A stretch of DNA of 64,000 bases from assembly GCA_900073065.1 (NCBI GenBank), contig FJOG01000013.1, positions 1,361,674-1,425,673 of the forward strand. The letters are read 5' to 3'. How positions within the stretch are numbered: position 1 is the first letter of the stretch; the number at the start of each line of letters is the position of its first letter. Below, one piece after another: positions 1-64,000 of this stretch. This DNA comes from Phialocephala subalpina. Lineage: Eukaryota > Ascomycota > Leotiomycetes > Helotiales > Mollisiaceae. Below the pieces are notes generated by a model. It did not search any database and was not told the DNA's origin. It saw only the letters and a program-made list of their open reading frames with translations. Position numbers and translations under genes: made by a program.

Positions 1-1123
1 GAGGGGTTGAGAAAGAAACGGGGAATATGGGTTTGGGAATACTGGGGAATTGGGCACGGCGTTTCTGGGCTTGATTTTTTTGGCTTCGTGTTAATTTTCC
101 TGATGATAGAGGTCTCTTTTGTTATGGGTTTGGGAGGATGGATCTGACGTTGGCGGCAGTCCTGCGTTTTCCTTTGTTTAATACTTAGCAACTTTGCCAT
201 GGGGCCTGTTTAGTGTACGAGGTTCTCTGGCTTTCACCTTGAAGAATATGTAGCACAAGTCTCAACTTGTTTCCTCAACATTTCGAGAAGTGGGAAATTC
301 CATAGTCAATTTGTCTAAAAATCAAGAAACGAGGCTTCGCAAGAAAACACGACAATAAAGCAGCTTGCCAATGAGGAATCTTTTTCGCATCGCAAGATGC
401 TCAAGACGGGATGCCTAATGAGCTCATCACGTGGAGCACTGCCGCCACAAGACACTGCCTCCTTCCATACTCACACTATGTCTCGCCGCAGCTCGCGATG
501 GCTCATGGATCTCATGACGAATATTGAACATTGTAATTCATGTCGGATCAATGCGTTGATGATCTTGAGAGAGATAAAGTTCGTCTTAGGCAGAGAACTT
601 CTGGTAGCGTTCGTGCTAGCAGCGGGTGTTGCTAGGGCGGGGTGTTCCGACTTTGAGGATATTCTCCTAAATGGTTGCGGACAATGAAGGAAAGGATGAA
701 GAATTTGATGGAAATTAAACAGATGAAGATATTCGGAACTTAATTGATCAAAAATCGATTTAGTAAATGTTGTGGAAAAGGAGAAATTGCATGTCCCAGT
801 CGTTCTCAGCCTCTTCCCCCTTGCGTTGCCGCCTTCTAAATTTAGCGGACCCTTGTTCGCATGTTGATGCTTCCGCTCCGAGCCCTCGACGCGAATTCGC
901 TGAGCCACCAAACCCAGAGTCTCCTCACCATTGCGTATTTCTCCTCGCAACCGCTGACTGTACACCTTCGTTCACTTCTTGACTTGTTTACATTCTCTTA
1001 TTCGTATCCTACTTCCACTCATAACCAACGACTTTCGTCCCATAGCTGCATTTACGACACAGCTTGTTTACTTTCGCTGAGACAGTGTACAGTGTCAAGA
1101 AGGATACCTAGGAGACGAACAAG
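1..1123. other. No gene recognised
   Basis: Short open frames on both strands resemble no family I know and lack convincing splice structure. The last part is probably the promoter and 5' leader of the MARVEL gene that follows. Confidence 0.4.
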
Positions 1124-2041
1124 ATGGGGCTCGAATTCGATGTCCATAATTTGCAGAAGATCAAGCTCGGCGTACATATCTCACAGGCTGCTTTGATCTT
1201 TATATCATGGATTCTCGAAATCATTGTTTTCAACAAATCGGCAAGCATTGACGGTCGTGCTGGATGGTACTTTGGTTTGGTAGGCTACAGCCTTCTTCCT
1301 TCAACCTCCCTAACCCCCTCAATCATGGATAGAAAGGCTAATGAATTGAATGAACAGTGCTTCCTATGCATTCCAGCAATAATATACCTCACAATGACCC
1401 CACGATTCCCACGAACCCGAAAATTCGCACACCCCTTCGGCCTGGCAGCGGTTGATGGCCTCTTCACCGTCTTCTGGATCTCCGCATTCGCATCACAAGC
1501 TAGCTACAACTCCTCCGGAAAATGTAGCGGAGCCTGCGGAATTAGCAAAGCCATTGTTGCCTTCGGAGTCTTCATCTGGTACTTTCCCTTCCCATAATTC
1601 CTTTTTGGGCCAAGAAGGACAACAAGGCTGATACAATTGCAAAATAGGTTATTATGGTGTGCAAGCACATTCATGTCTCTCTACGGCGTAGCATATTACA
1701 GAAGAGAAGGCTACCTGCCAGGAGCCAGCAGAGCACCATTCAATGCCCAAGCTATCGATCCGGATAAGGAGGCTTTTTCGACGGCTCCCCACGACGATGA
1801 GTATGCACCGGTACATAATACGGATGATCATGAACATGATGCTGCTGGAAGTTCGTACGGACCTGCGGGATCGACAATGGGGAGTGCGTATGAGACGAAT
1901 ACTGGGTATAGTGGATACGTACCTCCTAGTGCACACGATGAGCCGTCTGGATATCAGGGGTATACTCCCACTTCTAGACCTCTGAGTGCGGGGCCCGATG
2001 GCAGACTGAACTTCCCGAATGGGAGATATGATAATGTGTGA
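1124..2041 (+). CDS. MARVEL-domain four-helix membrane protein
   Basis: Three exons (1124-1279, 1358-1578, 1648-2041) join in frame to 256 residues; the introns are 78 and 69 bases with GT-AG ends. The N-terminal 150 residues hold four hydrophobic segments: around LGVHISQAALIFISWILEI, around CFLCIPAIIYL, around VDGLFTVFWISAFA, and around AFGVFIWLLWCASTFMSLYG. This is the fungal MARVEL arrangement, with short loops and small conserved cysteines after the third helix. The cytosolic tail is acidic and rich in Gly, Tyr and Pro and ends in NGRYDNV. The family sits in plasma or vesicle membranes, but its molecular role in fungi is poorly defined. The start ATG follows an in-frame-free leader. Family and exon joins look secure; function is inferred from fold alone. 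Confidence 0.82.
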
Positions 2042-2988
2042 GGAAAGACATAGCAGAGATGGGGTGTTACGATAGGATGGACAGGCGTTTTATGGGTGTT
2101 CTGTATGGAGTACATTGTCATCGATACCATAGCTATGTAATAGATGGGACATTTCGATCAGTATTCCATGTGCAGGTATTGGAACTCTCTTGAAGGCACA
2201 TCTGCGAACATGAGGGGTACAACTGCAGGTTTGGAGGGGTTACGGAGGAGAGGCTATTCTGAGGAAAGGAGAATGCCTTTTCGGGCCATTCTCCCGATTC
2301 GGCTTTATTACTGTTCTTAACACAGCATAAGACCACTATCAGTTGGTCTCCTACAGGAAGATGTCTCCTCCAGCAAGTAAGACAACAATGTCCGCCTATT
2401 TGTACCATACTCAAAGCAGCGAAAAGATCATGACTTCAGTTTCAGTGACCCTGCAGAAAATATACTTCATTTTGCCTCATTCCCGCTGGCCATTATCTAA
2501 ATTCCCCTGTTTGTCTTTCAATTGTATATTTGTGCTTCGAGGTTTGACTTGAGACTTGTTGGGAGACTCAATGTTTCAAATGCTCCGGTACATGAAAGTT
2601 GCTTTGCGTCAGCTTTCGCACTTCTGTGTTGGGAACTTGGGGCTTTACACATTGTTTGCTTCTTCGTTTCCGTTTTTTAAATTCTTGTAACTTAGTATAT
2701 TGTTCCACAAGGAATTGAAAAGACATTACTTCGCAGGCCCTTTTCCGCAAAATCACAAGAGAGAGGAGGAATGGCAATTCTGTATTTCTTTTATTCTTGG
2801 GGTTTATGCTATGGTTTGATGTGTTACTCTTCATTTGGTTGAGATTACCTTGAGAAACAAAGTAGCACTTTGATTGCGTCCACAGCCGGCCTGCCTGACC
2901 GCTCGAATCAGGGAATTAAGACTCAACTGCTCTGCTCTTACTACTACATATAACTTTCCGGCCGACTTTGGCCAACGGCAGTCTGGGA
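2042..2988. other. Intergenic, nothing recognised
   Basis: Contains the 3' flank of the MARVEL gene and the 3' flank of the minus-strand 2EXR relic. No coding pattern or repeat seen. Confidence 0.4.
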
Positions 2989-3875
2989 TCATGAAAAGCG
3001 TGCCGATGAAAATGCAGATAGAAAGAGGTGGGGGCCAATCCTCTTGGGGGTACTCTCTAGTTGGCTGGGGATTGAGATGTGCTTTGTTTGGGTGGATACT
3101 TTTGCCGTCGAGATCATCTGAGCGTCGATAAACTGTTTTTCGAATCGAAACTTCAAGTCCGGGAACTTGATCGCCGGGAAGTCCTTCTTGGCTTCATCAA
3201 GATGTGGTGCACAACTCATGACCCAACGAAGGTGTCCGAGTGCGCTATCTTCAACCAGAATCGTCAAAGTCTCCAGATTTGGCGCAACGAGTATGTCGAA
3301 ACTGAGGCCGACCATACCGATGAGACTCGAGAGTTGGCACTTGAACGTCGACGTGAACGACATCCCGTCTACAAGCTCTGTTTTCGCAATCGGAACAAAA
3401 AGAGCGGAGGGGCATATATTTCCATGGATATCGACTCATTTTGGGGCATGAGATACAGAATGAAGCAGAAGTACGATGCTTCGGGTACAGTATCGCACCG
3501 ACCAGCTTACATCTCGGCATCGCTGAGCTGGACATCGCGAGCACTTTGAAGCACCTGGTGATTATTCAAGGTAACATCTTGCTCAGCAAGGCTGACTTCC
3601 TTATATTCAGTGACTACTCTCGACTCTCGGCAAGCCTGCAAAAAAGCTGGGACTGGGCGATCAAAGAAGTAGCTGCGGCCCTTGACGGAGCTTTTGCGCT
3701 GGACGATGGTGGTAGGCGCGGGAGCAGCAAGTGTCCAAACGAGGAGGCGCAACTCGATTGGGAGCTTAGGGAATAAGGTAAACTCAGAAAAGAGCTCAGT
3801 TTCGGCCTTTAAGGTCGTGGTCGAAGGTTGCGCAGGGGCCTTGCTGGCAAGTTCTTGGGTGATCGAATAGTCCAT
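2989..3875 (-). pseudogene. 2EXR-domain protein, reading frame unresolved or broken
   Basis: The first 120 residues begin MDYSITQELASKAPAQPS and contain the 2EXR signature FTLFPKLPIELRLLVW, followed by PAFLQACRESR. The 2EXR family consists of fungal proteins of unknown function, often in large lineage-specific sets. Further downstream on the same strand another frame (2989-3363) continues with PNLETLTILVED, which fits the middle of the family. Between them the frame changes twice. One short intron is possible at about 3550-3595, but I could not find a splice model that joins all parts, and a TAG interrupts the intermediate segment near 3370. The locus is therefore either a gene with introns I misplaced or a decayed copy. 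Neighbours give no functional hint. Confidence 0.5.
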
Positions 3876-5090
3876 GCTACACTCGATAATGGAAGACTGC
3901 TTTTGATGAAATCTTGACCTTGTAGAAGCGCTCGACGTTTCGAAAAGACGAAGGTCTGCTTTGTGTGCAGTTGTGGATGCTAATGGGGATTATGGATGTC
4001 GAGGAAGTTGTGAGAAGTTGGTTGCGCTCATGGGTTGAGATCTCTTTCTACCGAATACTAGCGTGTCCATAAATAGTTAGCGCCATTGCCTGAAGCTCTT
4101 TGCATTCACCTCGATTATCAAGTATGTCCTGCAGGTTTGCAATTTTACTTGATAATATCTGCACACCTCCCTTTGTACCTCAGCTTTTTTTTTTGGTACC
4201 AAAATGAGTTCGGAGATGAAGCCTCATTCAAATAGCGCTCATAGTAATGAAGTTTCTACTCTCTGCGGCCTCTTTCTCGGTTTCTTTTCGAGACCAAACT
4301 CTCTAACTTGGCCAAATCCTTGCAGCGACATCTATTTTCACGGTGGAAAAGAATAGGCACTGTATAATCAAATGTTTTCCTGCTACAATCTATCTGTCCT
4401 TGCCCTTTCCAGTGGCTGCACAGCAAAAACACCAGGTATTGTACTGTACACCCCAGATGCTCCACCACCAACCACACCTCTGCCATGCTCTACGACCCTG
4501 CATCTCGTTGCGTTGCATCGCAATGTCGCACATGTCTCACCCCAACATATGAAAAACTCTGTCAGCTCACCTCACTCTATCCAAAGCACATCCAACCTCC
4601 AAGCATGTTGAGCCCGAGCAACAAATCAACAAAAAGTTGGAGATCAGCTAGCTTACGGACCAGCCCGAAATCTCACTCGCCAATCACATGCAATTGCAGA
4701 GGAACGATGCAAGTGGCTCTTCCCGAATGGGGAAAAGGGCGACCAAGGTGCGCAAACAGGATTGCGGGGTCGTTGGTGCCCGTTTGTCCTTAATGCGCTG
4801 TTTCTTACTTTCTCACCTCTTTTCTCTTTCCAATTATATCGGCAGGAAGAGAAAGCAACTCTTCGGCCTCTCGTCCCGTTATTGCCCGCCGGATAATTGA
4901 AGAAGCTGCAAGACGAGAACTCTGATCTCTGGTCCCGAGGAGCTTGAGCTTACGGAAGCGGGGCACAATTCGGTCCTATCTATCTATCTACAAAACTGCA
5001 GGAGACAACCGCAGAGTCGCAGATCTAGGAGTCAAATTCCGAAGAAAGGAAGGAAATCAATTGAGTAGGAAAGATAAAACAGCAGCCACA
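3876..5090. other. Intergenic, nothing recognised
   Basis: Only short frames on either strand. The last few hundred bases are the likely promoter and 5' UTR of the HAD hydrolase gene. Confidence 0.4.
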
Positions 5091-5932
5091 ATGCCTAAAG
5101 TTCGTTATCCCTTCCGTCTCTACTCTCTCTTGTTCTCTGCTTACCCCACGCTCCCCTCCATCCCCCAACATCCAAGCTACAATCCAATGCTAACAAGCAC
5201 CAGATCACCACCCTCCTGTTCGACTGTGATAACACCCTCGTCCTCTCCGAATCCCTCGCTTTCGAAGCCTGCGCCGAACTCGCCAACGAAATCCTCTCCT
5301 CGCGCAACATCCCCGATCGCTACACCGGTCCCCAACTCCTCAGCGAATTCGTCGGTCAAAACTTCCGCGGAATGATGGTCTCCCTAAAAGCTAAATACAA
5401 ATACGAGATGGGTGATTCTGAACTCGAGACATATGTTAAGAGAGAAGAAGATCAGGTTATCAAGAAGTTGAAGGAGAAGTTGCAGCCGTGTAAGGGGGTG
5501 GATGATGAGTTGAAGAAGTTGGAGAAAGAGGGGAAATATGAGTTGGCGGTTGTGAGCTCTAGTGCGTTGAGGCGGGTTAGGGCGTCAATTGAGAAGGTGG
5601 GGCAGGATAAGTATTTTCCGTATGATTGGGTGTTCTCTGCTGCTACGAGTCTGGAGAAGCCGACGAGTAAACCTGATCCGGCGATCTATCTCCATGCTAT
5701 GGATGTCTTGAAGAAGACCCCGGAAGAGTGTGTTGCGGTTGAGGATTCAAAGTCAGGGGCGACGGCGGCGTTTAGGGCGAAGATCAAGACGATTGGATAT
5801 ACGGGTTCTTACGACAAGGAGGAGCAGGAGAAGATGGCGAAGGTGTTGGCGGATGCTGGGTGTGTGGTTTTGATGAACGATTGGAGTGAGTTTGATGAAT
5901 GCATGGCGAAGATTGAGAAGGGCGAGGTCTGA
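5091..5932 (+). CDS. HAD-superfamily hydrolase, phosphoglycolate-phosphatase/CbbY-like
   Basis: Exon 1 is only nine coding bases (5091-5099, Met-Pro-Lys); a 104-base intron (5100-5203) with a CTAAC branch site precedes exon 2 (5204-5932). The product is 245 residues. All four HAD motifs are visible. Motif I is LLFDCDNTLVLSE, with the nucleophile and acid Asp, right after the start. Motif II is the Ser in VVSSSALRR. The motif III lysine is in LEKPTSKPDP. Motif IV is VAVEDSKSGATAA. The helical cap lies between motifs I and II. Such proteins dephosphorylate small phosphorylated metabolites, usually in the cytosol; the substrate cannot be read from the sequence. The tiny first exon is needed to supply a start codon directly before motif I. 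Confidence 0.88.
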
Positions 5933-7928
5933 TTTGGTCCTTCTGCAAAAGAATGGATAGAGAGCCATAGATCTGGGTTACACCGATAGATGGGCGTCTA
6001 GACCGAAGACTGGGATGTTCTTGGTTTGTGTTTTTGGCTGTATTAACGTTCATTTTCTCCTTCCGTTCTGGAATATGTTTCCTTGCCAAAAGATGATAGT
6101 CGATTCTCTGGGTAAAAGAAAGGTACACCGCAATTACTATTTATTGTTCCAAAGCATGCTATGGACTCTTATGTGCTTGATGATGTTTGCAATTCCAGAC
6201 ACAATCTCTCCTAGGTCCAGATATCCAACAGTGACTCCGTAACCAAATCCATTTAACCTTGATCTTTTTTGCCATTGTTGCCATTTCCAATGCTTTGGAA
6301 TTTCCACGTAAACCATGTCTCAGTTCAGCCTATTGTCAATGGATAACGAGCACAGCCTCACCGTGAACCCCACCCCTTTTAAATTCCATCTCTTTCTGAT
6401 CTTTTCCGTCGCAAGGTACGAACACAGCTCAAAATGAACAAGATAGCTGTACACTATGCTGCCTCGGTCGAGCTACAGGGACATAGGGACGAGAACTCTG
6501 GCACTCCCATCACCTCCTCCACGCAAGAAAGTGCAGAGCGAGAAAGAATGCGTGAAGTGCAACAGGTGGTATGCCGAGACTCTTGCTTAATTTCTTTCTT
6601 GCGACGATAAGAAATGAGCGGGGCTAATGAGAAGGCAGCGAGAGGAAGGGAGTTGAAAACGTGCAACGATTTGTTGGAAGGGAGGACGGCTTACAGTACA
6701 GCCGGCCAGAGTTCGCTGAAGGATGCGAGGGTGCAGGCTGTGGAGTCGGCGGAGAGAGAGGGATAAGAGACAAGAGAAGGGGAGGGCATGAATGATTCTT
6801 GTGAGTGGGGACTTTGACGGCGATGGGGTGTGTACTGGCGAGGACTGGCGATGGGATATGAAGGAAAGAGGGGTAGTTGCTGTTTGTTCTGGAGGATACT
6901 TCGATACGATTTTTCACTTGTACTGGCGCTGAAGGAGGCTGGGAAAGGGTTCTATTAGAATGGCAATGAGGCATGTTTTGTTCTTCCAAATGGATGGAGA
7001 GATCGGTTTCTTCGACTTGTTTCCTGTAGCTACTGCACGCTGCGTATTGTTTCCGCTCGAAGTGCTGCCCGAGCTATTGTTGCCAATGGGCGCTAACCCT
7101 TGATGTAGGGTAACCATGGAGTCTGTAAATGCTAACTAGTGAGAGTCAAATGTTCGGGGAGCTTTATAGGTTTGCTTGAAGTTGTCGAACAGACTGCAGT
7201 TCAACCTCAGCCCTGCGGTCCAAGTCGTTGATCTTCAATTTATCGAGTGTTTGAGGTGGGATCGGTCGCAAGCCGTCAATGTCCCTGCGGGGAAGACAAT
7301 CTCCAGACCTCAAGTCAACCGGAGACTCAGAATCGAGATGAGCAGACGTAGTAAATCCGACGTAGACGGTATCGAGGTGCGGAGCATTTGCGGCCGAGGT
7401 TGTCGTCTGCTGCAAGCTTAAGGATAGTTAACAAGGCTGGAAACTTGTACTTGATTGCTGGATTCCATAACTTCTTGTCTCAACGACAAATACCTAAGCA
7501 TGATTGGGCAAGGCATGTCACTTAAAACTATCTTTGGGTACAAGCGACCTCCGAGATTTTTAGAGCATCTGTCAGTCGACTTGCACTTTTCATCTCCAAA
7601 AGTGCGAGGGACAGTGGCTTCTCGTCCCAACACTTTCAATGCTTGTTTGAGGTGAAACATACCAAAGCCGTTCCAGGACTTTGAGACGATTAGGAATGTC
7701 CCTCGTGCTCGCCGTTACGATCAGATGAATACTATGCTCGCTCGTGGATACGTGGTGTGGTAGAATGCTGAGCATGGACGATGGAGCAGTTATAATATTG
7801 GTATTATATTTATTCTGTTGAATAGATATATAATAGTAATAAATTGGATTGGCAGAATGACAGGAGCAAAATCACCTACATGTCCTGGGCAATTGTGATG
7901 GGAAAGATCAATATTATTTATGGAATGA
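5933..7928. other. Long region without a recognisable gene
   Basis: Several minus-strand open frames of 60-120 codons (6454-6666, 6624-6989, 6914-7117, 7164-7415, 7418-7660, 7590-7775) have Ser/Pro-rich or unremarkable composition and match no family I recognise. A multi-exon minus-strand gene is possible but I could not assemble one. The stretch 7795-7925 is AT-rich and fits 3' flanking DNA of the Rit1 gene. Confidence 0.35.
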
Positions 7929-9517
7929 TCACGTGGGCCGATCCATCAAGAAGCTATTGACGCTTTGCAAGGTGGCTCGACTCGGATTTGCGTCAGGCAT
8001 GGAAGTTGAGATCCATCCGAGACGGCTCCGGATGAACGACTTGTCGATTGCGACCCGCTGATGGGGTCCTCGAAGTAGCTCGCCGTGATCATTGAAGCAG
8101 AGGCAGAGCACCGCCACTGCCACTCCGATGGCGAGGTCTTTTCCGCTTTCGCATGCAATCACGATGTGTGACTTGCCCGTATTATTCTCCTTCTGTGGCC
8201 ACACTAAACTTTCTACAAACGCCAGAATGACTGGCAGAGCCAAGCGGAGATTTCTGCTGCCCACCTTGTGCAAACCAAGGCCAGGATCCAACTGAGTTTG
8301 AGAGACCTGCCACTTACTTTGTTCAGTGACTCTCGGCTGCAGAATGATCGTGCAAGCATCCGAAGCAGTACCACCAGGGGCCTGAATATCAGCAATTGTG
8401 GCGACAAAGAGGCTCCAGGTCGGCTTTACGCATCTGAAACCCGCGCTGATAGATGATGACTGCGCCACAAGCTCCTCGATCACGTTTGGCAACTCATTCT
8501 CGCTTGTGCTGAGAAGATGTAGTTTGTTCGCCCAGAAGACTGAAGGGGTGAGCCCATGCGCCCAATTCTCGGTATCATCTCCTGCTCCCTGGATGTAGCC
8601 TCCTTCGCTGACTTCACCACCTGCTACTCGCCGCGATACAGTGCAACAAATGACTGGATGAAAGTCTCCGAAGATGTTTGAGGTGGGATCGAGGTGGGAA
8701 TCTGGAGTCACCCAAATTGGACGGAGCGGTTTCGAGATTTGATTTCTGAGGTTGTCGAGCGATATCTTGAGGGCTTGCAGTGCAAGGACGAAAGATGGCA
8801 GAAGGGCAGATATCTGGGCGTGTTCTGAGTTCGAGACGACTTGTGGTGGGGTATAAAGTTCGTAGCACGAAGGTTCGGCGGGGAAAAGATAATGGTTGAG
8901 AACACTACACCATATTGGTATCGTTTTACTCAGGGCATCTGGCATTCCTATACTTCTGTCAGCATAATTCTGCATTCCCAAGGCACATTCTTACGTTTTC
9001 CCCGCCTCGTAGAGTCGACTATGATGCATCCATCATGCTTGCCAATGGTTTCCAGCAGATGGAGGTTCAATCTCCTAGAGCTAAACTTCCAAACACCAGT
9101 ATGCCCATCTGTGCTCTTGAAGTATGCGCTTCCGCCCTTGAGCTCGGGATCAATATACCAGCTTCCGCATCGTTCGTTTGCAATCAAGGGTCTGCCATAG
9201 GCCTCTGCCACTCTTTGCGCGAAAGTTGCATCGTGCTCGATTGATTGTAGGCGGTTTTGGATCGAGAGAGTCGAACGTTTGAGCTCACCAAGCGTTTTTG
9301 AGAAGTTGTGATTAGCTTGGTCTGAGAATATAAGCTCAGAAGTCGTAGGGAAGGGCATCGGAAGCCGCGAGAAAATATTTGTGGAAGATGTGGAAAGGAT
9401 GAATTCGAGGTTGGAAAACAATTGGCGGCTGTTCTTCGGCAATTTCACAATGGGCTGACATTCAGCTGAAAGAAACTTCATTTCATTGACACTTCTCTCG
9501 ACTTGGATCATTGACAT
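7929..9517 (-). CDS. RIT1: tRNA A64-2'-O-ribosylphosphate transferase (Rit1 family)
   Basis: Exon 1 (9517-8995) and exon 2 (8947-7929) flank a 47-base intron (8948-8994) and join as RRGKR-MPDALSKT, the expected Rit1 sequence. Diagnostic blocks include ANERCGSWYIDPELKGG, AYFKSTDGHTG, GKHDGCIIVDSTRRGKR and, near the C-terminus, ACESGKDLAIGVAVAVLC, the P-loop-like segment of the phosphatase-like C-terminal half. In yeast the enzyme adds a 2'-O-ribosyl phosphate to A64 of initiator tRNA-Met, which keeps it out of elongation. The start is uncertain. ATG 9517 has a good context (A at -3), while an in-frame ATG at 9358 begins MPFPTTSELIF, closer to my recollection of the family's usual N-terminus. 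Length is about 513 residues from 9517, in the family range. Confidence 0.9.
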
Positions 9518-10120
9518 TTTCTACTCATTCACTATCTTTGCTACTTCCGTATCACTACCAAAGATGATTACCCTAGATAAAGTCAGATCTTGAAGTAATC
9601 CCAGACGTCTGGCCGATTGGAGCTCATACATTTACGTGGACGACCTTTCTCCTCAGGGAGTAGTAGAAGCAAAGACACTCGGAAGCAAATCTTGTAGGGA
9701 GTATCTAAATAATGGGGCCCTACCCTTGATATGATTCTCAAAGGAATACACTCTTAGGAATAAGATTGCTCGGAAGCATCATGGGCACCTTCTAGATGAT
9801 CTATCACTTCCTTTTTATGCATTATCCTTCAAGACCGAGATCCCCGGCACCAGTTGAAGGATCGATTTCGTCCACCATCCATCTAAGTCATCATGCAGCC
9901 TCAGTCGAATTCCTCAAATTCGCTTCAAGTTATGAAGATCAGGGTCTGTGGAAATTTGAGCTTGATGGTAAGGCATGTACGTCAGTGCTTCTCAATCATT
10001 CAGAAACATTGTTAGGTTGATGTTACATGCGATGGTGGGTTGATTCTTTTAGAAGAAGGCTTAAATACAGCGATGAAATCGACAAGATGGAAGAGACGTC
10101 TTCACTTGCGAGTCTCAGGA
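9518..10120. other. Intergenic, nothing recognised
   Basis: Promoter side of the Rit1 gene and 3' flank of the unknown gene that ends at 10121. A 74-codon plus-strand frame (9796-10020) shows no family features. Confidence 0.4.
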
Positions 10121-12123
10121 TCAGATATCAACAATATCCCGCTCGCCCATTGCCCCGTCTTCGAAAGACAACTCCGCCATCAAATCGAAGCCAGAAAGTA
10201 GGAAAGGTACTGAGATTGGCCAAAAGGCAATGCACCCCACGAAATAGCTTTGCAGCATCCACATCGAAGCACCCATCAATGGCTCATCGTGCATCGAACT
10301 GCTCAGAACACTATACGCCGCAGCATCCGCCCAGTATCCAACCCTGCAGGCACAAACATCACAGCATTCATCGCGACAAGCCCACAGCACTGCACGGCGA
10401 AGCCCCACCCCAAGGCTTGCCGATCTCCCAAACCTGCCAATGGTCACACTGCGTGGGAGACCTGCTGTGGCGTGGACTTCTTCGAGCTCCTCACTAGCCA
10501 TCACTCTATCAAATTCAGGAGCACACTTTTGGCATAGATCCGGTCTATCAACTCCAGGTGTACCAAACAGCTCGGCTGCGGAAACTGGTACGAGATACTT
10601 CTCAAAGGGTCGAGAGACGAGGTCGGACTCGTTCGATTTCATCGCTCGCGCCCACTGTTCGCCTACCTCCCGATGTAGCTCAAATCCATCGAGCATCAAA
10701 TCTTTCGATGACAGCTCGAGAAGGGCTTTAGCTTCAGGATGATTTGACTGTTTCAACTGTCGCACGTATTTGACACAGCGTTCCCAAACCCGATATCTTG
10801 TACCGAACGGACCCCATGGACCTGCGCCCATGCATGCAGCATATCCGAAGGGAGGAATCTCATCACCACCAAATAATATCAGGGAATGAAAGAAGTACTT
10901 CGCCGTCGCCTCGTAGGCGGCTATCGCATAAGCAGCATGTATCCCATACTTCGCAACACCAGCAGCTTCAACGTAAGGCACGGTAGCAACCCGATTCGAG
11001 CACCCGACATCAAACAAAAGATCTTGGCATTGCAGGAGGACCATACCGGTGACCATACCAGTCTTGCTGCGGTCGTAGTCCTTATCATAGGCAAATGGAA
11101 CAAGAGCAGCGCAGTCAGCCACCAAGTATGAGGTCCAATCCTTCGGGGAGACATCAGCGGGGCCTAGATTGAAGGGACCATTATTCTCCGCAGACCAACA
11201 GTTCTGCGTGGGACGAATGTAATGCTGGAGATCTGTTTCAACATCCTCGAGTCAGTATACCTCTTTCAGACATATCAGGAGTTATTCGGGAGTGAAATGC
11301 CTGCTACTGGAATTGCAACGAGTAAACCTCGTGAAAATTACTCAAGGAAGGTCCACTAACCGTAGTTAAGCATTCCGATCAGCGCGGCACCCTGAAGCTT
11401 GGTGCCAACTGCACGAGTATGTAGTCTTGCAGAATCGAATCCGCCCTCGAAGCCAGAACGGTTATCATCATTGTCCATATCGAAATCGACGGTCCCCATC
11501 AGCTGCAGTCGCACAAGCTCAGGTGCATCTTGGGCTGGAACAACTTTCATTTGTATCCCAATCCAGCCCATTGCTACGCAAGGAGGTATACCTCTAGAAT
11601 AGCCCGCATCGCTCCAGGCAGGATTTCTCAGGAACGCCATGTACTCCTTGTTGGCTCTCCAGGCAGTTCCGCCAAGAGACTTCGGCCCAATGCAGTAAAT
11701 GGAGTCATAGGCTGCTTTAGATCCGACGGACATTTTGACGTCTACAGATGTTCGGTCTCTAGTGCTACTCTTCAAGCGTTCATAGACATTTGCTGCGATA
11801 CTGACATCTTTGACCAGACTCGAGGGGAGGCCCATGTTCGGTGCAGCGTCTACCAAGAAGCTCCAGGCGGAGATGAATCCATCTTCAATACACTTCTCTC
11901 GAACCAGTCTCGCAAGCAGCTGGTTCCGCTTCTCGACGGGCAATGTCTCAATATTGATGGCCGCGCCCTTATTTGCCAAGATGGCGGCAGCTACTGTCTC
12001 TTGGTCTGCGATTTCAGCGTCTGTTGTCTCGTGAATAGCACGTGTGACAGTATCTAGGCCTCTGGCAATGTTTTGTCCGAGGTCTTGCAGACTGAGGTCC
12101 ATCGCATCCAGGACATCCGGCAT
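10121..12123 (-). CDS. Conserved-looking protein of unknown function, divergently paired with a P450
   Basis: Exon 1 (12123-11361) and exon 2 (11232-10121) join across a 128-base intron (11233-11360) to give 624 residues; the join reads MLNY-DLQHYIRPTQNCW. I do not recognise the family. The N-terminal third is helical and begins MPDVLDAMDLSLQDLGQNIA. The central part is rich in Cys, Gly and aromatic residues (LLFDVGCSNRVATVPYVEAA, FFHSLILFGGDEIPPFGY). The C-terminal part has Cys-rich (WACRDECCDVCAC) and hydrophobic (SYFVGCIAFWPISVPFLL) stretches. No P-loop, Rossmann motif, DDxxD or zinc finger is evident. Its start lies only 545 bases from the P450 start on the other strand, so the two could share a promoter and a pathway (inference). 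Codon usage and the unbroken frames argue for a real gene. Confidence 0.72.
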
Positions 12124-12668
12124 CTTTGAAGTAAGCTCCTTGCAGAATGAAAACCACTAGAGAGTGGTAATATTGATCGCCGAGTGCGAAAGTGGACTTG
12201 CAGTTGCAAGACTGGTTGGATGTAGAAATGGTTGGGAGGGGTATTCCTTTTTAGCCTATTCTTCCCCTCGCGGAACCTGAAGCAGACTGTTGTTGGAGCT
12301 TTGTATTTTCTCGGAAGGCTTTGCCTTTTTATAATGGGAATGGGAAGAGAAAGTACAGTCAAGTGACATGATTCACCCCGTGGGGAATTTCGTAAGGGGA
12401 GTTTCGTGATTCAAAAAGCACTTTGCCCTTATTACGCATAGGCGATTCACTAAGTGAATTTGGCATCGACGACTCATCTATAAATTGAGACTTTCGTCCT
12501 ACTCAACTCTCTTCCTCTTCTATCAACAACTTAACTCATCCGTCTTTACTTCGTTGTAGCATTACCCGACCCAGTTTCACAGCTTTCTCTACAAAGCCTC
12601 TACTCTTTATCCTACTCACAGCCCACCCCAGCATCTCAGCTCACGCCATCACCTCATATCTTCAAATC
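12124..12668. promoter_or_regulatory. Shared divergent intergenic promoter region
   Basis: This 545-base gap separates two genes transcribed outward (the unknown at 12123 and the P450 at 12669). It contains CT-rich leader sequence just before the P450 start, typical of fungal 5' UTRs. No specific operator was identified. Confidence 0.45.
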
Positions 12669-14538
12669 ATGTTACATTCAAGTGCCTACATTCTGGCAAT
12701 CGCCATAGGTTTCTTGTCCCACTGGACATACTTCATTCACGGAGAGCACCACATGCAAGCACCTCTCTATGGCTGCATTTTACTTGCTAGCATCCCGATT
12801 CTCTACTTTCTCGAACTGAAACTGCATACCCACGTTCCTTCTCAAGCCATCAAAGGTGGATTGCAGATTATGGCTGCGTATCTTCTGGCCTTATTCACTA
12901 GCATCACAGTTTACCGACTTTTCTTTCACCATCTTCGTCACTTTACGGGCCCTGTAGGTGCTCGAGTCTCGAAAATCTGGCACACCTGGTATGTTAGACA
13001 TTCGCAGAACCATTTGGTCCTAGATAGATTGTACCGCGAGTATGGTACATTCGTCAGAACAGGTGAGTAACGTTGTGACCTTGGGATTGTAACATGCTGA
13101 CGATTTTGATGTCAGGTCCCGAGGAGATTACAATCTTCGACCCAGAAGCGCTATGGGCGATGAACGCTCCTGCAAGTACTTGCCGTCGCCCAGACTGGTA
13201 TGACCTTCCGGCCCCGTTGAAGAGCATAGCCAATATACGAGATGTGGCTCTTCATGATCAAAGAAGACGTATCTGGGAAACGGCATTCAGCTCGAAAGGC
13301 GAGTTATACTGCTGTCCAATTTATTTCTAAGATTCCTCACTAATGGTATTCCAGCGGTACGCAACTATGAAAGCCGAATTACCAAGTCTGGCGAACAGCT
13401 GGATGAACAACTCACAGCAGCAAATGGTAAACCCCTCAACATGCACGATTACTTCAGCTTCTACACCTCTGATGTGATGAGCGTTCTCGCCTTCGGGAAG
13501 TCCTTCAACAATCTGCAGAAGCAGAGTTTCCATCCCTCAGTCCAAGGTGTCCGCGACTTCATGGGTGTGTTTGGCACGTTGACTCCCATACCTTGGTTCG
13601 TGCGTCTGGGGAGTGTAATCTTGAGGCGCCTCAATGGATGGAAGTCGTTCATCGACTTCACGAAACACCACATGAATGAGCGGATCATGAAGGAACCACC
13701 AGAGCCAGATGTCTCATCATATCTGATTGCCGCCTCCATGGAAAAGGGCACGCTAGAAGAAGACCGTGCTTTACTCGAAGGAGATGCTTTGGTCTTGCTC
13801 ATTGTAGGCAGCGACTCGATGGCAACGACGCTAATCAACATTGTCGCAAATCTTTGTCGCTACCCAGTCTACCAGCATAAGATCAGGCGAGAGGTTGCAA
13901 CACTCTCATCGATTTCGGATTTCGATGCTGTCCTTGACCTTCCCATCCTTGGGAGCGTCTTTAAAGAGACCCTCAGACTGTGGCCGCCCGTACCTACAGG
14001 CTCGGGCAGAATTGTTCCTGAAGGGGGGCTTCTAATAGCTGGAAGATACATTCCTGCAGGCACCAAGATTTTCGCGCCGAGATATACCATTGCAAGAAGT
14101 AAGTGCTCATCCGCTCTCAGCAATTTCGATACGTCGCTAATCACAGGATATTAGTGGAAAGTTGTTTTGAGAAGGCAAATGAATTCATTCCAGAAAGATG
14201 GACTATCAAGCCCGAGATGGTCAAAAACAGACACGGCTACTCTCCCTGGTCGATTGGTAAGAACACACTCTCCCCCTCAGCAATTTGTCTCATCTCCTAC
14301 CCTTGACTGACCATTCATTTTTCACTCTCAAGGTCGTTACTCCTGCGTCGGCCAACGACTCGCCATGAGAAACATATCCTATATCATCGCCCTCCTCATC
14401 TCGAAATACGACATCGAGTTTGCACCTTACGATGATGGTACACGTGTGATCCGCGATATGCAGGACAACTTCACGGCGAATCCTGGACAGCTTGATCTTA
14501 TTTTCAAATTGCGGAGTAAGGAGCAGATCACTGCGTAA
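12669..14538 (+). CDS. Cytochrome P450 monooxygenase, membrane-anchored
   Basis: Five exons (12669-13062, 13116-13298, 13355-14098, 14155-14256, 14333-14538) join to 542 residues. The N-terminus has two to three hydrophobic segments (ILAIAIGFLSHWTYFIHG, YGCILLASIPILYFLEL, GLQIMAAYLLALFTSITVY), more than the usual single anchor. P450 hallmarks follow: the oxygen-groove I-helix as GSDSMATT (about residues 344-351), the ExxR pair as ETLR (397-400), a PERW motif, and the haem loop PWSIGRYSCVG with Cys479. Trp replaces the usual Phe at the head of the haem signature. Intron 2 starts with GC (AAG|GCGAGT), the only donor that keeps the frame. P450s of this type hydroxylate small lipophilic metabolites on the ER; the substrate is unknown. 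The divergent neighbour suggests a small pathway. Confidence 0.9.
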
Positions 14539-15115
14539 ATGATACATGGCCGGAGGGCAGAGGAACTCTGGATGACACTCTTGAGTATTTGCTATTGAAA
14601 AGTACGCTGAGATCTAAATCGAAGAGCTACAAACAACTGCTTGAATATCGTGCTTGAAGAAGATGAAAGACGGAGACACTCCATAAACCCAGTAGGTGAG
14701 ACTCCTATGATCATCGACAATCCGCGGAGTAAAATCATTTGGGGCCCATGCGCTTTATGCTGCAGGCTTGTACCCCTACAGGCTCAGCACCTTCAGGGCG
14801 CGACCCGCTAAACTTACAGGTCTTCAATCGCTAATTTCTGGCTGTGCGACACCACCGCATCTGCCAGCCCGAAATGCGACGATGGAGTTCGCATGATGAT
14901 TACCATCACTTCATATAGTTGCCCCATTTCAGATCAGAGGTGCAAGATCCACGTAGGAATAGTTATGTGAATCTCTTCTATTTTCACTATCATGATTTCT
15001 GCTATTGTACAAAAAGCTTGGCATGGAATACATGCTGCCCCTGCTCTCGTTTTTCAACTCTCAATCAAATTCAGAAACTGAGCCACCCCCTTCAATACTG
15101 TAGTACTACAACCCC
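14539..15115. other. Convergent intergenic region
   Basis: 3' flanks of the P450 and of the rvt gene. Nothing recognised. Confidence 0.4.
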
Positions 15116-17812
15116 TCATCCCTGCCATTTGAAGCGACTTTCGCGAAACATGCTAACCATCCCAGTTGGCAGTAATCCCTTCTCAACAACATTAAGGCCA
15201 CCAAAACGCTCACACATATCAGACCCATAAAGCTGAATGACCCAACGCTCGTAGGACTTCAGACGAGACCAGGCCCGACTGTCAATGTGACTTGCCACCA
15301 CAGAAGTACGCTCGACCTCATCCTCAGTAGGCAGCTGGACCAGATTGCGATAGGCAGTGTACAACTTCGTGGATGTCTGTTCACGGTAGCGGGTGAACTC
15401 ATCAAAAGGCATGAAAGGTTCGTTGGCCAACTGATCCTTCAACGAATACGGAAGTTGATCTTGACCTGGAACCTTGCCCTTGTCGAAGATATCCTTGACT
15501 CTGCGATACTCGTCTTCCTCCTGATTGAAGAAGAGATCCATGTGTGAATCTGGATTCTTGGTGATGGACTCTCGGATGAGGTAGAGTTCGATGAAGGGAC
15601 TCTTCAGGTCCAGGCCACCCATGGAAATTGGGAAGTACAGGTATCCTTCCGGAATATCCTTCACACCAAAGCGCTCGCTGATCATCTTCTGCAAGGTCGA
15701 AGTCACGCTTCCTCCAGTGCCATTGAACAACTTGGACTGGATTCGCGCAAAGGTTTTCAGGCACATGTCGACATGATTCAATCCGAAGCACTTAGCTGGC
15801 TTCCCGAAGTTGTTGGTGAAGAATCGAGCGCCGTAAACATTCCATGCCTGGATCCAATCGAAAACACTCTTGCAATGTCCCAGCTGAAGGCGGAGTTCCT
15901 CAATATGCTTGTCAACCGATGACTGATCGATGAGAAAGCGGCCAGTCACAGAATCCAGCTTGAGGAAACCCCATCGAACATCGCCCTTTGGTAACGAAGA
16001 AGAGGCCTTTGGCTTCTCTCCAGGCTTTCTGGTGATCTTCACAGCCCCAGTCTTCTCCTCGTTAAAGTCAAGGCCAGCAAGTTGAGCGAATTCGGTCATG
16101 AGTGTCCAGCCCTTGACACATGTCTTCTCGCTGCCCCAGAACCAGATATCATCGTGAAGGCGATACATTTGGGCACCATCTGTATGCTGATTGAAGGCGA
16201 AGTCCAAACAGAACAAGACAGTCTCGGCCAACATGTCGCTCAGGGGACCACTGATGGGGGTACCTCGCTTCCGGATTTGGACAGGTGCATCAGGGCCATC
16301 TTGAACAAACTTCATTGGTGCCTCGAGAGCACGGCGGAAGAAGCCTACCCACCGATCTGAGACGCCGAAGTATTTGAGGACTGCAAACATGGTAGAATGA
16401 GGTAGCGATGGTCCAAACCACTTGAAGTCGGTACGAACAACGGTAAGTTCTTGTCCCAGTCTGGTCTTCATGATGATCTCAGAAGCCAAGGTGTGCAAGA
16501 GTGTCTGGGTGATTTGTTGGCCGCTCTTCCGTGTGTCGCGGGGACTCTCACTGTCGTCATCGTAACCACCACGTTGCTCCTCGGTATCGTCCATGAGTTG
16601 TTCCAGGAAAATCTCGTCGGCGAAGTGCTGAGCACGAATTGATTCGACTGTAGAAGGAGGTTGGGCTAGTGACTCTCCGAGAAAGAATTGGCGGCGCTTG
16701 CGATCTGCATTTGGGACAGGGGTTGAAGAAGCCTTCCAGACATCGAGGGTGGATTGGAATGTGGTCAGAGTCTCCTTGAAGTGAACGCCCCATTTAACAC
16801 CAATGTATCTCAGAAGGATGGTCTGCAAGAGATCCTCATCGTGATAAAACCGGTAGCGGCCGTTCAACTGTCGTCGTTGCTCAACAGGAGTTCCGGTGGG
16901 GTCCCATCGCCACTTATCTAGGGACGAGATTCTCATATTCAGGACGTCGGCAAGCTCGGTGAGCACGACTTTGTTATTGAGAAAGTCCTTCAACAGCTTG
17001 CGCTTCTCGTCAGTGAGTAAGTCGCTTCGGAGGAGGCCATGGATGACCCAAGTCAGGGACTTCTCGTCAAAGTGGATGTTATCGGTCATGTATCGTTCGA
17101 ATTTATTGGTGGCTTCCTGCAAGTACTCGTATGCAGCCTTGATGATCTTGTTGGATTTGAACAACTTCTCAAGATATTGCTGAATGGCAGCAGCGTCGGT
17201 TTCTCGAGCCTTGAAGACATACTCCTCCCTAGAGCGTCGCAGTCAGCATGTCTCTGTCATCGGATTCGAGGAATGTAATTGAATGTCCCACGCTGCATGG
17301 GGGATTGGGTGTTTTAGAGGGAAAGAGAAGGGTAAGGCCTACCATGTTGCACGCTGATCTTGCATCTCCTTCCGTCCCACAATTTCGATGCCATCGGTGG
17401 AAGAGACATCCGACTTGTCCTCAGAGTTCGAAAGCCATTCGTTGACCATTCTACCATAAAGCGCAGCATACTCATACTTCAGACTCTTGACATCAAGCTG
17501 CGTGACGCACTTCGACTCCCAATCCTTCTGCAGCTTGATAGAGACCGACGGATCGCAGCGAGATTGTTCGAGGAACTTTTCCACATTTCGACAGAAGGCG
17601 GTGGTGTTGTCGCTTAGCTTCGTCAGATTATGGACCTCGTACAGACCGTTGAGAAGCGTAGAGACTTTTTCGCGTTGGCTGGGTTCTTCCTTGGCACGGT
17701 GGAGAAGTTCAGCCTTGATTGTCTCGAAGTTGGATTTTTGGTTGGAGATCTCATCGAGCTTGATGGAGGTGATGGAGGAGAGGGTTTGGGAGAGGATGTC
17801 GGCTGAGGCCAT
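15116..17812 (-). CDS. rvt: rvt: domesticated reverse transcriptase-related cellular protein
   Basis: Exon 1 (17812-17343) and exon 2 (17228-15116) flank a 114-base intron; the join reads RATW-EEYVFKARETD and gives 860 residues. The first 160 residues are Lys/Glu-rich and helical, fitting the coiled-coil N-terminus of rvt proteins. RT core motifs follow: motif A with Asp424 in VRTDFKWFGPS, motif B as RKRGTPISGPLSDMLAET (from about 477), the catalytic pair in YRLHDDIWFWG (Asp516-Asp517), and GLDFNEEKTG (about 542-551) as motif D. rvt genes are non-mobile and usually single-copy. They are distinct from retrotransposons; the fungal proteins studied polymerise nucleotides without a known physiological template. 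There are no LTRs, poly-A tail, endonuclease or RNase H nearby, and the gene has an intron, so this is a cellular gene. The start chosen is MASADILSQTLSS; the frame extends upstream to 18010 but the extension looks non-coding. Confidence 0.9.
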
Positions 17813-18510
17813 GGTGGTTGATTGGGGATGATCTAGAGGAGAGTATGGGGTTCGAGAAGAAGTTAAGTGAGAAAATTTAGATCGGAGTATGCGAAGTGTG
17901 TTGTGTTTTGTCGCGATCGATCTGTTGAAGTGAGATGAGATGGAAGATCTGGAAGGAAAGCACGGCGCAAAGGTGAGATACTTGTACTTCATTGCGAAGG
18001 CAGAAGGCACGTCGATGTTGTCATACGGCGAAAGTTAGGCCATTGAGTAGCAAATGAAAGTGAGTCGAAAACACGAAGCTACAAAGACAAAAAAACACGC
18101 GTGGGTCAGTCCGTTGCGTCTAAGCAGGCGGTCGACAGGTGGAGGGCCTCTTTACCTATAAAGAACTTCAGATTGAGTCAGAAGGCGAACAGACCAATGC
18201 AGATCAATCTCGGCGTACTGCATAAGTGTGCGGCAAAGTGAAGCAAAGCCTTCATACTTCAGAGAAAGCAGATGGGAGGCCTCTCAATTGGCAGGCAGAA
18301 AGAACACGTGACTATGCCTGAGGAAGGTTGCAGAAGGAGACTTTAGCCTTCTGGACCCTGAAAGAGACATCCCATCATGGTCATGCGATTCCCAATAAGA
18401 CTGTAAATTATCTCAAGACTCGAAGTTGCGTCGCATGTATTACCTTTCCACGTCCGTGAGTAAGAAGTCGTCCCTCAAACTTCATGCTTGGACCAAGTGA
18501 TATCCAACTT
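17813..18510. other. Intergenic, nothing recognised
   Basis: Promoter side of rvt and 3' flank of the GFA gene. No repeat or extra gene seen. Confidence 0.4.
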
Positions 18511-19019
18511 CTAGATCGTCATCTTTGCCTGAGCAGCGCCTCCTACTTGCCAAGCAAAGGTTCTGAGAGACCTCTCAATTGAGGTCTTAATAATTGCAGC
18601 ATCTCTGTCCAATGTTCCAGCTTTGATGACGGTGCTACCGCCCATAAGTTCAGGCTGAAAATAGATGGAAGATACACAATCTGTGGTACATCGTAAGCCT
18701 CAAATACGATTGCTTCTAACGCCCAGCTGAGCCCAGAGGAGCACTTACTGCCGCGGAAGAAATGAGGATGAGACTCACCGAGGTTCGTGAAGGACTTCGG
18801 TGTTCCTTTCGTGAGCTGAAAAGCACTTGTTGGTATGAGGACATTGGATATATGGCCTCCTCCTGACCACTTTTGATAATCTATGCAGTGACACAGAGCT
18901 GTCTCTATTGGCTGGCCTGCAATGAACATCAGCATCTGGGCAAGTCACGTGGACATGCTGAGCAAGCTACTAGAGTACTCGTAGGCAATCTTTCCACAGA
19001 GCCAAGATCTAGTAGGCAT
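18511..19019 (-). CDS. GFA/CENP-V-fold protein with lost zinc ligands
   Basis: Three exons (19019-18971, 18916-18749, 18680-18511) with introns of 54 and 68 bases join to 128 residues. The chain follows the GFA (glutathione-dependent formaldehyde-activating enzyme-like) fold from end to end: WLCGKIAYEYS, CHCIDYQKWSGG, TKGTPKSFTNLGES, HFFRGNCVSSIYFQPELMG, VIKAGTLDRD, and a C-terminal tryptophan segment FAWQVGGAAQAKM. The normal zinc ligands are Cys in SCxCG, CHCxDC and HFFCxxCGS. Here the first Cys of the first motif is Trp, the last Cys of the second is Tyr, the Cys after HFF is Arg, and the Gly after the final Cys is Val. The frame and splice sites are nonetheless intact. It is either a repurposed non-zinc paralogue or an early relic. 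Confidence 0.78.
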
Positions 19020-20395
19020 GTTGAAGAAGTTAAATGAAAAAGATATGAAGCAATATAATCAATAGAGTAGACTATGCTTGATGAATGATGTGGAGAGCAG
19101 CTGCGTAATGAGTGAACAACGTCAAGGAAATTGAACTCCTATTATCGTCTGGACATAATTTGGCATTCAGAGGTCCAGAATACCAGTACTTGTTCTGCGT
19201 TTGTAAAAAATCATTCCGGTTCTGCCAAACGATATTCGCGTTCCTAGTTCTCGGGAAGAGCACTTGCTGTATCGGCTCGATCCGTACAAAACGAGTATCT
19301 CTCGCAGAACAGATATTCAAGTTAACCAATGGCTGCATTGAATTAGTGATGTAGATAAAGAATGCGCTCATTCCGAACTGCGCATGCGTGAATTCCGTTT
19401 CGGTGGACATCCGGATAGCCTAAGCAAACGACGAAGTTGCCAAGCAAAGACCGAGCCGCTGTCCTCAACGGGTTAGATCAGAGAACTACTCGTTGTAAAA
19501 GAGCAAAAGAGAAGTTGAATGGGTCAGAGAATCTCGAATGCCTCTTCTCATCAATCGAGTATACGTTTGGATGAGCATGAGATGTTGGAAGGGGCAATGT
19601 TGAGATCTGGACTTCGGCAGCAACCGCAACGGATGTGTTCGCTTAACCTTAACCTTAAGTTACTTCGTATGCTCACCGCCGTTTTGGCCCCAAAAAAATC
19701 AAACAGATTCATCTCAAAAATTATCAGAACTCGATGGGAATAAGGGCAAAAAGAACGATTTAAAACGTAGATTGTCACGGCCGCCATTTAAAACTTTTAC
19801 ATACCGCCAGCTTGAAGAGTGCGGTTGAAAGTGGGGGCTTCGGAAACCTTTGGTGGTTGAGGTTAGCGCGAATCAGCCCCATTGCAATCGCTTCATCACG
19901 AAAACCAAACCTTCACTTCACTTCAATGCTCACTCTTTCTGACGCCCGAATTCAAGATCAATTATTTGACTAAAGTAGCTGGAGAACTGGGCGCTTTACC
20001 CGAGGGATTCCGTAGCCCAATTGAAAGTCCTGTTCTAATCGATTGGTACTGTGAAGCGCGCACGTTACCCAGCTCGCAGCTGCAAAACCGCCCTTTCACG
20101 CGACTATTGTCGATATCCGACACTCCCAACGCCGCATTCGAACATATTTGGCCCTTTGGCCCTTTGGACCTGAGGTCCAGCTATTGGGTTCAGTATCTGC
20201 TCTCCATTGACACCCAATCAAGACAATAGGGCGTGTCCTCTGGTGCCTGCTGACACCACTCATTCCTTCGGCGGGGTGACTCAAGGCACCAACGCAGCCT
20301 CACTTCCATATCAATTCAACTCCCAACTCTCCAATGTATGGTACACTCGCGATATAATCCGGTAGGTCTCAGCAAAACGGTAGGTCGCATTCAGA
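19020..20395. other. Intergenic, nothing recognised
   Basis: Short frames only (for example 19072-19410 minus and 19882-20229 plus), none with family features. The last part is the leader of the ankyrin gene. Confidence 0.4.
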
Positions 20396-22072
20396 ATGGA
20401 TTCTCCTGCCTCAACAGCCACTCTGGCTGCTGAATCAATTGACGACGATTTCTCCCTGGACATTGACATTGACAGTGGGAAGGAGGCAGAGCAGGACGAC
20501 TTCGTTCTCCCAGAAGAATACACACGTCCCAATAGCAAAGAGGGCCTCTCTCCTTTAATGCTAGCTGCCTCGGATCCTGACTCACGAATCCTCAAAGCAA
20601 TTCTTGCCAAAGGAAATCTGTACTATCTCGCGGAAACGCCAGCCGAGAGGAATCGCCGTCTTCGATTTCATATCCCAACATCGTTTCCTGTTGCCACCCC
20701 TCAATTCTGGCCAAACAGCTTCACGGCAAATGGAGAGGGTGAAGTGGGAATCACGACACCATTAATGGAAGCGATTCGAGCCCAGCGTCCTGAAAACGTA
20801 CGAATCTTAATCGATGCGAAAGCAAACCCCAATGGACCTCCCCATCATCTGATGGAGAAGTACTCCGCATTCTTCTTCAGGTTTCGGCCCATCATCCCAC
20901 CAACTTCCGATCAATATGGGGATGTAACGAGCAGGGAAGGCTTGTTGAATCGCATGGATCTACCTCAGCTCTCGAGCCTCACGTGGGAGGAAGTGGAGGA
21001 TCGATTCTATGATGGAATGGCACCCTTTTGGTGTGAGCAAGACTTTGTTCCTGCAGACTTCTATCCCCATGGAGAAGCAATGCCTGCAATTGTCGAAGCT
21101 GCGAGGTGCGGATCGACGGAGGTCGTGGATCAGCTCATTCGTGCTGGTGCGGACACGAGTTTCTGGAAGACGCCACAGTTCTTCGTACCTGCCGTACCCA
21201 CCGAGAGCAGTCTCAGTGTCTCCAGCCCTTTGCATGCTGCTCTCCAAGCACGAGACCTCGGTATGCTGAAACATCTTCTCGGTCTCGGCTTCGAGCCAAA
21301 CACGATGCCATTGTCCAATCCTACTCGATGCTTCACTCCCTTGATGGGTACAGTCATTCAGCACGAAGACTTTGATGACGAAGCGTTCGATATTTTGGCA
21401 CGGTGTCCAAACATCAATTTTGAGATTCGATCACCAATTTACAGAGTGCATCTTCTTCATTTCGCCGTCGCTACCTTGAATCTCAAGATGCTGGAGCACA
21501 TCATTGCTTATACCTCGCTCCGAAACGCGGGCGTCACAGCTCTCGGCCATACGTTACTGCACATCGCGTGTATGCCTGCAAATGCACTCGAAGTCCAGCG
21601 CCACTCGGAAACGGTGTACAAAAGCATTCACGAGACTCGTGATCTGCATGCTCAAAACGACCCTTATGCCTCTCAACCTCTTGAATGTGCTCACTATCCT
21701 TACAAGCGAACAAATTTTGAGAATCAGACTGCTGTCGTCAAGTTCCTGTGGGGAAGGGGCGCTGCGGATGTAAGTGAACGGGATGTACATGGTAATACCG
21801 CGCTACACTATCTTTCGGGTTACAGAGAAGCAAATGTCGGCCTGCTGGATTGGTGGCGGTTGCAACCTGGGGTCAACACCGTTTTCAGAGAGTGTAACAA
21901 CATGTATGAAGCGTCGCCGGAAGATCTGCTTCATGATAGTCGACGTGCAGTGGAGCTTGAGATTTCAGGCTGGAAGCCATGGTTCAATAGGACGAGGAGG
22001 GATGAGAGAATGGTGAGGAAGCAAGCGATTTGGAAAGATCTACTGGGTGGTGAGGCGAAGCGGAAGCTTTGA
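20396..22072 (+). CDS. Ankyrin-repeat protein
   Basis: A single exon of 558 residues. After an acidic N-terminus (residues 12-40, Asp/Glu-rich) come degenerate ankyrin units: GLSPLMLAASDPDSRILKAI (about 50-69), TTPLMEAIRAQRPENVRILI (about 118-137), PAIVEAARCGSTEVVDQLI (about 230-248), SSPLHAALQARDLGMLKHLL, HLLHFAVATLNLKMLEHII and GNTALHYLSGYREANVGLL near residue 470. They are spaced irregularly and separated by long insertions. Such proteins act as binding scaffolds in cytosol or nucleus; no catalytic domain is seen and the partner is unknown. The gene sits immediately before the F-box-like array but is unrelated in sequence. Confidence 0.85.
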   Translation: MDSPASTATLAAESIDDDFSLDIDIDSGKEAEQDDFVLPEEYTRPNSKEGLSPLMLAASDPDSRILKAILAKGNLYYLAETPAERNRRLRFHIPTSFPVATPQFWPNSFTANGEGEVGITTPLMEAIRAQRPENVRILIDAKANPNGPPHHLMEKYSAFFFRFRPIIPPTSDQYGDVTSREGLLNRMDLPQLSSLTWEEVEDRFYDGMAPFWCEQDFVPADFYPHGEAMPAIVEAARCGSTEVVDQLIRAGADTSFWKTPQFFVPAVPTESSLSVSSPLHAALQARDLGMLKHLLGLGFEPNTMPLSNPTRCFTPLMGTVIQHEDFDDEAFDILARCPNINFEIRSPIYRVHLLHFAVATLNLKMLEHIIAYTSLRNAGVTALGHTLLHIACMPANALEVQRHSETVYKSIHETRDLHAQNDPYASQPLECAHYPYKRTNFENQTAVVKFLWGRGAADVSERDVHGNTALHYLSGYREANVGLLDWWRLQPGVNTVFRECNNMYEASPEDLLHDSRRAVELEISGWKPWFNRTRRDERMVRKQAIWKDLLGGEAKRKL

Positions 22073-22808
22073 TTAGCTTTAGAGTATGGTAAGTAACATT
22101 TCTCATGTCGGAGTGTTTTCTGTTTGGGCTCTCACATATAGGCACTGGTATTAATTGAAATTCTATATGCCGCAAGAAGTTCTTTTTCATGTCTGGTGAG
22201 AAATTCTGCAGTATGACCATCAAATAAAATGACTGATACTCGTTGAAGCTGTTTTCTTTGTCAAGCCCTTTAGCACTATATGCTTATAACGCAAGAAGAC
22301 TTCCATTTGCTTGAAACCCGTGGAATTCATGTCTCCAGCTGATTACTACAGTCAAAGTCAAGTGACGGGCAATGCAAACAAGCAGTAGCTTACCCATTTG
22401 ACAATCTGGTATGCATATAAAGGCGCTAGTAATCTCTGGGATACTACCTACATTTCTTGGTCATTCTCGCAGAATAGCGCCCATGCCAGGTGTCAATTGG
22501 CTGAGCTCACAAAGAACTGTGTGATGACACCCCTATGTGTTGCTTCGCCTAGTCGCGTGGACCTAGCCTACATTTCGAGTACCAAAAGCCACGCATCTAT
22601 CTCCGTTCCTTTGAAAGACTTTCTTCTTGAAGTATCCTCCAATATTTCCTGTACAATATTTTGAGATCAACAAAATCCACGATCCGCAACACAACATCCG
22701 TGAAGCACGACCACTGCGCATCGGTATTAGCACCTCTTCGAGCGCCTATCAGCAAGTCTCCAATTATCTCTTCAACCCTCCAAAAGCAAAACTTTGTGTT
22801 CCGTCGCT
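22073..22808. other. Intergenic, nothing recognised
   Basis: 3' flank of the ankyrin gene and promoter of the first array member. Confidence 0.4.
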
Positions 22809-23539
22809 ATGGCATTCTCCATGGAAAACGATGATGCTGTCTGGGATTTGGCGCATTGCATCACGGGGTTTAGAGTCTCGCCCTACGACTACTATAAGAC
22901 TCACAGCACGATGCAACTTGGCGCGCAAGACGATCAGGACTCTCAATGGCCTCGCGGTATTTCTTACGGTTTCCTTATGGCATCCCTTGTGGTCTTCTTT
23001 CTGGTAGTCCCCACGGTATTCGAAGCACCCAAGATGTCGACGATAATCAAGACTCTCAAGATGATGCGCAAACCATCCAGGGAAGCCCATCCGAAGTCAG
23101 CAAGCCTGAAGGGGAACGGAAGACAAGCCTCTCGACACTTCCCCTTGACATCATCTTCATCATATCCGGACTCCGCAACAAGACCGATTCGACCTGTCTC
23201 GCCTTGGCTGTTAAGAAATTTTACCCTCTACATCGAGCTAAATACGGCAAGGTTGATCTCATGGCCGGCCTTCGTTTCTTCCGCCTTACCATATATCAAC
23301 GTATCGCTGGCTTCTTCCCAGGATTGATTTTTTACGAGCCTGTCAACAAGTTTATCACCCCGGAAAGACGCGATGCACTGGAACTGAAGCGGCACGAGGA
23401 AGGGCAAGAACAACGCCGTTGGGAACAGCTTTTACGAGAGCGTAGGCAAAGAGAGACCCGGGAACGAGAAGAAGAGCAGCAGCGACGGATGCAGAGACAA
23501 GATGAAATAAGCCATGGAGGAGCCGGAGATGGATTTTGA
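22809..23539 (+). CDS. F-box-like array member 1
   Basis: First of twelve related genes on the same strand. The F-box-like half reads TLSTLPLDIIFIISGLRNKT, STCLALAVKKFYPLHRAKYG, then the family tail FFPGLIFYEPVNKFITPERR. F-boxes of this kind normally dock a substrate adaptor onto Skp1 of an SCF ubiquitin ligase; no WD, LRR or Kelch substrate-binding domain follows. The C-terminal 45 residues are a charged helix rich in Glu, Gln and Arg (likely coiled coil). The proposed model is ATG 22809, intron 22957-23033 (AAG acceptor), 217 residues. A simpler intronless start at ATG 22946 is also possible, so the N-terminus is uncertain. Confidence 0.65.
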
Positions 23540-24029
23540 AGACTTGGGGATTGCCCCCTCCCCCTGACGTATTTCGGAACCCACTGCTTTAAGTAGTTCG
23601 TTTTTCTGTGGGAGTGTCTGCTTTGTTGGGAAAATTGTGGCCGGGCCAAGGGCTTCATGGGTGAGGTTGCATGAGCTGTAGAGTTAATTACGCAGCGAGA
23701 AGAGTGTGGGGGACAGACTATCAAATTGCCTGTAGCTACTTCAGCAAATGGAATACTCTCCAAAGGCCTCAGGGCACGTGAACGGTGACTGGCCTTGAGC
23801 TGCTTAGGGGTGAGTTGGGCCACGCTAGCGCATCGCAGAATAACTTTTATATACAGGGCTCCGGCATCTTTCATATCCAATCTCCACTGCATCACGAGAA
23901 CACGATAACCTTCCTTCGACTCAAGACCCATCCGCATAGCACAACCTCTACGCATCAATCTTGGCGCCTCCACGAGTACCATCAGGCCTTCCATTCGAGA
24001 GACTTCTTTAATCGACGCCCTTCATCGCA
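23540..24029. other. Intergenic between array members 1 and 2
   Basis: No gene seen; holds the 3' flank of member 1 and promoter of member 2. Confidence 0.4.
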
Positions 24030-24701
24030 ATGAGTTCCTCCTTGAACAACGATATAGTTCTCTATACGGCGCAAGGTCCCTCTTCCGCCGGCACCAGCCG
24101 CCGGATCCAGCGCGCAGTCGCTCACGGCGCACAAGCTCCTGAAGACATCAACAAGCAAGATACGAACGAGCAAAATACCAACGGGAAAGAAACCAACGAA
24201 CAAGACACCGGCAAACCGATGAAGAACCAAAAGACTACATTGTCGACCCTTCCAACAGATATTATCCTCCTCGTGTCCGATCACCTCAATCCCATCGAGT
24301 CTACCTGCCTTGCCTTGGCACTAAAGAGCTTCTATCTCTTCCACCGAGCCAAGCATGGCAAAGTTAGCCTATTAGAATGCCCCAGAAACGAAGACCCTCC
24401 CCTCGCTGTACTCCTAAAAAGCTATTTCCCTGGTCTGATATACTACCCTATAGTCAATAAGTTTGTCACCTTCCGGAGACGCGTTCAGCTGGATTGGGAG
24501 TGGCGTGAGCAAAGCTTTGACCGAATTTGCGATGACGATAGCACGCCAGAGCAGTCGAAAGCTCGAAGGGGTCGGACAAAGGGAAAAGCTAGGATTTGGA
24601 CATTTAAGGAATACAATGACGGGATCAGCAATTCGTTGAGAGCGCCCCACGTTTATCCAATTATACGCAATGAATGGGGACTGATTACTAGACGCTACTA
24701 A
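24030..24701 (+). CDS. F-box-like array member 2
   Basis: One exon, 223 residues, apparently intact. An N-terminal linker of about 70 residues is rich in Asn, Thr, Asp and Lys, with short degenerate repeats around EQNTNGKETNEQDTGK. The array block follows: TLSTLPTDIILLVSDHLNPI, STCLALALKSFYLFHRAKHG, SYFPGLIYYPIVNKFVTFRR. A basic tail of about 75 residues contains KARRGRTKGKARI. The tail shares no obvious similarity with member 1, so the conserved part is the F-box-like block plus FPGL segment and the ends vary. Confidence 0.72.
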   Translation: MSSSLNNDIVLYTAQGPSSAGTSRRIQRAVAHGAQAPEDINKQDTNEQNTNGKETNEQDTGKPMKNQKTTLSTLPTDIILLVSDHLNPIESTCLALALKSFYLFHRAKHGKVSLLECPRNEDPPLAVLLKSYFPGLIYYPIVNKFVTFRRRVQLDWEWREQSFDRICDDDSTPEQSKARRGRTKGKARIWTFKEYNDGISNSLRAPHVYPIIRNEWGLITRRY

Positions 24702-25093
24702 TCTCCTGGCTCTTTTGAGATGGCTTCTGTTGTTGATCGGATTGGGGTCTCATGTCAGAGCTTGGTCCGGGAATCTTTGAGATTGGTTGCTCTGTTTTGT
24801 GCTTTCTTTAGGTTGAGAATGGAGAACTTTATTATCTACCAGGCTGAAGGACATTCGTACTTGAACACTGTTGACCTCTGTATAATATGGCCCTCCTCAA
24901 ATATCGCATCATCCAACTCGTTCGCCGAAACCTTTCGAGCAACGCACAAAAATAGACATCCTCAAAACAAGACAACGCGTAACGATCAACCGTCACACTT
25001 TCAATTCCCTTTTCAAGTCTCCAGTACGCACACTTCCTTACAAACAATCTTCTATTACCGCACTCTTCGCAAGAATTCATTCGCTCAAGCGCA
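24702..25093. other. Intergenic between array members 2 and 3
   Basis: No gene recognised; probable promoter of the broken member 3. Confidence 0.35.
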
Positions 25094-25581
25094 ATGGCTT
25101 CCACCTCCATCGACACTCCCTCTTCGAGCACTACTTCTTCCTCGATCAACGCTTCCTCCCCGAATAGCGTCAATTTCTCTGCAGCTATGTCGGCCACCGC
25201 TACAAACAACGAAGAGGCTCAAGCCAAGGCGCAAGAGACATGCAACACCAAGGAAAGGACCACCCTCACCACCCTCCCCTCCAAAATCCATCTCGTCCTC
25301 TTCGACCACCTCGGCGCGGCAACACCAACTTTCCTTGGACTCACAAAACAAAACCTTTTACGCCTTACACCGAGCTAAGAATGGCACCGTCGATCTCACC
25401 ACCGGCCTTGATGGCATCGATACTCAACTCTCGGTAATTCTTCCCGGGACTCGTTTTCTGGGAGTCCAAGAAGAATTTTGTCACCCCGGAATGTCATAAA
25501 GTACTGAAGCAAAAGGAGAGAGTTAGGATGCAAGATTTCTGCTTTTACACTGAGATGATGTTCCGTAAGGAGAGGCGCTAG
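25094..25581 (+). pseudogene. F-box-like array member 3, two frameshifts
   Basis: The frame opens with a Ser/Thr-rich linker (MASTSIDTPSSSTTSSS) and reaches TLPSKIHLVLFDHLG. It then loses register at the adenine-rich stretch near 25346-25352. The next family block (FYALHRAKNGTVDLTTG) continues in another frame. A second shift near 25430 moves the last block (FFPGLVFWESKKNFVTPE) to a third frame, which ends at TAG 25579-25581. All three family blocks are therefore present in order but in three frames. No GT-AG intron explains either shift, so the copy is most likely dead unless the assembly has two indel errors. Confidence 0.75.
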
Positions 25582-26210
25582 TTCTTTCGATGATGATCTG
25601 ATCTGGAATATTGGAGGTCGCCATCGAGCAATTGTGCCTTTCGTGAACTTGGAAGGGTGAATGTGCAAACATCTCTTTTTGGCTTTGAAGATCGGGAACG
25701 GGGTGGTGTTAGTAGTGGAAGGGAGGGGACGGGAGGTCATTTTGGGAACGTGGCAGCTACTGGTATTCGAGATGTCCTCGGCTACTTTGAACAATGCAAG
25801 ACTTTGTGACGAAACCGAATGGGACGAACAAACACGTGAATACAAGTTAAAGGTTGAATACCGGTAATTGTACAAGTTGTGATACGTCACACGTCTTACG
25901 GTTCCCAAAACATCTCGAGGAACACACAAATCCGTACCACCGTCAAAACAGAACAAACGCGCAACAGTAACTAATTGATCTTGCGAGTCCTTGGATTGCC
26001 ACGTGTACTGCAAAGCTAGAACGCGGCCTCTTCGCTTTGCGAACCCTTCAACGTACAATACCTTAACACCTACCTCTGCAAGACGAGACCTCAACTCAAC
26101 ACTTCTACTTCTTCGCCATCTCCTCCTCATCCACGAAGAATCATTCGACTGCTGTCAACGACGAAGCCCCGAACACGGTTACCCGAACCTCCCAAGCTAC
26201 TGTCCGCAAT
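25582..26210. other. Intergenic between array members 3 and 4
   Basis: Nothing coding recognised; flanking DNA of two decayed copies. Confidence 0.35.
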
Positions 26211-26593
26211 TACCATGAAGCCCTCGAGGACGTCAATCGAAACTTTTGCAGAGACCCGCCTTGTGCTCTCTTCCAGACGAAGTCAAGCTCATGATCTTCA
26301 ACAACCTACCAAAAAATAGCTCTATCTGCCTTGAACTCGCTTGCAAGGCGTTCTACTTCCTCTACTGAGAAAGTCATGGCACTGTCAAACTCAATAATCG
26401 CTTGAGGAAGTCTGAACCTTGTCTTTGCGAGCTCATTTATCGATTCTTCCCGGGATTGTTCTACCAAGAAGATTTGGAGAAGTTCGTCACGGAAGAGCGC
26501 CGCTTTCAGCTGTTGAACCCGGAAGAGAGCGTGGTTTCTTGTTGGTCTGCAAGAAAGGGTTGCGTACAGTATCTAGAGGAAGTTATGGACTAG
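26211..26593 (+). pseudogene. F-box-like array member 4, in-frame stop and lost start
   Basis: The conserved block reads CSLPDEVKLMIFNNLP, then ICLELACKAFYFLY, followed by TGA at 26366-26368 exactly where the family has the Arg of LHRAK. The same frame resumes as ESHGTVKLNNRL and continues through RFFPGLFYQEDLEKFVTEE to TAG 26591-26593. The only nearby upstream ATG (about 26214) is in a different frame. One substitution at the Arg codon (CGA to TGA) would explain the stop. This is a recognisable but non-functional copy. Confidence 0.75.
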
Positions 26594-27095
26594 CAGCAAT
26601 GGAGGGAGGTGCTTTTGATGCACCAGTGACGTGTATACAAGAATGCGGGACGTGGGACTTTCGTGATAGCCTGGGTCAACATTGATACACACGGGACTCA
26701 TAATTCTCTTAGGACGCTGAGAGAAGTCCGTGTGTTTAATTGTAGCGGTGCACAAGTTACCTGGTATCGTGTCATATAAGTCTAAGCTACATGTCTTCGG
26801 CGACTCTCACGAATGCCAATCAGTCTACACAACCCTATTCGTTGCCCACTACATGTGATGTGAAAACTTGACTCTATATTAACTGAAGTTCCTGCCAAAT
26901 ATTGTCTGCATGTAACTTTCACCTTTGATCCTTGCAAGGAATATTTCTTGGACTGTTTTTTCTCCCATCGTATCTACTTACGCAATTCCTTTGAACACCA
27001 GGCAGGAGAATCCTCATTTCACAAGGCGATAACCCATCGGCCTCTTCAATCCGCGGTCTCACCTAATCTCTGTCAACATCTTGCGCTCTGTCGCG
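26594..27095. other. Intergenic between array members 4 and 5
   Basis: Nothing recognised. Confidence 0.35.
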
Positions 27096-27655
27096 ATGTC
27101 TTCATTCGAGATTAAACCTTTCGAATATTACACAGTATGAGGCCTCGAGTAAAAGAGTTCAAGATGCCAAAATCTCGAACGAAGTCCGCAATGGAAAAGA
27201 CTCTCCGCCATCTTTGTCTACCATCCCAGGAAAATTAAAGTTTTTGATCTTCGACATCCTCGACCCGGCTAGTTCTGCATGTCTTGGATTGACATCGAAA
27301 GAATTCTACGCTCTTCGCCGAGCCAAGCATGGCACTGTCGAATTCACAACCCGTTCCACTTCCAACGAACCCGAGCAGTTTGTGACGACTCTTTTCGTCC
27401 TATTGCGTGAATTCTTCCCCGGACTTCGATTTAATGAAGCTATGAAGAAATTCGTCCCCTGACACCGATATGTAGCTTCGGAGCTAGAACGAGAGGAGCA
27501 AGAGGAGAGAACTCGTCTGGAATTTGAGGCAAGTTGCGAGATGGAGGATCGTAAACTGAGTACCACGAGCAAATCGAGCATGAAGGGCGTCATCGTTTAT
27601 TTAAGGAGGAATTCGAGAGGTTTGATCAGATCCTTGAGCGCTGGGATGAGTTTTG
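27096..27655 (+). pseudogene. F-box-like array member 5, frameshift and premature stop
   Basis: ATG 27096 (MSSFEIKPFEYYTV, then stop) is followed in another frame by an open segment leading into LSTIPGKLKFLIFDILDPAS, ACLGLTSKEFYALRRAKHG, then EFFPGLRFNEAMKKFVP and TGA at 27460-27462. The stop falls just after KFV, where other members continue as TPERR. The same frame stays open afterwards with a Glu/Arg-rich tail (ELEREEQEERTRLEFE) that resembles the coiled tail of member 1. I found no intron that links the ATG frame to the F-box frame. A short functional protein starting within 27140-27214 cannot be excluded. Confidence 0.6.
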
Positions 27656-28072
27656 ATGGCTTAGGAGATGCGAATACTTCGGGATAGCTTCTTTCGCAGG
27701 AATTAGGGCGGTAGGGAACAATAGTGAAGCTTGCTGAAGGATTTACAAGCCTTGGGAGATTTGTGTCTTTGCCTCCCTAGCTAGCAATACAAGAATTTAC
27801 AAAGATCCATTGCCACGTGAAGGCAGACTCAAGCTCGGCTAATTTTGATGGCAGCGGCATCGAGGCTAAAATCTCGAAATGCATTCGACTTTTGAGCAGC
27901 CAAGAACTACTGGGGTTAGAGATTACCTCGAGCACGCATGCTCTTCTTTGCCAAAATCCTCAAGGAAGAGCTTTGAGTATCAAGGAAATTCAACAGTACC
28001 CACTCCTCCCCACAAAGCAAACACACTGCTAACACTTCCAGATTTCCAAGCCACGTCTTCAACACTACCACA
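27656..28072. other. Intergenic between array members 5 and 6
   Basis: Nothing recognised beyond a probable promoter for member 6. Confidence 0.35.
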
Positions 28073-28561
28073 ATGTCAATCCGTCACCCCACCGATCTGA
28101 CTCTGGCTATGGCGGGCACCTTCGACACATCTCTCAGTTCCATCGAGGAGCAAGACGCAGAAGACGATTGCAAACCCGATCCCAGGAAAGCAAAGAAACT
28201 TACCTTGGACTCTCTTCCAGCCGACGTACTCCGTACCATCTTCGATGCTCTCCCTGATGTATCCTCTGTCTGTCTTGGCTTGACATGTACCGCCTTGTAT
28301 CCTCTCCATCGAGCCAAATATGGCACCGTCAAGCTTACACGCTTCATCGACTTCGGCAAAAGACACATTCGAATCACGGAACTTGTGCGAGACTTCTTCC
28401 CAGGGCTGATGTTCTACCCGAAGCTCAGCAAATACGTTTCGATATCCAGGTACCACCGTTTGACGTTGAAGGACCTCAAGGAGCATAGGAGACGTTACGG
28501 ATTGCCTCAAATTGGAGGGATACACGTGGTGGAGCAAGGGGAGGGGTGGTTAACTGATTGA
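28073..28561 (+). CDS. F-box-like array member 6
   Basis: One exon, 162 residues, intact and the best match to the array consensus. An acidic linker (EEQDAEDDCKPD) precedes the core TLDSLPADVLRTIFDALPDV, SVCLGLTCTALYPLHRAKYG and DFFPGLMFYPKLSKYVS. Only about 40 residues follow, ending GEGWLTD, so it lacks the charged helix of member 1. A second in-frame Met at residue 13 could be the true start. Taken as the reference copy for the family. Confidence 0.78.
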   Translation: MSIRHPTDLTLAMAGTFDTSLSSIEEQDAEDDCKPDPRKAKKLTLDSLPADVLRTIFDALPDVSSVCLGLTCTALYPLHRAKYGTVKLTRFIDFGKRHIRITELVRDFFPGLMFYPKLSKYVSISRYHRLTLKDLKEHRRRYGLPQIGGIHVVEQGEGWLTD

Positions 28562-28975
28562 TTGGAATGAATGGATGGTGGAGGGATTGGGCTTCTCTCT
28601 TCCTCGTTTATGATGATTAGAGTGAACTGGAACATCGGGACTTCCTGGACGTGGATTCTGTTTGGAAGGACCAGTGTTTGCTTGGGGGGTTGGATTGCAA
28701 GCCTGTTGAAGTCATCGTCTCCAACTTCTTTGGCAAACGAAAATGTTTCTTGTGAATATTGTTTGAACTACGCACGTGAGATTCTCGTCTACACATGTTC
28801 CTCAAAGTGCTTAAATAGCCTCCCTTCCTTTCTACGTTTCTTTCTTCCTTCCAACTCTACTGACCCGTTTGGACCTCAACCTCAACTTCAACTATGACTA
28901 CGAACTCCAACTACAGTCCCCATAACACAGAGAATCTCTTCAACAAACTTTACGAAAGCACTATCCTCGATCGCA
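28562..28975. other. Intergenic between array members 6 and 7
   Basis: Contains a CT-rich stretch and an ATG at 28894 opening a 69-codon frame (MTTNSNYSPHN) that may be an alternative N-terminus of member 7 if an intron was missed. Confidence 0.35.
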
Positions 28976-29407
28976 ATGAATTCTTCCATCTACACCGAAT
29001 CAAACAAGGCGCAATCCACCGTAGTCGCCCACCGCAAGCCTCAAGACAAAGTCAGCAAGTCGAACACCACACAAACAACGACTCTATGCACTCTCACTCC
29101 TGAAGTTCATCTCCTCATATTCGATCACCTCAATTTCGCAGACTCTACCCTACTAGGTCTTACCAACAAAAACTTCTATAAAATTCACCGAGGAAAGCAT
29201 GGCAAAGTTCCGCTCACTTCCAAGTCCGAAAGCATCGGCTCGCTTCCACTTTACGAAATCTTGCGGTATTGGTTCCCAAATCTTGAGTTTTATGTACATC
29301 TCAAGAAGTATGTCACGGAGGAGAGAATGTTGGAGTTATTGATGGATAGCATCAGATCCCGAGGCGCGAGGTATGCAAAAACTCGGTTCGGTCACAGGCT
29401 GAATTGA
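28976..29407 (+). CDS. F-box-like array member 7
   Basis: One exon, 143 residues. A polar linker of about 40 residues is followed by TLCTLTPEVHLLIFDHLNFA, STLLGLTNKNFYKIHRGKHG and YWFPNLEFYVHLKKYVTEER. Pro replaces Cys in the CLGLT motif region (TLLGLT) and FPNL replaces FPGL, so this is a diverged member. The tail is short and basic. The N-terminus is uncertain because an upstream ATG in another frame has a good leader. Confidence 0.7.
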   Translation: MNSSIYTESNKAQSTVVAHRKPQDKVSKSNTTQTTTLCTLTPEVHLLIFDHLNFADSTLLGLTNKNFYKIHRGKHGKVPLTSKSESIGSLPLYEILRYWFPNLEFYVHLKKYVTEERMLELLMDSIRSRGARYAKTRFGHRLN

Positions 29408-29860
29408 GTGGGACATGGACAAGGGACGAGGTACGGGGGAAGAAGGGTTGAGGGAGGCTGCACAGAGGGAAGTTTGCTGTGTTGGATTATGAACACAAAT
29501 TTTAGAACTACCGTAGTGGGACTGGGTTTGTGTCGGGAATGTTGTCGGCTTGAGGTTGGGAAAGTAGACGATAACAATTGACGACTTGAGAGCATTTGCA
29601 AAATGTCCAGTTCCTGTGAGTGGTGAATGATAGGACCGTATCCCGTATAAGGGGCCAGGTTGTTCCGTTTCTCACGTGGTGATTGCGTACTGTAGATAAA
29701 AAACCGGGCAAGAGAGGCGCGTTTTTGTTTCGCGATTTTTCAACAATCCTTCCGCTCTCCACGTTGACGACGGCAAACAGAAATGTATTGGTATGCATCA
29801 CTAATCCAAATATATCTATCACGACTGACTTCATAAAGTCCGCTGTACGAGAGAAAGAAG
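29408..29860. other. Intergenic between array members 7 and 8
   Basis: Nothing recognised. Confidence 0.35.
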
Positions 29861-30487
29861 ATGCCTCCGAGTTCCGAGTCGAGCTCCCGGCTACTGAAGC
29901 TAGAGCGCTTTGCAAGTCTGCCAAGCGACGACGATGGCAGGAGAGAGCCTAGTTCCACAGAACGGGCTACTTCCAAGATTCTTCAGCGTAGTAAGGATGT
30001 TGAGAATGATTGCGGTACATAAATACAATGATTCTTGCCAGCAATCTGCCCAATATCTAACGTGTTTCCAGACATTGCCAAAGTCGATCATGACCGAATC
30101 TCGAAGCTGCCAATGGAGTTGAAGATGTCGATCGCTAACCACTTGGACGACGTCAGCGCTACATGTCTCAGACTGACCTGTACTAATTTCTACGAAGCAT
30201 ACAGGGGATTCCTTCCTCGAGTATTGCCATGGAATCGTTCGTGGTTCGGCCCTAACCTCAAAGTCAAGCTCAATTGGTATACCGCGTGCGAGCCGTATCG
30301 ACAACTGGGTGATCTGTTGCAGTCTGATGCATTCTTTGGCGAATTAGTATGCTTCAATGGAGGACTTACAACTGGTGCCAAGTTTGTCACAAAGAAAAGA
30401 TTGATGGGGATACGTGCAGCTGAAGCCGCGGAGGTCAAGCGTCTGGACATTAGGCGTTTGCCATGGGATCCTGCCAGCAGGCGCTGA
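29861..30487 (+). CDS. F-box-like array member 8
   Basis: Exon 1 (29861-30014) and exon 2 (30072-30487) flank a 57-base GT-AG intron and give 189 residues. The N-terminal exon is a Ser/Arg/Asp-rich linker (MPPSSESSSRLLKLERF). The second exon starts the F-box-like block: ISKLPMELKMSIANHLDDV, ATCLRLTCTNFYEAYRG. The HRAKHG motif is not kept and FFPGL has become FFGEL, followed by KFVTKKRL. It is one of the more diverged copies, but the open frame and clean splice sites suggest an expressed gene. Confidence 0.72.
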
Positions 30488-30945
30488 TTCAGACATTAAT
30501 GGACACTTGACTTGCTTCAGATTTGGGTTCATGCTTGAGAGTCATGTTGTCTTGCGAGATACAGCCATCTACTTCGTAATGCATGACAGTTTCTTCCGCA
30601 GAGGCGCGTAAACAATGAAATCTTAGAACAATCACCTTTGCACTTGTGACTTCGGTATGATTAGTCTATCTGGTAGTGCACTTGTGAGCACACCAATCTT
30701 CGCGTGTGTAATTTACTGTATGATGAACATGAGTGAAGTCGTGCCCGCTTGAAAAGATCTGGTCGTCGTGGCACTCATCTTATATAAAGATTGCTATGAT
30801 CTCGTGAACCCCACTTCGAGATCCCACAACCATTCTAAAATTCTTCTTGCGTAATCACTAAAACTTCGACCTCTCTACATCACATCTTCCTCCATACATA
30901 TCAGCCAGGATGTCTTCTAGCTATACTCAGTTCTAGAAAGGAACA
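30488..30945. other. Intergenic between array members 8 and 9
   Basis: A TATATAAAG stretch near 30780 and a CT-rich leader suggest a promoter for member 9. Confidence 0.4.
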
Positions 30946-31231
30946 ATGTCGAACTCCTTGAAAGATATAGGTGTAGAGGAGGAAAATCTTACCGCCACTT
31001 CCACTCCAGCAGACAGTATGCCTCTAGCATAATGAATACCGAAACGAATTAACTGATACAGTACTTGATATAGTCTCTTGCGATCGCGACTTCATGAAAC
31101 GTCTTCCCGCCGAGATCCATCTCGCAATTTTCTCCTATATGGACTGCGTCACAGCCACCTGCTATTCTCGTGTTGTGGGAGATAGATCACTGGTTCCGTA
31201 TCGGGAGCTGATTGTCTCACGGAAAGGGTGA
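30946..31231 (+). CDS. F-box-like array member 9, short and possibly truncated
   Basis: Exon 1 (30946-31015) and exon 2 (31062-31231) join across a 46-base intron as TPAD-ILDIVSCDRDF. The block KRLPAEIHLAIFSYMDCV, then ATCYSRVVGDRSLVPYRE, matches the F-box half. The frame then stops at TGA 31229-31231 before any FPGL segment. Another frame immediately downstream (31228-31542) is open for 104 codons, but no splice pair I tried connects it in register. The gene may therefore be truncated by a frameshift near 31228, or may have a 3' exon that I could not place. Confidence 0.45.
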
Positions 31232-31542
31232 GGTGCTGTCCAAGTAATAATTTGGCAGACTATATACATATGGTGAAAGAGCGCTGGGACGGTGAACATG
31301 GTCATGCTTGTGCATCGCAAATCAATCAAGCGAATTTCAGGAATCGTGCTCTGATTCTATTCAACGCAACTATGGAGGAGGTGGTAATGAAACTAGAGGT
31401 TCATAAATCCCCGAAAACCCTCGTGGTGTGTTACGAAGAGCGAGTCGAAGCGGCGTGGCGTGGGCTTGTAGAAACTGGGGAACTCAAACAAGACCAGGTC
31501 ATTTGGCTTGAACGGCATGAGCAAGGAGTGGTGTTCGGGTAA

Positions 31543-32060
31543 GGGTCATGAGCGGCTTGGGAGGGCAGCGATCCAATATTCTTTATATGCTAGTGATAGA
31601 AGTAGACGGTTGCAGAGTTGTGGGATTGTGGACGTTTCTCTGTCGAGTTGGTTGGGCACACTGCGTTTCGCGACTCAAACTCCGGAGGAAATCGCCACAA
31701 ATTTGCGTATCAAGTCCTAGTAATGAAACTTTTCACTCCAATCAGCGTCACAAGCACGCTCTGAACTTTGGAATAGAGCTCCTTGTTGTCCGCATCCTAC
31801 AATCCAAATTGTGTCATTGTCCGTGATGCCGGTGGAGATGCACGAAATTAAGCGAGCCACTTTGAAAAGGAGGCCGAGCGGAGGCGAGACATCTCCGCGC
31901 GACCAAGCTAAATTTTCCTCCGCGGAAATAACTTCGCAACCGCACACGAATTGAAGGAACTTGATGATACCAAGGGAAGGGCTTCAATCATCAAGTCTGA
32001 GACTACAATCTCGAAAATCGCAGCAGCGAAGCACAACATTACGGTTAATTTCCATTGATT
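31543..32060. other. Intergenic between array members 9 and 10
   Basis: Nothing recognised. Confidence 0.35.
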
Positions 32061-32657
32061 ATGAACGCGGGAAGCAAGGAAGTTGAATTTAAGAGAATGG
32101 ATGACAATATAAATGACTGCAAATGGCCAGTGGAGTCGAAGGAAATCATGTATGGGATTAAGGCAGACGAGGGTGGGCGGTTCGGAAAAAGCGAACTCAG
32201 CATTGATCTAACATGTATAGAAATCCTTACTGCGGTCCCGAATGATCGGAATCGTGCCTCGATCACAAGTCTTCCCAACGAGCTTCTAATCCAGATATTA
32301 CAGCCGGTTGGACCAGCTGCCTCAGCATGTGTGGGACTTGCATCCAAGATAATCTACACCGTTCATCGCGAAATGTACGGTAAAGTCGCGCTCAGGACCT
32401 CTCAAAATCTGTACCCAGGACAATGTCCCAACCAAGACTCGCACTTCAACGTAGCCCTATCAACCTATTTTCTGAGCTGGATGTCGCCAATGACCCTTTA
32501 CATCTACAGGTTAGACATGTTTGTGGACAAGAAGACGGTCTGGCAAGGTGGTTGGAGGTCGGCCGAAGATGCTTGTCGGATGGTGCAAAAGTACAAGGAC
32601 GAAACTCGCAAGGAGCTTGTGAAGTCCTGGGAAGCCGTTAAGCTGGGAGTTAAATAG
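32061..32657 (+). CDS. F-box-like array member 10
   Basis: One exon from ATG 32061, 198 residues. A long charged N-terminal linker (about 70 residues) precedes ITSLPNELLIQILQPVGPA, SACVGLASKIIYTVHREMYG and a diverged tail in which FFPGL has become FLSWM, followed by DMFVDKKTVW. The C-terminus is a Lys/Glu-rich helix (KYKDETRKELVKSWEAVK). An unspliced intron near 32215 (a GTATAG donor) cannot be ruled out. Confidence 0.66.
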   Translation: MNAGSKEVEFKRMDDNINDCKWPVESKEIMYGIKADEGGRFGKSELSIDLTCIEILTAVPNDRNRASITSLPNELLIQILQPVGPAASACVGLASKIIYTVHREMYGKVALRTSQNLYPGQCPNQDSHFNVALSTYFLSWMSPMTLYIYRLDMFVDKKTVWQGGWRSAEDACRMVQKYKDETRKELVKSWEAVKLGVK

Positions 32658-33179
32658 TCGGGGTTAGTTGAGAACGTAGTTCGATAGGTGGTTTGATTAA
32701 TTTTGTTGAGTTAGTGTCATTCTCTGTTCGAGGATCAACACTTAGCATAGTACAATAACGCTCAATAACACATCCCCATGATATCTGAACATCGTTTTTA
32801 CTTACTTATTTCAAAGTTGAGTCGATTTAACCTTACATTACACCGAGTTGAGTTAGTATCTATGTTGCCTGGCTTTCTTTGCATGTCAATAAGAAAGCAG
32901 ACAAGTGCCTCGTTCCTCTGGTATGTTCCACTCTAGGACCAGATGGATTCCGTCCGAACAAGGATAACATCATGAGCACCAAAAAGCTACGGGAAATCGC
33001 CTCATCGTCTGATCTTTTGGCCTCGGGGGGATTACGGACGGAAAACTTGCTCCTTGGTACCGAGTGGGGCATTCACCATTAGCAAAGCGCGTTTTCAACT
33101 TCTACCATACTTTCTCGAAGAGCCTTGATCTCTTCGCCTTGCGCAAATACTAACGAAGATCGATCTGCTTCCAGTCAAG
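32658..33179. other. Intergenic between array members 10 and 11
   Basis: Nothing recognised; the frame at 32879-33082 has no family features. Confidence 0.35.
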
Positions 33180-33864
33180 ATGGTTGATCAAGATCTTGAA
33201 AGCATTATCTCTCGAATTGCGTCGTTAAGCCTTGCAGACCCTCTGACACCAGATGTGACAAAGATGAAGAAGAAGCGCAAGATCTGCCTACCTTGCGACC
33301 AGGGACCTGTCCTTCAAGTTTCGCGTCGTAGAGCTGTCTCAAAGCAAAAGGCTTCAGCTGGTAATTGTACAACTCTTCCTTCGAAGGTCCTTGTTAACAT
33401 TCGAAACAGATCGAACTCCCAAGCTACCCCTTCACATCACCCGAATTCCCCCAGAGCTTCAGCTCTTGATCTTCGATCTTCTCGATCCAGTCTCTTCCAC
33501 CTGCTTCGGTCTCACATCCAAGTACTTTTACAACATTCACCGCGCCAGTCACGGTTCCGTCGGGCTGTGGGAACGCGATTCTCCTGAAGCGCGTCTCCAG
33601 CTTGGTGACATCCTGACTTCGTGGATTCCCAAACAACTAACTTACACGACTTCAGCTTCGAGATTTGTCGAGAAGGTAGCAATGAGAGATGGGAAGAGTA
33701 TTCTTGACGAATGGGATGATGAACCGAACTGGTCGGTTAAGAGTTCTTGGAATGAGGGGGCAGTGGAACGTAGGAGAGAGTTTCGGGAGGAGGAGTGTGG
33801 GTTTGTGAGCGATGATGAATATGATGAGATTGAGGGAAGTCGGAAAAGGAAACCTAGAGACTGA
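33180..33864 (+). CDS. F-box-like array member 11
   Basis: Exon 1 (33180-33360) and exon 2 (33410-33864) flank a 49-base intron and encode 211 residues. Exon 1 is a basic linker (KMKKKRKICLPCDQ). Exon 2 holds ITRIPPELQLLIFDLLDPV, STCFGLTSKYFYNIHRASHG and a shortened WIPKQLTY/RFVEKV segment in place of FFPGL/KFVT. The C-terminal 70 residues are strongly acidic and basic in turn (REFREEECGFVSDDEYDEIE, then RKRKPRD). The splice join restores frame exactly between the linker and the F-box block, which is strong support for the intron. Confidence 0.74.
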
Positions 33865-34131
33865 TCAGTGATCGTCTTTCCTGACAGAGTGTAGCGATAA
33901 GCACTGGGTGGGGGTGGAGGAGAAGAAAGGGTACGGGATGGAAGGGTTACGAGGTAGATGTCTCATGATGTAGATAGGTACTACTAAGGTAAGTCAGTAG
34001 GTAGGTAGCAGCAAAAATGAAGCCGGTGAACCACGAATACGCTGCTGACCTCGTATCCATTGAACAACTCTACGTCGAGCCACGTCGAAGGCAGCTAGTT
34101 GCATGCAATGCAAGCATACGAGCACCAAGTT

Positions 34132-35029
34132 TCAAGACCTCTTCATGTACCAAGCCAAAGCACCAACACCAACGACTCCCAAAACCAGAACCACCTTCTT
34201 CAAGACTCTTCTCGCTGAGATCCCCAATGAAATGTTAATCCTCTTCTGCAACTCAGCCGCATCATTAACCCTCGGAAACTCCACATCCGGAAAGTCCGCA
34301 CCCAAGAAATCGCACAAAGGCCCCCAACCATCCTTCAATCAAAGGCCAACAACCTCTCCTCCGGACACCACTTCTTCACATTGTCGTAGTGCTCTTGATA
34401 GGTCCGCCTCGCATTCTCCTCTAGCTCCTTCTGATTCTCCGCCTCAAACCACCCCCTAACCATCAATCTAGTCATAATCTGAAACTGCCCAAGATAATGA
34501 TAATCCATCATCGCTATCCCATGCATCACTGGCCAGAAAACGTTGCTGGACACTGTTTTCTGGAAAGACTTATACCAGGACTCAATTTCCCTCTCGACGA
34601 GGATGGCTTTGGCTTCTGGGTATGCCTTGATTAGTTCCTCAGAGAAGGCGATGCATGGCCAATCTGATAGTCCTTCATATTGACCTAGTAGATTATCGAA
34701 TTCCTCCCTTCCAAAGGGTGTGCTGTCGGATTGAGGCCACCATTTGTCTCGCATGCCTTGCTGCCACATCACGAGGTCGCGGGATTGAGTGAATATTGTG
34801 AAGCCGTGGGCAAATGGTTTGACACCCAGGATTTCGAGAGCGTGTTGGAGTGCTCGAGAATATCAGTAATTTTTCGGAATTTGAAAGGTGACCGAATGGC
34901 TTACAAGTTGTTCCAGTTCGTACCATGCTCAAGTTCATGACTATCATTGGCACTGTTCGTTTTCGAGTCCGAGGGTCAAGTTGGTGATCCTCCTCGAATA
35001 ACTCGGGGTATTTTTTCGTAGTCGGTCAT
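34132..35029 (-). pseudogene. Sulfotransferase-like (Sulfotransfer_4) protein, two frameshifts
   Basis: Recognisable P-loop sulfotransferase-like protein of the fungal Sulfotransfer_4 type. It has a phosphosulfate-loop equivalent VRTGTTSLQHALEILG across an intron, FGREEFDNLLGQYEGLSDWP, FSEELIKAYPEAKAILVERE, the paired SWYKSF motif, then KDGWGPLCDFLG and a C-terminal membrane anchor (VVLVLGVVGVGALAWYMKR). The start ATG is at 35029. An A6 run (35011-35016) puts the first codons out of frame with the rest. A second one-base shift near 34335 ends the main frame at LLAFD just before KDGW. Between the two shifts the frame is clean. Both breaks are one-base differences, so this is either a recent pseudogene or an assembly error. 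It sits between two members of the F-box-like array and has no relation to them. Confidence 0.75.
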
Positions 35030-36273
35030 CGTGGGAAGAATCGTTGCCAACCTCACAAAATAGAATACAAAGAAAGCGAGCTCCGAAAAACTCGACCGTT
35101 GAAGCTCTAAGTGAACAGAAAAAAGAGTTCGAAGTCTGAGGAGATATCTCAGAGGATCTGAAGTGTTCAAGTATACAGTCAATTAGGGAACGAGATTTAG
35201 CGTCAGCCCCAAACCTCTGCCGATCATTGGCTGGGTTGCTGACCAGCTACTGCTGTCAGCAGCACGGTCGCAACATCGCACTGGAATTGGCCACTCTTGC
35301 CGGGGGCTTACATGCATAACTCGGTAGGGCTATGAGTAACAGTCGAGATTGGTGAACGAACCCAAGGTTTCGCGACAAAGGATGTGCCAAGAGAGCGCGA
35401 GACAGCTACAATTTGGGTCTTTACCTGCTTGAAGCCTTCTTATTTGGGGGCGGAGTTGATAAAATGATTAGGAACGAACGAGAACAATACTATAAAACGT
35501 ATCGAGTCTACAAGGGCCGGCTTCGGACTTTCTAGAGAATGGATGAGTCTTATTGGTCGTCTAATAGGCTTGAAGGACCTTCCATGAAATGAACTTGAAA
35601 CAATTCAAAGCGACGAGAAATTATTTTCCCTGTTGCCTTGCTTATTGCATGAAACAATTGTTTGTAGATTTCACCAGCTGGGAGAATGAGGTGGTTGTTG
35701 ATGAAAGGCACTGCTCGGTCACGAGTCCTAAGCGAGATCAAAGACAGGGGTCACGAGGAGGTAGATCACGAGGTCCCTCGAAGCAAGAAGACAACTGGTC
35801 ACAAGCACAACCAATCATGCGCCCTTCTCGCTCATGAGGCTCAGGCTGAGCGACAAGGTTGAACTGGTGATGAGGCTGTGGTTGTCGCTGATGCAGCCTG
35901 GCGAGCTGAAATGGTCATTGGGTCGTGTTGATGGCTGCCATGTTTCCAACCTTGTTGACTCCTTCTTCATTTTCGTTGCGACGGAAAGCAAGAACTGAGG
36001 TATTCCGGAATGTTTCGGTGTGGATGGAGATGTAAGATGGGGAGAGATGTGACTTGCTCTTGTGGTGCACTGCAATCGTGGAGGTGTCTGCCGCTGGGTG
36101 TATCGAAGAACTTCGTCCTATAAGAACGGGACTACAAGAAGATTAATTCTGGAGAAGTGAAATTCGACGCATAGGAATCTACCACGTATATTGTATCAAA
36201 TTTTCCAGCAGTAGAACATTATCTTTCAATTCCAAGTTCCCTTGGACTGTACCTCTCGAGCCCTGGTCCCAGC
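35030..36273. other. Intergenic, nothing recognised
   Basis: Short frames on both strands without family features. The final part is the probable promoter of array member 12. Confidence 0.4.
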
Positions 36274-36927
36274 ATGTCATACTCCTACTATTCCTCGTAT
36301 CGTCCCTACAAGGCACCGTTAGAACCGCCTAGAAGGAGATGGGGACTGAGACGCACTTCAACCTCGTTGAAACCTTCGCATTGGCAGGCTCGCCCTTCGA
36401 TTTCAGCTTCTTTGTTTTATCACACTCCAAGAAGTGAGTAAGCCATCTCCTCCGGATTTTCAAAGTTATAAATTAACAGAAACAAAGGTCGGTCGTACTA
36501 CACCCCACCAGAACCTCCTCGCCAGCATCGCCACAGATCCCGGCTCACAGACCTCCCGAACGAGTTGAAGCTGAATATCATCGAGACTTTAGATCCCGCG
36601 TCTTCAGCCTGTCTTGGACTGTCCAGCCGTAAACTATACCCTCTACACCGTTCCGTCCACAAGAATGTTGGGTTGTACGAGCAAAGTCCTGACAGCCGGG
36701 TTCCGCTGGCATTCAAGTTGAGGAGTTGGATGCCGAAGGATTATGCACTGGATTGGCAGAGCGAGAAGTTTGTAAAGAGAGACAGGTTGGCGGGGTTGGA
36801 AGCGGAGAGGAAGAGGGAAAGAGATAGATACTGGGATGAGAGGAGAAGGTTGTGGGTGTGGGATGATGATTATGAGGATCGTGATCGTGATCGTGGGGGG
36901 AGACGTCATAGAAGAAGGAGACACTGA
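36274..36927 (+). CDS. F-box-like array member 12
   Basis: Exon 1 (36274-36433) and exon 2 (36488-36927) join across a 54-base intron to give 199 residues. The linker is Tyr/Ser/Pro/Arg-rich (MSYSYYSSYRPYKAPLEPP). The core reads LTDLPNELKLNIIETLDPA, SACLGLSSRKLYPLHRSVHK, then SWMPKDYALDWQSEKFVKRDR. The C-terminal 50 residues are a run of alternating Asp/Glu and Arg (DYEDRDRDRGGRRHRRRRH), like an RD-rich low-complexity tail. It lies about 2.4 kb beyond member 11, past the sulfotransferase relic, and marks the right edge of the array. Confidence 0.75.
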
Positions 36928-37514
36928 GCGAGATCTCGATGGCTTTAGCGTGAGGAGTTTTGTATGGATTGCATTGATTGGCGTTATGGAGTTTGTATCT
37001 TACTTCTCTATATGTCCGGTGCGTTATGGGGATATTGTGATCGAACTTTGTACAATATAGCTTTGCTCTGTCATCTGGTGATGATCAAGGAGGATGGTTG
37101 ACTTTGACTTAGACAACTTCAATGCAAGCAACATCAAATGAACCACACCAAAAATAAGAAGCGGCCTTGAGACGATATTCTGTGCAATGATCTAAAGACA
37201 ACTGGAGCGTCGCCGCATAAATGCAAGACTGCCACTGTGCCAAGGCGTGCATGAAGTTTCAGACGTCAGACGAATGGCTAGCATCGTGTCCTTCTTTAAA
37301 GTTCAAGCCGAGACTCGACCCCTCAGCTTTCACTTGAGGCCGAAAGACGATCGGGACCGAGATGAAGATCCTTGTCACACCCGCCTTCGTCTTGACGATA
37401 TAAACGGCTTCTCGAAGCATACCCCACGACGCCCAGGTTCCAACAAGCACCAGGTGACATTACTCATTGTCCGTTGAAGCCTCCAAATGCTCCAAACCTG
37501 TATCGACTTCCATT
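36928..37514. other. Intergenic, nothing recognised
   Basis: Open frame 37247-37477 has no family features; it may be the decayed 5' flank of the MetE-like relic. Confidence 0.35.
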
Positions 37515-38337
37515 ATGACAAGCGCTCTTGGTGTCCATCTCGGGGGAAGCGTATGCAGGGCACCATCGGCCGAAGATTCATTTCGAAAATGTTGTTCAGG
37601 ATTTCCCTCTCGACTCATATGCAGTCTTTCGGAAGCTGAGAGAGGAGGGTGTCATTGCTCAAGGAGTCAGGTCCCAGGCGTCGATCCCCATTGCGATGGC
37701 AACCATGGCGCTCATCCGAGATGGCTTCCAACCCACCGTAGAAGCTGTTTATGAAGATTCTTTGCTGAAAGAAGTGGCCAGGATTCAAGCTGAGATTCCA
37801 AAGGAGGATTTGGCTATTCAGTGGGATGTCGCGAACGAGATCTGTACTTTGGAAGAAGCGTACTGGCCTCATTTCCATCCCTACTTCGAGCCGGTCTGGG
37901 AAGGGATCTTGGAGAGAATTGCGAGACAATCTGATTCTGTCGATCCTGAAGTTGAACTCGGATATCATTTCTGTTATGGCGATATGGGCAATGAGCATTT
38001 TGTGGAGCCCAAAGACACAGGACTGTTGGCAAAACTCGCGGATGGCATTCTGAAGACTGTGAAGAGAAAGGTCAATTGGATTCATCTGCCGGTGCCGAAA
38101 GACAGAGAGGACGTCGAGTACTTCAAGCCGCTGGTAGAGCTCAGTCTGGAATCCACAGAGTTGTATCTTGGGCTTGTACATGCGAATGATGAAGAAAGTA
38201 CCAAGAGGAGGATAGCATCCGCATCGAAGGTCGTTGAGAAGTATGGCATCGCGTCCGAATGTGGCCTTGGCAGGACAGCACCGGAGAAGTTCCAGCCCAT
38301 CGCGACGATTGGAACGCTTTGTTCGTCTGCGATATGA
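37515..38337 (+). pseudogene. MetE-like (cobalamin-independent methionine synthase C-terminal-like) protein, 5' part damaged
   Basis: The main frame covers SYAVFRKLREEGVIAQGVRS, AIQWDVANEICTLE, ELGYHFCYGDMGNEHFVEP, WIHLPVPKDREDVEYFKPL and LYLGLVHANDEEST through ECGLGR. This is the UROD/MetE-like barrel of fungal single-domain proteins, with the His-Cys metal-site segment (YHFCYGD) present. Family members start with a VHL-x-GSVP strand. An ATG at 37515 opens a different frame with VHLGGSVCRAPSAEDSFRK, matching that strand. The about 70 residues that should follow are missing, and the rest lies in another frame. The first ATG in the main frame is inside the barrel (about 37698). I read this as a copy with an internal deletion plus frameshift near 37590. 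A missed intron is less likely because the segment is too short. Confidence 0.6.
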
Positions 38338-38599
38338 AGGCTTGGCCGTAACAGGGATGGAAAGAAAGAGTCAAAAATTAAGTGAAGGAGCTGTGTTAGG
38401 AAAAGACTGCTTTTGAAACTACCCCGCAGTCACGTGCACTCGCAATTTTGACCCCGCCGCGGAAATTGTGTTGACTCCAAATCAAATCCATCACCACAAT
38501 TCCCTTGAAACCCAAACCAACCTCGCCGCAGATTCGAACAGATAAACTTCAAAATTCAAATCTCTTCGACCTTCTGTAAGAGTTAACACAAGTGCTACA

Positions 38600-39305
38600 A
38601 TGGCAGCCACAAATTACGAAGTAAGGACACTCTTATCCCTCCTACCCTCGAGATTCCTTCACCTCCTCACACGTTCTGACGCAGAATTCTCTTTTCTTCG
38701 GTACCCAGAAAACAATATATTGACTACTGATTCTCTAGGCTGCGATATCTCTGATAGACGAAGCCCACGCTCAAGACCCCAAAATCGTCATTGTTGACGA
38801 CCACGAAGTCCCATACGAACTTCATTACGCGCAAAAATGCTCACAATACCTCGAACAACGAGCCCCTGACGCGTCCCCTGTCCTCAAAGTCGCAGTTCGA
38901 GCCCAACATTTCAGGCGATGGGAGATCCCACGAGATTCTTATCCTATGACGAAGCCTGGCTATCTGAATTGGCGGACGTTCTTGAAGAAGCGGCAGGCAG
39001 ACCTGGCATCTGCGATATGTCTGGGCTGCAATTTCACGACCGAAGAGGCTGAAGAGGTCGCCAAATTGATACGGAAGGAGGATTTGAAGAAGAACGAAGA
39101 GACGCAGATCTTAGAAGATGTCGCGTGTCTAGTGTTTTTGGATGATCAATTCGATGCCTTCGAAAAGGAACACGACGAGAAGAAGATCATTGATATACTG
39201 CGAAAGACTTGGGTTAAGATGTCGGAGAAGGGGCACGAATTGGCGTTGAAGATACCAATGTCGGAATCGAGCAAGGAGCTTATTGGGAAGGCATTGTCGG
39301 GGTGA
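38600..39305 (+). CDS. DUF4202 family protein
   Basis: Exon 1 is 21 coding bases (38600-38620, MAATNYE); a 118-base intron leads to exon 2 (38739-39305). The product is 195 residues. The chain matches DUF4202 throughout: LIDEAHAQDP, VPYELHYAQKCSQYLE, VAVRAQHFRRWEIPRDSYPM, GYLNWRTFLKKRQADLA and EDVACLVFLDDQFDAFEKEH. The conserved His in RAQHFRRW and the Asp pairs recall HD-domain phosphohydrolases, but the family's activity is not known to me. The length is normal for the family and all conserved blocks are present. Confidence 0.87.
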
Positions 39306-40489
39306 AGTTGGCAGACGCCGAGGACGACATTCGTTACAATGCCCTCACTTTTCGTGGCGAAAGCGGACTCTCGAAGGTCATTAATACATGGGTTGAATTG
39401 GTCGGATCGGCCAGAGGGCAGAATTGAAGTTCGCACATGCACTCAAGCCGTCAAGTCGAGGAACACACGCGTCGAGGGGCAGGAATCGGAGACAAGAGAA
39501 TCTAAGCCCATTCGTATGAGAGTAGTGGCACAGTGAGAGGAGAGGAGAGGAGCGTTGCGGACCGAATGCGGTACACGAAACGAACATTCACATTATTTCT
39601 CTCTGAGATACCACTCAACTCCAATACGAACGGTGAGTCAGACGCTGGTTCGCGTGGATTCTTGCGTTATTGGGTCGAAGTCAGCGGAGCCAGGTTTTCC
39701 GCACATCGTCGCCTGCAACATAGGCTTCAATTATGAACGGAGGAAGCGTAACTTGATCTCCTACCGTCCCTTAGGTCATCTGTGTGCTTCAAACTGCACT
39801 TGAGTGAGTGCTCCATTCGTTGCATATGTGAGCATGTTTCATTAGGTTGAATTGACCCCGCTCGAATTGATTGCATGCTACTCCAATATCATGACTGCAG
39901 CTCAAGACGTATTGTCATTCAAAGTGTTGCATCTCTCCGTCTAAGATACAAAGTTCGGGTCTATTGCGACTGTTTTGAAACGCAAGAACAATTGATGGTA
40001 CTTTGACACCTTCCTGCGTTCGGTTTTATCACCCAATTTCTTGTTCACGGTACATCAAGGCCCCGCCTCCTTCTAATTATCCTTCTACATCGCTCCAACC
40101 CTTCTCCTCTCCACAATATGTCCGCCGACCAGAACAAGCTTTCTAAAGTGCCGGTACCAAGGAAGGTGACAAGCCCAACTTCATACTCGTATAAACAAGA
40201 TGTTCATTGGCCAGCCGCATATTGTCTCCAATATATTGTTCGGACCGCAAGCCGGCAATATGATGAACGTTTCGATTTAACCCCAGATTTCTCCAAGTTC
40301 AATCACGCGGGATGAAGCAATATAGATTGTTTTATGGCGCATGATTTTATTGTGGGGTAGGGGAATCTGGGGATCTTGTACACCCATAAATACTGCCCAG
40401 TTCCATGGAAGGGTGTCTTGAAGCTCTTCACGCCACGCAACTTCACTTCTTTTGATTCTTGTATACAACCAGTACTCGAAGTTTTCAAT
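39306..40489. other. Intergenic, possible small ORF
   Basis: A 65-codon frame at 40118-40315 (MSADQNKLSKVPVPRK) begins in a reasonable context but matches no known family. The remainder holds nothing recognised. The last 100 bases are the leader of the LPMO gene. Confidence 0.35.
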
Positions 40490-41342
40490 ATGTTGTTCTC
40501 CACGACTTTCTCTGTGGTGGCTCTGCTGGCTGCGGAGGCCTCAGCTCATGGTGCTGTCACTAGCTATGTAATCGGCAGCACAACTTACAACGGGTATGTC
40601 AATACATCAGGAAATTGAGACTATTGCTAAGAAAATATAGCTATCAAGGGTTCAGCCCCGCCTCATCTGGTCCCACCATCCAACGACAATGGCCAGACTA
40701 TAACCCCGTCCTGTCCGTCACCGATGCCAAAATGCTCTGCAACACCGGCACCTCCGCCGCCCTAAATGCCACCGTCGCAGCCGGCGGAACCGTAACCGCA
40801 AAATGGGCACAATGGACCCATCAACAAGGCCCAGTCATGGTCTGGATGTACAAGTGCGCTGGGGACTTCAAGTCCTGTGACGGGAAAGGAAAGGGATGGT
40901 TCAAGATCGATCAACAGGGCTTGACGGCTCCTCCTCTCACGAGCAATAATTGGGGAACGGCGGTGGTGTATAGCAAGCTTGCGTGGACGAGTACGATTCC
41001 GAAGAGTTTGGCGCCGGGGAATTATTTGATTCGACATGAGTTGTTGGCGTTGCATCAGAGTAATACGCCGCAGTTCTATCCTGAGTGTGCACAGATTTCT
41101 GTCACGGGAAGTGGGACACAGGTCCCGTCGGGTGCATTCTTGACGAGTATTCCTGGTTATGCTACTGCCAGCGATCCGGGTGTTCTGGTATGTTTGTCTG
41201 GTGGGCTTGCATGAGCTGGTGCTAACTTTGATATTAGGTCGATATTTATAGCTCGAAAGCTACAACGTATACCTGCCCTGGCCCTGCTGTATGGACTGGT
41301 GATGGAGCTGCTGCTACCCACGCCAAGCGATTCGAAGCATAG
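40490..41342 (+). CDS. AA9 lytic polysaccharide monooxygenase, secreted
   Basis: Three exons (40490-40593, 40641-41187, 41238-41342) give 251 residues. A 19-residue signal peptide (MLFSTTFSVVALLAAEASA) ends exactly before His20, which becomes the N-terminal copper ligand of the mature enzyme (HGAVTSYVI). The second copper ligand is His95 in AQWTHQQGPVMVWM. The axial Tyr181 is in QFYPECAQISVTG, and His167/His173 in LIRHELLALHQ form the usual second-sphere site. The enzyme oxidatively cleaves crystalline cellulose or related beta-glucans outside the cell. No carbohydrate-binding module follows; the C-terminus ends THAKRFEA after a short linker. All catalytic residues are present. Confidence 0.93.
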
Positions 41343-42111
41343 AGGGAGAGTTGGCGAAGGACATTCAAAGCATGAATCTGAGAGATATCGAGTGAGGACT
41401 TAATGTGGCTGCAAAGCGGAGCTTGACGATGTCGATGGCGTTCTTGTACTGTAATCTTACATATTGTTTACTCACATACCGAACTGATTGCATATACTTG
41501 AGACTTTCTCGAATGGAGAAGCACCAAAACCTGCTCAGCGTGGAAATTGCGTGGGGTGCTTTTAGTGTCCTAGATAAAGTACTCAAGTACCCAGCCAAGA
41601 TGTTGCTTAGCAAGTGTTGAGCCTGAATAGGGGATAAAATGCTAGCCAAGGTTTGGAACTCGAGGATTAGCAAATCGATACTTCTCATGACAAATGTCTC
41701 ATTTATCAAACTGGCTTATCTTGACAGTACGGGAGTGGGTAGGAAGAGGAGTTGGCGAGATGTGCGCTTACCAATATCGAAGAGTCCACGAAGGCAAGTG
41801 CATTGCAGTACGCTTCAAGGTGGTATGCAACTTTCTCATCACTAATAATGGGAGTGTACAGTTTCTGCGGAGAGTCTTTACATAAGACTGATTTCATTGA
41901 ATCCATAGGAATGCGGAAGACTTGCTTCTGCGAAAGAGAAGCGGTCTTGCAACATTGAAGCGATACCCCACCGCAGAGCAGTTCCTCCGCGCCCGTTAAA
42001 TTCTATTCAGGAAATTCTATTCAGGAAATTCTATTCAGGAAATTCTATTCAGGATATGTGGCACCCGTTCCATGATTGTCGTATTCGAATGTCTTCAGGG
42101 CTTTCAATGTA
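41343..42111. other. Intergenic with a short tandem repeat
   Basis: Apart from the 14-base repeat listed separately, nothing recognised. Confidence 0.4.
41998..42053. repeat. 14-base tandem repeat, four copies
   Basis: The unit AAATTCTATTCAGG occurs four times head to tail without mismatch, in intergenic DNA. It looks like a recent microsatellite/minisatellite expansion and has no coding role. Confidence 0.9.
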
Positions 42112-43044
42112 CTACAGAAATCGTTGCACTCTAGCGTCCTGAGTAACCCTTCGCATCACTTCAGCTGTATCGAAGGCGGCCTGTTCCTGAGCCGTGTGTA
42201 CTCTGAAAAGATCCCTGGTACCAGTATTGAGATCGACTCGAAGAGCGCCCCGGAAACTATTGAGCGAATCTCTAACAGGTCGGTAGAGATCTGGCTGGGG
42301 AGCAGGAAGGCCATTAAGTTGTCGAATACGATCATTAATCATAATACCCCAAATAAGGTTCTGGACATTAAATGGCATCTGATCAAGTAGCACCACATTA
42401 CCTAGTGGAATGCTAGGACAGAATTGGATGTCGTTCGTTATAAGCCCGGTCAGGAACCATTTTTTTCAATCGACAGAAAATTCGCTATCGAGTCTTAGTT
42501 GGGGGAATCTGGCACTCATCATAAGTGGTGAAGCTGAGAGATCTAGCTTCGTGATGAGGTCAAAGCTAGTCATTCCTCGATTTCGGACTTGTGGTCCCAA
42601 GAAGGTTTCTTCTGTCTGACGACTCCTTCGTGGAAACATATAGTGATACATCGTGTATAACGACAGAAGCTCCATTTCAATTCTAGAGGTGGCTGGATCG
42701 AAGGGGATACGAGCCAAGCGGCCGTCTGTGAGCATAGCAGGCCACCGTCTTTCGAACTGAGCGATGAAAATTTGAAGTTCTGCTCGTGCTTCACGGTTTG
42801 TAGCAGCTATGGCTTCAGCTTCTGGATATTGGCGATCCGTGGACGAAGGGGATTCCAAAGTGAAGTGGTATTGGAGATCTGTAGGCTCTGCAGCCCAGCT
42901 GGGATTGATCTTGAATTCAACATAGATGTTTGGATCTTCAATTGATGTCTGACTATATATATCTAGGAATGCCGTGTGCTGCACTATCTGACGCAACTCT
43001 GCCGCAAGTTTTGGAAAGTTATGAAATTCGGTGGGGATCCCCAT
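42112..43044 (-). CDS. 2EXR-domain protein, interrupted by an in-frame TGA
   Basis: From ATG 43044 the frame reads MGIPTEFHNFPKLAAELRQI, the 2EXR signature, followed by AIAATNREARAELQIF, the second half of the domain, and continues to TGA at 42466-42468. The same frame then remains open for 118 codons through LLDQMPFNVQNLIWGIM to a stop at about 42112. This second part has the composition of a normal 2EXR C-terminus (helical, aromatic-rich). No GT-AG intron I tested removes the TGA and keeps frame. The gene either ends at 42466, with an accidental open frame downstream, or is a copy broken by one stop. The role of 2EXR proteins is unknown. Confidence 0.6.
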
Positions 43045-45026
43045 ATCGAGATCGTCTAGGAGGGAAAGACTGTATAGCGTTTCTCGGGTCCAAAAAATCA
43101 ATTGAAAGTGATGAACTGAGAAGATTGGTGGGAAGGCTGCGACGAAAATGAGAACACTAGGACCCCAAATGCAAATAAAGGGAAAACGATTCGCAACCAT
43201 TGAGAACGGTGGAAATTAAACAAAGGGTTGTTAAAAGTCAAAGACAAAGAGACGTATGCCGGTTTTGAATAGGGGGTAACCGAGACCTACACTTGGTGCT
43301 AGATTAAGGAAACATTACGAGCCCGCTCATGTATTATGAGTATCCACTTCTCAGCGACGCGGAATATTTTCTTTGACATCTATAAATATAACGCTCAAGA
43401 AAAATGCTCGTAATCAATCATTGTCAACCATTTGTGAGACAAGCAAAAGGCGGATTTGCATACAGTAGCGGTGTCGTAATGCCTTAGGCAGCAAGAGTCA
43501 AAATGCTTCACGAACGTCTTCACTGCCATCGCGACATGATACCCGATTCTGTACAACAAATGAGAATCCGATGTACGACAGATTCCAGAGGAGGATTGGA
43601 GTCGAGGAGGCTGGAGCTAATGGGCGCATCGCAATACATCGAAGCAACGCGTCCTACACACCACATCGAGGACCTTCGCCTTCAGCTATAGCGAATACAT
43701 GACGATCGATCTGCCACATTGGCAATCAAGCTGCGAAGCCAACCTCCAAACTCAGATGGAGATAGAGAACCGCACATAAGGTCGCGCGTTGTACGTAAGA
43801 AGGCGACATGAAATGGAAGCAAAATGCCTCGTAGCGCGCGTCGCGTCTCCAAAACAACAGAGTTACGGGAGAAAGAACAACACGAAGGATGAGGATGGAA
43901 GAGCTCCGTCATATGAGAAGAAGGGGTGCCTGATAACTTGAGGACACCATTGACCGGCTCCAAGAAGAGTCACAGTGGTTGGCAGATTTGTGTACTCAAC
44001 CGCAGACTCTTTTGCTATCTGATTGGAACCCTTCTGCTCGGATGTGCACTTGAAGACTCGAGCCATTCCAAAAGCTACACCTTCATCCTTTCCACACCCT
44101 GGAACGCATGCGGCTCAATGACAAGAAGGCGCGATAAGCTGAACTGGGCATATCTGGGTATGAACGGCGCGAATATCAAGCTATCGGAGCCGGAATCAAC
44201 GGCCCGAGCCTCGCTTCTTCTGGGCATCGATGGGCTACCTTCGAATTTCCGCACTTCCAGGAGGATGATAAGATCGAATTTGAAGGCGTTGTCCAGAAGA
44301 CCCAGCCTAAGTTTTGCAAGTGGAGCCTTCGGGGTATGGTCCAGGTCTTCGGGTCATAATCGCCATTGCCGTCATACTTTCGTACTGCCCGGATGAAGAT
44401 AATGAATGTCTCAGTGAGGCTGTCAAAATTGGGCTCGAGAAAATTTCTAAGCACCTTTGCCAGCTTATCAACTATCGGTATCCCATAATAATGCAAAGTC
44501 TCTCCACTTTATCTGGGCTTTGAAGGCACTTCAGGGTCTCGAAAAATCTGCCAGCAAAGGTTTTTCCGATCACCGAAATATTCGGGTCGAATGGATCAAT
44601 TTGTGTCCTGTGCGAAAGTTAAAATCTTGAAGAATTGAGCACACAGGGATGTAATGCCGAAAAGGGGGCTCAAGCGAACCGATCCTTCCGTCAGTCCCAC
44701 CTTTTGTATCCGATGAAACGGCAGTCCGATGTTATGCCATGGAGATCAAGTCCTTTTACTGGTCCGCATCATCTCAATTCTATTAAGACGACGAGATGAA
44801 CTTGCCAACTGCGCTTCGGGTTACGAATGTTTCCACAACTTAAAGTTGACAAACATGATTATTGACCAGAGGCCCCCGATGTCTAATGCTTATTGAAACA
44901 TTGAAACACTGAGGTGGAATCAAATCTGAAATTTCAATGCTCACCGAGAAGATATAAAGCCCATAGGTGGAATGTGACAGGTTTCTTCACACCATCAGTA
45001 TCTCTTTTTCTGCACCTCTTTGCAAA
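43045..45026. other. Long intergenic region, nothing recognised
   Basis: Open frames at 43926-44396 (plus) and 44176-44496 (minus) show no family features. A TATA-like GATATAAAG lies near 44950, about 70 bases before the GMC oxidoreductase start, and is its probable core promoter. Confidence 0.4.
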
Positions 45027-46834
45027 ATGGCCTCGTCAAGATCATCACTCGTTCCATTTCTGGCCCTCTTGGCTTCATCTCAAGCAGTTACCTTCGATTA
45101 TGTTATTGTTGGTGGAGGAACGAGCGGTCTTGTCATCGCCAACCGCCTCTCAGAACTCGCAAACGTGACGGTTGCTGTCATTGAAGCAGGCGCTTCGGTC
45201 TTCAACAATCCTAACGTCACAGACGTTGGAGGATATGGACTTGCATTTGGTACCGACATCGATTGGGCTTATCAGAGTACCAACCAGACATATGCAGGAG
45301 GCGCAAAGCAGACCCTGAGAGCTGCGAAGGCAGTTGGTGGGACGAGCACCATCAATGGTATGATAAGCTTTACGTTCTGTGGGCGACGAGACTGACTGAG
45401 CTAGGCATGGCATACACCCGTGCAGAAGATGTTCAAGTTGATGCTTGGGAGCTTTTGGGTAACGCTGGATGGAACTGGGACTCGTTGCTTCCATACTACC
45501 TCAAGTCCGAAGACTTCACAACCCCAGCTGCGTTCCAAATCGCGGATGGAGTCACCTACAATCCAGCTGATCACGGCACATCTGGTCCGCTTGATACGGG
45601 ATATACTTACGGTATGGTCAACGGCACTGTTGGCAGCACCATCAACGAAACGTATGCCAATGTTGGCATTCCGTGGAATTCGGATGTCAATGGTGGGAAG
45701 ATGCGGGGACTTGCAGCACACCCAAAGACAGTCAACGTAATTGCCAATGTTCGCGAGGATGCTGCAAGAGCGTACTACTGGCCTTTCGCAAACCGCACCA
45801 ATCTTGTCCTCTTTCAAAGCACCTTGGCAAACAAGTTGGTCTGGAAGAACCAGAGCGACTCCGGGTCAGTTGCTCAAGGAGTAGAGGTCACCACGTCAAA
45901 TGGCACAATCTCAACAATTTATGCCGCAAAGGAAGTCATCCTATCTGCTGGAGCACTTCGCTCTTCTCTGCTCCTCGAGCTCTCTGGCGTTGGCAACCCT
46001 GATGTCCTCACTCCCCTCAACATTCCTGTTGTGGTTGATCTCCCAACCGTGGGCGAGAATCTCCAAGACCAAATGAACAACGCCTTCGTCTTCGGCTCGA
46101 ACACCACAGTCTCCGGAACCGATGGATTCGTCACCTACCCCTCAGCCAGCGATATCTTCGGCAACAATACTTCGTCTTTCGCATCGTCCATCTCATCCTC
46201 TCTCTCAACCTACGCTACCGCGGTCGCAAACGCAAGTAACAACGTCGTCTCCTCCAGCGATCTCTTGGACTTCTTCCAGATCCAATACGACCTGATTTTC
46301 AACTCCAGCGTCCCTCTTGTGGAATTCTTCAACACTGCAACCAGTTCTATCTTCGACATTGAGTACTGGATCTTGCTGCCTTTCAGCCGAGGAAATATCC
46401 ACATCAACTCGAACAATGCGACAGCGGCAGCGACCATCAACCCTAATTACTTCATGTTAGACTTTGATCTCGATGTCCAGGTCGCAGCGTCGAAATTCAT
46501 TCGCAATACCGTTATGGCTTCAGCACCAATTTCTCTGGAGGTCACTGGTGAAACCAGTCCAGGCACGACCGTGCTGCCAGCTAATGCCACAGATGCGGAA
46601 TGGAAGGAGTATATCAAGGGGGCTTTTAGAAGTAACTTTCACCCTGTTGGAACGGCTGCCATGATGCCGAGAGAGAAGGGCGGAGTGGTTGATACCAGTT
46701 TGAAGGTGTATGGGACGAGCAATGTGCGCGTTGTGGATGCTAGTGTCTTGCCGTTCCAGGTCTGTGGTCATTTGACGAGTACTTTGTATGCTATCGCGGA
46801 GAAGGCTGCGGATCTGATCAAGGCCGAAATGTGA
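45027..46834 (+). CDS. Secreted GMC oxidoreductase (glucose oxidase/aryl-alcohol oxidase-like)
   Basis: Exon 1 (45027-45357) and exon 2 (45405-46834) flank a 47-base intron and encode 586 residues. A signal peptide of about 20 residues ends in SSQA, directly before the FAD-binding strand VTFDYVIVGGGTSGLVIANR. GMC signatures follow: AVGGTSTINGM (signature 1 region), AGALRSSLLLELSGVG with VDLPTVGENLQDQ (signature 2 region), FHPVGTAAMMPREKGGVVD and VDASVLPFQVCGHLTST near the C-terminus, with the catalytic His in the last two blocks. Many N-x-S/T sites fit secretion. The enzyme oxidises an alcohol or sugar and makes H2O2. It could support LPMO chemistry such as that of the AA9 enzyme 4 kb away, though co-regulation is only an inference. 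Confidence 0.92.
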
Positions 46835-47355
46835 CGAAGGACAGGAGTCACTGTTTTGACGACGCTTTCGACGCCGAGAGTACGTTGGAGGAGGATTTCA
46901 TTCAATTCTTGTATATATTTGACCAATTATTCGATGTATATAGAATTTCTATCGAAAGACATGATACTTCACGTCTTACCTCGTTACACGCCATTCTTCC
47001 GCATCCTGAGCCTTTCGTCGCGCCTGCCAGATTTGAAATATACCGAGTCACGTGAAAGCGCGCTAGTGGCTTCCGGATGTACTTGTAATGGGACACGTCC
47101 TATGCACTGCCTTTAACCCTCAAATTGGGAATTCAGATTGAGAATACCGGCCCTTCCCACCTATTTGGTTGCCTTAATTTCCAGGCTTAAGATTCCTACT
47201 GAATGTAGTTAATGCATCACGTGCAAAAACATCTCGCTCTGTAATATTTTTTCCCCTCGTAAGGTATCCTTTCCCTAAACAAGTTTAGGTTAAAGGCACT
47301 TCTTTTTCCGTCAACAAATTGCCCTTTACAACTACAACTACATTCTCTGCACAAC
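46835..47355. other. Convergent intergenic region
   Basis: 3' flanks of the GMC gene and of the flavin monooxygenase relic; nothing else recognised. Confidence 0.4.
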
Positions 47356-49007
47356 CTAATCTACCCATTTGTATGCGAGACCTGGATGCCCTTCACGCAG
47401 CTTTGGACCTTGTTCGTCACCCAAATAACTTTCTCTCATCGAACCTCCCACCTTTTCATAATCATCCCAAAACAACCCTCTCTTTCTCAGTTCTGGCCAC
47501 AAATATTTGATCATGTCCTCAAACCCGCCTGAGATATCGCGTACGACAAATTGAATCCATCAATGCACGCGATATCAACCCAATTCTGCAGAATATCAGC
47601 TACAGTCTGAGGGGACCCAATCGCTCGTGGATGAGCCCCGCCAATCGCGAGCTCCTGCAGCACTCGTCGACGCGTCCATTTCACCCCATCAGTACCTGGT
47701 ATCGTCGCTGACCATGTATTTACCATGGATTGAATAGCGCCGCTTCCGGTGAATTTGAAGTCCTCGTCCTCGCCGTACTTCGATAAGTCATGATCGGTCC
47801 AGCCACCGAAAAGAGCTGCGGTACCCTCGAGATCTGCGTATTGGAGATAGCTCTGGTACTTTGCCTGAGCCTTTTCGTCCGTCTCATCGACTATGACGAG
47901 GACGCCAGCAAGGAGCTTCAAGCTGCTTTTGGGCCTCCCATGCGCCGCCAATCGTGCACTTATGGTCTCATCAGCTGCGTATCCTCTGAATGCGACATTC
48001 TACGTACCGTATGTCGTCCGCCTCCTTTCGGACCTTGTGTGGCTCCAGGCCAGGAAGAAACATGGCTTCTGAATGCTTTGATGCAAAGTTCTTGCCCGCG
48101 CTAGAGGCACCTGCCTGGAGAATGAATGGCGTACGCTGAACTGAAGGGTGGAGCTGGTGAGTAGCCTTGATCTTGAAATACTTTCTGACTGGCCATTAGC
48201 GTTCCACATTGCACAAGTCTAGGGAGAATCGTCTGCCACCTACCCACTGTGCTCAATTGCTCGAACTCTGTCCGAAGCGCTATACCTCCCCAATGCTGCA
48301 TCCATTATTCTCGAATCCTCCTTCCAGCTTCCCTCGAGTATCTTATACACCACTTCCAAATATTCCTCTGCTCGTTCGTATCGCTGGTCGTGTGGAATTT
48401 GCTCATCGAAACCAAAGGCTTTGGCTGCGCTGTCCAAGTACGATGTCACGATATTCCATCCTACACGTCCTTTGATGAGATGGTCGAGGTGGAGAATCTT
48501 CTGGCAGTCGCATACGGATTCTCATAAGTCGTTGAGGCTGTGACGGCAAAGGAGAGTGACTTTGTTGCTGCCGCCATGGCAGATATGAGCAAACTTGAAG
48601 CCCGTGATCAGCATTGATTCAGCAGAATCAAAAAAATGACATTACAATGGGTCACCAAGTGGGAATTGTGCTCCTGATTCTAGTGCTGGCACGCTGTTCC
48701 CTGGGCCTTTGTATACATCGTAAATACCCAAGTGGTCAGCCAGGAACAGACCATGAAACTTCCCAGCTTCAAGTATCTTTGCAAGATCCGTCCAGTAATC
48801 CAAATCCGAGTAATCTCCTGCTCGGTCTTCTGGATGTCTCCACTGGCCTGCGGACATTCAGTCAGTCCCGGCTCAACAAGAGATCTTTCCAAATGCGTGG
48901 AAGGCTGTCAAAAATGGCATGATTGTATTACCTGGTGAAAGATGTCCTGGGGTAAACATCGCGAACGCATTCATGATCCATTTCTTTTTGGGGCTCTGTA
49001 CTGCCAT
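47356..49007 (-). pseudogene. NtaA/SnaA/DszA-type FMN-dependent monooxygenase, two frameshifts
   Basis: The family is clear from MAVQSPKKKWIMNAFAMFTP, HPEDRAGDYSDLDYWTDLAK, GLFLADHLGIYDVYKG, TASTTYENPYATARRFST, GRVGWNIVTSYLDSAAKAF, TPFILQAGASSAGKNFASK, ALFGGWTDHDLSKYGEDEDF and MIKYLWPELRKRGLFWDDY. This luciferase-like class uses FMNH2 and O2 to open rings or cleave C-S/C-N bonds in xenobiotics and sulfonates. Several normal introns can be drawn (for example a 59-base one near 48250-48190 and a 49-base one near 48000-47955). Two one-base deletions remain that no intron explains: one between ARRFST and LDHL (about 48490) and one between YAIS and FEDM (about 47525). The copy is therefore probably dead. 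Confidence 0.75.
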
Positions 49008-49294
49008 CTTTTTGAAATGTTTGTCTTACTTTCTCAAAGTTGGGTGGTTCTGGTCGTTTTGTGAATTCCTTCCGACAAGATCTCTGTTGGAATAGATATC
49101 ACGTGTTTAGGCTATAGGCCTAGCGTGAGCCTGCTCTCTATTAAAGAGCAGGCCTCGAGCTCTTAGACTCGACAAGACATAAACAATAAACCAGCACTTT
49201 GATTTCACCTTACGCTTTGCCCTCCATCATAGACGCGTATGCTCTTACAAGTGATACGTATCTCCGATTGTGACACAACCTTTTCCCAAACACC

Positions 49295-50200
49295 TCAGGC
49301 AATTCGACCAGCGCCCAGAGGCGTCCAAATTCCGGCATCTATGTCCTGCTTCAGGCGACTCCTGAGTTCCTCTGACGCCATAGGATTTCCAGCCCGCTTC
49401 TTAAACCATTCTTCCTCCTCTGGCGTGTTTTGTCTCCCGAAGTAGGCGTTTTTATAGGGATAACGCCCAAACTTGTCCACGAGGGGCTTATGAAGGTCCA
49501 TGAGCTTGCACATCCAATACGCATACATCTGGACTGTCGCCTCAGCACCAGGTGGTCCTTCTTTGAGCATCACGGGAACACCATAAATGTCAGACAAAAT
49601 GAAATCTCGCTCCGCACGGTAGGGATCAATGGTCGCAGTCTCTTTTTCGACGACATTGCGAGTCTCTTCGGTGAATAAAAGCGCGCGTTCTGAGTCTGAT
49701 GCCTCGTCTGAGTGGACAAACGGGCAGATATACCAAGTTCGGGCAAGAACCCAGAAGTCGAGCATAGCAAATGTCTTCCAGCGACTCCATGCCCACGGCT
49801 TCTGCTCCTCGGATAGCGTGTCTAAGGTATGCGCATATTTTAGACTGATGACATCGAAATATGCGCTTCTCCAGCGGCCGTCAACGCCTCTTAGTAAGGA
49901 CCTGGTCATCTGGTCGAGAAGTAGCTGCAGTCCTAGGGCCTGGCGTGGAAAATGGTCATCGGCGATGGGTGGGAGGAACTGCAAAAGATCGGGTACAGAT
50001 GCCAGCTCAAGCTTGCTGAGAGCCTTTAGAACTCGCCAGACGCGCTCAACCAATTCGCTGGGGATTGGTGCTTTGCCTTTAAACTGCTTCTGGCCAACAT
50101 CTTCAAAGTCCAGCGGCTCTGTCATAGAGAAAGGGAGCTTGGCATTGACCAGCGACTCAAAGAGTTCAGGGGTAAGAAGAGTGCTTAATTGATCGGCCAT
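49295..50200 (-). CDS. DUF924 family protein
   Basis: One exon, 301 residues from ATG 50200. The DUF924 core is present: FPRQALGLQLLLDQMTRSLL, YFDVISLKYAHTLD, RAERDFILSDIYGVP and KPLVDKFGRYPYKNAYFGR, with TPEEEEWFKK following. The family is alpha-helical and TPR-like and widespread in bacteria and fungi, with no established biochemical role. It carries a fungal N-terminal extension of about 50 residues (LSTLLTPELFESLVNAK). It lies next to the RiPP-like locus, but nothing in its sequence ties it to peptide modification. Confidence 0.85.
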   Translation of the reverse strand: MADQLSTLLTPELFESLVNAKLPFSMTEPLDFEDVGQKQFKGKAPIPSELVERVWRVLKALSKLELASVPDLLQFLPPIADDHFPRQALGLQLLLDQMTRSLLRGVDGRWRSAYFDVISLKYAHTLDTLSEEQKPWAWSRWKTFAMLDFWVLARTWYICPFVHSDEASDSERALLFTEETRNVVEKETATIDPYRAERDFILSDIYGVPVMLKEGPPGAEATVQMYAYWMCKLMDLHKPLVDKFGRYPYKNAYFGRQNTPEEEEWFKKRAGNPMASEELRSRLKQDIDAGIWTPLGAGRIA

Positions 50201-50359
50201 TTCAATGGGTCTTCCGATAATATAAGGGTGGAAGTTTAAAAGACTGGAGAAGAGGTTGATTTGAGTGAAAGAAAGATGAGTGCCGAAGACGATATATGGT
50301 ACGGTAGCCGCGCATCGCTAAGGTTCAGGCACCAAACAGGCTGAATGCGCTATAATTAC

Positions 50360-50742
50360 GGAATCGCTCAGAATGACATGAGGCCACAAGGCAGCAACAT
50401 TTTCACACCCAAATATGCCTACGCCGCTTTATCTCGCTAAAATAATTGACTTAGAAAACTCGTGATTCTAAGGCAAATTGTAATTATAGCGCGCGCAATT
50501 TACTACTTTTTAGAATTTTGAAAAGTGCGATCGTATCGCATTAGCTATATATAGATTATAAAACTATTATTTTATTGATTTAATTGCGTAGGTAATTATC
50601 GCAAAAAGCGGAGTTTTAGTGTGTAAAAAAGGTGAATTGCGCTTGTTAAAATGGCATGAGTACCTGAAAACTTTTGGTTGCAAGGGTTAGATGTACTGTA
50701 TGTGTTGCTGCCTTGTGGCCTCATGCCATTCTAATCGATTCC
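50360..50742. mobile_element. MITE-like element with 40-base inverted terminal repeats
   Basis: The sequence at 50360-50399 (starting GGAATCGCTCAGAATG) recurs in inverted orientation at 50703-50742 with only a few mismatches; the shared core ATGAGGCCACAAGGCAGCAA is exact. The 300-base interior is AT-rich and encodes nothing. The bases just outside do not form an obvious target-site duplication. A GCGCTATAATTAC stretch immediately left of the element also has an inverted partner inside it (about 50478-50491). Size and structure fit a non-autonomous DNA transposon, but no transposase relative is visible in the window. Confidence 0.75.
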
Positions 50743-50934
50743 AGATACTGGAATGAATCACCTACTTGTTGTATATTGCAAAAATTTCAACTACGCTTAG
50801 CAGGTGACTGCCCAAAAGCAGCCGAGAACATCAAATGACATAGCTCAGAATATTGGGTTATAACAGGTTCGAGCTCACGCTCGTTCTTTAAAGGTTTCAA
50901 ACCTGATTTGCATAAAAATCACCAATGCAACCCT

Positions 50935-51744
50935 TCAAGCAGGGAACGGCTCTATAGTAACAATTTTACCCTGATCCCGCATTGTCTTAATCAGAGAGCG
51001 GCTATCTCCACATTGCCGAACGTCATGCGTACCATCAATTGTCCAAGACCTACTGCCATTATTTAAGAGCGATTCTCGTTCGATAGTGCCATCCGCCCAA
51101 CACAATATAGTCTGTATATTGTTAAATTCATTGGCATCTTCAAAATGATTGTGGAAAACTTGCCTTTCTCAGGTAGTCCATACAATGCGGCCAGTGTGTA
51201 TTATCCTTTTGGTCCAATCCAGGATCTTTACCTTCGCGGGCCATTTGTATAGCATGCCGAAGGCTAGAGAGGCAATGTAGTTGGTGGAACCTTATGAATT
51301 ATCAGTCTGTGAATTTTCACAACCAACGTCTTTTGTGGCAGTTACTTACATCGAAAATGCTCCTGGCACTAGCTCACCGTCGGAATCATCGTCTGGAAGG
51401 AGAAGCACTTGAGATTGGCCATCTTGGTTCTCCCACAGTGAATCGTACTTGTGATCTACTGACATCAAGGCAGTATTGTGACCATATGCAGCCTTGAACA
51501 CCTTGTTGGCCTGGGAGCTATTGCCGTTACTCTGCAACTGCAATTGCTTTAAGATTGCGACCATGAAGATTGCCACGGCGGTGGTCGATAACGCGCAATA
51601 TACTAACAGACATGTTGTTGTAATGCTAAGACCGAAACGCCTTGAGCGACGTAGAGTTACTGGAGAATACAATGAGGAAGAGTCATCTGGCATTAGGTGC
51701 TCATTAGAGGAGTCCTCGGAGGAAACGCGATCGTACTTGGCCAT
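50935..51744 (-). CDS. UstYa-family (DUF3328) protein, RiPP cluster member A
   Basis: Three exons (51744-51350, 51290-51164, 51111-50935) join to 232 residues. The N-terminal cytosolic tail MAKYDRVSSEDSSNEHL precedes one transmembrane segment (about 37-65, ITTTCLLVYCALSTTAVAIF). The lumenal domain carries the two UstYa histidine motifs, HQLHC (134-138) and HWPHCMDYLR (164-173), then CWADG. In ustiloxin, asperipin, phomopsin and related pathways UstYa-type proteins are copper-dependent oxidases that cross-link aromatic side chains of the precursor peptide; this one has every motif expected. Intron 2 has a GC donor (AAG|GCAAGT). It is transcribed in the same direction as the precursor gene 1.4 kb away. 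Confidence 0.88.
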
Positions 51745-53100
51745 ATTCGTTGTCAATAGTAGTTGAGTCGACCACGAGAAAAAGAGAATTCAGGGAGAAT
51801 GCAATTGCATACAGTCGGCAGTGAGCAGAAAGGGATGAGGAATGGAGCCGAACTTCCTCGGGACCTTACCCCTAAGAGGATGGAAGGCGTGATGAGGCGT
51901 AGAAATAGCACGACTCCCAACATTTGACCACTTGACCAATTTGCAACTCTTTACAAGGTGGACTGGGAAGAACTGGCATCCGGGGTGGAGGCTGTGTAAA
52001 AATAAGCATGGCCCCCAACATTTGGCTTGACCAAGTTGTAATTCTTTTACTTGGTAGACTAGGAAGAGCTAAGATACGGCGTAGATGCGGCGTGGAAGCG
52101 GCGTGGAAGCGGCGTGGAAGCGGCGTAGATGCAGCGTGGAAGCGGTGTAAAGCACGACTCCTAGCATTCAACTGCTTGACCAATAAGTATTGTTAGATCG
52201 TGACCCCTCCTATATGACAATAAGTTATGATTCTTTACAAGGTAGATTGGGAAGATGATGCGGGGTAGATGCGTGTAACAATAAGCACGGCCCCCAATTT
52301 ACAAGGTGGACGGGAAAGAGAGCTGGAATGCGGCGTGGATGTGGTGTAGCAGTAAGCATGACCGCATTCAACTACCGGTACTCCGTACATAACGGACAAT
52401 TATTCACACCTTAACAAACGATAACCGCCCCAACCACGTTTCAAGGCCAAAATAGCAACCCTTTACATGTAAGCCACCATGCACTTGGCGTATCTCAATT
52501 TGCACTTTTTTGTGGAGCAAGTAAGATACACGCCTGCATGCCTGGTTAGATACCGGTAGTCAGAGAGAGGCGTTCCGGGAGCGGAGCGCTCCGCAAGCAG
52601 AATCTACCAACTGCCCAGGTACGGCTGACACAGTGACCCGTCGAGTCATTTGAGACCACGTAGGTGAAGGTATTGACGACGTCTTTATTCCTGGGGTACA
52701 AAGGCTGACGGCATTCGGTAGGAAATAAACACAACCAATTGCAAAAGACTCTCGCTTAGTCTAAGAAGTTTGGGTCTAATTGCATTTTCCCATGTTGTTT
52801 ACTAGCGTCTTTATAGGATTTTGTCTCAAAAGGCTAATGTCAAAATTTCCAACTAGTCTGAAAGGCAGTTGTAGTGGAATGTTGCAAATATTGAGGTGAA
52901 GAGACTCGACAATAGTTTGAGCTGGTAGTATATTTTGTGATAGGTATAATCAGAATTGTCTAACTACTTCCAGAGCTCAATTTTCCATTCGCCTCAGTCC
53001 TCAGAATCATCCAGAAACTCAACTAAATACCTGAAATAATAGCACCGAGTTCGGGGGTCGGAAAGTAGCCTCGCCTCGCTGACTACTCACCAATCTTGAT
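51745..53100. other. Intergenic between UstYa A and the precursor gene
   Basis: Holds the degenerate repeats listed separately, the promoter of UstYa A, and the 3' flank of the precursor gene. No additional gene seen. Confidence 0.4.
51895..52375. repeat. Degenerate tandem repeats between the first UstYa gene and the precursor gene
   Basis: At least three diverged units of roughly 110-150 bases recur. Each contains a variant of CCCCCAACATTTG, a CTTGACCAA segment, an AAGGTGGACTGGGAAGA-like segment, and a run of GGCGTGGAAGC or GGCGTAGATGC. Inside, the short unit GGCGTGGAAGC is itself repeated several times (about 52080-52110). No coding potential is obvious. Confidence 0.6.
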
Positions 53101-53708
53101 CTACTTGTCTTCGACAGCATTGTTGTCGTTGTACTCTATACGAGCCCATTAGCTTCTTTCCTATTTTCAGCGGCATGGTGTCTCAATCTTACCAAGGGAC
53201 GGCAAGTCACGCTTGTCTTCGACAGCGTTGTTGTCATTGTACTCGAGGGCTGGCAAGTCCCGCTTTTCGACAGCGTTATTGTCATTGTACTCGAGGGCTG
53301 GCAAGTCCCGCTTTTCGACAGCGTTGTTGTCATTGTACTCGAGGGCTGGCAAGTCCCGCTTTTCGACAGCGTTGTTGTCGTTGTACTCTAAAGGATTCGG
53401 CGCATTAGCTTGGTTCCTTGTGCTCAATAACATAGCGTCTCAATCTTACCAACGGATGGAAGTTCCGTGGCACGCTTGTCTTCGACGGCATTGTTATCAT
53501 TGTACTCTGTACGAGTCAGTCTCTTAGCATGTTTCTGGTGTTCACTAGCATAGCGCCTCAATCTTACCAAGGGACGGCAAGTCACGACGGGTCTATAATA
53601 TGATTAGCGTACCCGATCGTTCCCAGGTGGTAGTGTTAGGCTTACTGGTTGAGGAAGAGCGATAGCACTGGCCGCAAAAAAGAAGTTGATCAAAACGGAG
53701 ATCTGCAT
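53101..53708 (-). CDS. RiPP precursor peptide: signal peptide and six YNDNN repeats with dibasic cleavage sites
   Basis: Five exons (53708-53646, 53592-53568, 53506-53450, 53387-53193, 53135-53101) join to 124 residues. The start MQISVLINFFFAASAIA is a classic secretory signal. After LPQPT and RR come six repeats, each built from DLP[AS]LE or ATELPSVE, then YNDNN (Tyr31, 50, 66, 82, 98, 115), AVE and a terminal KR or DKR (the last ends DK). Dibasic KR sites are the targets of the Golgi protease Kex2, so each precursor would release up to six similar peptides of about 14-16 residues. This is the layout of UstA-type precursors of dikaritin RiPPs, where UstYa proteins cyclise a short Tyr-bearing core. 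The core here, probably in or around YNDNN, matches no product I know. Three introns fall at the same phase-1 position inside the Glu codon before Tyr. The four UstYa-like genes around it support the assignment. Confidence 0.87.
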
Positions 53709-54378
53709 GATTGCGAGAGTAGACGATGAGACACTGTAGTTTAGAAGTGAGAAGTAGAATTGTAGAGTTTCTGGAGTCTTGTGATGATTCGAATCGAAAG
53801 CTCTTGGATTTTCAAGATTTCACGAATTTGAGGGCAGATATCCGGGGCTTTAAAGTATTCAATCCAAACTTGTGGCAAGGTAGAAACGCATGCCCATAGT
53901 AGATTGGATATAGTCTAACGGAAAAGAAGTCATGTGTCGGTATCCCCAGGGACTAGTGTACAACTTGCTAGCTTGGCCGGCAAATTGCAAATTGTAATAG
54001 TCAATGATGTGCTAAGTGGCAGTGATCAACCTTGTCCGAAACAAGTTGTTTCTCACTAGTCTCGTCGTGTCTTTTGCAACCCTGGAGCATAAACTGAGAA
54101 AGTCAGCATGGACCCCATTCCACGCCGCAAAAGCAAAGCGGCGTGTATCCAATGGGTGACGCAAGCAACGGTCTAGAGTACCGTTGTTGGAGTTTTCAAA
54201 CCCCTGACCACAGGATATTTCATTCTCACCATGGGTATGAACCAACCTCAGCAAAAATGGCATGATTCGTGCACTGTGCCGCAGTTGCATGCTGATCTTC
54301 GTCGTGCTGATGCGAGAAAAGTCTTTGGTTATCCCTCTCTTCGCTTGAGATGGGTTGTGATTTCCCTTAGCATCCATC
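53709..54378. promoter_or_regulatory. Divergent intergenic region between precursor gene and UstYa B
   Basis: The 670 bases separate the precursor start (minus strand) from the UstYa B start (plus strand), the usual position for a shared cluster promoter. A minus-strand open frame at 54012-54545 overlaps UstYa B and has no family features. No binding motif could be assigned. Confidence 0.4.
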
Positions 54379-55532
54379 ATGAAGGATACTGAGTACAGCA
54401 AAATTCCGAGCCCCTTAGAGTCGAGAGACTCAACCTCCGATGGTGGCGATGAGGAGGGACAGACCTTGCTCTTGGGGAAGACATCATCGAGAGTTGAACA
54501 TCGACCAACGAGAAATTTCATGATTATAATATCATCATTAAACATTGTTGTCTTTATCTTCTCAAGCTTGCTCTTCGGAACGTGGTTCTACAGCAACTAC
54601 CTTGTTCTCAACGCGAACTTCAGGAGAACCTCAGCGTACAGTAAAGCCCCAATTCCATGGCAATTTTTGCCAAATTGATTGTATTATGAGTATTAATTCT
54701 CAACAGCGCCCCTTCATGACCTTATACGCCTCGATTCACAGGTCAAGAAGATCAATGGCACCTTCTGGCCACCAGAGAACCCATCAATTGCCCGACAAAT
54801 CAACAATGAGACAGAAAGTCAATGGGAGGAGTATGAAAAGAATAGAATCATTCCCGTGACAGCAGCGCAACTTCGAGGAATGGGTGTAGACCCTTCGACG
54901 GCTGCCAAGCTAGATGATGAAGAATGGGGTCTTGGCGATGACGCTTATGTGGCAGCTTTTGATGTTTATCACCAACGTGAGTGTTCTCCGAGGGATATTT
55001 TCTAGATTGTTTGAGGGGTGACGAGACATTGTTTCCCTCCCAAGACATCTTTATTTTCTTGACAGATGCCTCCCAGACAAGTCCCAAAGAAGTTTTACTG
55101 ACTCTGAGACTCTCTCCAGTCCATTGCTTGAATACTCTCCGACAGATAGCATATGGAGACCTCTATCCTAAAGTTTCAGGTGGTCGTGAAAAACCTGTTT
55201 GGAAATTTCACGTTGACCACTGTGTCGACATACTTATGCAGGAGCTCCAGTGCAGTGGCAATCTCAACCTTGTCACTTATCACTGGGTTGAAAACCACGA
55301 TAGGCCCTTCCCCATGTTCGGTATCAACCGGCAGTGTGTTGACTTTGAAGCCTTGACGCATTGGCGTGTTGAAAACACGCTTGATGTGCACAAGTACAAT
55401 AGCATGGTCAGGAAGCCGCTCGGAGCCAAACAGTTGCCCGCCGCAGACGACTGGTACAAGTATAGAGCCCCGGAACTTACGAACCCTAATCATCTTAACG
55501 GAGATAACCCTGATGAGAAGATCATCTTGTAA
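54379..55532 (+). CDS. UstYa-family (DUF3328) protein, RiPP cluster member B
   Basis: Three exons (54379-54640, 54707-54976, 55120-55532) give 314 residues. A 45-residue acidic tail (SDGGDEEGQTLLLGK) is followed by a transmembrane segment (about 47-70, IIISSLNIVVFIFSSLLFG). The lumenal domain has NGTFWPPENPS, then a conserved acidic run (DDEEWGLGDDAYVAAFDVYH), the first motif HQLHC (176-180) split exactly by intron 2, and the second HVDHCVDILMQ (208-218). A long C-terminal extension (VENTLDVHKYNSM onward) is characteristic of the larger UstYa clade. All expected histidine/cysteine residues are present. It is transcribed away from the precursor gene from a common intergenic region. Confidence 0.9.
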
Positions 55533-55977
55533 AGTGATGCCTGGGAGGATTCAGTTTGGGCGGCGAAATTTTAGTGTGACTAAGACTCAGTCTGGGCGAG
55601 GTGTGCTAGAATTCTCATGTCATTTTCACGGCCGTAGTTATCCTGAATACATTCATTGACCACCCATCTTTTTTTGCCTTGTACATTGATTTGCCCTTGA
55701 TCTTATGCTACACTTAACTTCGAGTAAAGCTCTATTTTGAAGACCAATGCCCTCTTCTGATAAACTGTGCAATCCTGTTTCTATGATGCAGTGTCACCGC
55801 GTATTTGTCAAGGTATAAGAGCACGAACGAGTTCAACACTGGAGTCAAGAGATAGATTTTCACAAAGAACGAAGGGTTCGTAAGGAAGCTCTGGCTTCAT
55901 TTACATTTGCGTGTCCAGAATCAGGTGTCCAAATCTAAATCACATGCTCAGCCTTAACCCCCATAGTAGTAAGCCCG
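55533..55977. other. Convergent intergenic region between UstYa B and C
   Basis: Nothing recognised. Confidence 0.4.
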
Positions 55978-56703
55978 CTATCTCGTCTTTGGAAAGCCAC
56001 ATTTGCCATGTAATGCATGTATTTTTGTCTTCTTTCCATCCCGATCATGCCAAAGGGTCATGTTCACACAGTGTTGCGTATGCTCGAAACTATATATTGA
56101 CACCTCGATCGGCCGTCCCGTTTTGTACGCCCGTAATTGCATATCCATCAGATAAACGCAGTGCCGAAGATGGAACTCCCCGTCCGTCCAAAGAGTTCTA
56201 TACTCTCCACGCCGAGCTTCTTCCTCGGGGATCTCATGCAGCATCTCCTCATCATGAAAGTAAGTGTGGTTTCCCTCTCGAAGATACCTATTCATCACCT
56301 CGCCGTCATGGCAGGACTCGTGAATCCATGTTGAGAGCATAAGGTCAAACACACAGCCGCGGTCGAGGGCCTCTGGCGCTGTTTGACCACAGTCGATCCA
56401 TTCCGAGAAGCCCTCGCTGGGGTTTTCTGAGGCATTGAGGGGTCTCAAGTTGTGATACTCGATGTGGCTGCCTTTGTTGGCAAAAACGATGGCAATGAGG
56501 CTGCTCGACATTACGAGAAGCAGGAAAGTGGCGAGAACATGCAGGTGGGAGATCCTTCGAGACCGAGACTGGAAGTGCAGTTGAGAGGTTTGGGTTTGGC
56601 CCATTGCTAAGTCATCCTCTTCATTGGAGCTCAGTTTCTTGTAGCCGCCGCGCAAGCTCTCTTGCAATTTTGAGAGTGAAGCCGCTTGTTTGAGAGCCAT
56701 CAT
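55978..56703 (-). CDS. UstYa-related protein, RiPP cluster member C
   Basis: One exon, 241 residues. Cytosolic tail, then a transmembrane segment (about 53-75, HLHVLATFLLLVMSSSLIAI). The lumenal part begins with the variant block CVFDLMLSTWIHESCHD (117-133) and has two H-x-x-HC motifs, FHLRHC (177-182) and HTQHC (208-212). This W-x-x-x-x-C-x-D block marks a sister group of UstYa often found beside fungal RiPP or toxin clusters; whether it oxidises peptide is untested. Its last residues, HALHGKCGFPKTR, complete the conserved C-terminal Cys pattern. It faces UstYa B tail to tail. Confidence 0.8.
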   Translation of the reverse strand: MMALKQAASLSKLQESLRGGYKKLSSNEEDDLAMGQTQTSQLHFQSRSRRISHLHVLATFLLLVMSSSLIAIVFANKGSHIEYHNLRPLNASENPSEGFSEWIDCGQTAPEALDRGCVFDLMLSTWIHESCHDGEVMNRYLREGNHTYFHDEEMLHEIPEEEARRGEYRTLWTDGEFHLRHCVYLMDMQLRAYKTGRPIEVSIYSFEHTQHCVNMTLWHDRDGKKTKIHALHGKCGFPKTR

Positions 56704-57890
56704 AGGAAGTAAAGCAAAGCAAAGAGCACGTATGTTCTTGGAGTATGGGCATAGACAAGTTCAGGACCAAAAAGGTAAACGTGGAATGTATTCACCGCGT
56801 TATGTACTCAAGTAAACGGGGGAGAAGTGGTACCGTATTGACTAAGCTTAAAAATTTAAGCTTTAATTCTCGCTTAGAACAGTCAAGCCAATCTCAAAGC
56901 TCAGGTCAGCTCAATAGTGCAGTGGTGGTGCGTAAGTAAGAACTCCCCATGTTGAATCCTACCACCCACAAGTTATGGTTCGGCTGAGCGAGGTTTTGTT
57001 TTCGACGAACCATTCTTCCTGCAGCACGATAGTTGCGCTCCAAAAAGTCTAACTATCTGCCTGACACATCCAATGCTTGCAGACGGCGTAAAACAGGTGA
57101 AGGATTCTTCACCGCTATTGTCATGAGGTGATTAGCATCACGCCATTTGATACTCGCGATTGAAAACGTTCGACCAATTGCCTTATACGTTTAACGCAGT
57201 TAGACGGCGTACAAGAAATTCCGCGTTATTTGATATAACCAATTTCCTACCAGTAGCATATCCGATGCTGTCAGACGGCAGATGTTGGCATTGCAAAAGC
57301 TTTACAGCTATTGGTATGAATGGACCAAACTTCCACAAATACTAAATGTCAAATTCAGAAGGGCCCCCCAATATCGAAGCTCTAGTATAGACCAGATTGG
57401 CAAATAACTCACTTGATATAACCATTTGGCTAAGATTTCCAACGCCGTGAAGCGGCGTAAGTTGGCATTGAGAAGGGTTTCATTACGGCCGCTTTATTGC
57501 TATTGGTATGAATTGATCAGTTCCACAAATGCCGCGTCACTTGATGTAACCATATGCCTAACATCCGACGTTGTCAGACGGCGTAGATAGGCATTAATAT
57601 TGCGGAGAGTCCGTTACCGCTGTTGGTATGAACCGATCAGGATAACTTCGCCACAAATGCCAAGGCGCGGCAGTTACGGTTGGCTGCGGGGTCCTGCAGG
57701 TTGGTGGACGTCTTACCGCCCCCTCTTCACCCCAACCCTCGGCTCGTGAATTGGCTGTGCCACGATCACAAGTTTCAAAACAATTGCTCATCATAGTAAG
57801 AGGGTTCCTTTACCGAGTCTCGCCCATGGAGAGACAAGCTTCATCTATTTTCTTGTTCGAATTCTCAATCTTCATGATCGATCGTCAAAA
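56704..57890. other. Repeat-bearing intergenic region between UstYa C and D
   Basis: Contains the degenerate repeats at 57060-57660 and promoters of the two genes, which are transcribed in opposite directions outward. No further gene recognised. Confidence 0.45.
57060..57660. repeat. Degenerate tandem repeats with a GTCAGACGGCG motif
   Basis: Four or five diverged units of about 100-150 bases share three ordered segments: a CAGACGGCGTA or GTTAGACGGCGTAC block (near 57080, 57201, 57270, 57455, 57578), a TTGGTATGAA block, and a TTCCACAAAT block with a GCGTCACTTGATATAACCA-like segment. They differ from each other at many C/T and G/A positions. The field lies between two UstYa-like genes. Confidence 0.65.
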
Positions 57891-58684
57891 ATGGAAGAAC
57901 AAAAAGACAAACTACTTGACAATTATCGCCAGTCGCTCGATTATGAGATAGAGGATTCTCTTAACAGCGATGGAGCCACATATTTCTCACCAATCAATAG
58001 CGACAAGCCTCGTATGAAGAAGCGTATCATCCTTTACGCGATCACTGGCCTAACATTCGCGGCTATTTTCTACCTTCTAGGCCTTTATACTCCTCCAGCT
58101 CTGAGTTCTGACCCATATCTTTACAAACCATTTGGCTCGGGACATTGTGGCAATTCTTCGGAGGAAGCGATAAAGAATGGCTGCATCATGGACTTCATAC
58201 CAGGAGGGTGGGTGCACCCAGACTGCTATGATAAGGATCTTGAGAAAGACTTTCTGGAATATGGCGACTGGCACTGGTACGCTGATCCGTGGGGCAATGA
58301 GGAGCTGTCACAGGATCATATGAGATCAACAGGTGGCCCCAGTCCTGTGTATGTCTCGATGGCGTACCACGACGCGCACTGTGCCTATACCTGGAGAAAG
58401 CTACACCGAGCAATTCTTCGAGGGACACCGATCGATAGCCAAATTGGTCAATTTCTGCATACCATACATTGTTCGACGGCGTTGTCGATAGCGAGAGATG
58501 CCGAGAAATACCCGGAATGGAAGGCACCAGCTAGGTTCTTCAATGTATTTACATCTTGTGAGCTGCCTCAGAAGTGTAAGTAGAATCTATCCCTAGAAAC
58601 TGAATCCTTGTGCTAATGGGGCCCGAAATAGTTAAACCTCCTAAGGAGAGACGAGAGGGGAATGGAAGCCATATGGGATACTGA
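57891..58684 (+). CDS. UstYa-related protein, RiPP cluster member D
   Basis: Exon 1 (57891-58575) and a short exon 2 (58632-58684) flank a 56-base intron with a GCTAAT branch site; the product is 245 residues. Without the intron the frame stops six bases later, so the last exon is likely real. The tail MEEQKDKLLDNYRQ precedes a transmembrane segment (about 45-66). The lumenal part contains CIMDFIPGGWVHPDCYD (98-114), the same variant block as member C, and two H-x-x-HC motifs, YHDAHC (159-164) and HTIHC (190-194). Members C and D are therefore a pair of related paralogues in the locus. The C-terminus ends with a lysine-rich tail. Confidence 0.8.
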
Positions 58685-58962
58685 GCTTTTATCGAGTACC
58701 AGTTACCTAAAGAGTCTGGAAACACTTCCATCCATCTCTTGACTATAATCTTTCAAGGATGCCATGTCGAGTAGTAATGTCCTAGCAATTCTCTGATCTA
58801 GTACAAGTGAGGTAACTTCGCTCCATGACTCTTTAAAGTGTTCCCACTTCGTCCAAAGCTGTAGTCTTGTCCCTCGAAGAGTTCTCTGGCTTTTTGTAAA
58901 GTTTTAGAAACCGAAGAGAAGTACCGTAAAAAATGTTTCTTTGATATGAATTGCCGCTTGCA

Positions 58963-59400
58963 CTACCACGTGAGCTCCAGCCTGCAACGCTCACTTCCCT
59001 CCTCACTTTCATCAGCCTCTTTCCACTTTTCAATCCCACCACTCACACCCTCAGCACCAACTTCCCAGCTCCCACTCCCCACCATCTGAACCCAGTGATC
59101 TAAGACTCGGAAGAGCTCCACTTCATCCCTCAAAATGAATGGGTTACAGCTCGTCTGATACAAACCAGTTGCCAGGCCTTCTCCGTCGTCATTCTCCAGA
59201 ACAAATCCGTCAGTGCTTCTTGCGTGATGTTTAGTGTCTTCTCCGTCTCGATCGGTGATGTTTCGTGGGAGAAGCAAGCGACATGCATCGTCAAAATCTC
59301 CGCCTTCAGGCATGCTTTCACTGACCCAGAGTCCAGAGGGGTATGAATCTACGGGCGGTTTTTTAGGCCATAAAACTCGCACATACTGATATATAATCAC
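58963..59400 (-). other. Open frame at the edge of the AT-rich block, possible truncated gene
   Basis: A 145-codon frame has normal coding composition on the GC-balanced side: PEGGDFDDACRLLLP, then FILRDEVELFRVLDHWVQMV, with an acidic C-terminus (ADESEEGSERCRLELTW). It has no start context of its own, and its beginning coincides with the abrupt transition to almost pure A/T sequence. This could be the 3' end of a gene whose upstream part was lost or mutated in the AT-rich compartment. I do not recognise the family. Confidence 0.35.
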
Positions 59401-60123
59401 AAAATTATAGAATCATGGAAATTTAAGAGTAATATCATTGAATTTTATAAATCCATTATTACTTTTAATATAATAAATACTTTAGAATAAAATAAAGTTA
59501 TTAAATTAAAAAAATATAATAAAAAAATATAAATTAAATTTAATAAATAATATTATATTATTTTATTAAAGAATTTATATAATTATATTATAAATATTAT
59601 AATAATATTTTTAATAATTTAAATAAATTTTATAAATTAAATCTTTTTTATTATATATAAAATTAAATTTTTTAAATAATAAAATTTTTATAATTCTTTA
59701 TAATAATTTATATAAATTTATATATAAAATAAGAAATCTTATAAAAATTAATTTAATATTAATTTAGTTTATATTTTTGTTAAATATATTTTATTATATA
59801 TTATAAATAATAATTAAATTTTTATAATTAAAATATTTCATTATTTAATTAATATAATATATATATATAATTATTATTATAATATTTAATTAAAAAAAAT
59901 TTAAATTTAATTAAAAAATAAAAATAAAATAATATATTATTTATTTTATTATATAAACAATTTTATAAATTTTAATTATTAGAAATTATTAATATTATTC
60001 CAATGTAAATAATACTAATTATTAAATTTTTAGCGAAGTTTTCATAACGTTACTATTATAATAACTCCTTTCACTTAAAATTTATAAGTTTTATAAAGTA
60101 TTAAGTATTGCTTTGAAGGGTTC
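59401..60123. other. Extremely AT-rich block
   Basis: About 700 bases with almost no G or C up to near 60060, made of runs such as TATAAATAAT. The composition switches sharply at about 59400. It encodes nothing and is more extreme than ordinary intergenic DNA here. It may be heavily RIP-mutated repeat, centromere-like or organelle-like sequence. Confidence 0.85.
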
Positions 60124-60139
60124 TATATTTCCTTGCAAT

Positions 60140-60720
60140 NNNNNNNNNNNNNNNNNNNNNNNNNNNNNNNNNNNNNNNNNNNNNNNNNNNNNNNNNNNNN
60201 NNNNNNNNNNNNNNNNNNNNNNNNNNNNNNNNNNNNNNNNNNNNNNNNNNNNNNNNNNNNNNNNNNNNNNNNNNNNNNNNNNNNNNNNNNNNNNNNNNNN
60301 NNNNNNNNNNNNNNNNNNNNNNNNNNNNNNNNNNNNNNNNNNNNNNNNNNNNNNNNNNNNNNNNNNNNNNNNNNNNNNNNNNNNNNNNNNNNNNNNNNNN
60401 NNNNNNNNNNNNNNNNNNNNNNNNNNNNNNNNNNNNNNNNNNNNNNNNNNNNNNNNNNNNNNNNNNNNNNNNNNNNNNNNNNNNNNNNNNNNNNNNNNNN
60501 NNNNNNNNNNNNNNNNNNNNNNNNNNNNNNNNNNNNNNNNNNNNNNNNNNNNNNNNNNNNNNNNNNNNNNNNNNNNNNNNNNNNNNNNNNNNNNNNNNNN
60601 NNNNNNNNNNNNNNNNNNNNNNNNNNNNNNNNNNNNNNNNNNNNNNNNNNNNNNNNNNNNNNNNNNNNNNNNNNNNNNNNNNNNNNNNNNNNNNNNNNNN
60701 NNNNNNNNNNNNNNNNNNNN
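60140..60720. other. Assembly gap (581 N)
   Basis: A run of N at 60140-60720 marks an unresolved gap inside the AT-rich compartment. Confidence 0.99.
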
Positions 60721-63700
60721 GCTCTTACTATTTACCAGCTTTTCGCCAGTCATCTTATCAATGGAAAACGCAACCCCCATGAGTTATTATTTTTCTGTGC
60801 AATTATCCTTCGTCACGTCCTATGATATCGTACTTTATGGACGCCCTACAAATGCAAAAGGCTATTTGACCGCGAATCAACTACAAAATGGCTATCGTTC
60901 ACCAATCGCATATTTATTTTTATAAATAATAATAAGTCTTTTACGTATAAATTCTCGAAGAAATCTCACTTCTATTAGACTCAGTTTATCAACCATAACT
61001 CTCTCTTTTCGTTGGATTATTTGAGCTAACGAAGTTTGTAATCATTGTATATTACCGCTTATATTAGTGATATAACCTTCATAGTATCGCTAGGTATAAG
61101 GTGGCAAGGTTTAAATTCCGGAGGCAAGTTTAATAAAGGTAATTCTAGGAGAAAAAAAGGAAATAAATAGGGTACAAGTAAAGGCAAAGGAAGAAGCAAA
61201 GCAAGAGGAAGCAAACGTACTCTCTATCGAAATATCTAATAAGGAGGACGCTACCGGTTTAATACAAGATATACTTTTTCCTACGATTTATCAAACTCGA
61301 ACGAGCACGAATCTCCATTGCAACCCTGCGAAAGATTAGTAAATACCCCTGAGCAATAATACGTGAAAGAGGGTTATAATTCATAGAAGAGGCTTATTAA
61401 GATTCCGTCGAAGAGAAACGATATCAGAATAATTAAATTATTATATAATAGCGTACTCACGATATTAAACGCAAACAATTGAGATTAGAAGCAAATGCTT
61501 CCACGAGATTTAGATAACCAAGAGAATTATAACTATAAATATATTTAGATACTCTTAAGTATAATAATATATACTTATGGATATAATACTTTTATTGCTC
61601 TCATATAACCCTTCCTCTTGGTTATTACCCATTAAGCCCTATTAAACTACTTATTTGTCGATATTTTCGTCGGAGGCTTATATAACTTTATTAGTAATAA
61701 TAACGAGACGCGAGCAATTCCTTTCTTCTAATGTCTTAATATAAACTTGATCGAGATATACTTCGGATTTATCGTCTCGGAATCATTGGTTAAAATAATA
61801 CTCATCGCGATATTAACTATTATCCGCGAGCTACTAAGAAGGGAAAAGCAAGTAACTTTTCATGATAATCTTTTAAATCTAATCAATTCGTTAGAAAACG
61901 CCGCGAATATTATTGGTATAAATAAATAATATATAGCGTTTTAAATTATTATTAATCAAATTAATAAGTTTCGAGTAATAATAACGTGTGCGAATAACCT
62001 TTTTAATTATAAGGAGGTGCCACGGGTAAATAGTATTTTAATTACTATTGTAACGTTAATTTATCCTCGAGATATTATCGTATTAGGAGATCGCTACGAT
62101 AACGATAATACTAATATTACAAAAATCTAAATCCTTCTAATTGAAATAGAGATTCGAAGCAACTTTCTAGAATTTTTACTTTTTACTAATCTCGATTAAC
62201 CTTATTTTCTTAATGATTAAACGGCGCGTTACCTCAATATATATTTCCGTTTTCTTTATTATAATATTTTTAGTGAATTAAAAAAAGACTCTCAAAGAAA
62301 TAATAATTGCTATCGAGAATAATCCAATATTATTCTATAATAAGAAACTTAGCCTTAGAAATATACGAGCTTATTTCTATGCCAAGGCTTATCAAATATA
62401 TCTCGTTCGATTAATAGCGAGGCTTAGAAATTAAAACTTCGTTTGATTAATTATTTGCTTTGCGGAAAAAGCCTCCCTTTAAAAGACGCAAGTAGTGGGA
62501 AGAATCAAAACGCTTAGAAGAAGGCGTTCTTCTATGCTTCGTTTCCGTTATTAATAATAAAAACTCGCTTTTATTCTTTATAATCAATGAGAAGTATATA
62601 GATCCAAAAAAAGATTATAGTTTTAATTCCTACGAATATAACTCGATAATTATTACAAAGCTTATAATACAAAATCGAGTTAACATGGAGTTAATAACTC
62701 AATTGAGTTATCGTAATATACAAGAAGCCTTAATAAAATTCCCTAGCGTTATACTCGTAACGTTTATCCCGATTCTCGAGAATCTTTAGGATATATAACG
62801 CTTGAGCCGCTTGCCATTCTATCAATGGATTCTACCAGACCTAATTACTATATTTAGGAAAGGTTTAGAGCTTCTTGATATTCTGCTACCACTTTACGCT
62901 CAAGCTCCAAGCTTTGTCTTCTCGCTAGATTCAATTCTAAAGGAGGCCGACGGTAGCCTTTCTATGAACTCGAGAGTACCAATTAATAAGCTTGCCGCAC
63001 GAGATCGATAGTTTGCCTTCCTAAATTCAATTCTGGATAAACTTGAGCCGGATAGTCGCATCTCTCTGGACCCGAGAATATCAGTCGATAACGTTGCCAT
63101 CATTAATAAGTTTAAAGCGTAAACAGAGTTCGATTATAGGCAATGCCAAGTAGGCTACTGTGGCGGGGCGATTTGTTCTACTTCAAAAATCCCTATTTGT
63201 AGTAGTAATTTCGGAGGTTTGTACTAGCCACGTATCCTCTAGTACATAAAGAGCTTTCTATTCTCTGAGAAACAATAATAACTTTCTATTATTCTATTTT
63301 ATTGGCCTTACTACGTATAACGAATAATTATAAAAGCAAAGTCAAGTATTTACTAAAGCTTATAAGTTTATTATAATCATGCAAAATTAAGTAGTTTTCT
63401 TCTAAGAGAACTATTACCTTTTTATATTAGCGAGCGAAGCCGAGAGTCTTAAAGTAGTACTATTTAAACGTTACGAATTATAGCTTATAAGAATTGTATT
63501 TTAAGTATTATAATTATTATTAAAGAATTCAAATTATTGGAATTCGAAGGCTAAAAATCAATTAACGAAAAGTAAACCCCTTTATTTATTGATTTATCGA
63601 TTTAAAATTAAAGAAATTAAACTACGAAATAACGAGATTGCAAAAAAGCGCTAATTCTTAGAATTTACGTGTTAAATTATTCGATATAATCGGTATAATA

Positions 63701-64000
63701 GCGAATAAAAGAAAAAAGAGAATTAATTTACGATAATTAAATACGAAAATCAATTTTTAAATTAATATTATTTTTATTAAAAATCGAAATACGAATATTA
63801 AAGATTTATCGTAGAAATAAAAAGAAATTCATATTTTAAAAAGCGAAATTATAGCGTTGTTTTATATTTTAATTTTAACCTTTTTAAGAATCGCGATATA
63901 AAGAATACTCGGAATAATTTTAATATTAAATTTGTAGTAATTTAAAGAATATTAATATTTACGAAGAAACACGAAATAAATTTAAATAGAAGTTTTTATA
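60721..64000. other. AT-rich, RIP-like compartment without genes
   Basis: From about 60930 onward the sequence is dominated by TpA, with CpA and TpG scarce, the expected signature of repeat-induced point mutation. No open frame over 70 codons appears and none resembles a gene. Two diverged copies of a segment (about 62920-63000 and 63010-63115) share GATTCAATTCT-like and ATTAATAAG-like ends. The area is best read as mutated transposon debris. Confidence 0.65.

Follow-up and report, generated by a model that had tools for sequence, protein, structure and literature searches.

A candidate dikaritin-type RiPP precursor gene with six EYNDNNAVE repeats, flanked by UstYa genes, in Phialocephala subalpina

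Introduction

The closest described systems to the locus treated here are the dikaritins or ust-RiPS (ustiloxin, phomopsin, asperipin-2a), in which a precursor with a leader, Kex2-type sites and short Tyr-containing repeats is encoded adjacent to UstYa genes. Cross-linking by the UstY enzymes is described as relying on a dicopper site and oxygen, and in asperipin-2a the UstY makes an ether between the Tyr oxygen and the beta-carbon of Phe (PMC12186524). The motif of ustiloxin and phomopsin is given as EDYXI in one paper (PMC6339444) and as YXIX in another, which describes a bond between Tyr and the Ile at position +2 (PMC7329392). A narrow early definition of the dikaritins had a tyrosinase, a methyltransferase and a transporter or peptidase in the cluster, and functional clusters missing one or more of such genes were reported later (PMC12048977). 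In Venturia inaequalis, nine dikaritin clusters are reported (PMC9632046).

Two other groups are similar. The epichloecyclins, derived from GigA of Epichloe, also come from an endophyte, with imperfect repeats, likely Kex2 processing and a Tyr in the core, and differ by their Tyr to Ile cross-link and nonapeptide cores (PMC9233826). Kex2-processed repeat proteins that work without UstYa, such as the alpha-pheromones, share the leader and the repeats separated by dibasic sites. Here we describe a gene in a stretch of 64,000 nucleotides (the window) from the genome of Phialocephala subalpina, a root endophyte of the Helotiales, for which an earlier note had proposed the same plan as in UstA-type precursors. 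Leader, Kex2-type sites, Tyr-bearing repeats and UstYa neighbours are all present.

Structure of the precursor gene

The gene consists of five exons on the minus strand, from position 53708 to 53101 of the window, and its spliced translation has 124 amino acids. All four introns have GT-AG borders. The parts are as follows:

53646 to 53708, minus strand: exon 1, start codon and hydrophobic leader MQISVLINFFFAASAIALPQP (from translation, gene finder and hydropathy)
53593 to 53645, minus strand: intron 1, 53 nt, after the leader
53568 to 53592, minus strand: exon 2, TRR site and first DLPSL (from translation and gene finder)
53507 to 53567, minus strand: intron 2, 61 nt, within the Glu codon before YNDNN
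53450 to 53506, minus strand: exon 3, YNDNNAVEDKR-ATELPSV (from translation and gene finder)
53388 to 53449, minus strand: intron 3, 62 nt, at the same site of the repeat as intron 2
53193 to 53387, minus strand: exon 4, four YNDNNAVE units in a 48-nt tandem repeat, with no introns between the units
53136 to 53192, minus strand: intron 4, 57 nt, at the same site of the repeat as intron 2
53101 to 53135, minus strand: exon 5, the last YNDNNAVEDK, followed by the stop codon

The earlier note had claimed a 124-residue frame over five exons, and the same five exons were picked by a home-made codon-plus-splice gene finder that received only the region and the strand as input. Eight further ORFs from the window served to train its codon scores; since the splice-site weights were set after the precursor gene was known, the gene finder is not fully blind. 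The model scored 33.8, and none of 100 dinucleotide shuffles exceeded 8.7; chance is a poor explanation of the gene model and the repeats.

Introns 2, 3 and 4 resemble each other (47/63, 42/61 and 44/63 identities in the three comparisons, each beyond 200 shuffles) and have a common start, GTAAGATTGAG. Intron 1 is not above the shuffles when compared with introns 2 and 3; against intron 4 it scored 8.5, with a shuffle maximum of 5.5. Because introns 2 to 4 share their site, their start and a likeness beyond that of shuffles, the intron was most likely carried along as the repeat spread; the units in exon 4 are intron-less.

The precursor protein

The encoded protein starts with a hydrophobic leader, residues 3-18 having a mean Kyte-Doolittle value of 2.24 (a measure of hydropathy only). 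It is followed by RR at residues 23-24, in agreement with the earlier description of an RR site after residue 22, and by six units of the form (D or ATE)LP(A/S)(L/V)EYNDNNAVE, with YNDNN at residues 31, 50, 66, 82, 98 and 115. The units close, in order, with EDKR, EKR, EKR, EKR, EDKR and EDK-stop, so that the six YNDNN repeats with KR or DKR closures and a final DK are as the note had read them. Kex2-type dibasic sites thus precede the first unit (RR) and separate all units (KR or DKR). Each of the six units carries one Tyr, always with Asp at position +2. Residue counts gave no Ile in any of the repeats and no Trp or Cys in the whole protein.

At the nucleotide level, Tandem Repeats Finder gave a 48-nt unit in 3.9 copies with 95% matches. 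A degenerate 24-nt pattern for YNDNNAVE, allowing one mismatch, matched six times in the 68-Mb genome, in all cases exactly and within the precursor gene; the same pattern run backwards as a control had no match in that genome. All five variable sites within the six 24-nt units are at third codon positions and are synonymous, which has a probability of 0.0013 if the sites are independent, whereas the flank of the block varies in residues (A/S, L/V). Since changes inside the block are synonymous while flanking residues vary, the pattern argues for selection acting on YNDNNAVE, with the reservation that the sites are few and that Asn and Asp codons favour silent T/C changes.

The composition of the repeats also bears on the sub-type. 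The ustiloxin/phomopsin sub-type with its Y-x-I-x core was considered and rejected, as Asp instead of Ile occupies position +2 in all six units, and the epichloecyclin type was rejected as the Ile partner for the Tyr cross-link is missing from the repeats.

Relatives and novelty

A protein database search produced only two relatives, P0001 and P0002 (two out of 6648 candidates at E<=1, and the same two out of 37 at E<=10). These come from source lgn, where the longest contig has 1133 bases, and possibly lie on one contig; the source is presumably another fungus. All four copies of the repeat in these sequences read EYNDNNAVE, and after each comes FKR or FKKRG, then (D/E)LPASG. What comes after LPASG is variable in both length and sequence. 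As these stretches start at the position at which introns start in the window gene, they may represent introns that were left unspliced at that position. The window gene and its relatives have in common the string EYNDNNAVE, with LP on its upstream and KR on its downstream side. The proposal that the core lies in or around YNDNN is therefore borne out insofar as the repeat is kept in a second source, but YNDNN by itself is not singled out, the common block being EYNDNNAVE. The residue two before the Tyr is L or V in the window gene and S in P0001 and P0002, if these are spliced as read; not being constant between both sources, it is unlikely to be a cross-link partner.

A second copy of the precursor gene was not found in the genome, where the five matches obtained were four to this gene and one on another contig (C62) at E 3.8. 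No record of the precursor from ncbi, uniref or nr surfaced, in a search that would overlook one whose length differs greatly, and the gene is for that reason apparently unannotated. That the earlier note could not place YNDNN with a known product agrees with open-licence full text, in which the EYNDNNAVE core and its parts gave nothing relevant. Likewise, no report of the gene was found among the open-licence papers listed from the Phialocephala genome and RiPP literature. The main text of the P. subalpina genome paper (PMC5148876) has 0 mentions of RiPP, DUF3328 and Kex2. The large KEP survey (PMC7329392) lists Phialocephala under types G-2, G-3 and G-9, which implies that an assembly of the genus was included; since the survey started from annotated proteins, it would miss an unannotated gene. 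Thus, systems of this type are well known and the core sequence is apparently new.

UstYa neighbours

Two genes with matches to the UstYa family (PF11807) flank the precursor gene:

50935 to 51744, minus strand: UstYa1, 232 aa, exons 51744-51350, 51290-51164 and 51111-50935, with HQLHC and HWPHC
54379 to 55532, plus strand: UstYa2, 314 aa, exons 54379-54640, 54707-54976 and 55120-55532, with HQLHC and HVDHC

Their PF11807 scores are 63.8 bits for UstYa1 and 155.5 bits for UstYa2 (cut-off 25), and three of the 56 PF11807 pieces detected in 68 Mb lie in the window. The adjacent UstYa genes of the earlier note are therefore present on both sides, and 670 bp separate the precursor from UstYa2, which is divergent to it. 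The gene finder found no further gene of at least 80 residues in the gaps that it was given between 50.25 and 58.59 kb. For UstYa2, the third acceptor was chosen by hand. The UstYa1 model was made by hand as a whole, the gene finder alone giving other, poorer models, and an AAG acceptor at the first intron as well as a GC-AG intron are needed to read both HxxHC motifs (51290-51350, 51111-51164), in view of which UstYa1 might be decaying.

The flanking UstYa genes, together with the lack of Trp and Cys, set the precursor apart from Kex2-processed repeat proteins that function without UstYa. From the known dikaritins it differs by the EYNDNNAVE block, which has no Ile and in which Tyr is followed by Asn-Asp, and by the absence of a tyrosinase match from its contig, C112 (0 of 53 PF00264 pieces, a list which is a lower bound). 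In the KEP survey, DUF3328 genes are enriched beside KEPs, from which they are 3.09 genes away on average (Umemura 2020, PMC7329392). Taken together, we consider it probable that the gene encodes a dikaritin-type (ustiloxin-type) RiPP precursor that is secreted, cut by Kex2 and oxidised by the neighbouring UstYa proteins.

The best surviving alternative, which we nevertheless regard as improbable, is a linear Kex2-processed secreted peptide that stays unmodified and serves as a signal or in an effector-like role, with the UstYa neighbours acting elsewhere. A polar peptide without Ile would fit, as would the tyrosinase result within its lower-bound list, and in the KEP survey only 22% of KEPs have a nearby DUF3328 gene (PMC7329392). 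Against such a linear peptide stand the position of UstYa genes on both sides, one of them divergent across so short a distance, the gene models, which place no other gene between the precursor and the UstYa genes, and the presence of one Tyr in each repeat.

A second family of HxxHC proteins

Two further genes downstream of UstYa2 encode related proteins:

55978 to 56703, minus strand: P3, 241 aa, with a hydrophobic stretch, HLRHC and HTQHC; a relative of P4
57891 to 58583, plus strand: P4, 230 aa as one exon, with HDAHC and HTIHC

P3 and P4 are 30% identical (E 1.7e-12). They share with the UstYa family an N-terminal hydrophobic stretch, two HxxHC motifs and co-location, and differ in that neither has a match in Pfam (above cut-off, PF11807 included) or NCBIfam, and in that the P4 family possesses a distinct conserved block, in which C86, G87, E92, A93, G97 and C98 are invariant. 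In the 19 aligned rows of this family, H160, H163, C164, H190, H193 and C194 are also invariant. When the family was compared with PF11807 proteins by hhalign, the two HxxHC motifs aligned, with a probability of 3.6% and E 0.012. P4 was reported as 100% identical to P. subalpina PAC_09250, and in the alignment all but one of the 230 residues agree; PAC_09250 runs on past the C-terminus of P4 and is spliced there, and the gene finder drew the same last exon. Nine other proteins (P0004-P0012) are 69-84% identical to P4.

P4-like genes occur at ten other loci of the genome (11 pieces). Three of these ten loci lie within 10 kb, in fact less than 5 kb, of a PF11807 match, with 0.1 expected, and two lie within about 3 kb of a tyrosinase match, in a test that was chosen after the list was known and with PF11807 and tyrosinase lists that are lower bounds. 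UstYa or tyrosinase matches are thus found near five of the ten other loci. This association speaks for a tailoring role of P3 and P4, and makes their family a candidate marker for such clusters.

Repeat sequences also occur near some of the P4-like genes. On contig C20 (96000-105900, at about 3331-3991 within, minus strand), there is another Kex2-type repeat precursor with units EAINWIKR-(S/N)PE, which has Trp and no Tyr in the repeat; a PF11807 match is about 1 kb away from it, and two P4-like genes lie at distances of about 3.3 and 4.3 kb. On contig C116 (263000-272900, at about 7090-7450 within, minus strand), the repeats AYTGPGG and TGVSILNR, apparently interrupted by introns, occur about 2 kb from a P4-like gene on a contig with no listed PF11807 match; this is possibly a second precursor with an intron in the repeat, the gene model being unreliable.

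Cluster limits and surroundings

Beyond UstYa1, the following genes and, in the 670-bp region between the precursor and UstYa2, the following element were found:

49295 to 50200, minus strand: DUF924 protein (PF06041), possible cluster member, with AAGCGGCGT upstream
47462 to 48974, minus strand: luciferase-like monooxygenase (NtaA/DmoA-like) in a rough eight-exon model, membership doubtful
45027 to 46834, plus strand: GMC oxidoreductase, doubtful member
54121 to 54145, no strand assigned: inverted repeat CACGCCGC-N9-GCGGCGTG

The monooxygenase, in its rough gene model, scored 241 bits with the NtaA/DmoA subfamily model, below the cut-off of 280. Among the nine proteins scanned with Pfam there is no methyltransferase or peptidase.

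The inverted repeat is at the only place in the genome where CACGCCGC and GCGGCGTG were found at a spacing of 3-15 nucleotides. The sequence AAGCGGCGT is present in four of seven distinct promoter regions (precursor/UstYa2, UstYa1, P4 and DUF924) and absent from those of P3, the monooxygenase and the GMC gene; six of its seven sites in the window are in these promoter regions and one is at 31448. A 9-mer common to four or more regions was obtained with 57 of 500 random region sets and with one of 500 shuffled sets, so that AAGCGGCGT and the inverted repeat give a hint, which the random sets temper, that the genes from DUF924 to P4 may be co-regulated. Upstream of UstYa1, at 52077-52153, there are about seven tandem 11-bp copies of a CGGCGTAGAAG-like sequence which contains AAGCGGCGT.

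To the right of the cluster lies an AT-rich block (59000-64000), in which the GC content is 0.13-0.32 as opposed to 0.47 before 59 kb. Unknown bases count into the lowest of these values, and a run of them is found near 60.1-60.7 kb. The left end of the block carries AT-rich tandem repeats. Far to the left, at about 23000-37000, several ORFs have by eye a similar stretch, DP-x-S-x-x-CLGL-(8)-HR, which we take to be F-box-like, and they perhaps represent a local expansion of a gene family.

The unusual splice sites of UstYa1, the start of the AT-rich block at about 59 kb and the lack of an annotated precursor record among those that surfaced could also be accommodated if the precursor gene were a remnant in a decaying or silent cluster. 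We judge this highly improbable, as the frame is open through five exons, the core has undergone synonymous changes only, the HxxHC motifs are intact in all four neighbours and P4 is kept in nine proteins at the identities given above. A secreted structural or surface-active repeat protein, with which tandem repeats and secretion alone would fit, is hardly credible for a gene with dibasic sites at every repeat boundary and an acidic body (27 D+E and 11 K+R in 100 residues, no Cys), and the case of a structural protein without UstYa neighbours, which the earlier note had named as evidence against its proposal, was looked for and not found, UstYa genes being present on both sides.

Proposed pathway and product

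Starting from the gene structure, the repeats, the neighbours and their conservation, we infer a processing route, a modification and a product of the dikaritin type. The precursor would enter the secretory pathway through its leader, as judged by hydropathy, and Kex2 would cut after RR and KR, as judged by the sites and by comparison with known dikaritins (PMC7329392). Trimming of the basic ends would then yield six peptides of 14 to 16 residues of the type DLPALEYNDNNAVE. The computed [M+H]+ values of the predicted linear peptides are 1576.7125 for DLPALEYNDNNAVE, 1691.7395 for DLPALEYNDNNAVED, 1707.7344 for DLPSLEYNDNNAVED and 1764.7922 for ATELPSVEYNDNNAVE. For EYNDNNAVE the computed mass is 1067.4276, or 1065.4119 after one oxidation, each oxidation lowering any of these linear values by 2.0157.

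Within the secretory pathway, the peptide would be oxidised by the UstYa proteins and probably also by P3 and P4. The Tyr of the invariant EYNDNNAVE is the likeliest target, by cross-linking to a nearby beta-carbon, or else Asp or Asn would be dehydrogenated. The known cross-link cannot be transferred to this peptide, because position +2 is Asp and the repeats have no Ile; if a cross-link within EYNDNNAVE is formed, only Asn, Asp, Ala, Val or Glu can serve as the partner. It is conceivable, though in our estimation rather doubtful, that UstYa-type dicopper enzymes oxidise a Tyr surrounded by Asn and Asp only, which would lead to a cross-link from the Tyr oxygen to an Asp or Asn beta-carbon, or to dehydro-Asp or dehydro-Asn. 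Dehydroamino acids in phomopsins are reportedly installed by UstYa family proteins, according to a work cited in PMC12186524. If the proposal holds, the product would be an acidic, polar cyclopeptide of a root endophyte, with a type of linkage that is absent among the dikaritins named above.

With this locus, the root endophyte P. subalpina gains a concrete and testable RiPP pathway. When an intron lies within the repeat, a precursor can escape annotation, and hence also surveys that start from annotated proteins. A repeat that is constant in two sources and offers no Ile partner would, furthermore, probe how far the chemistry of the UstYa family reaches.
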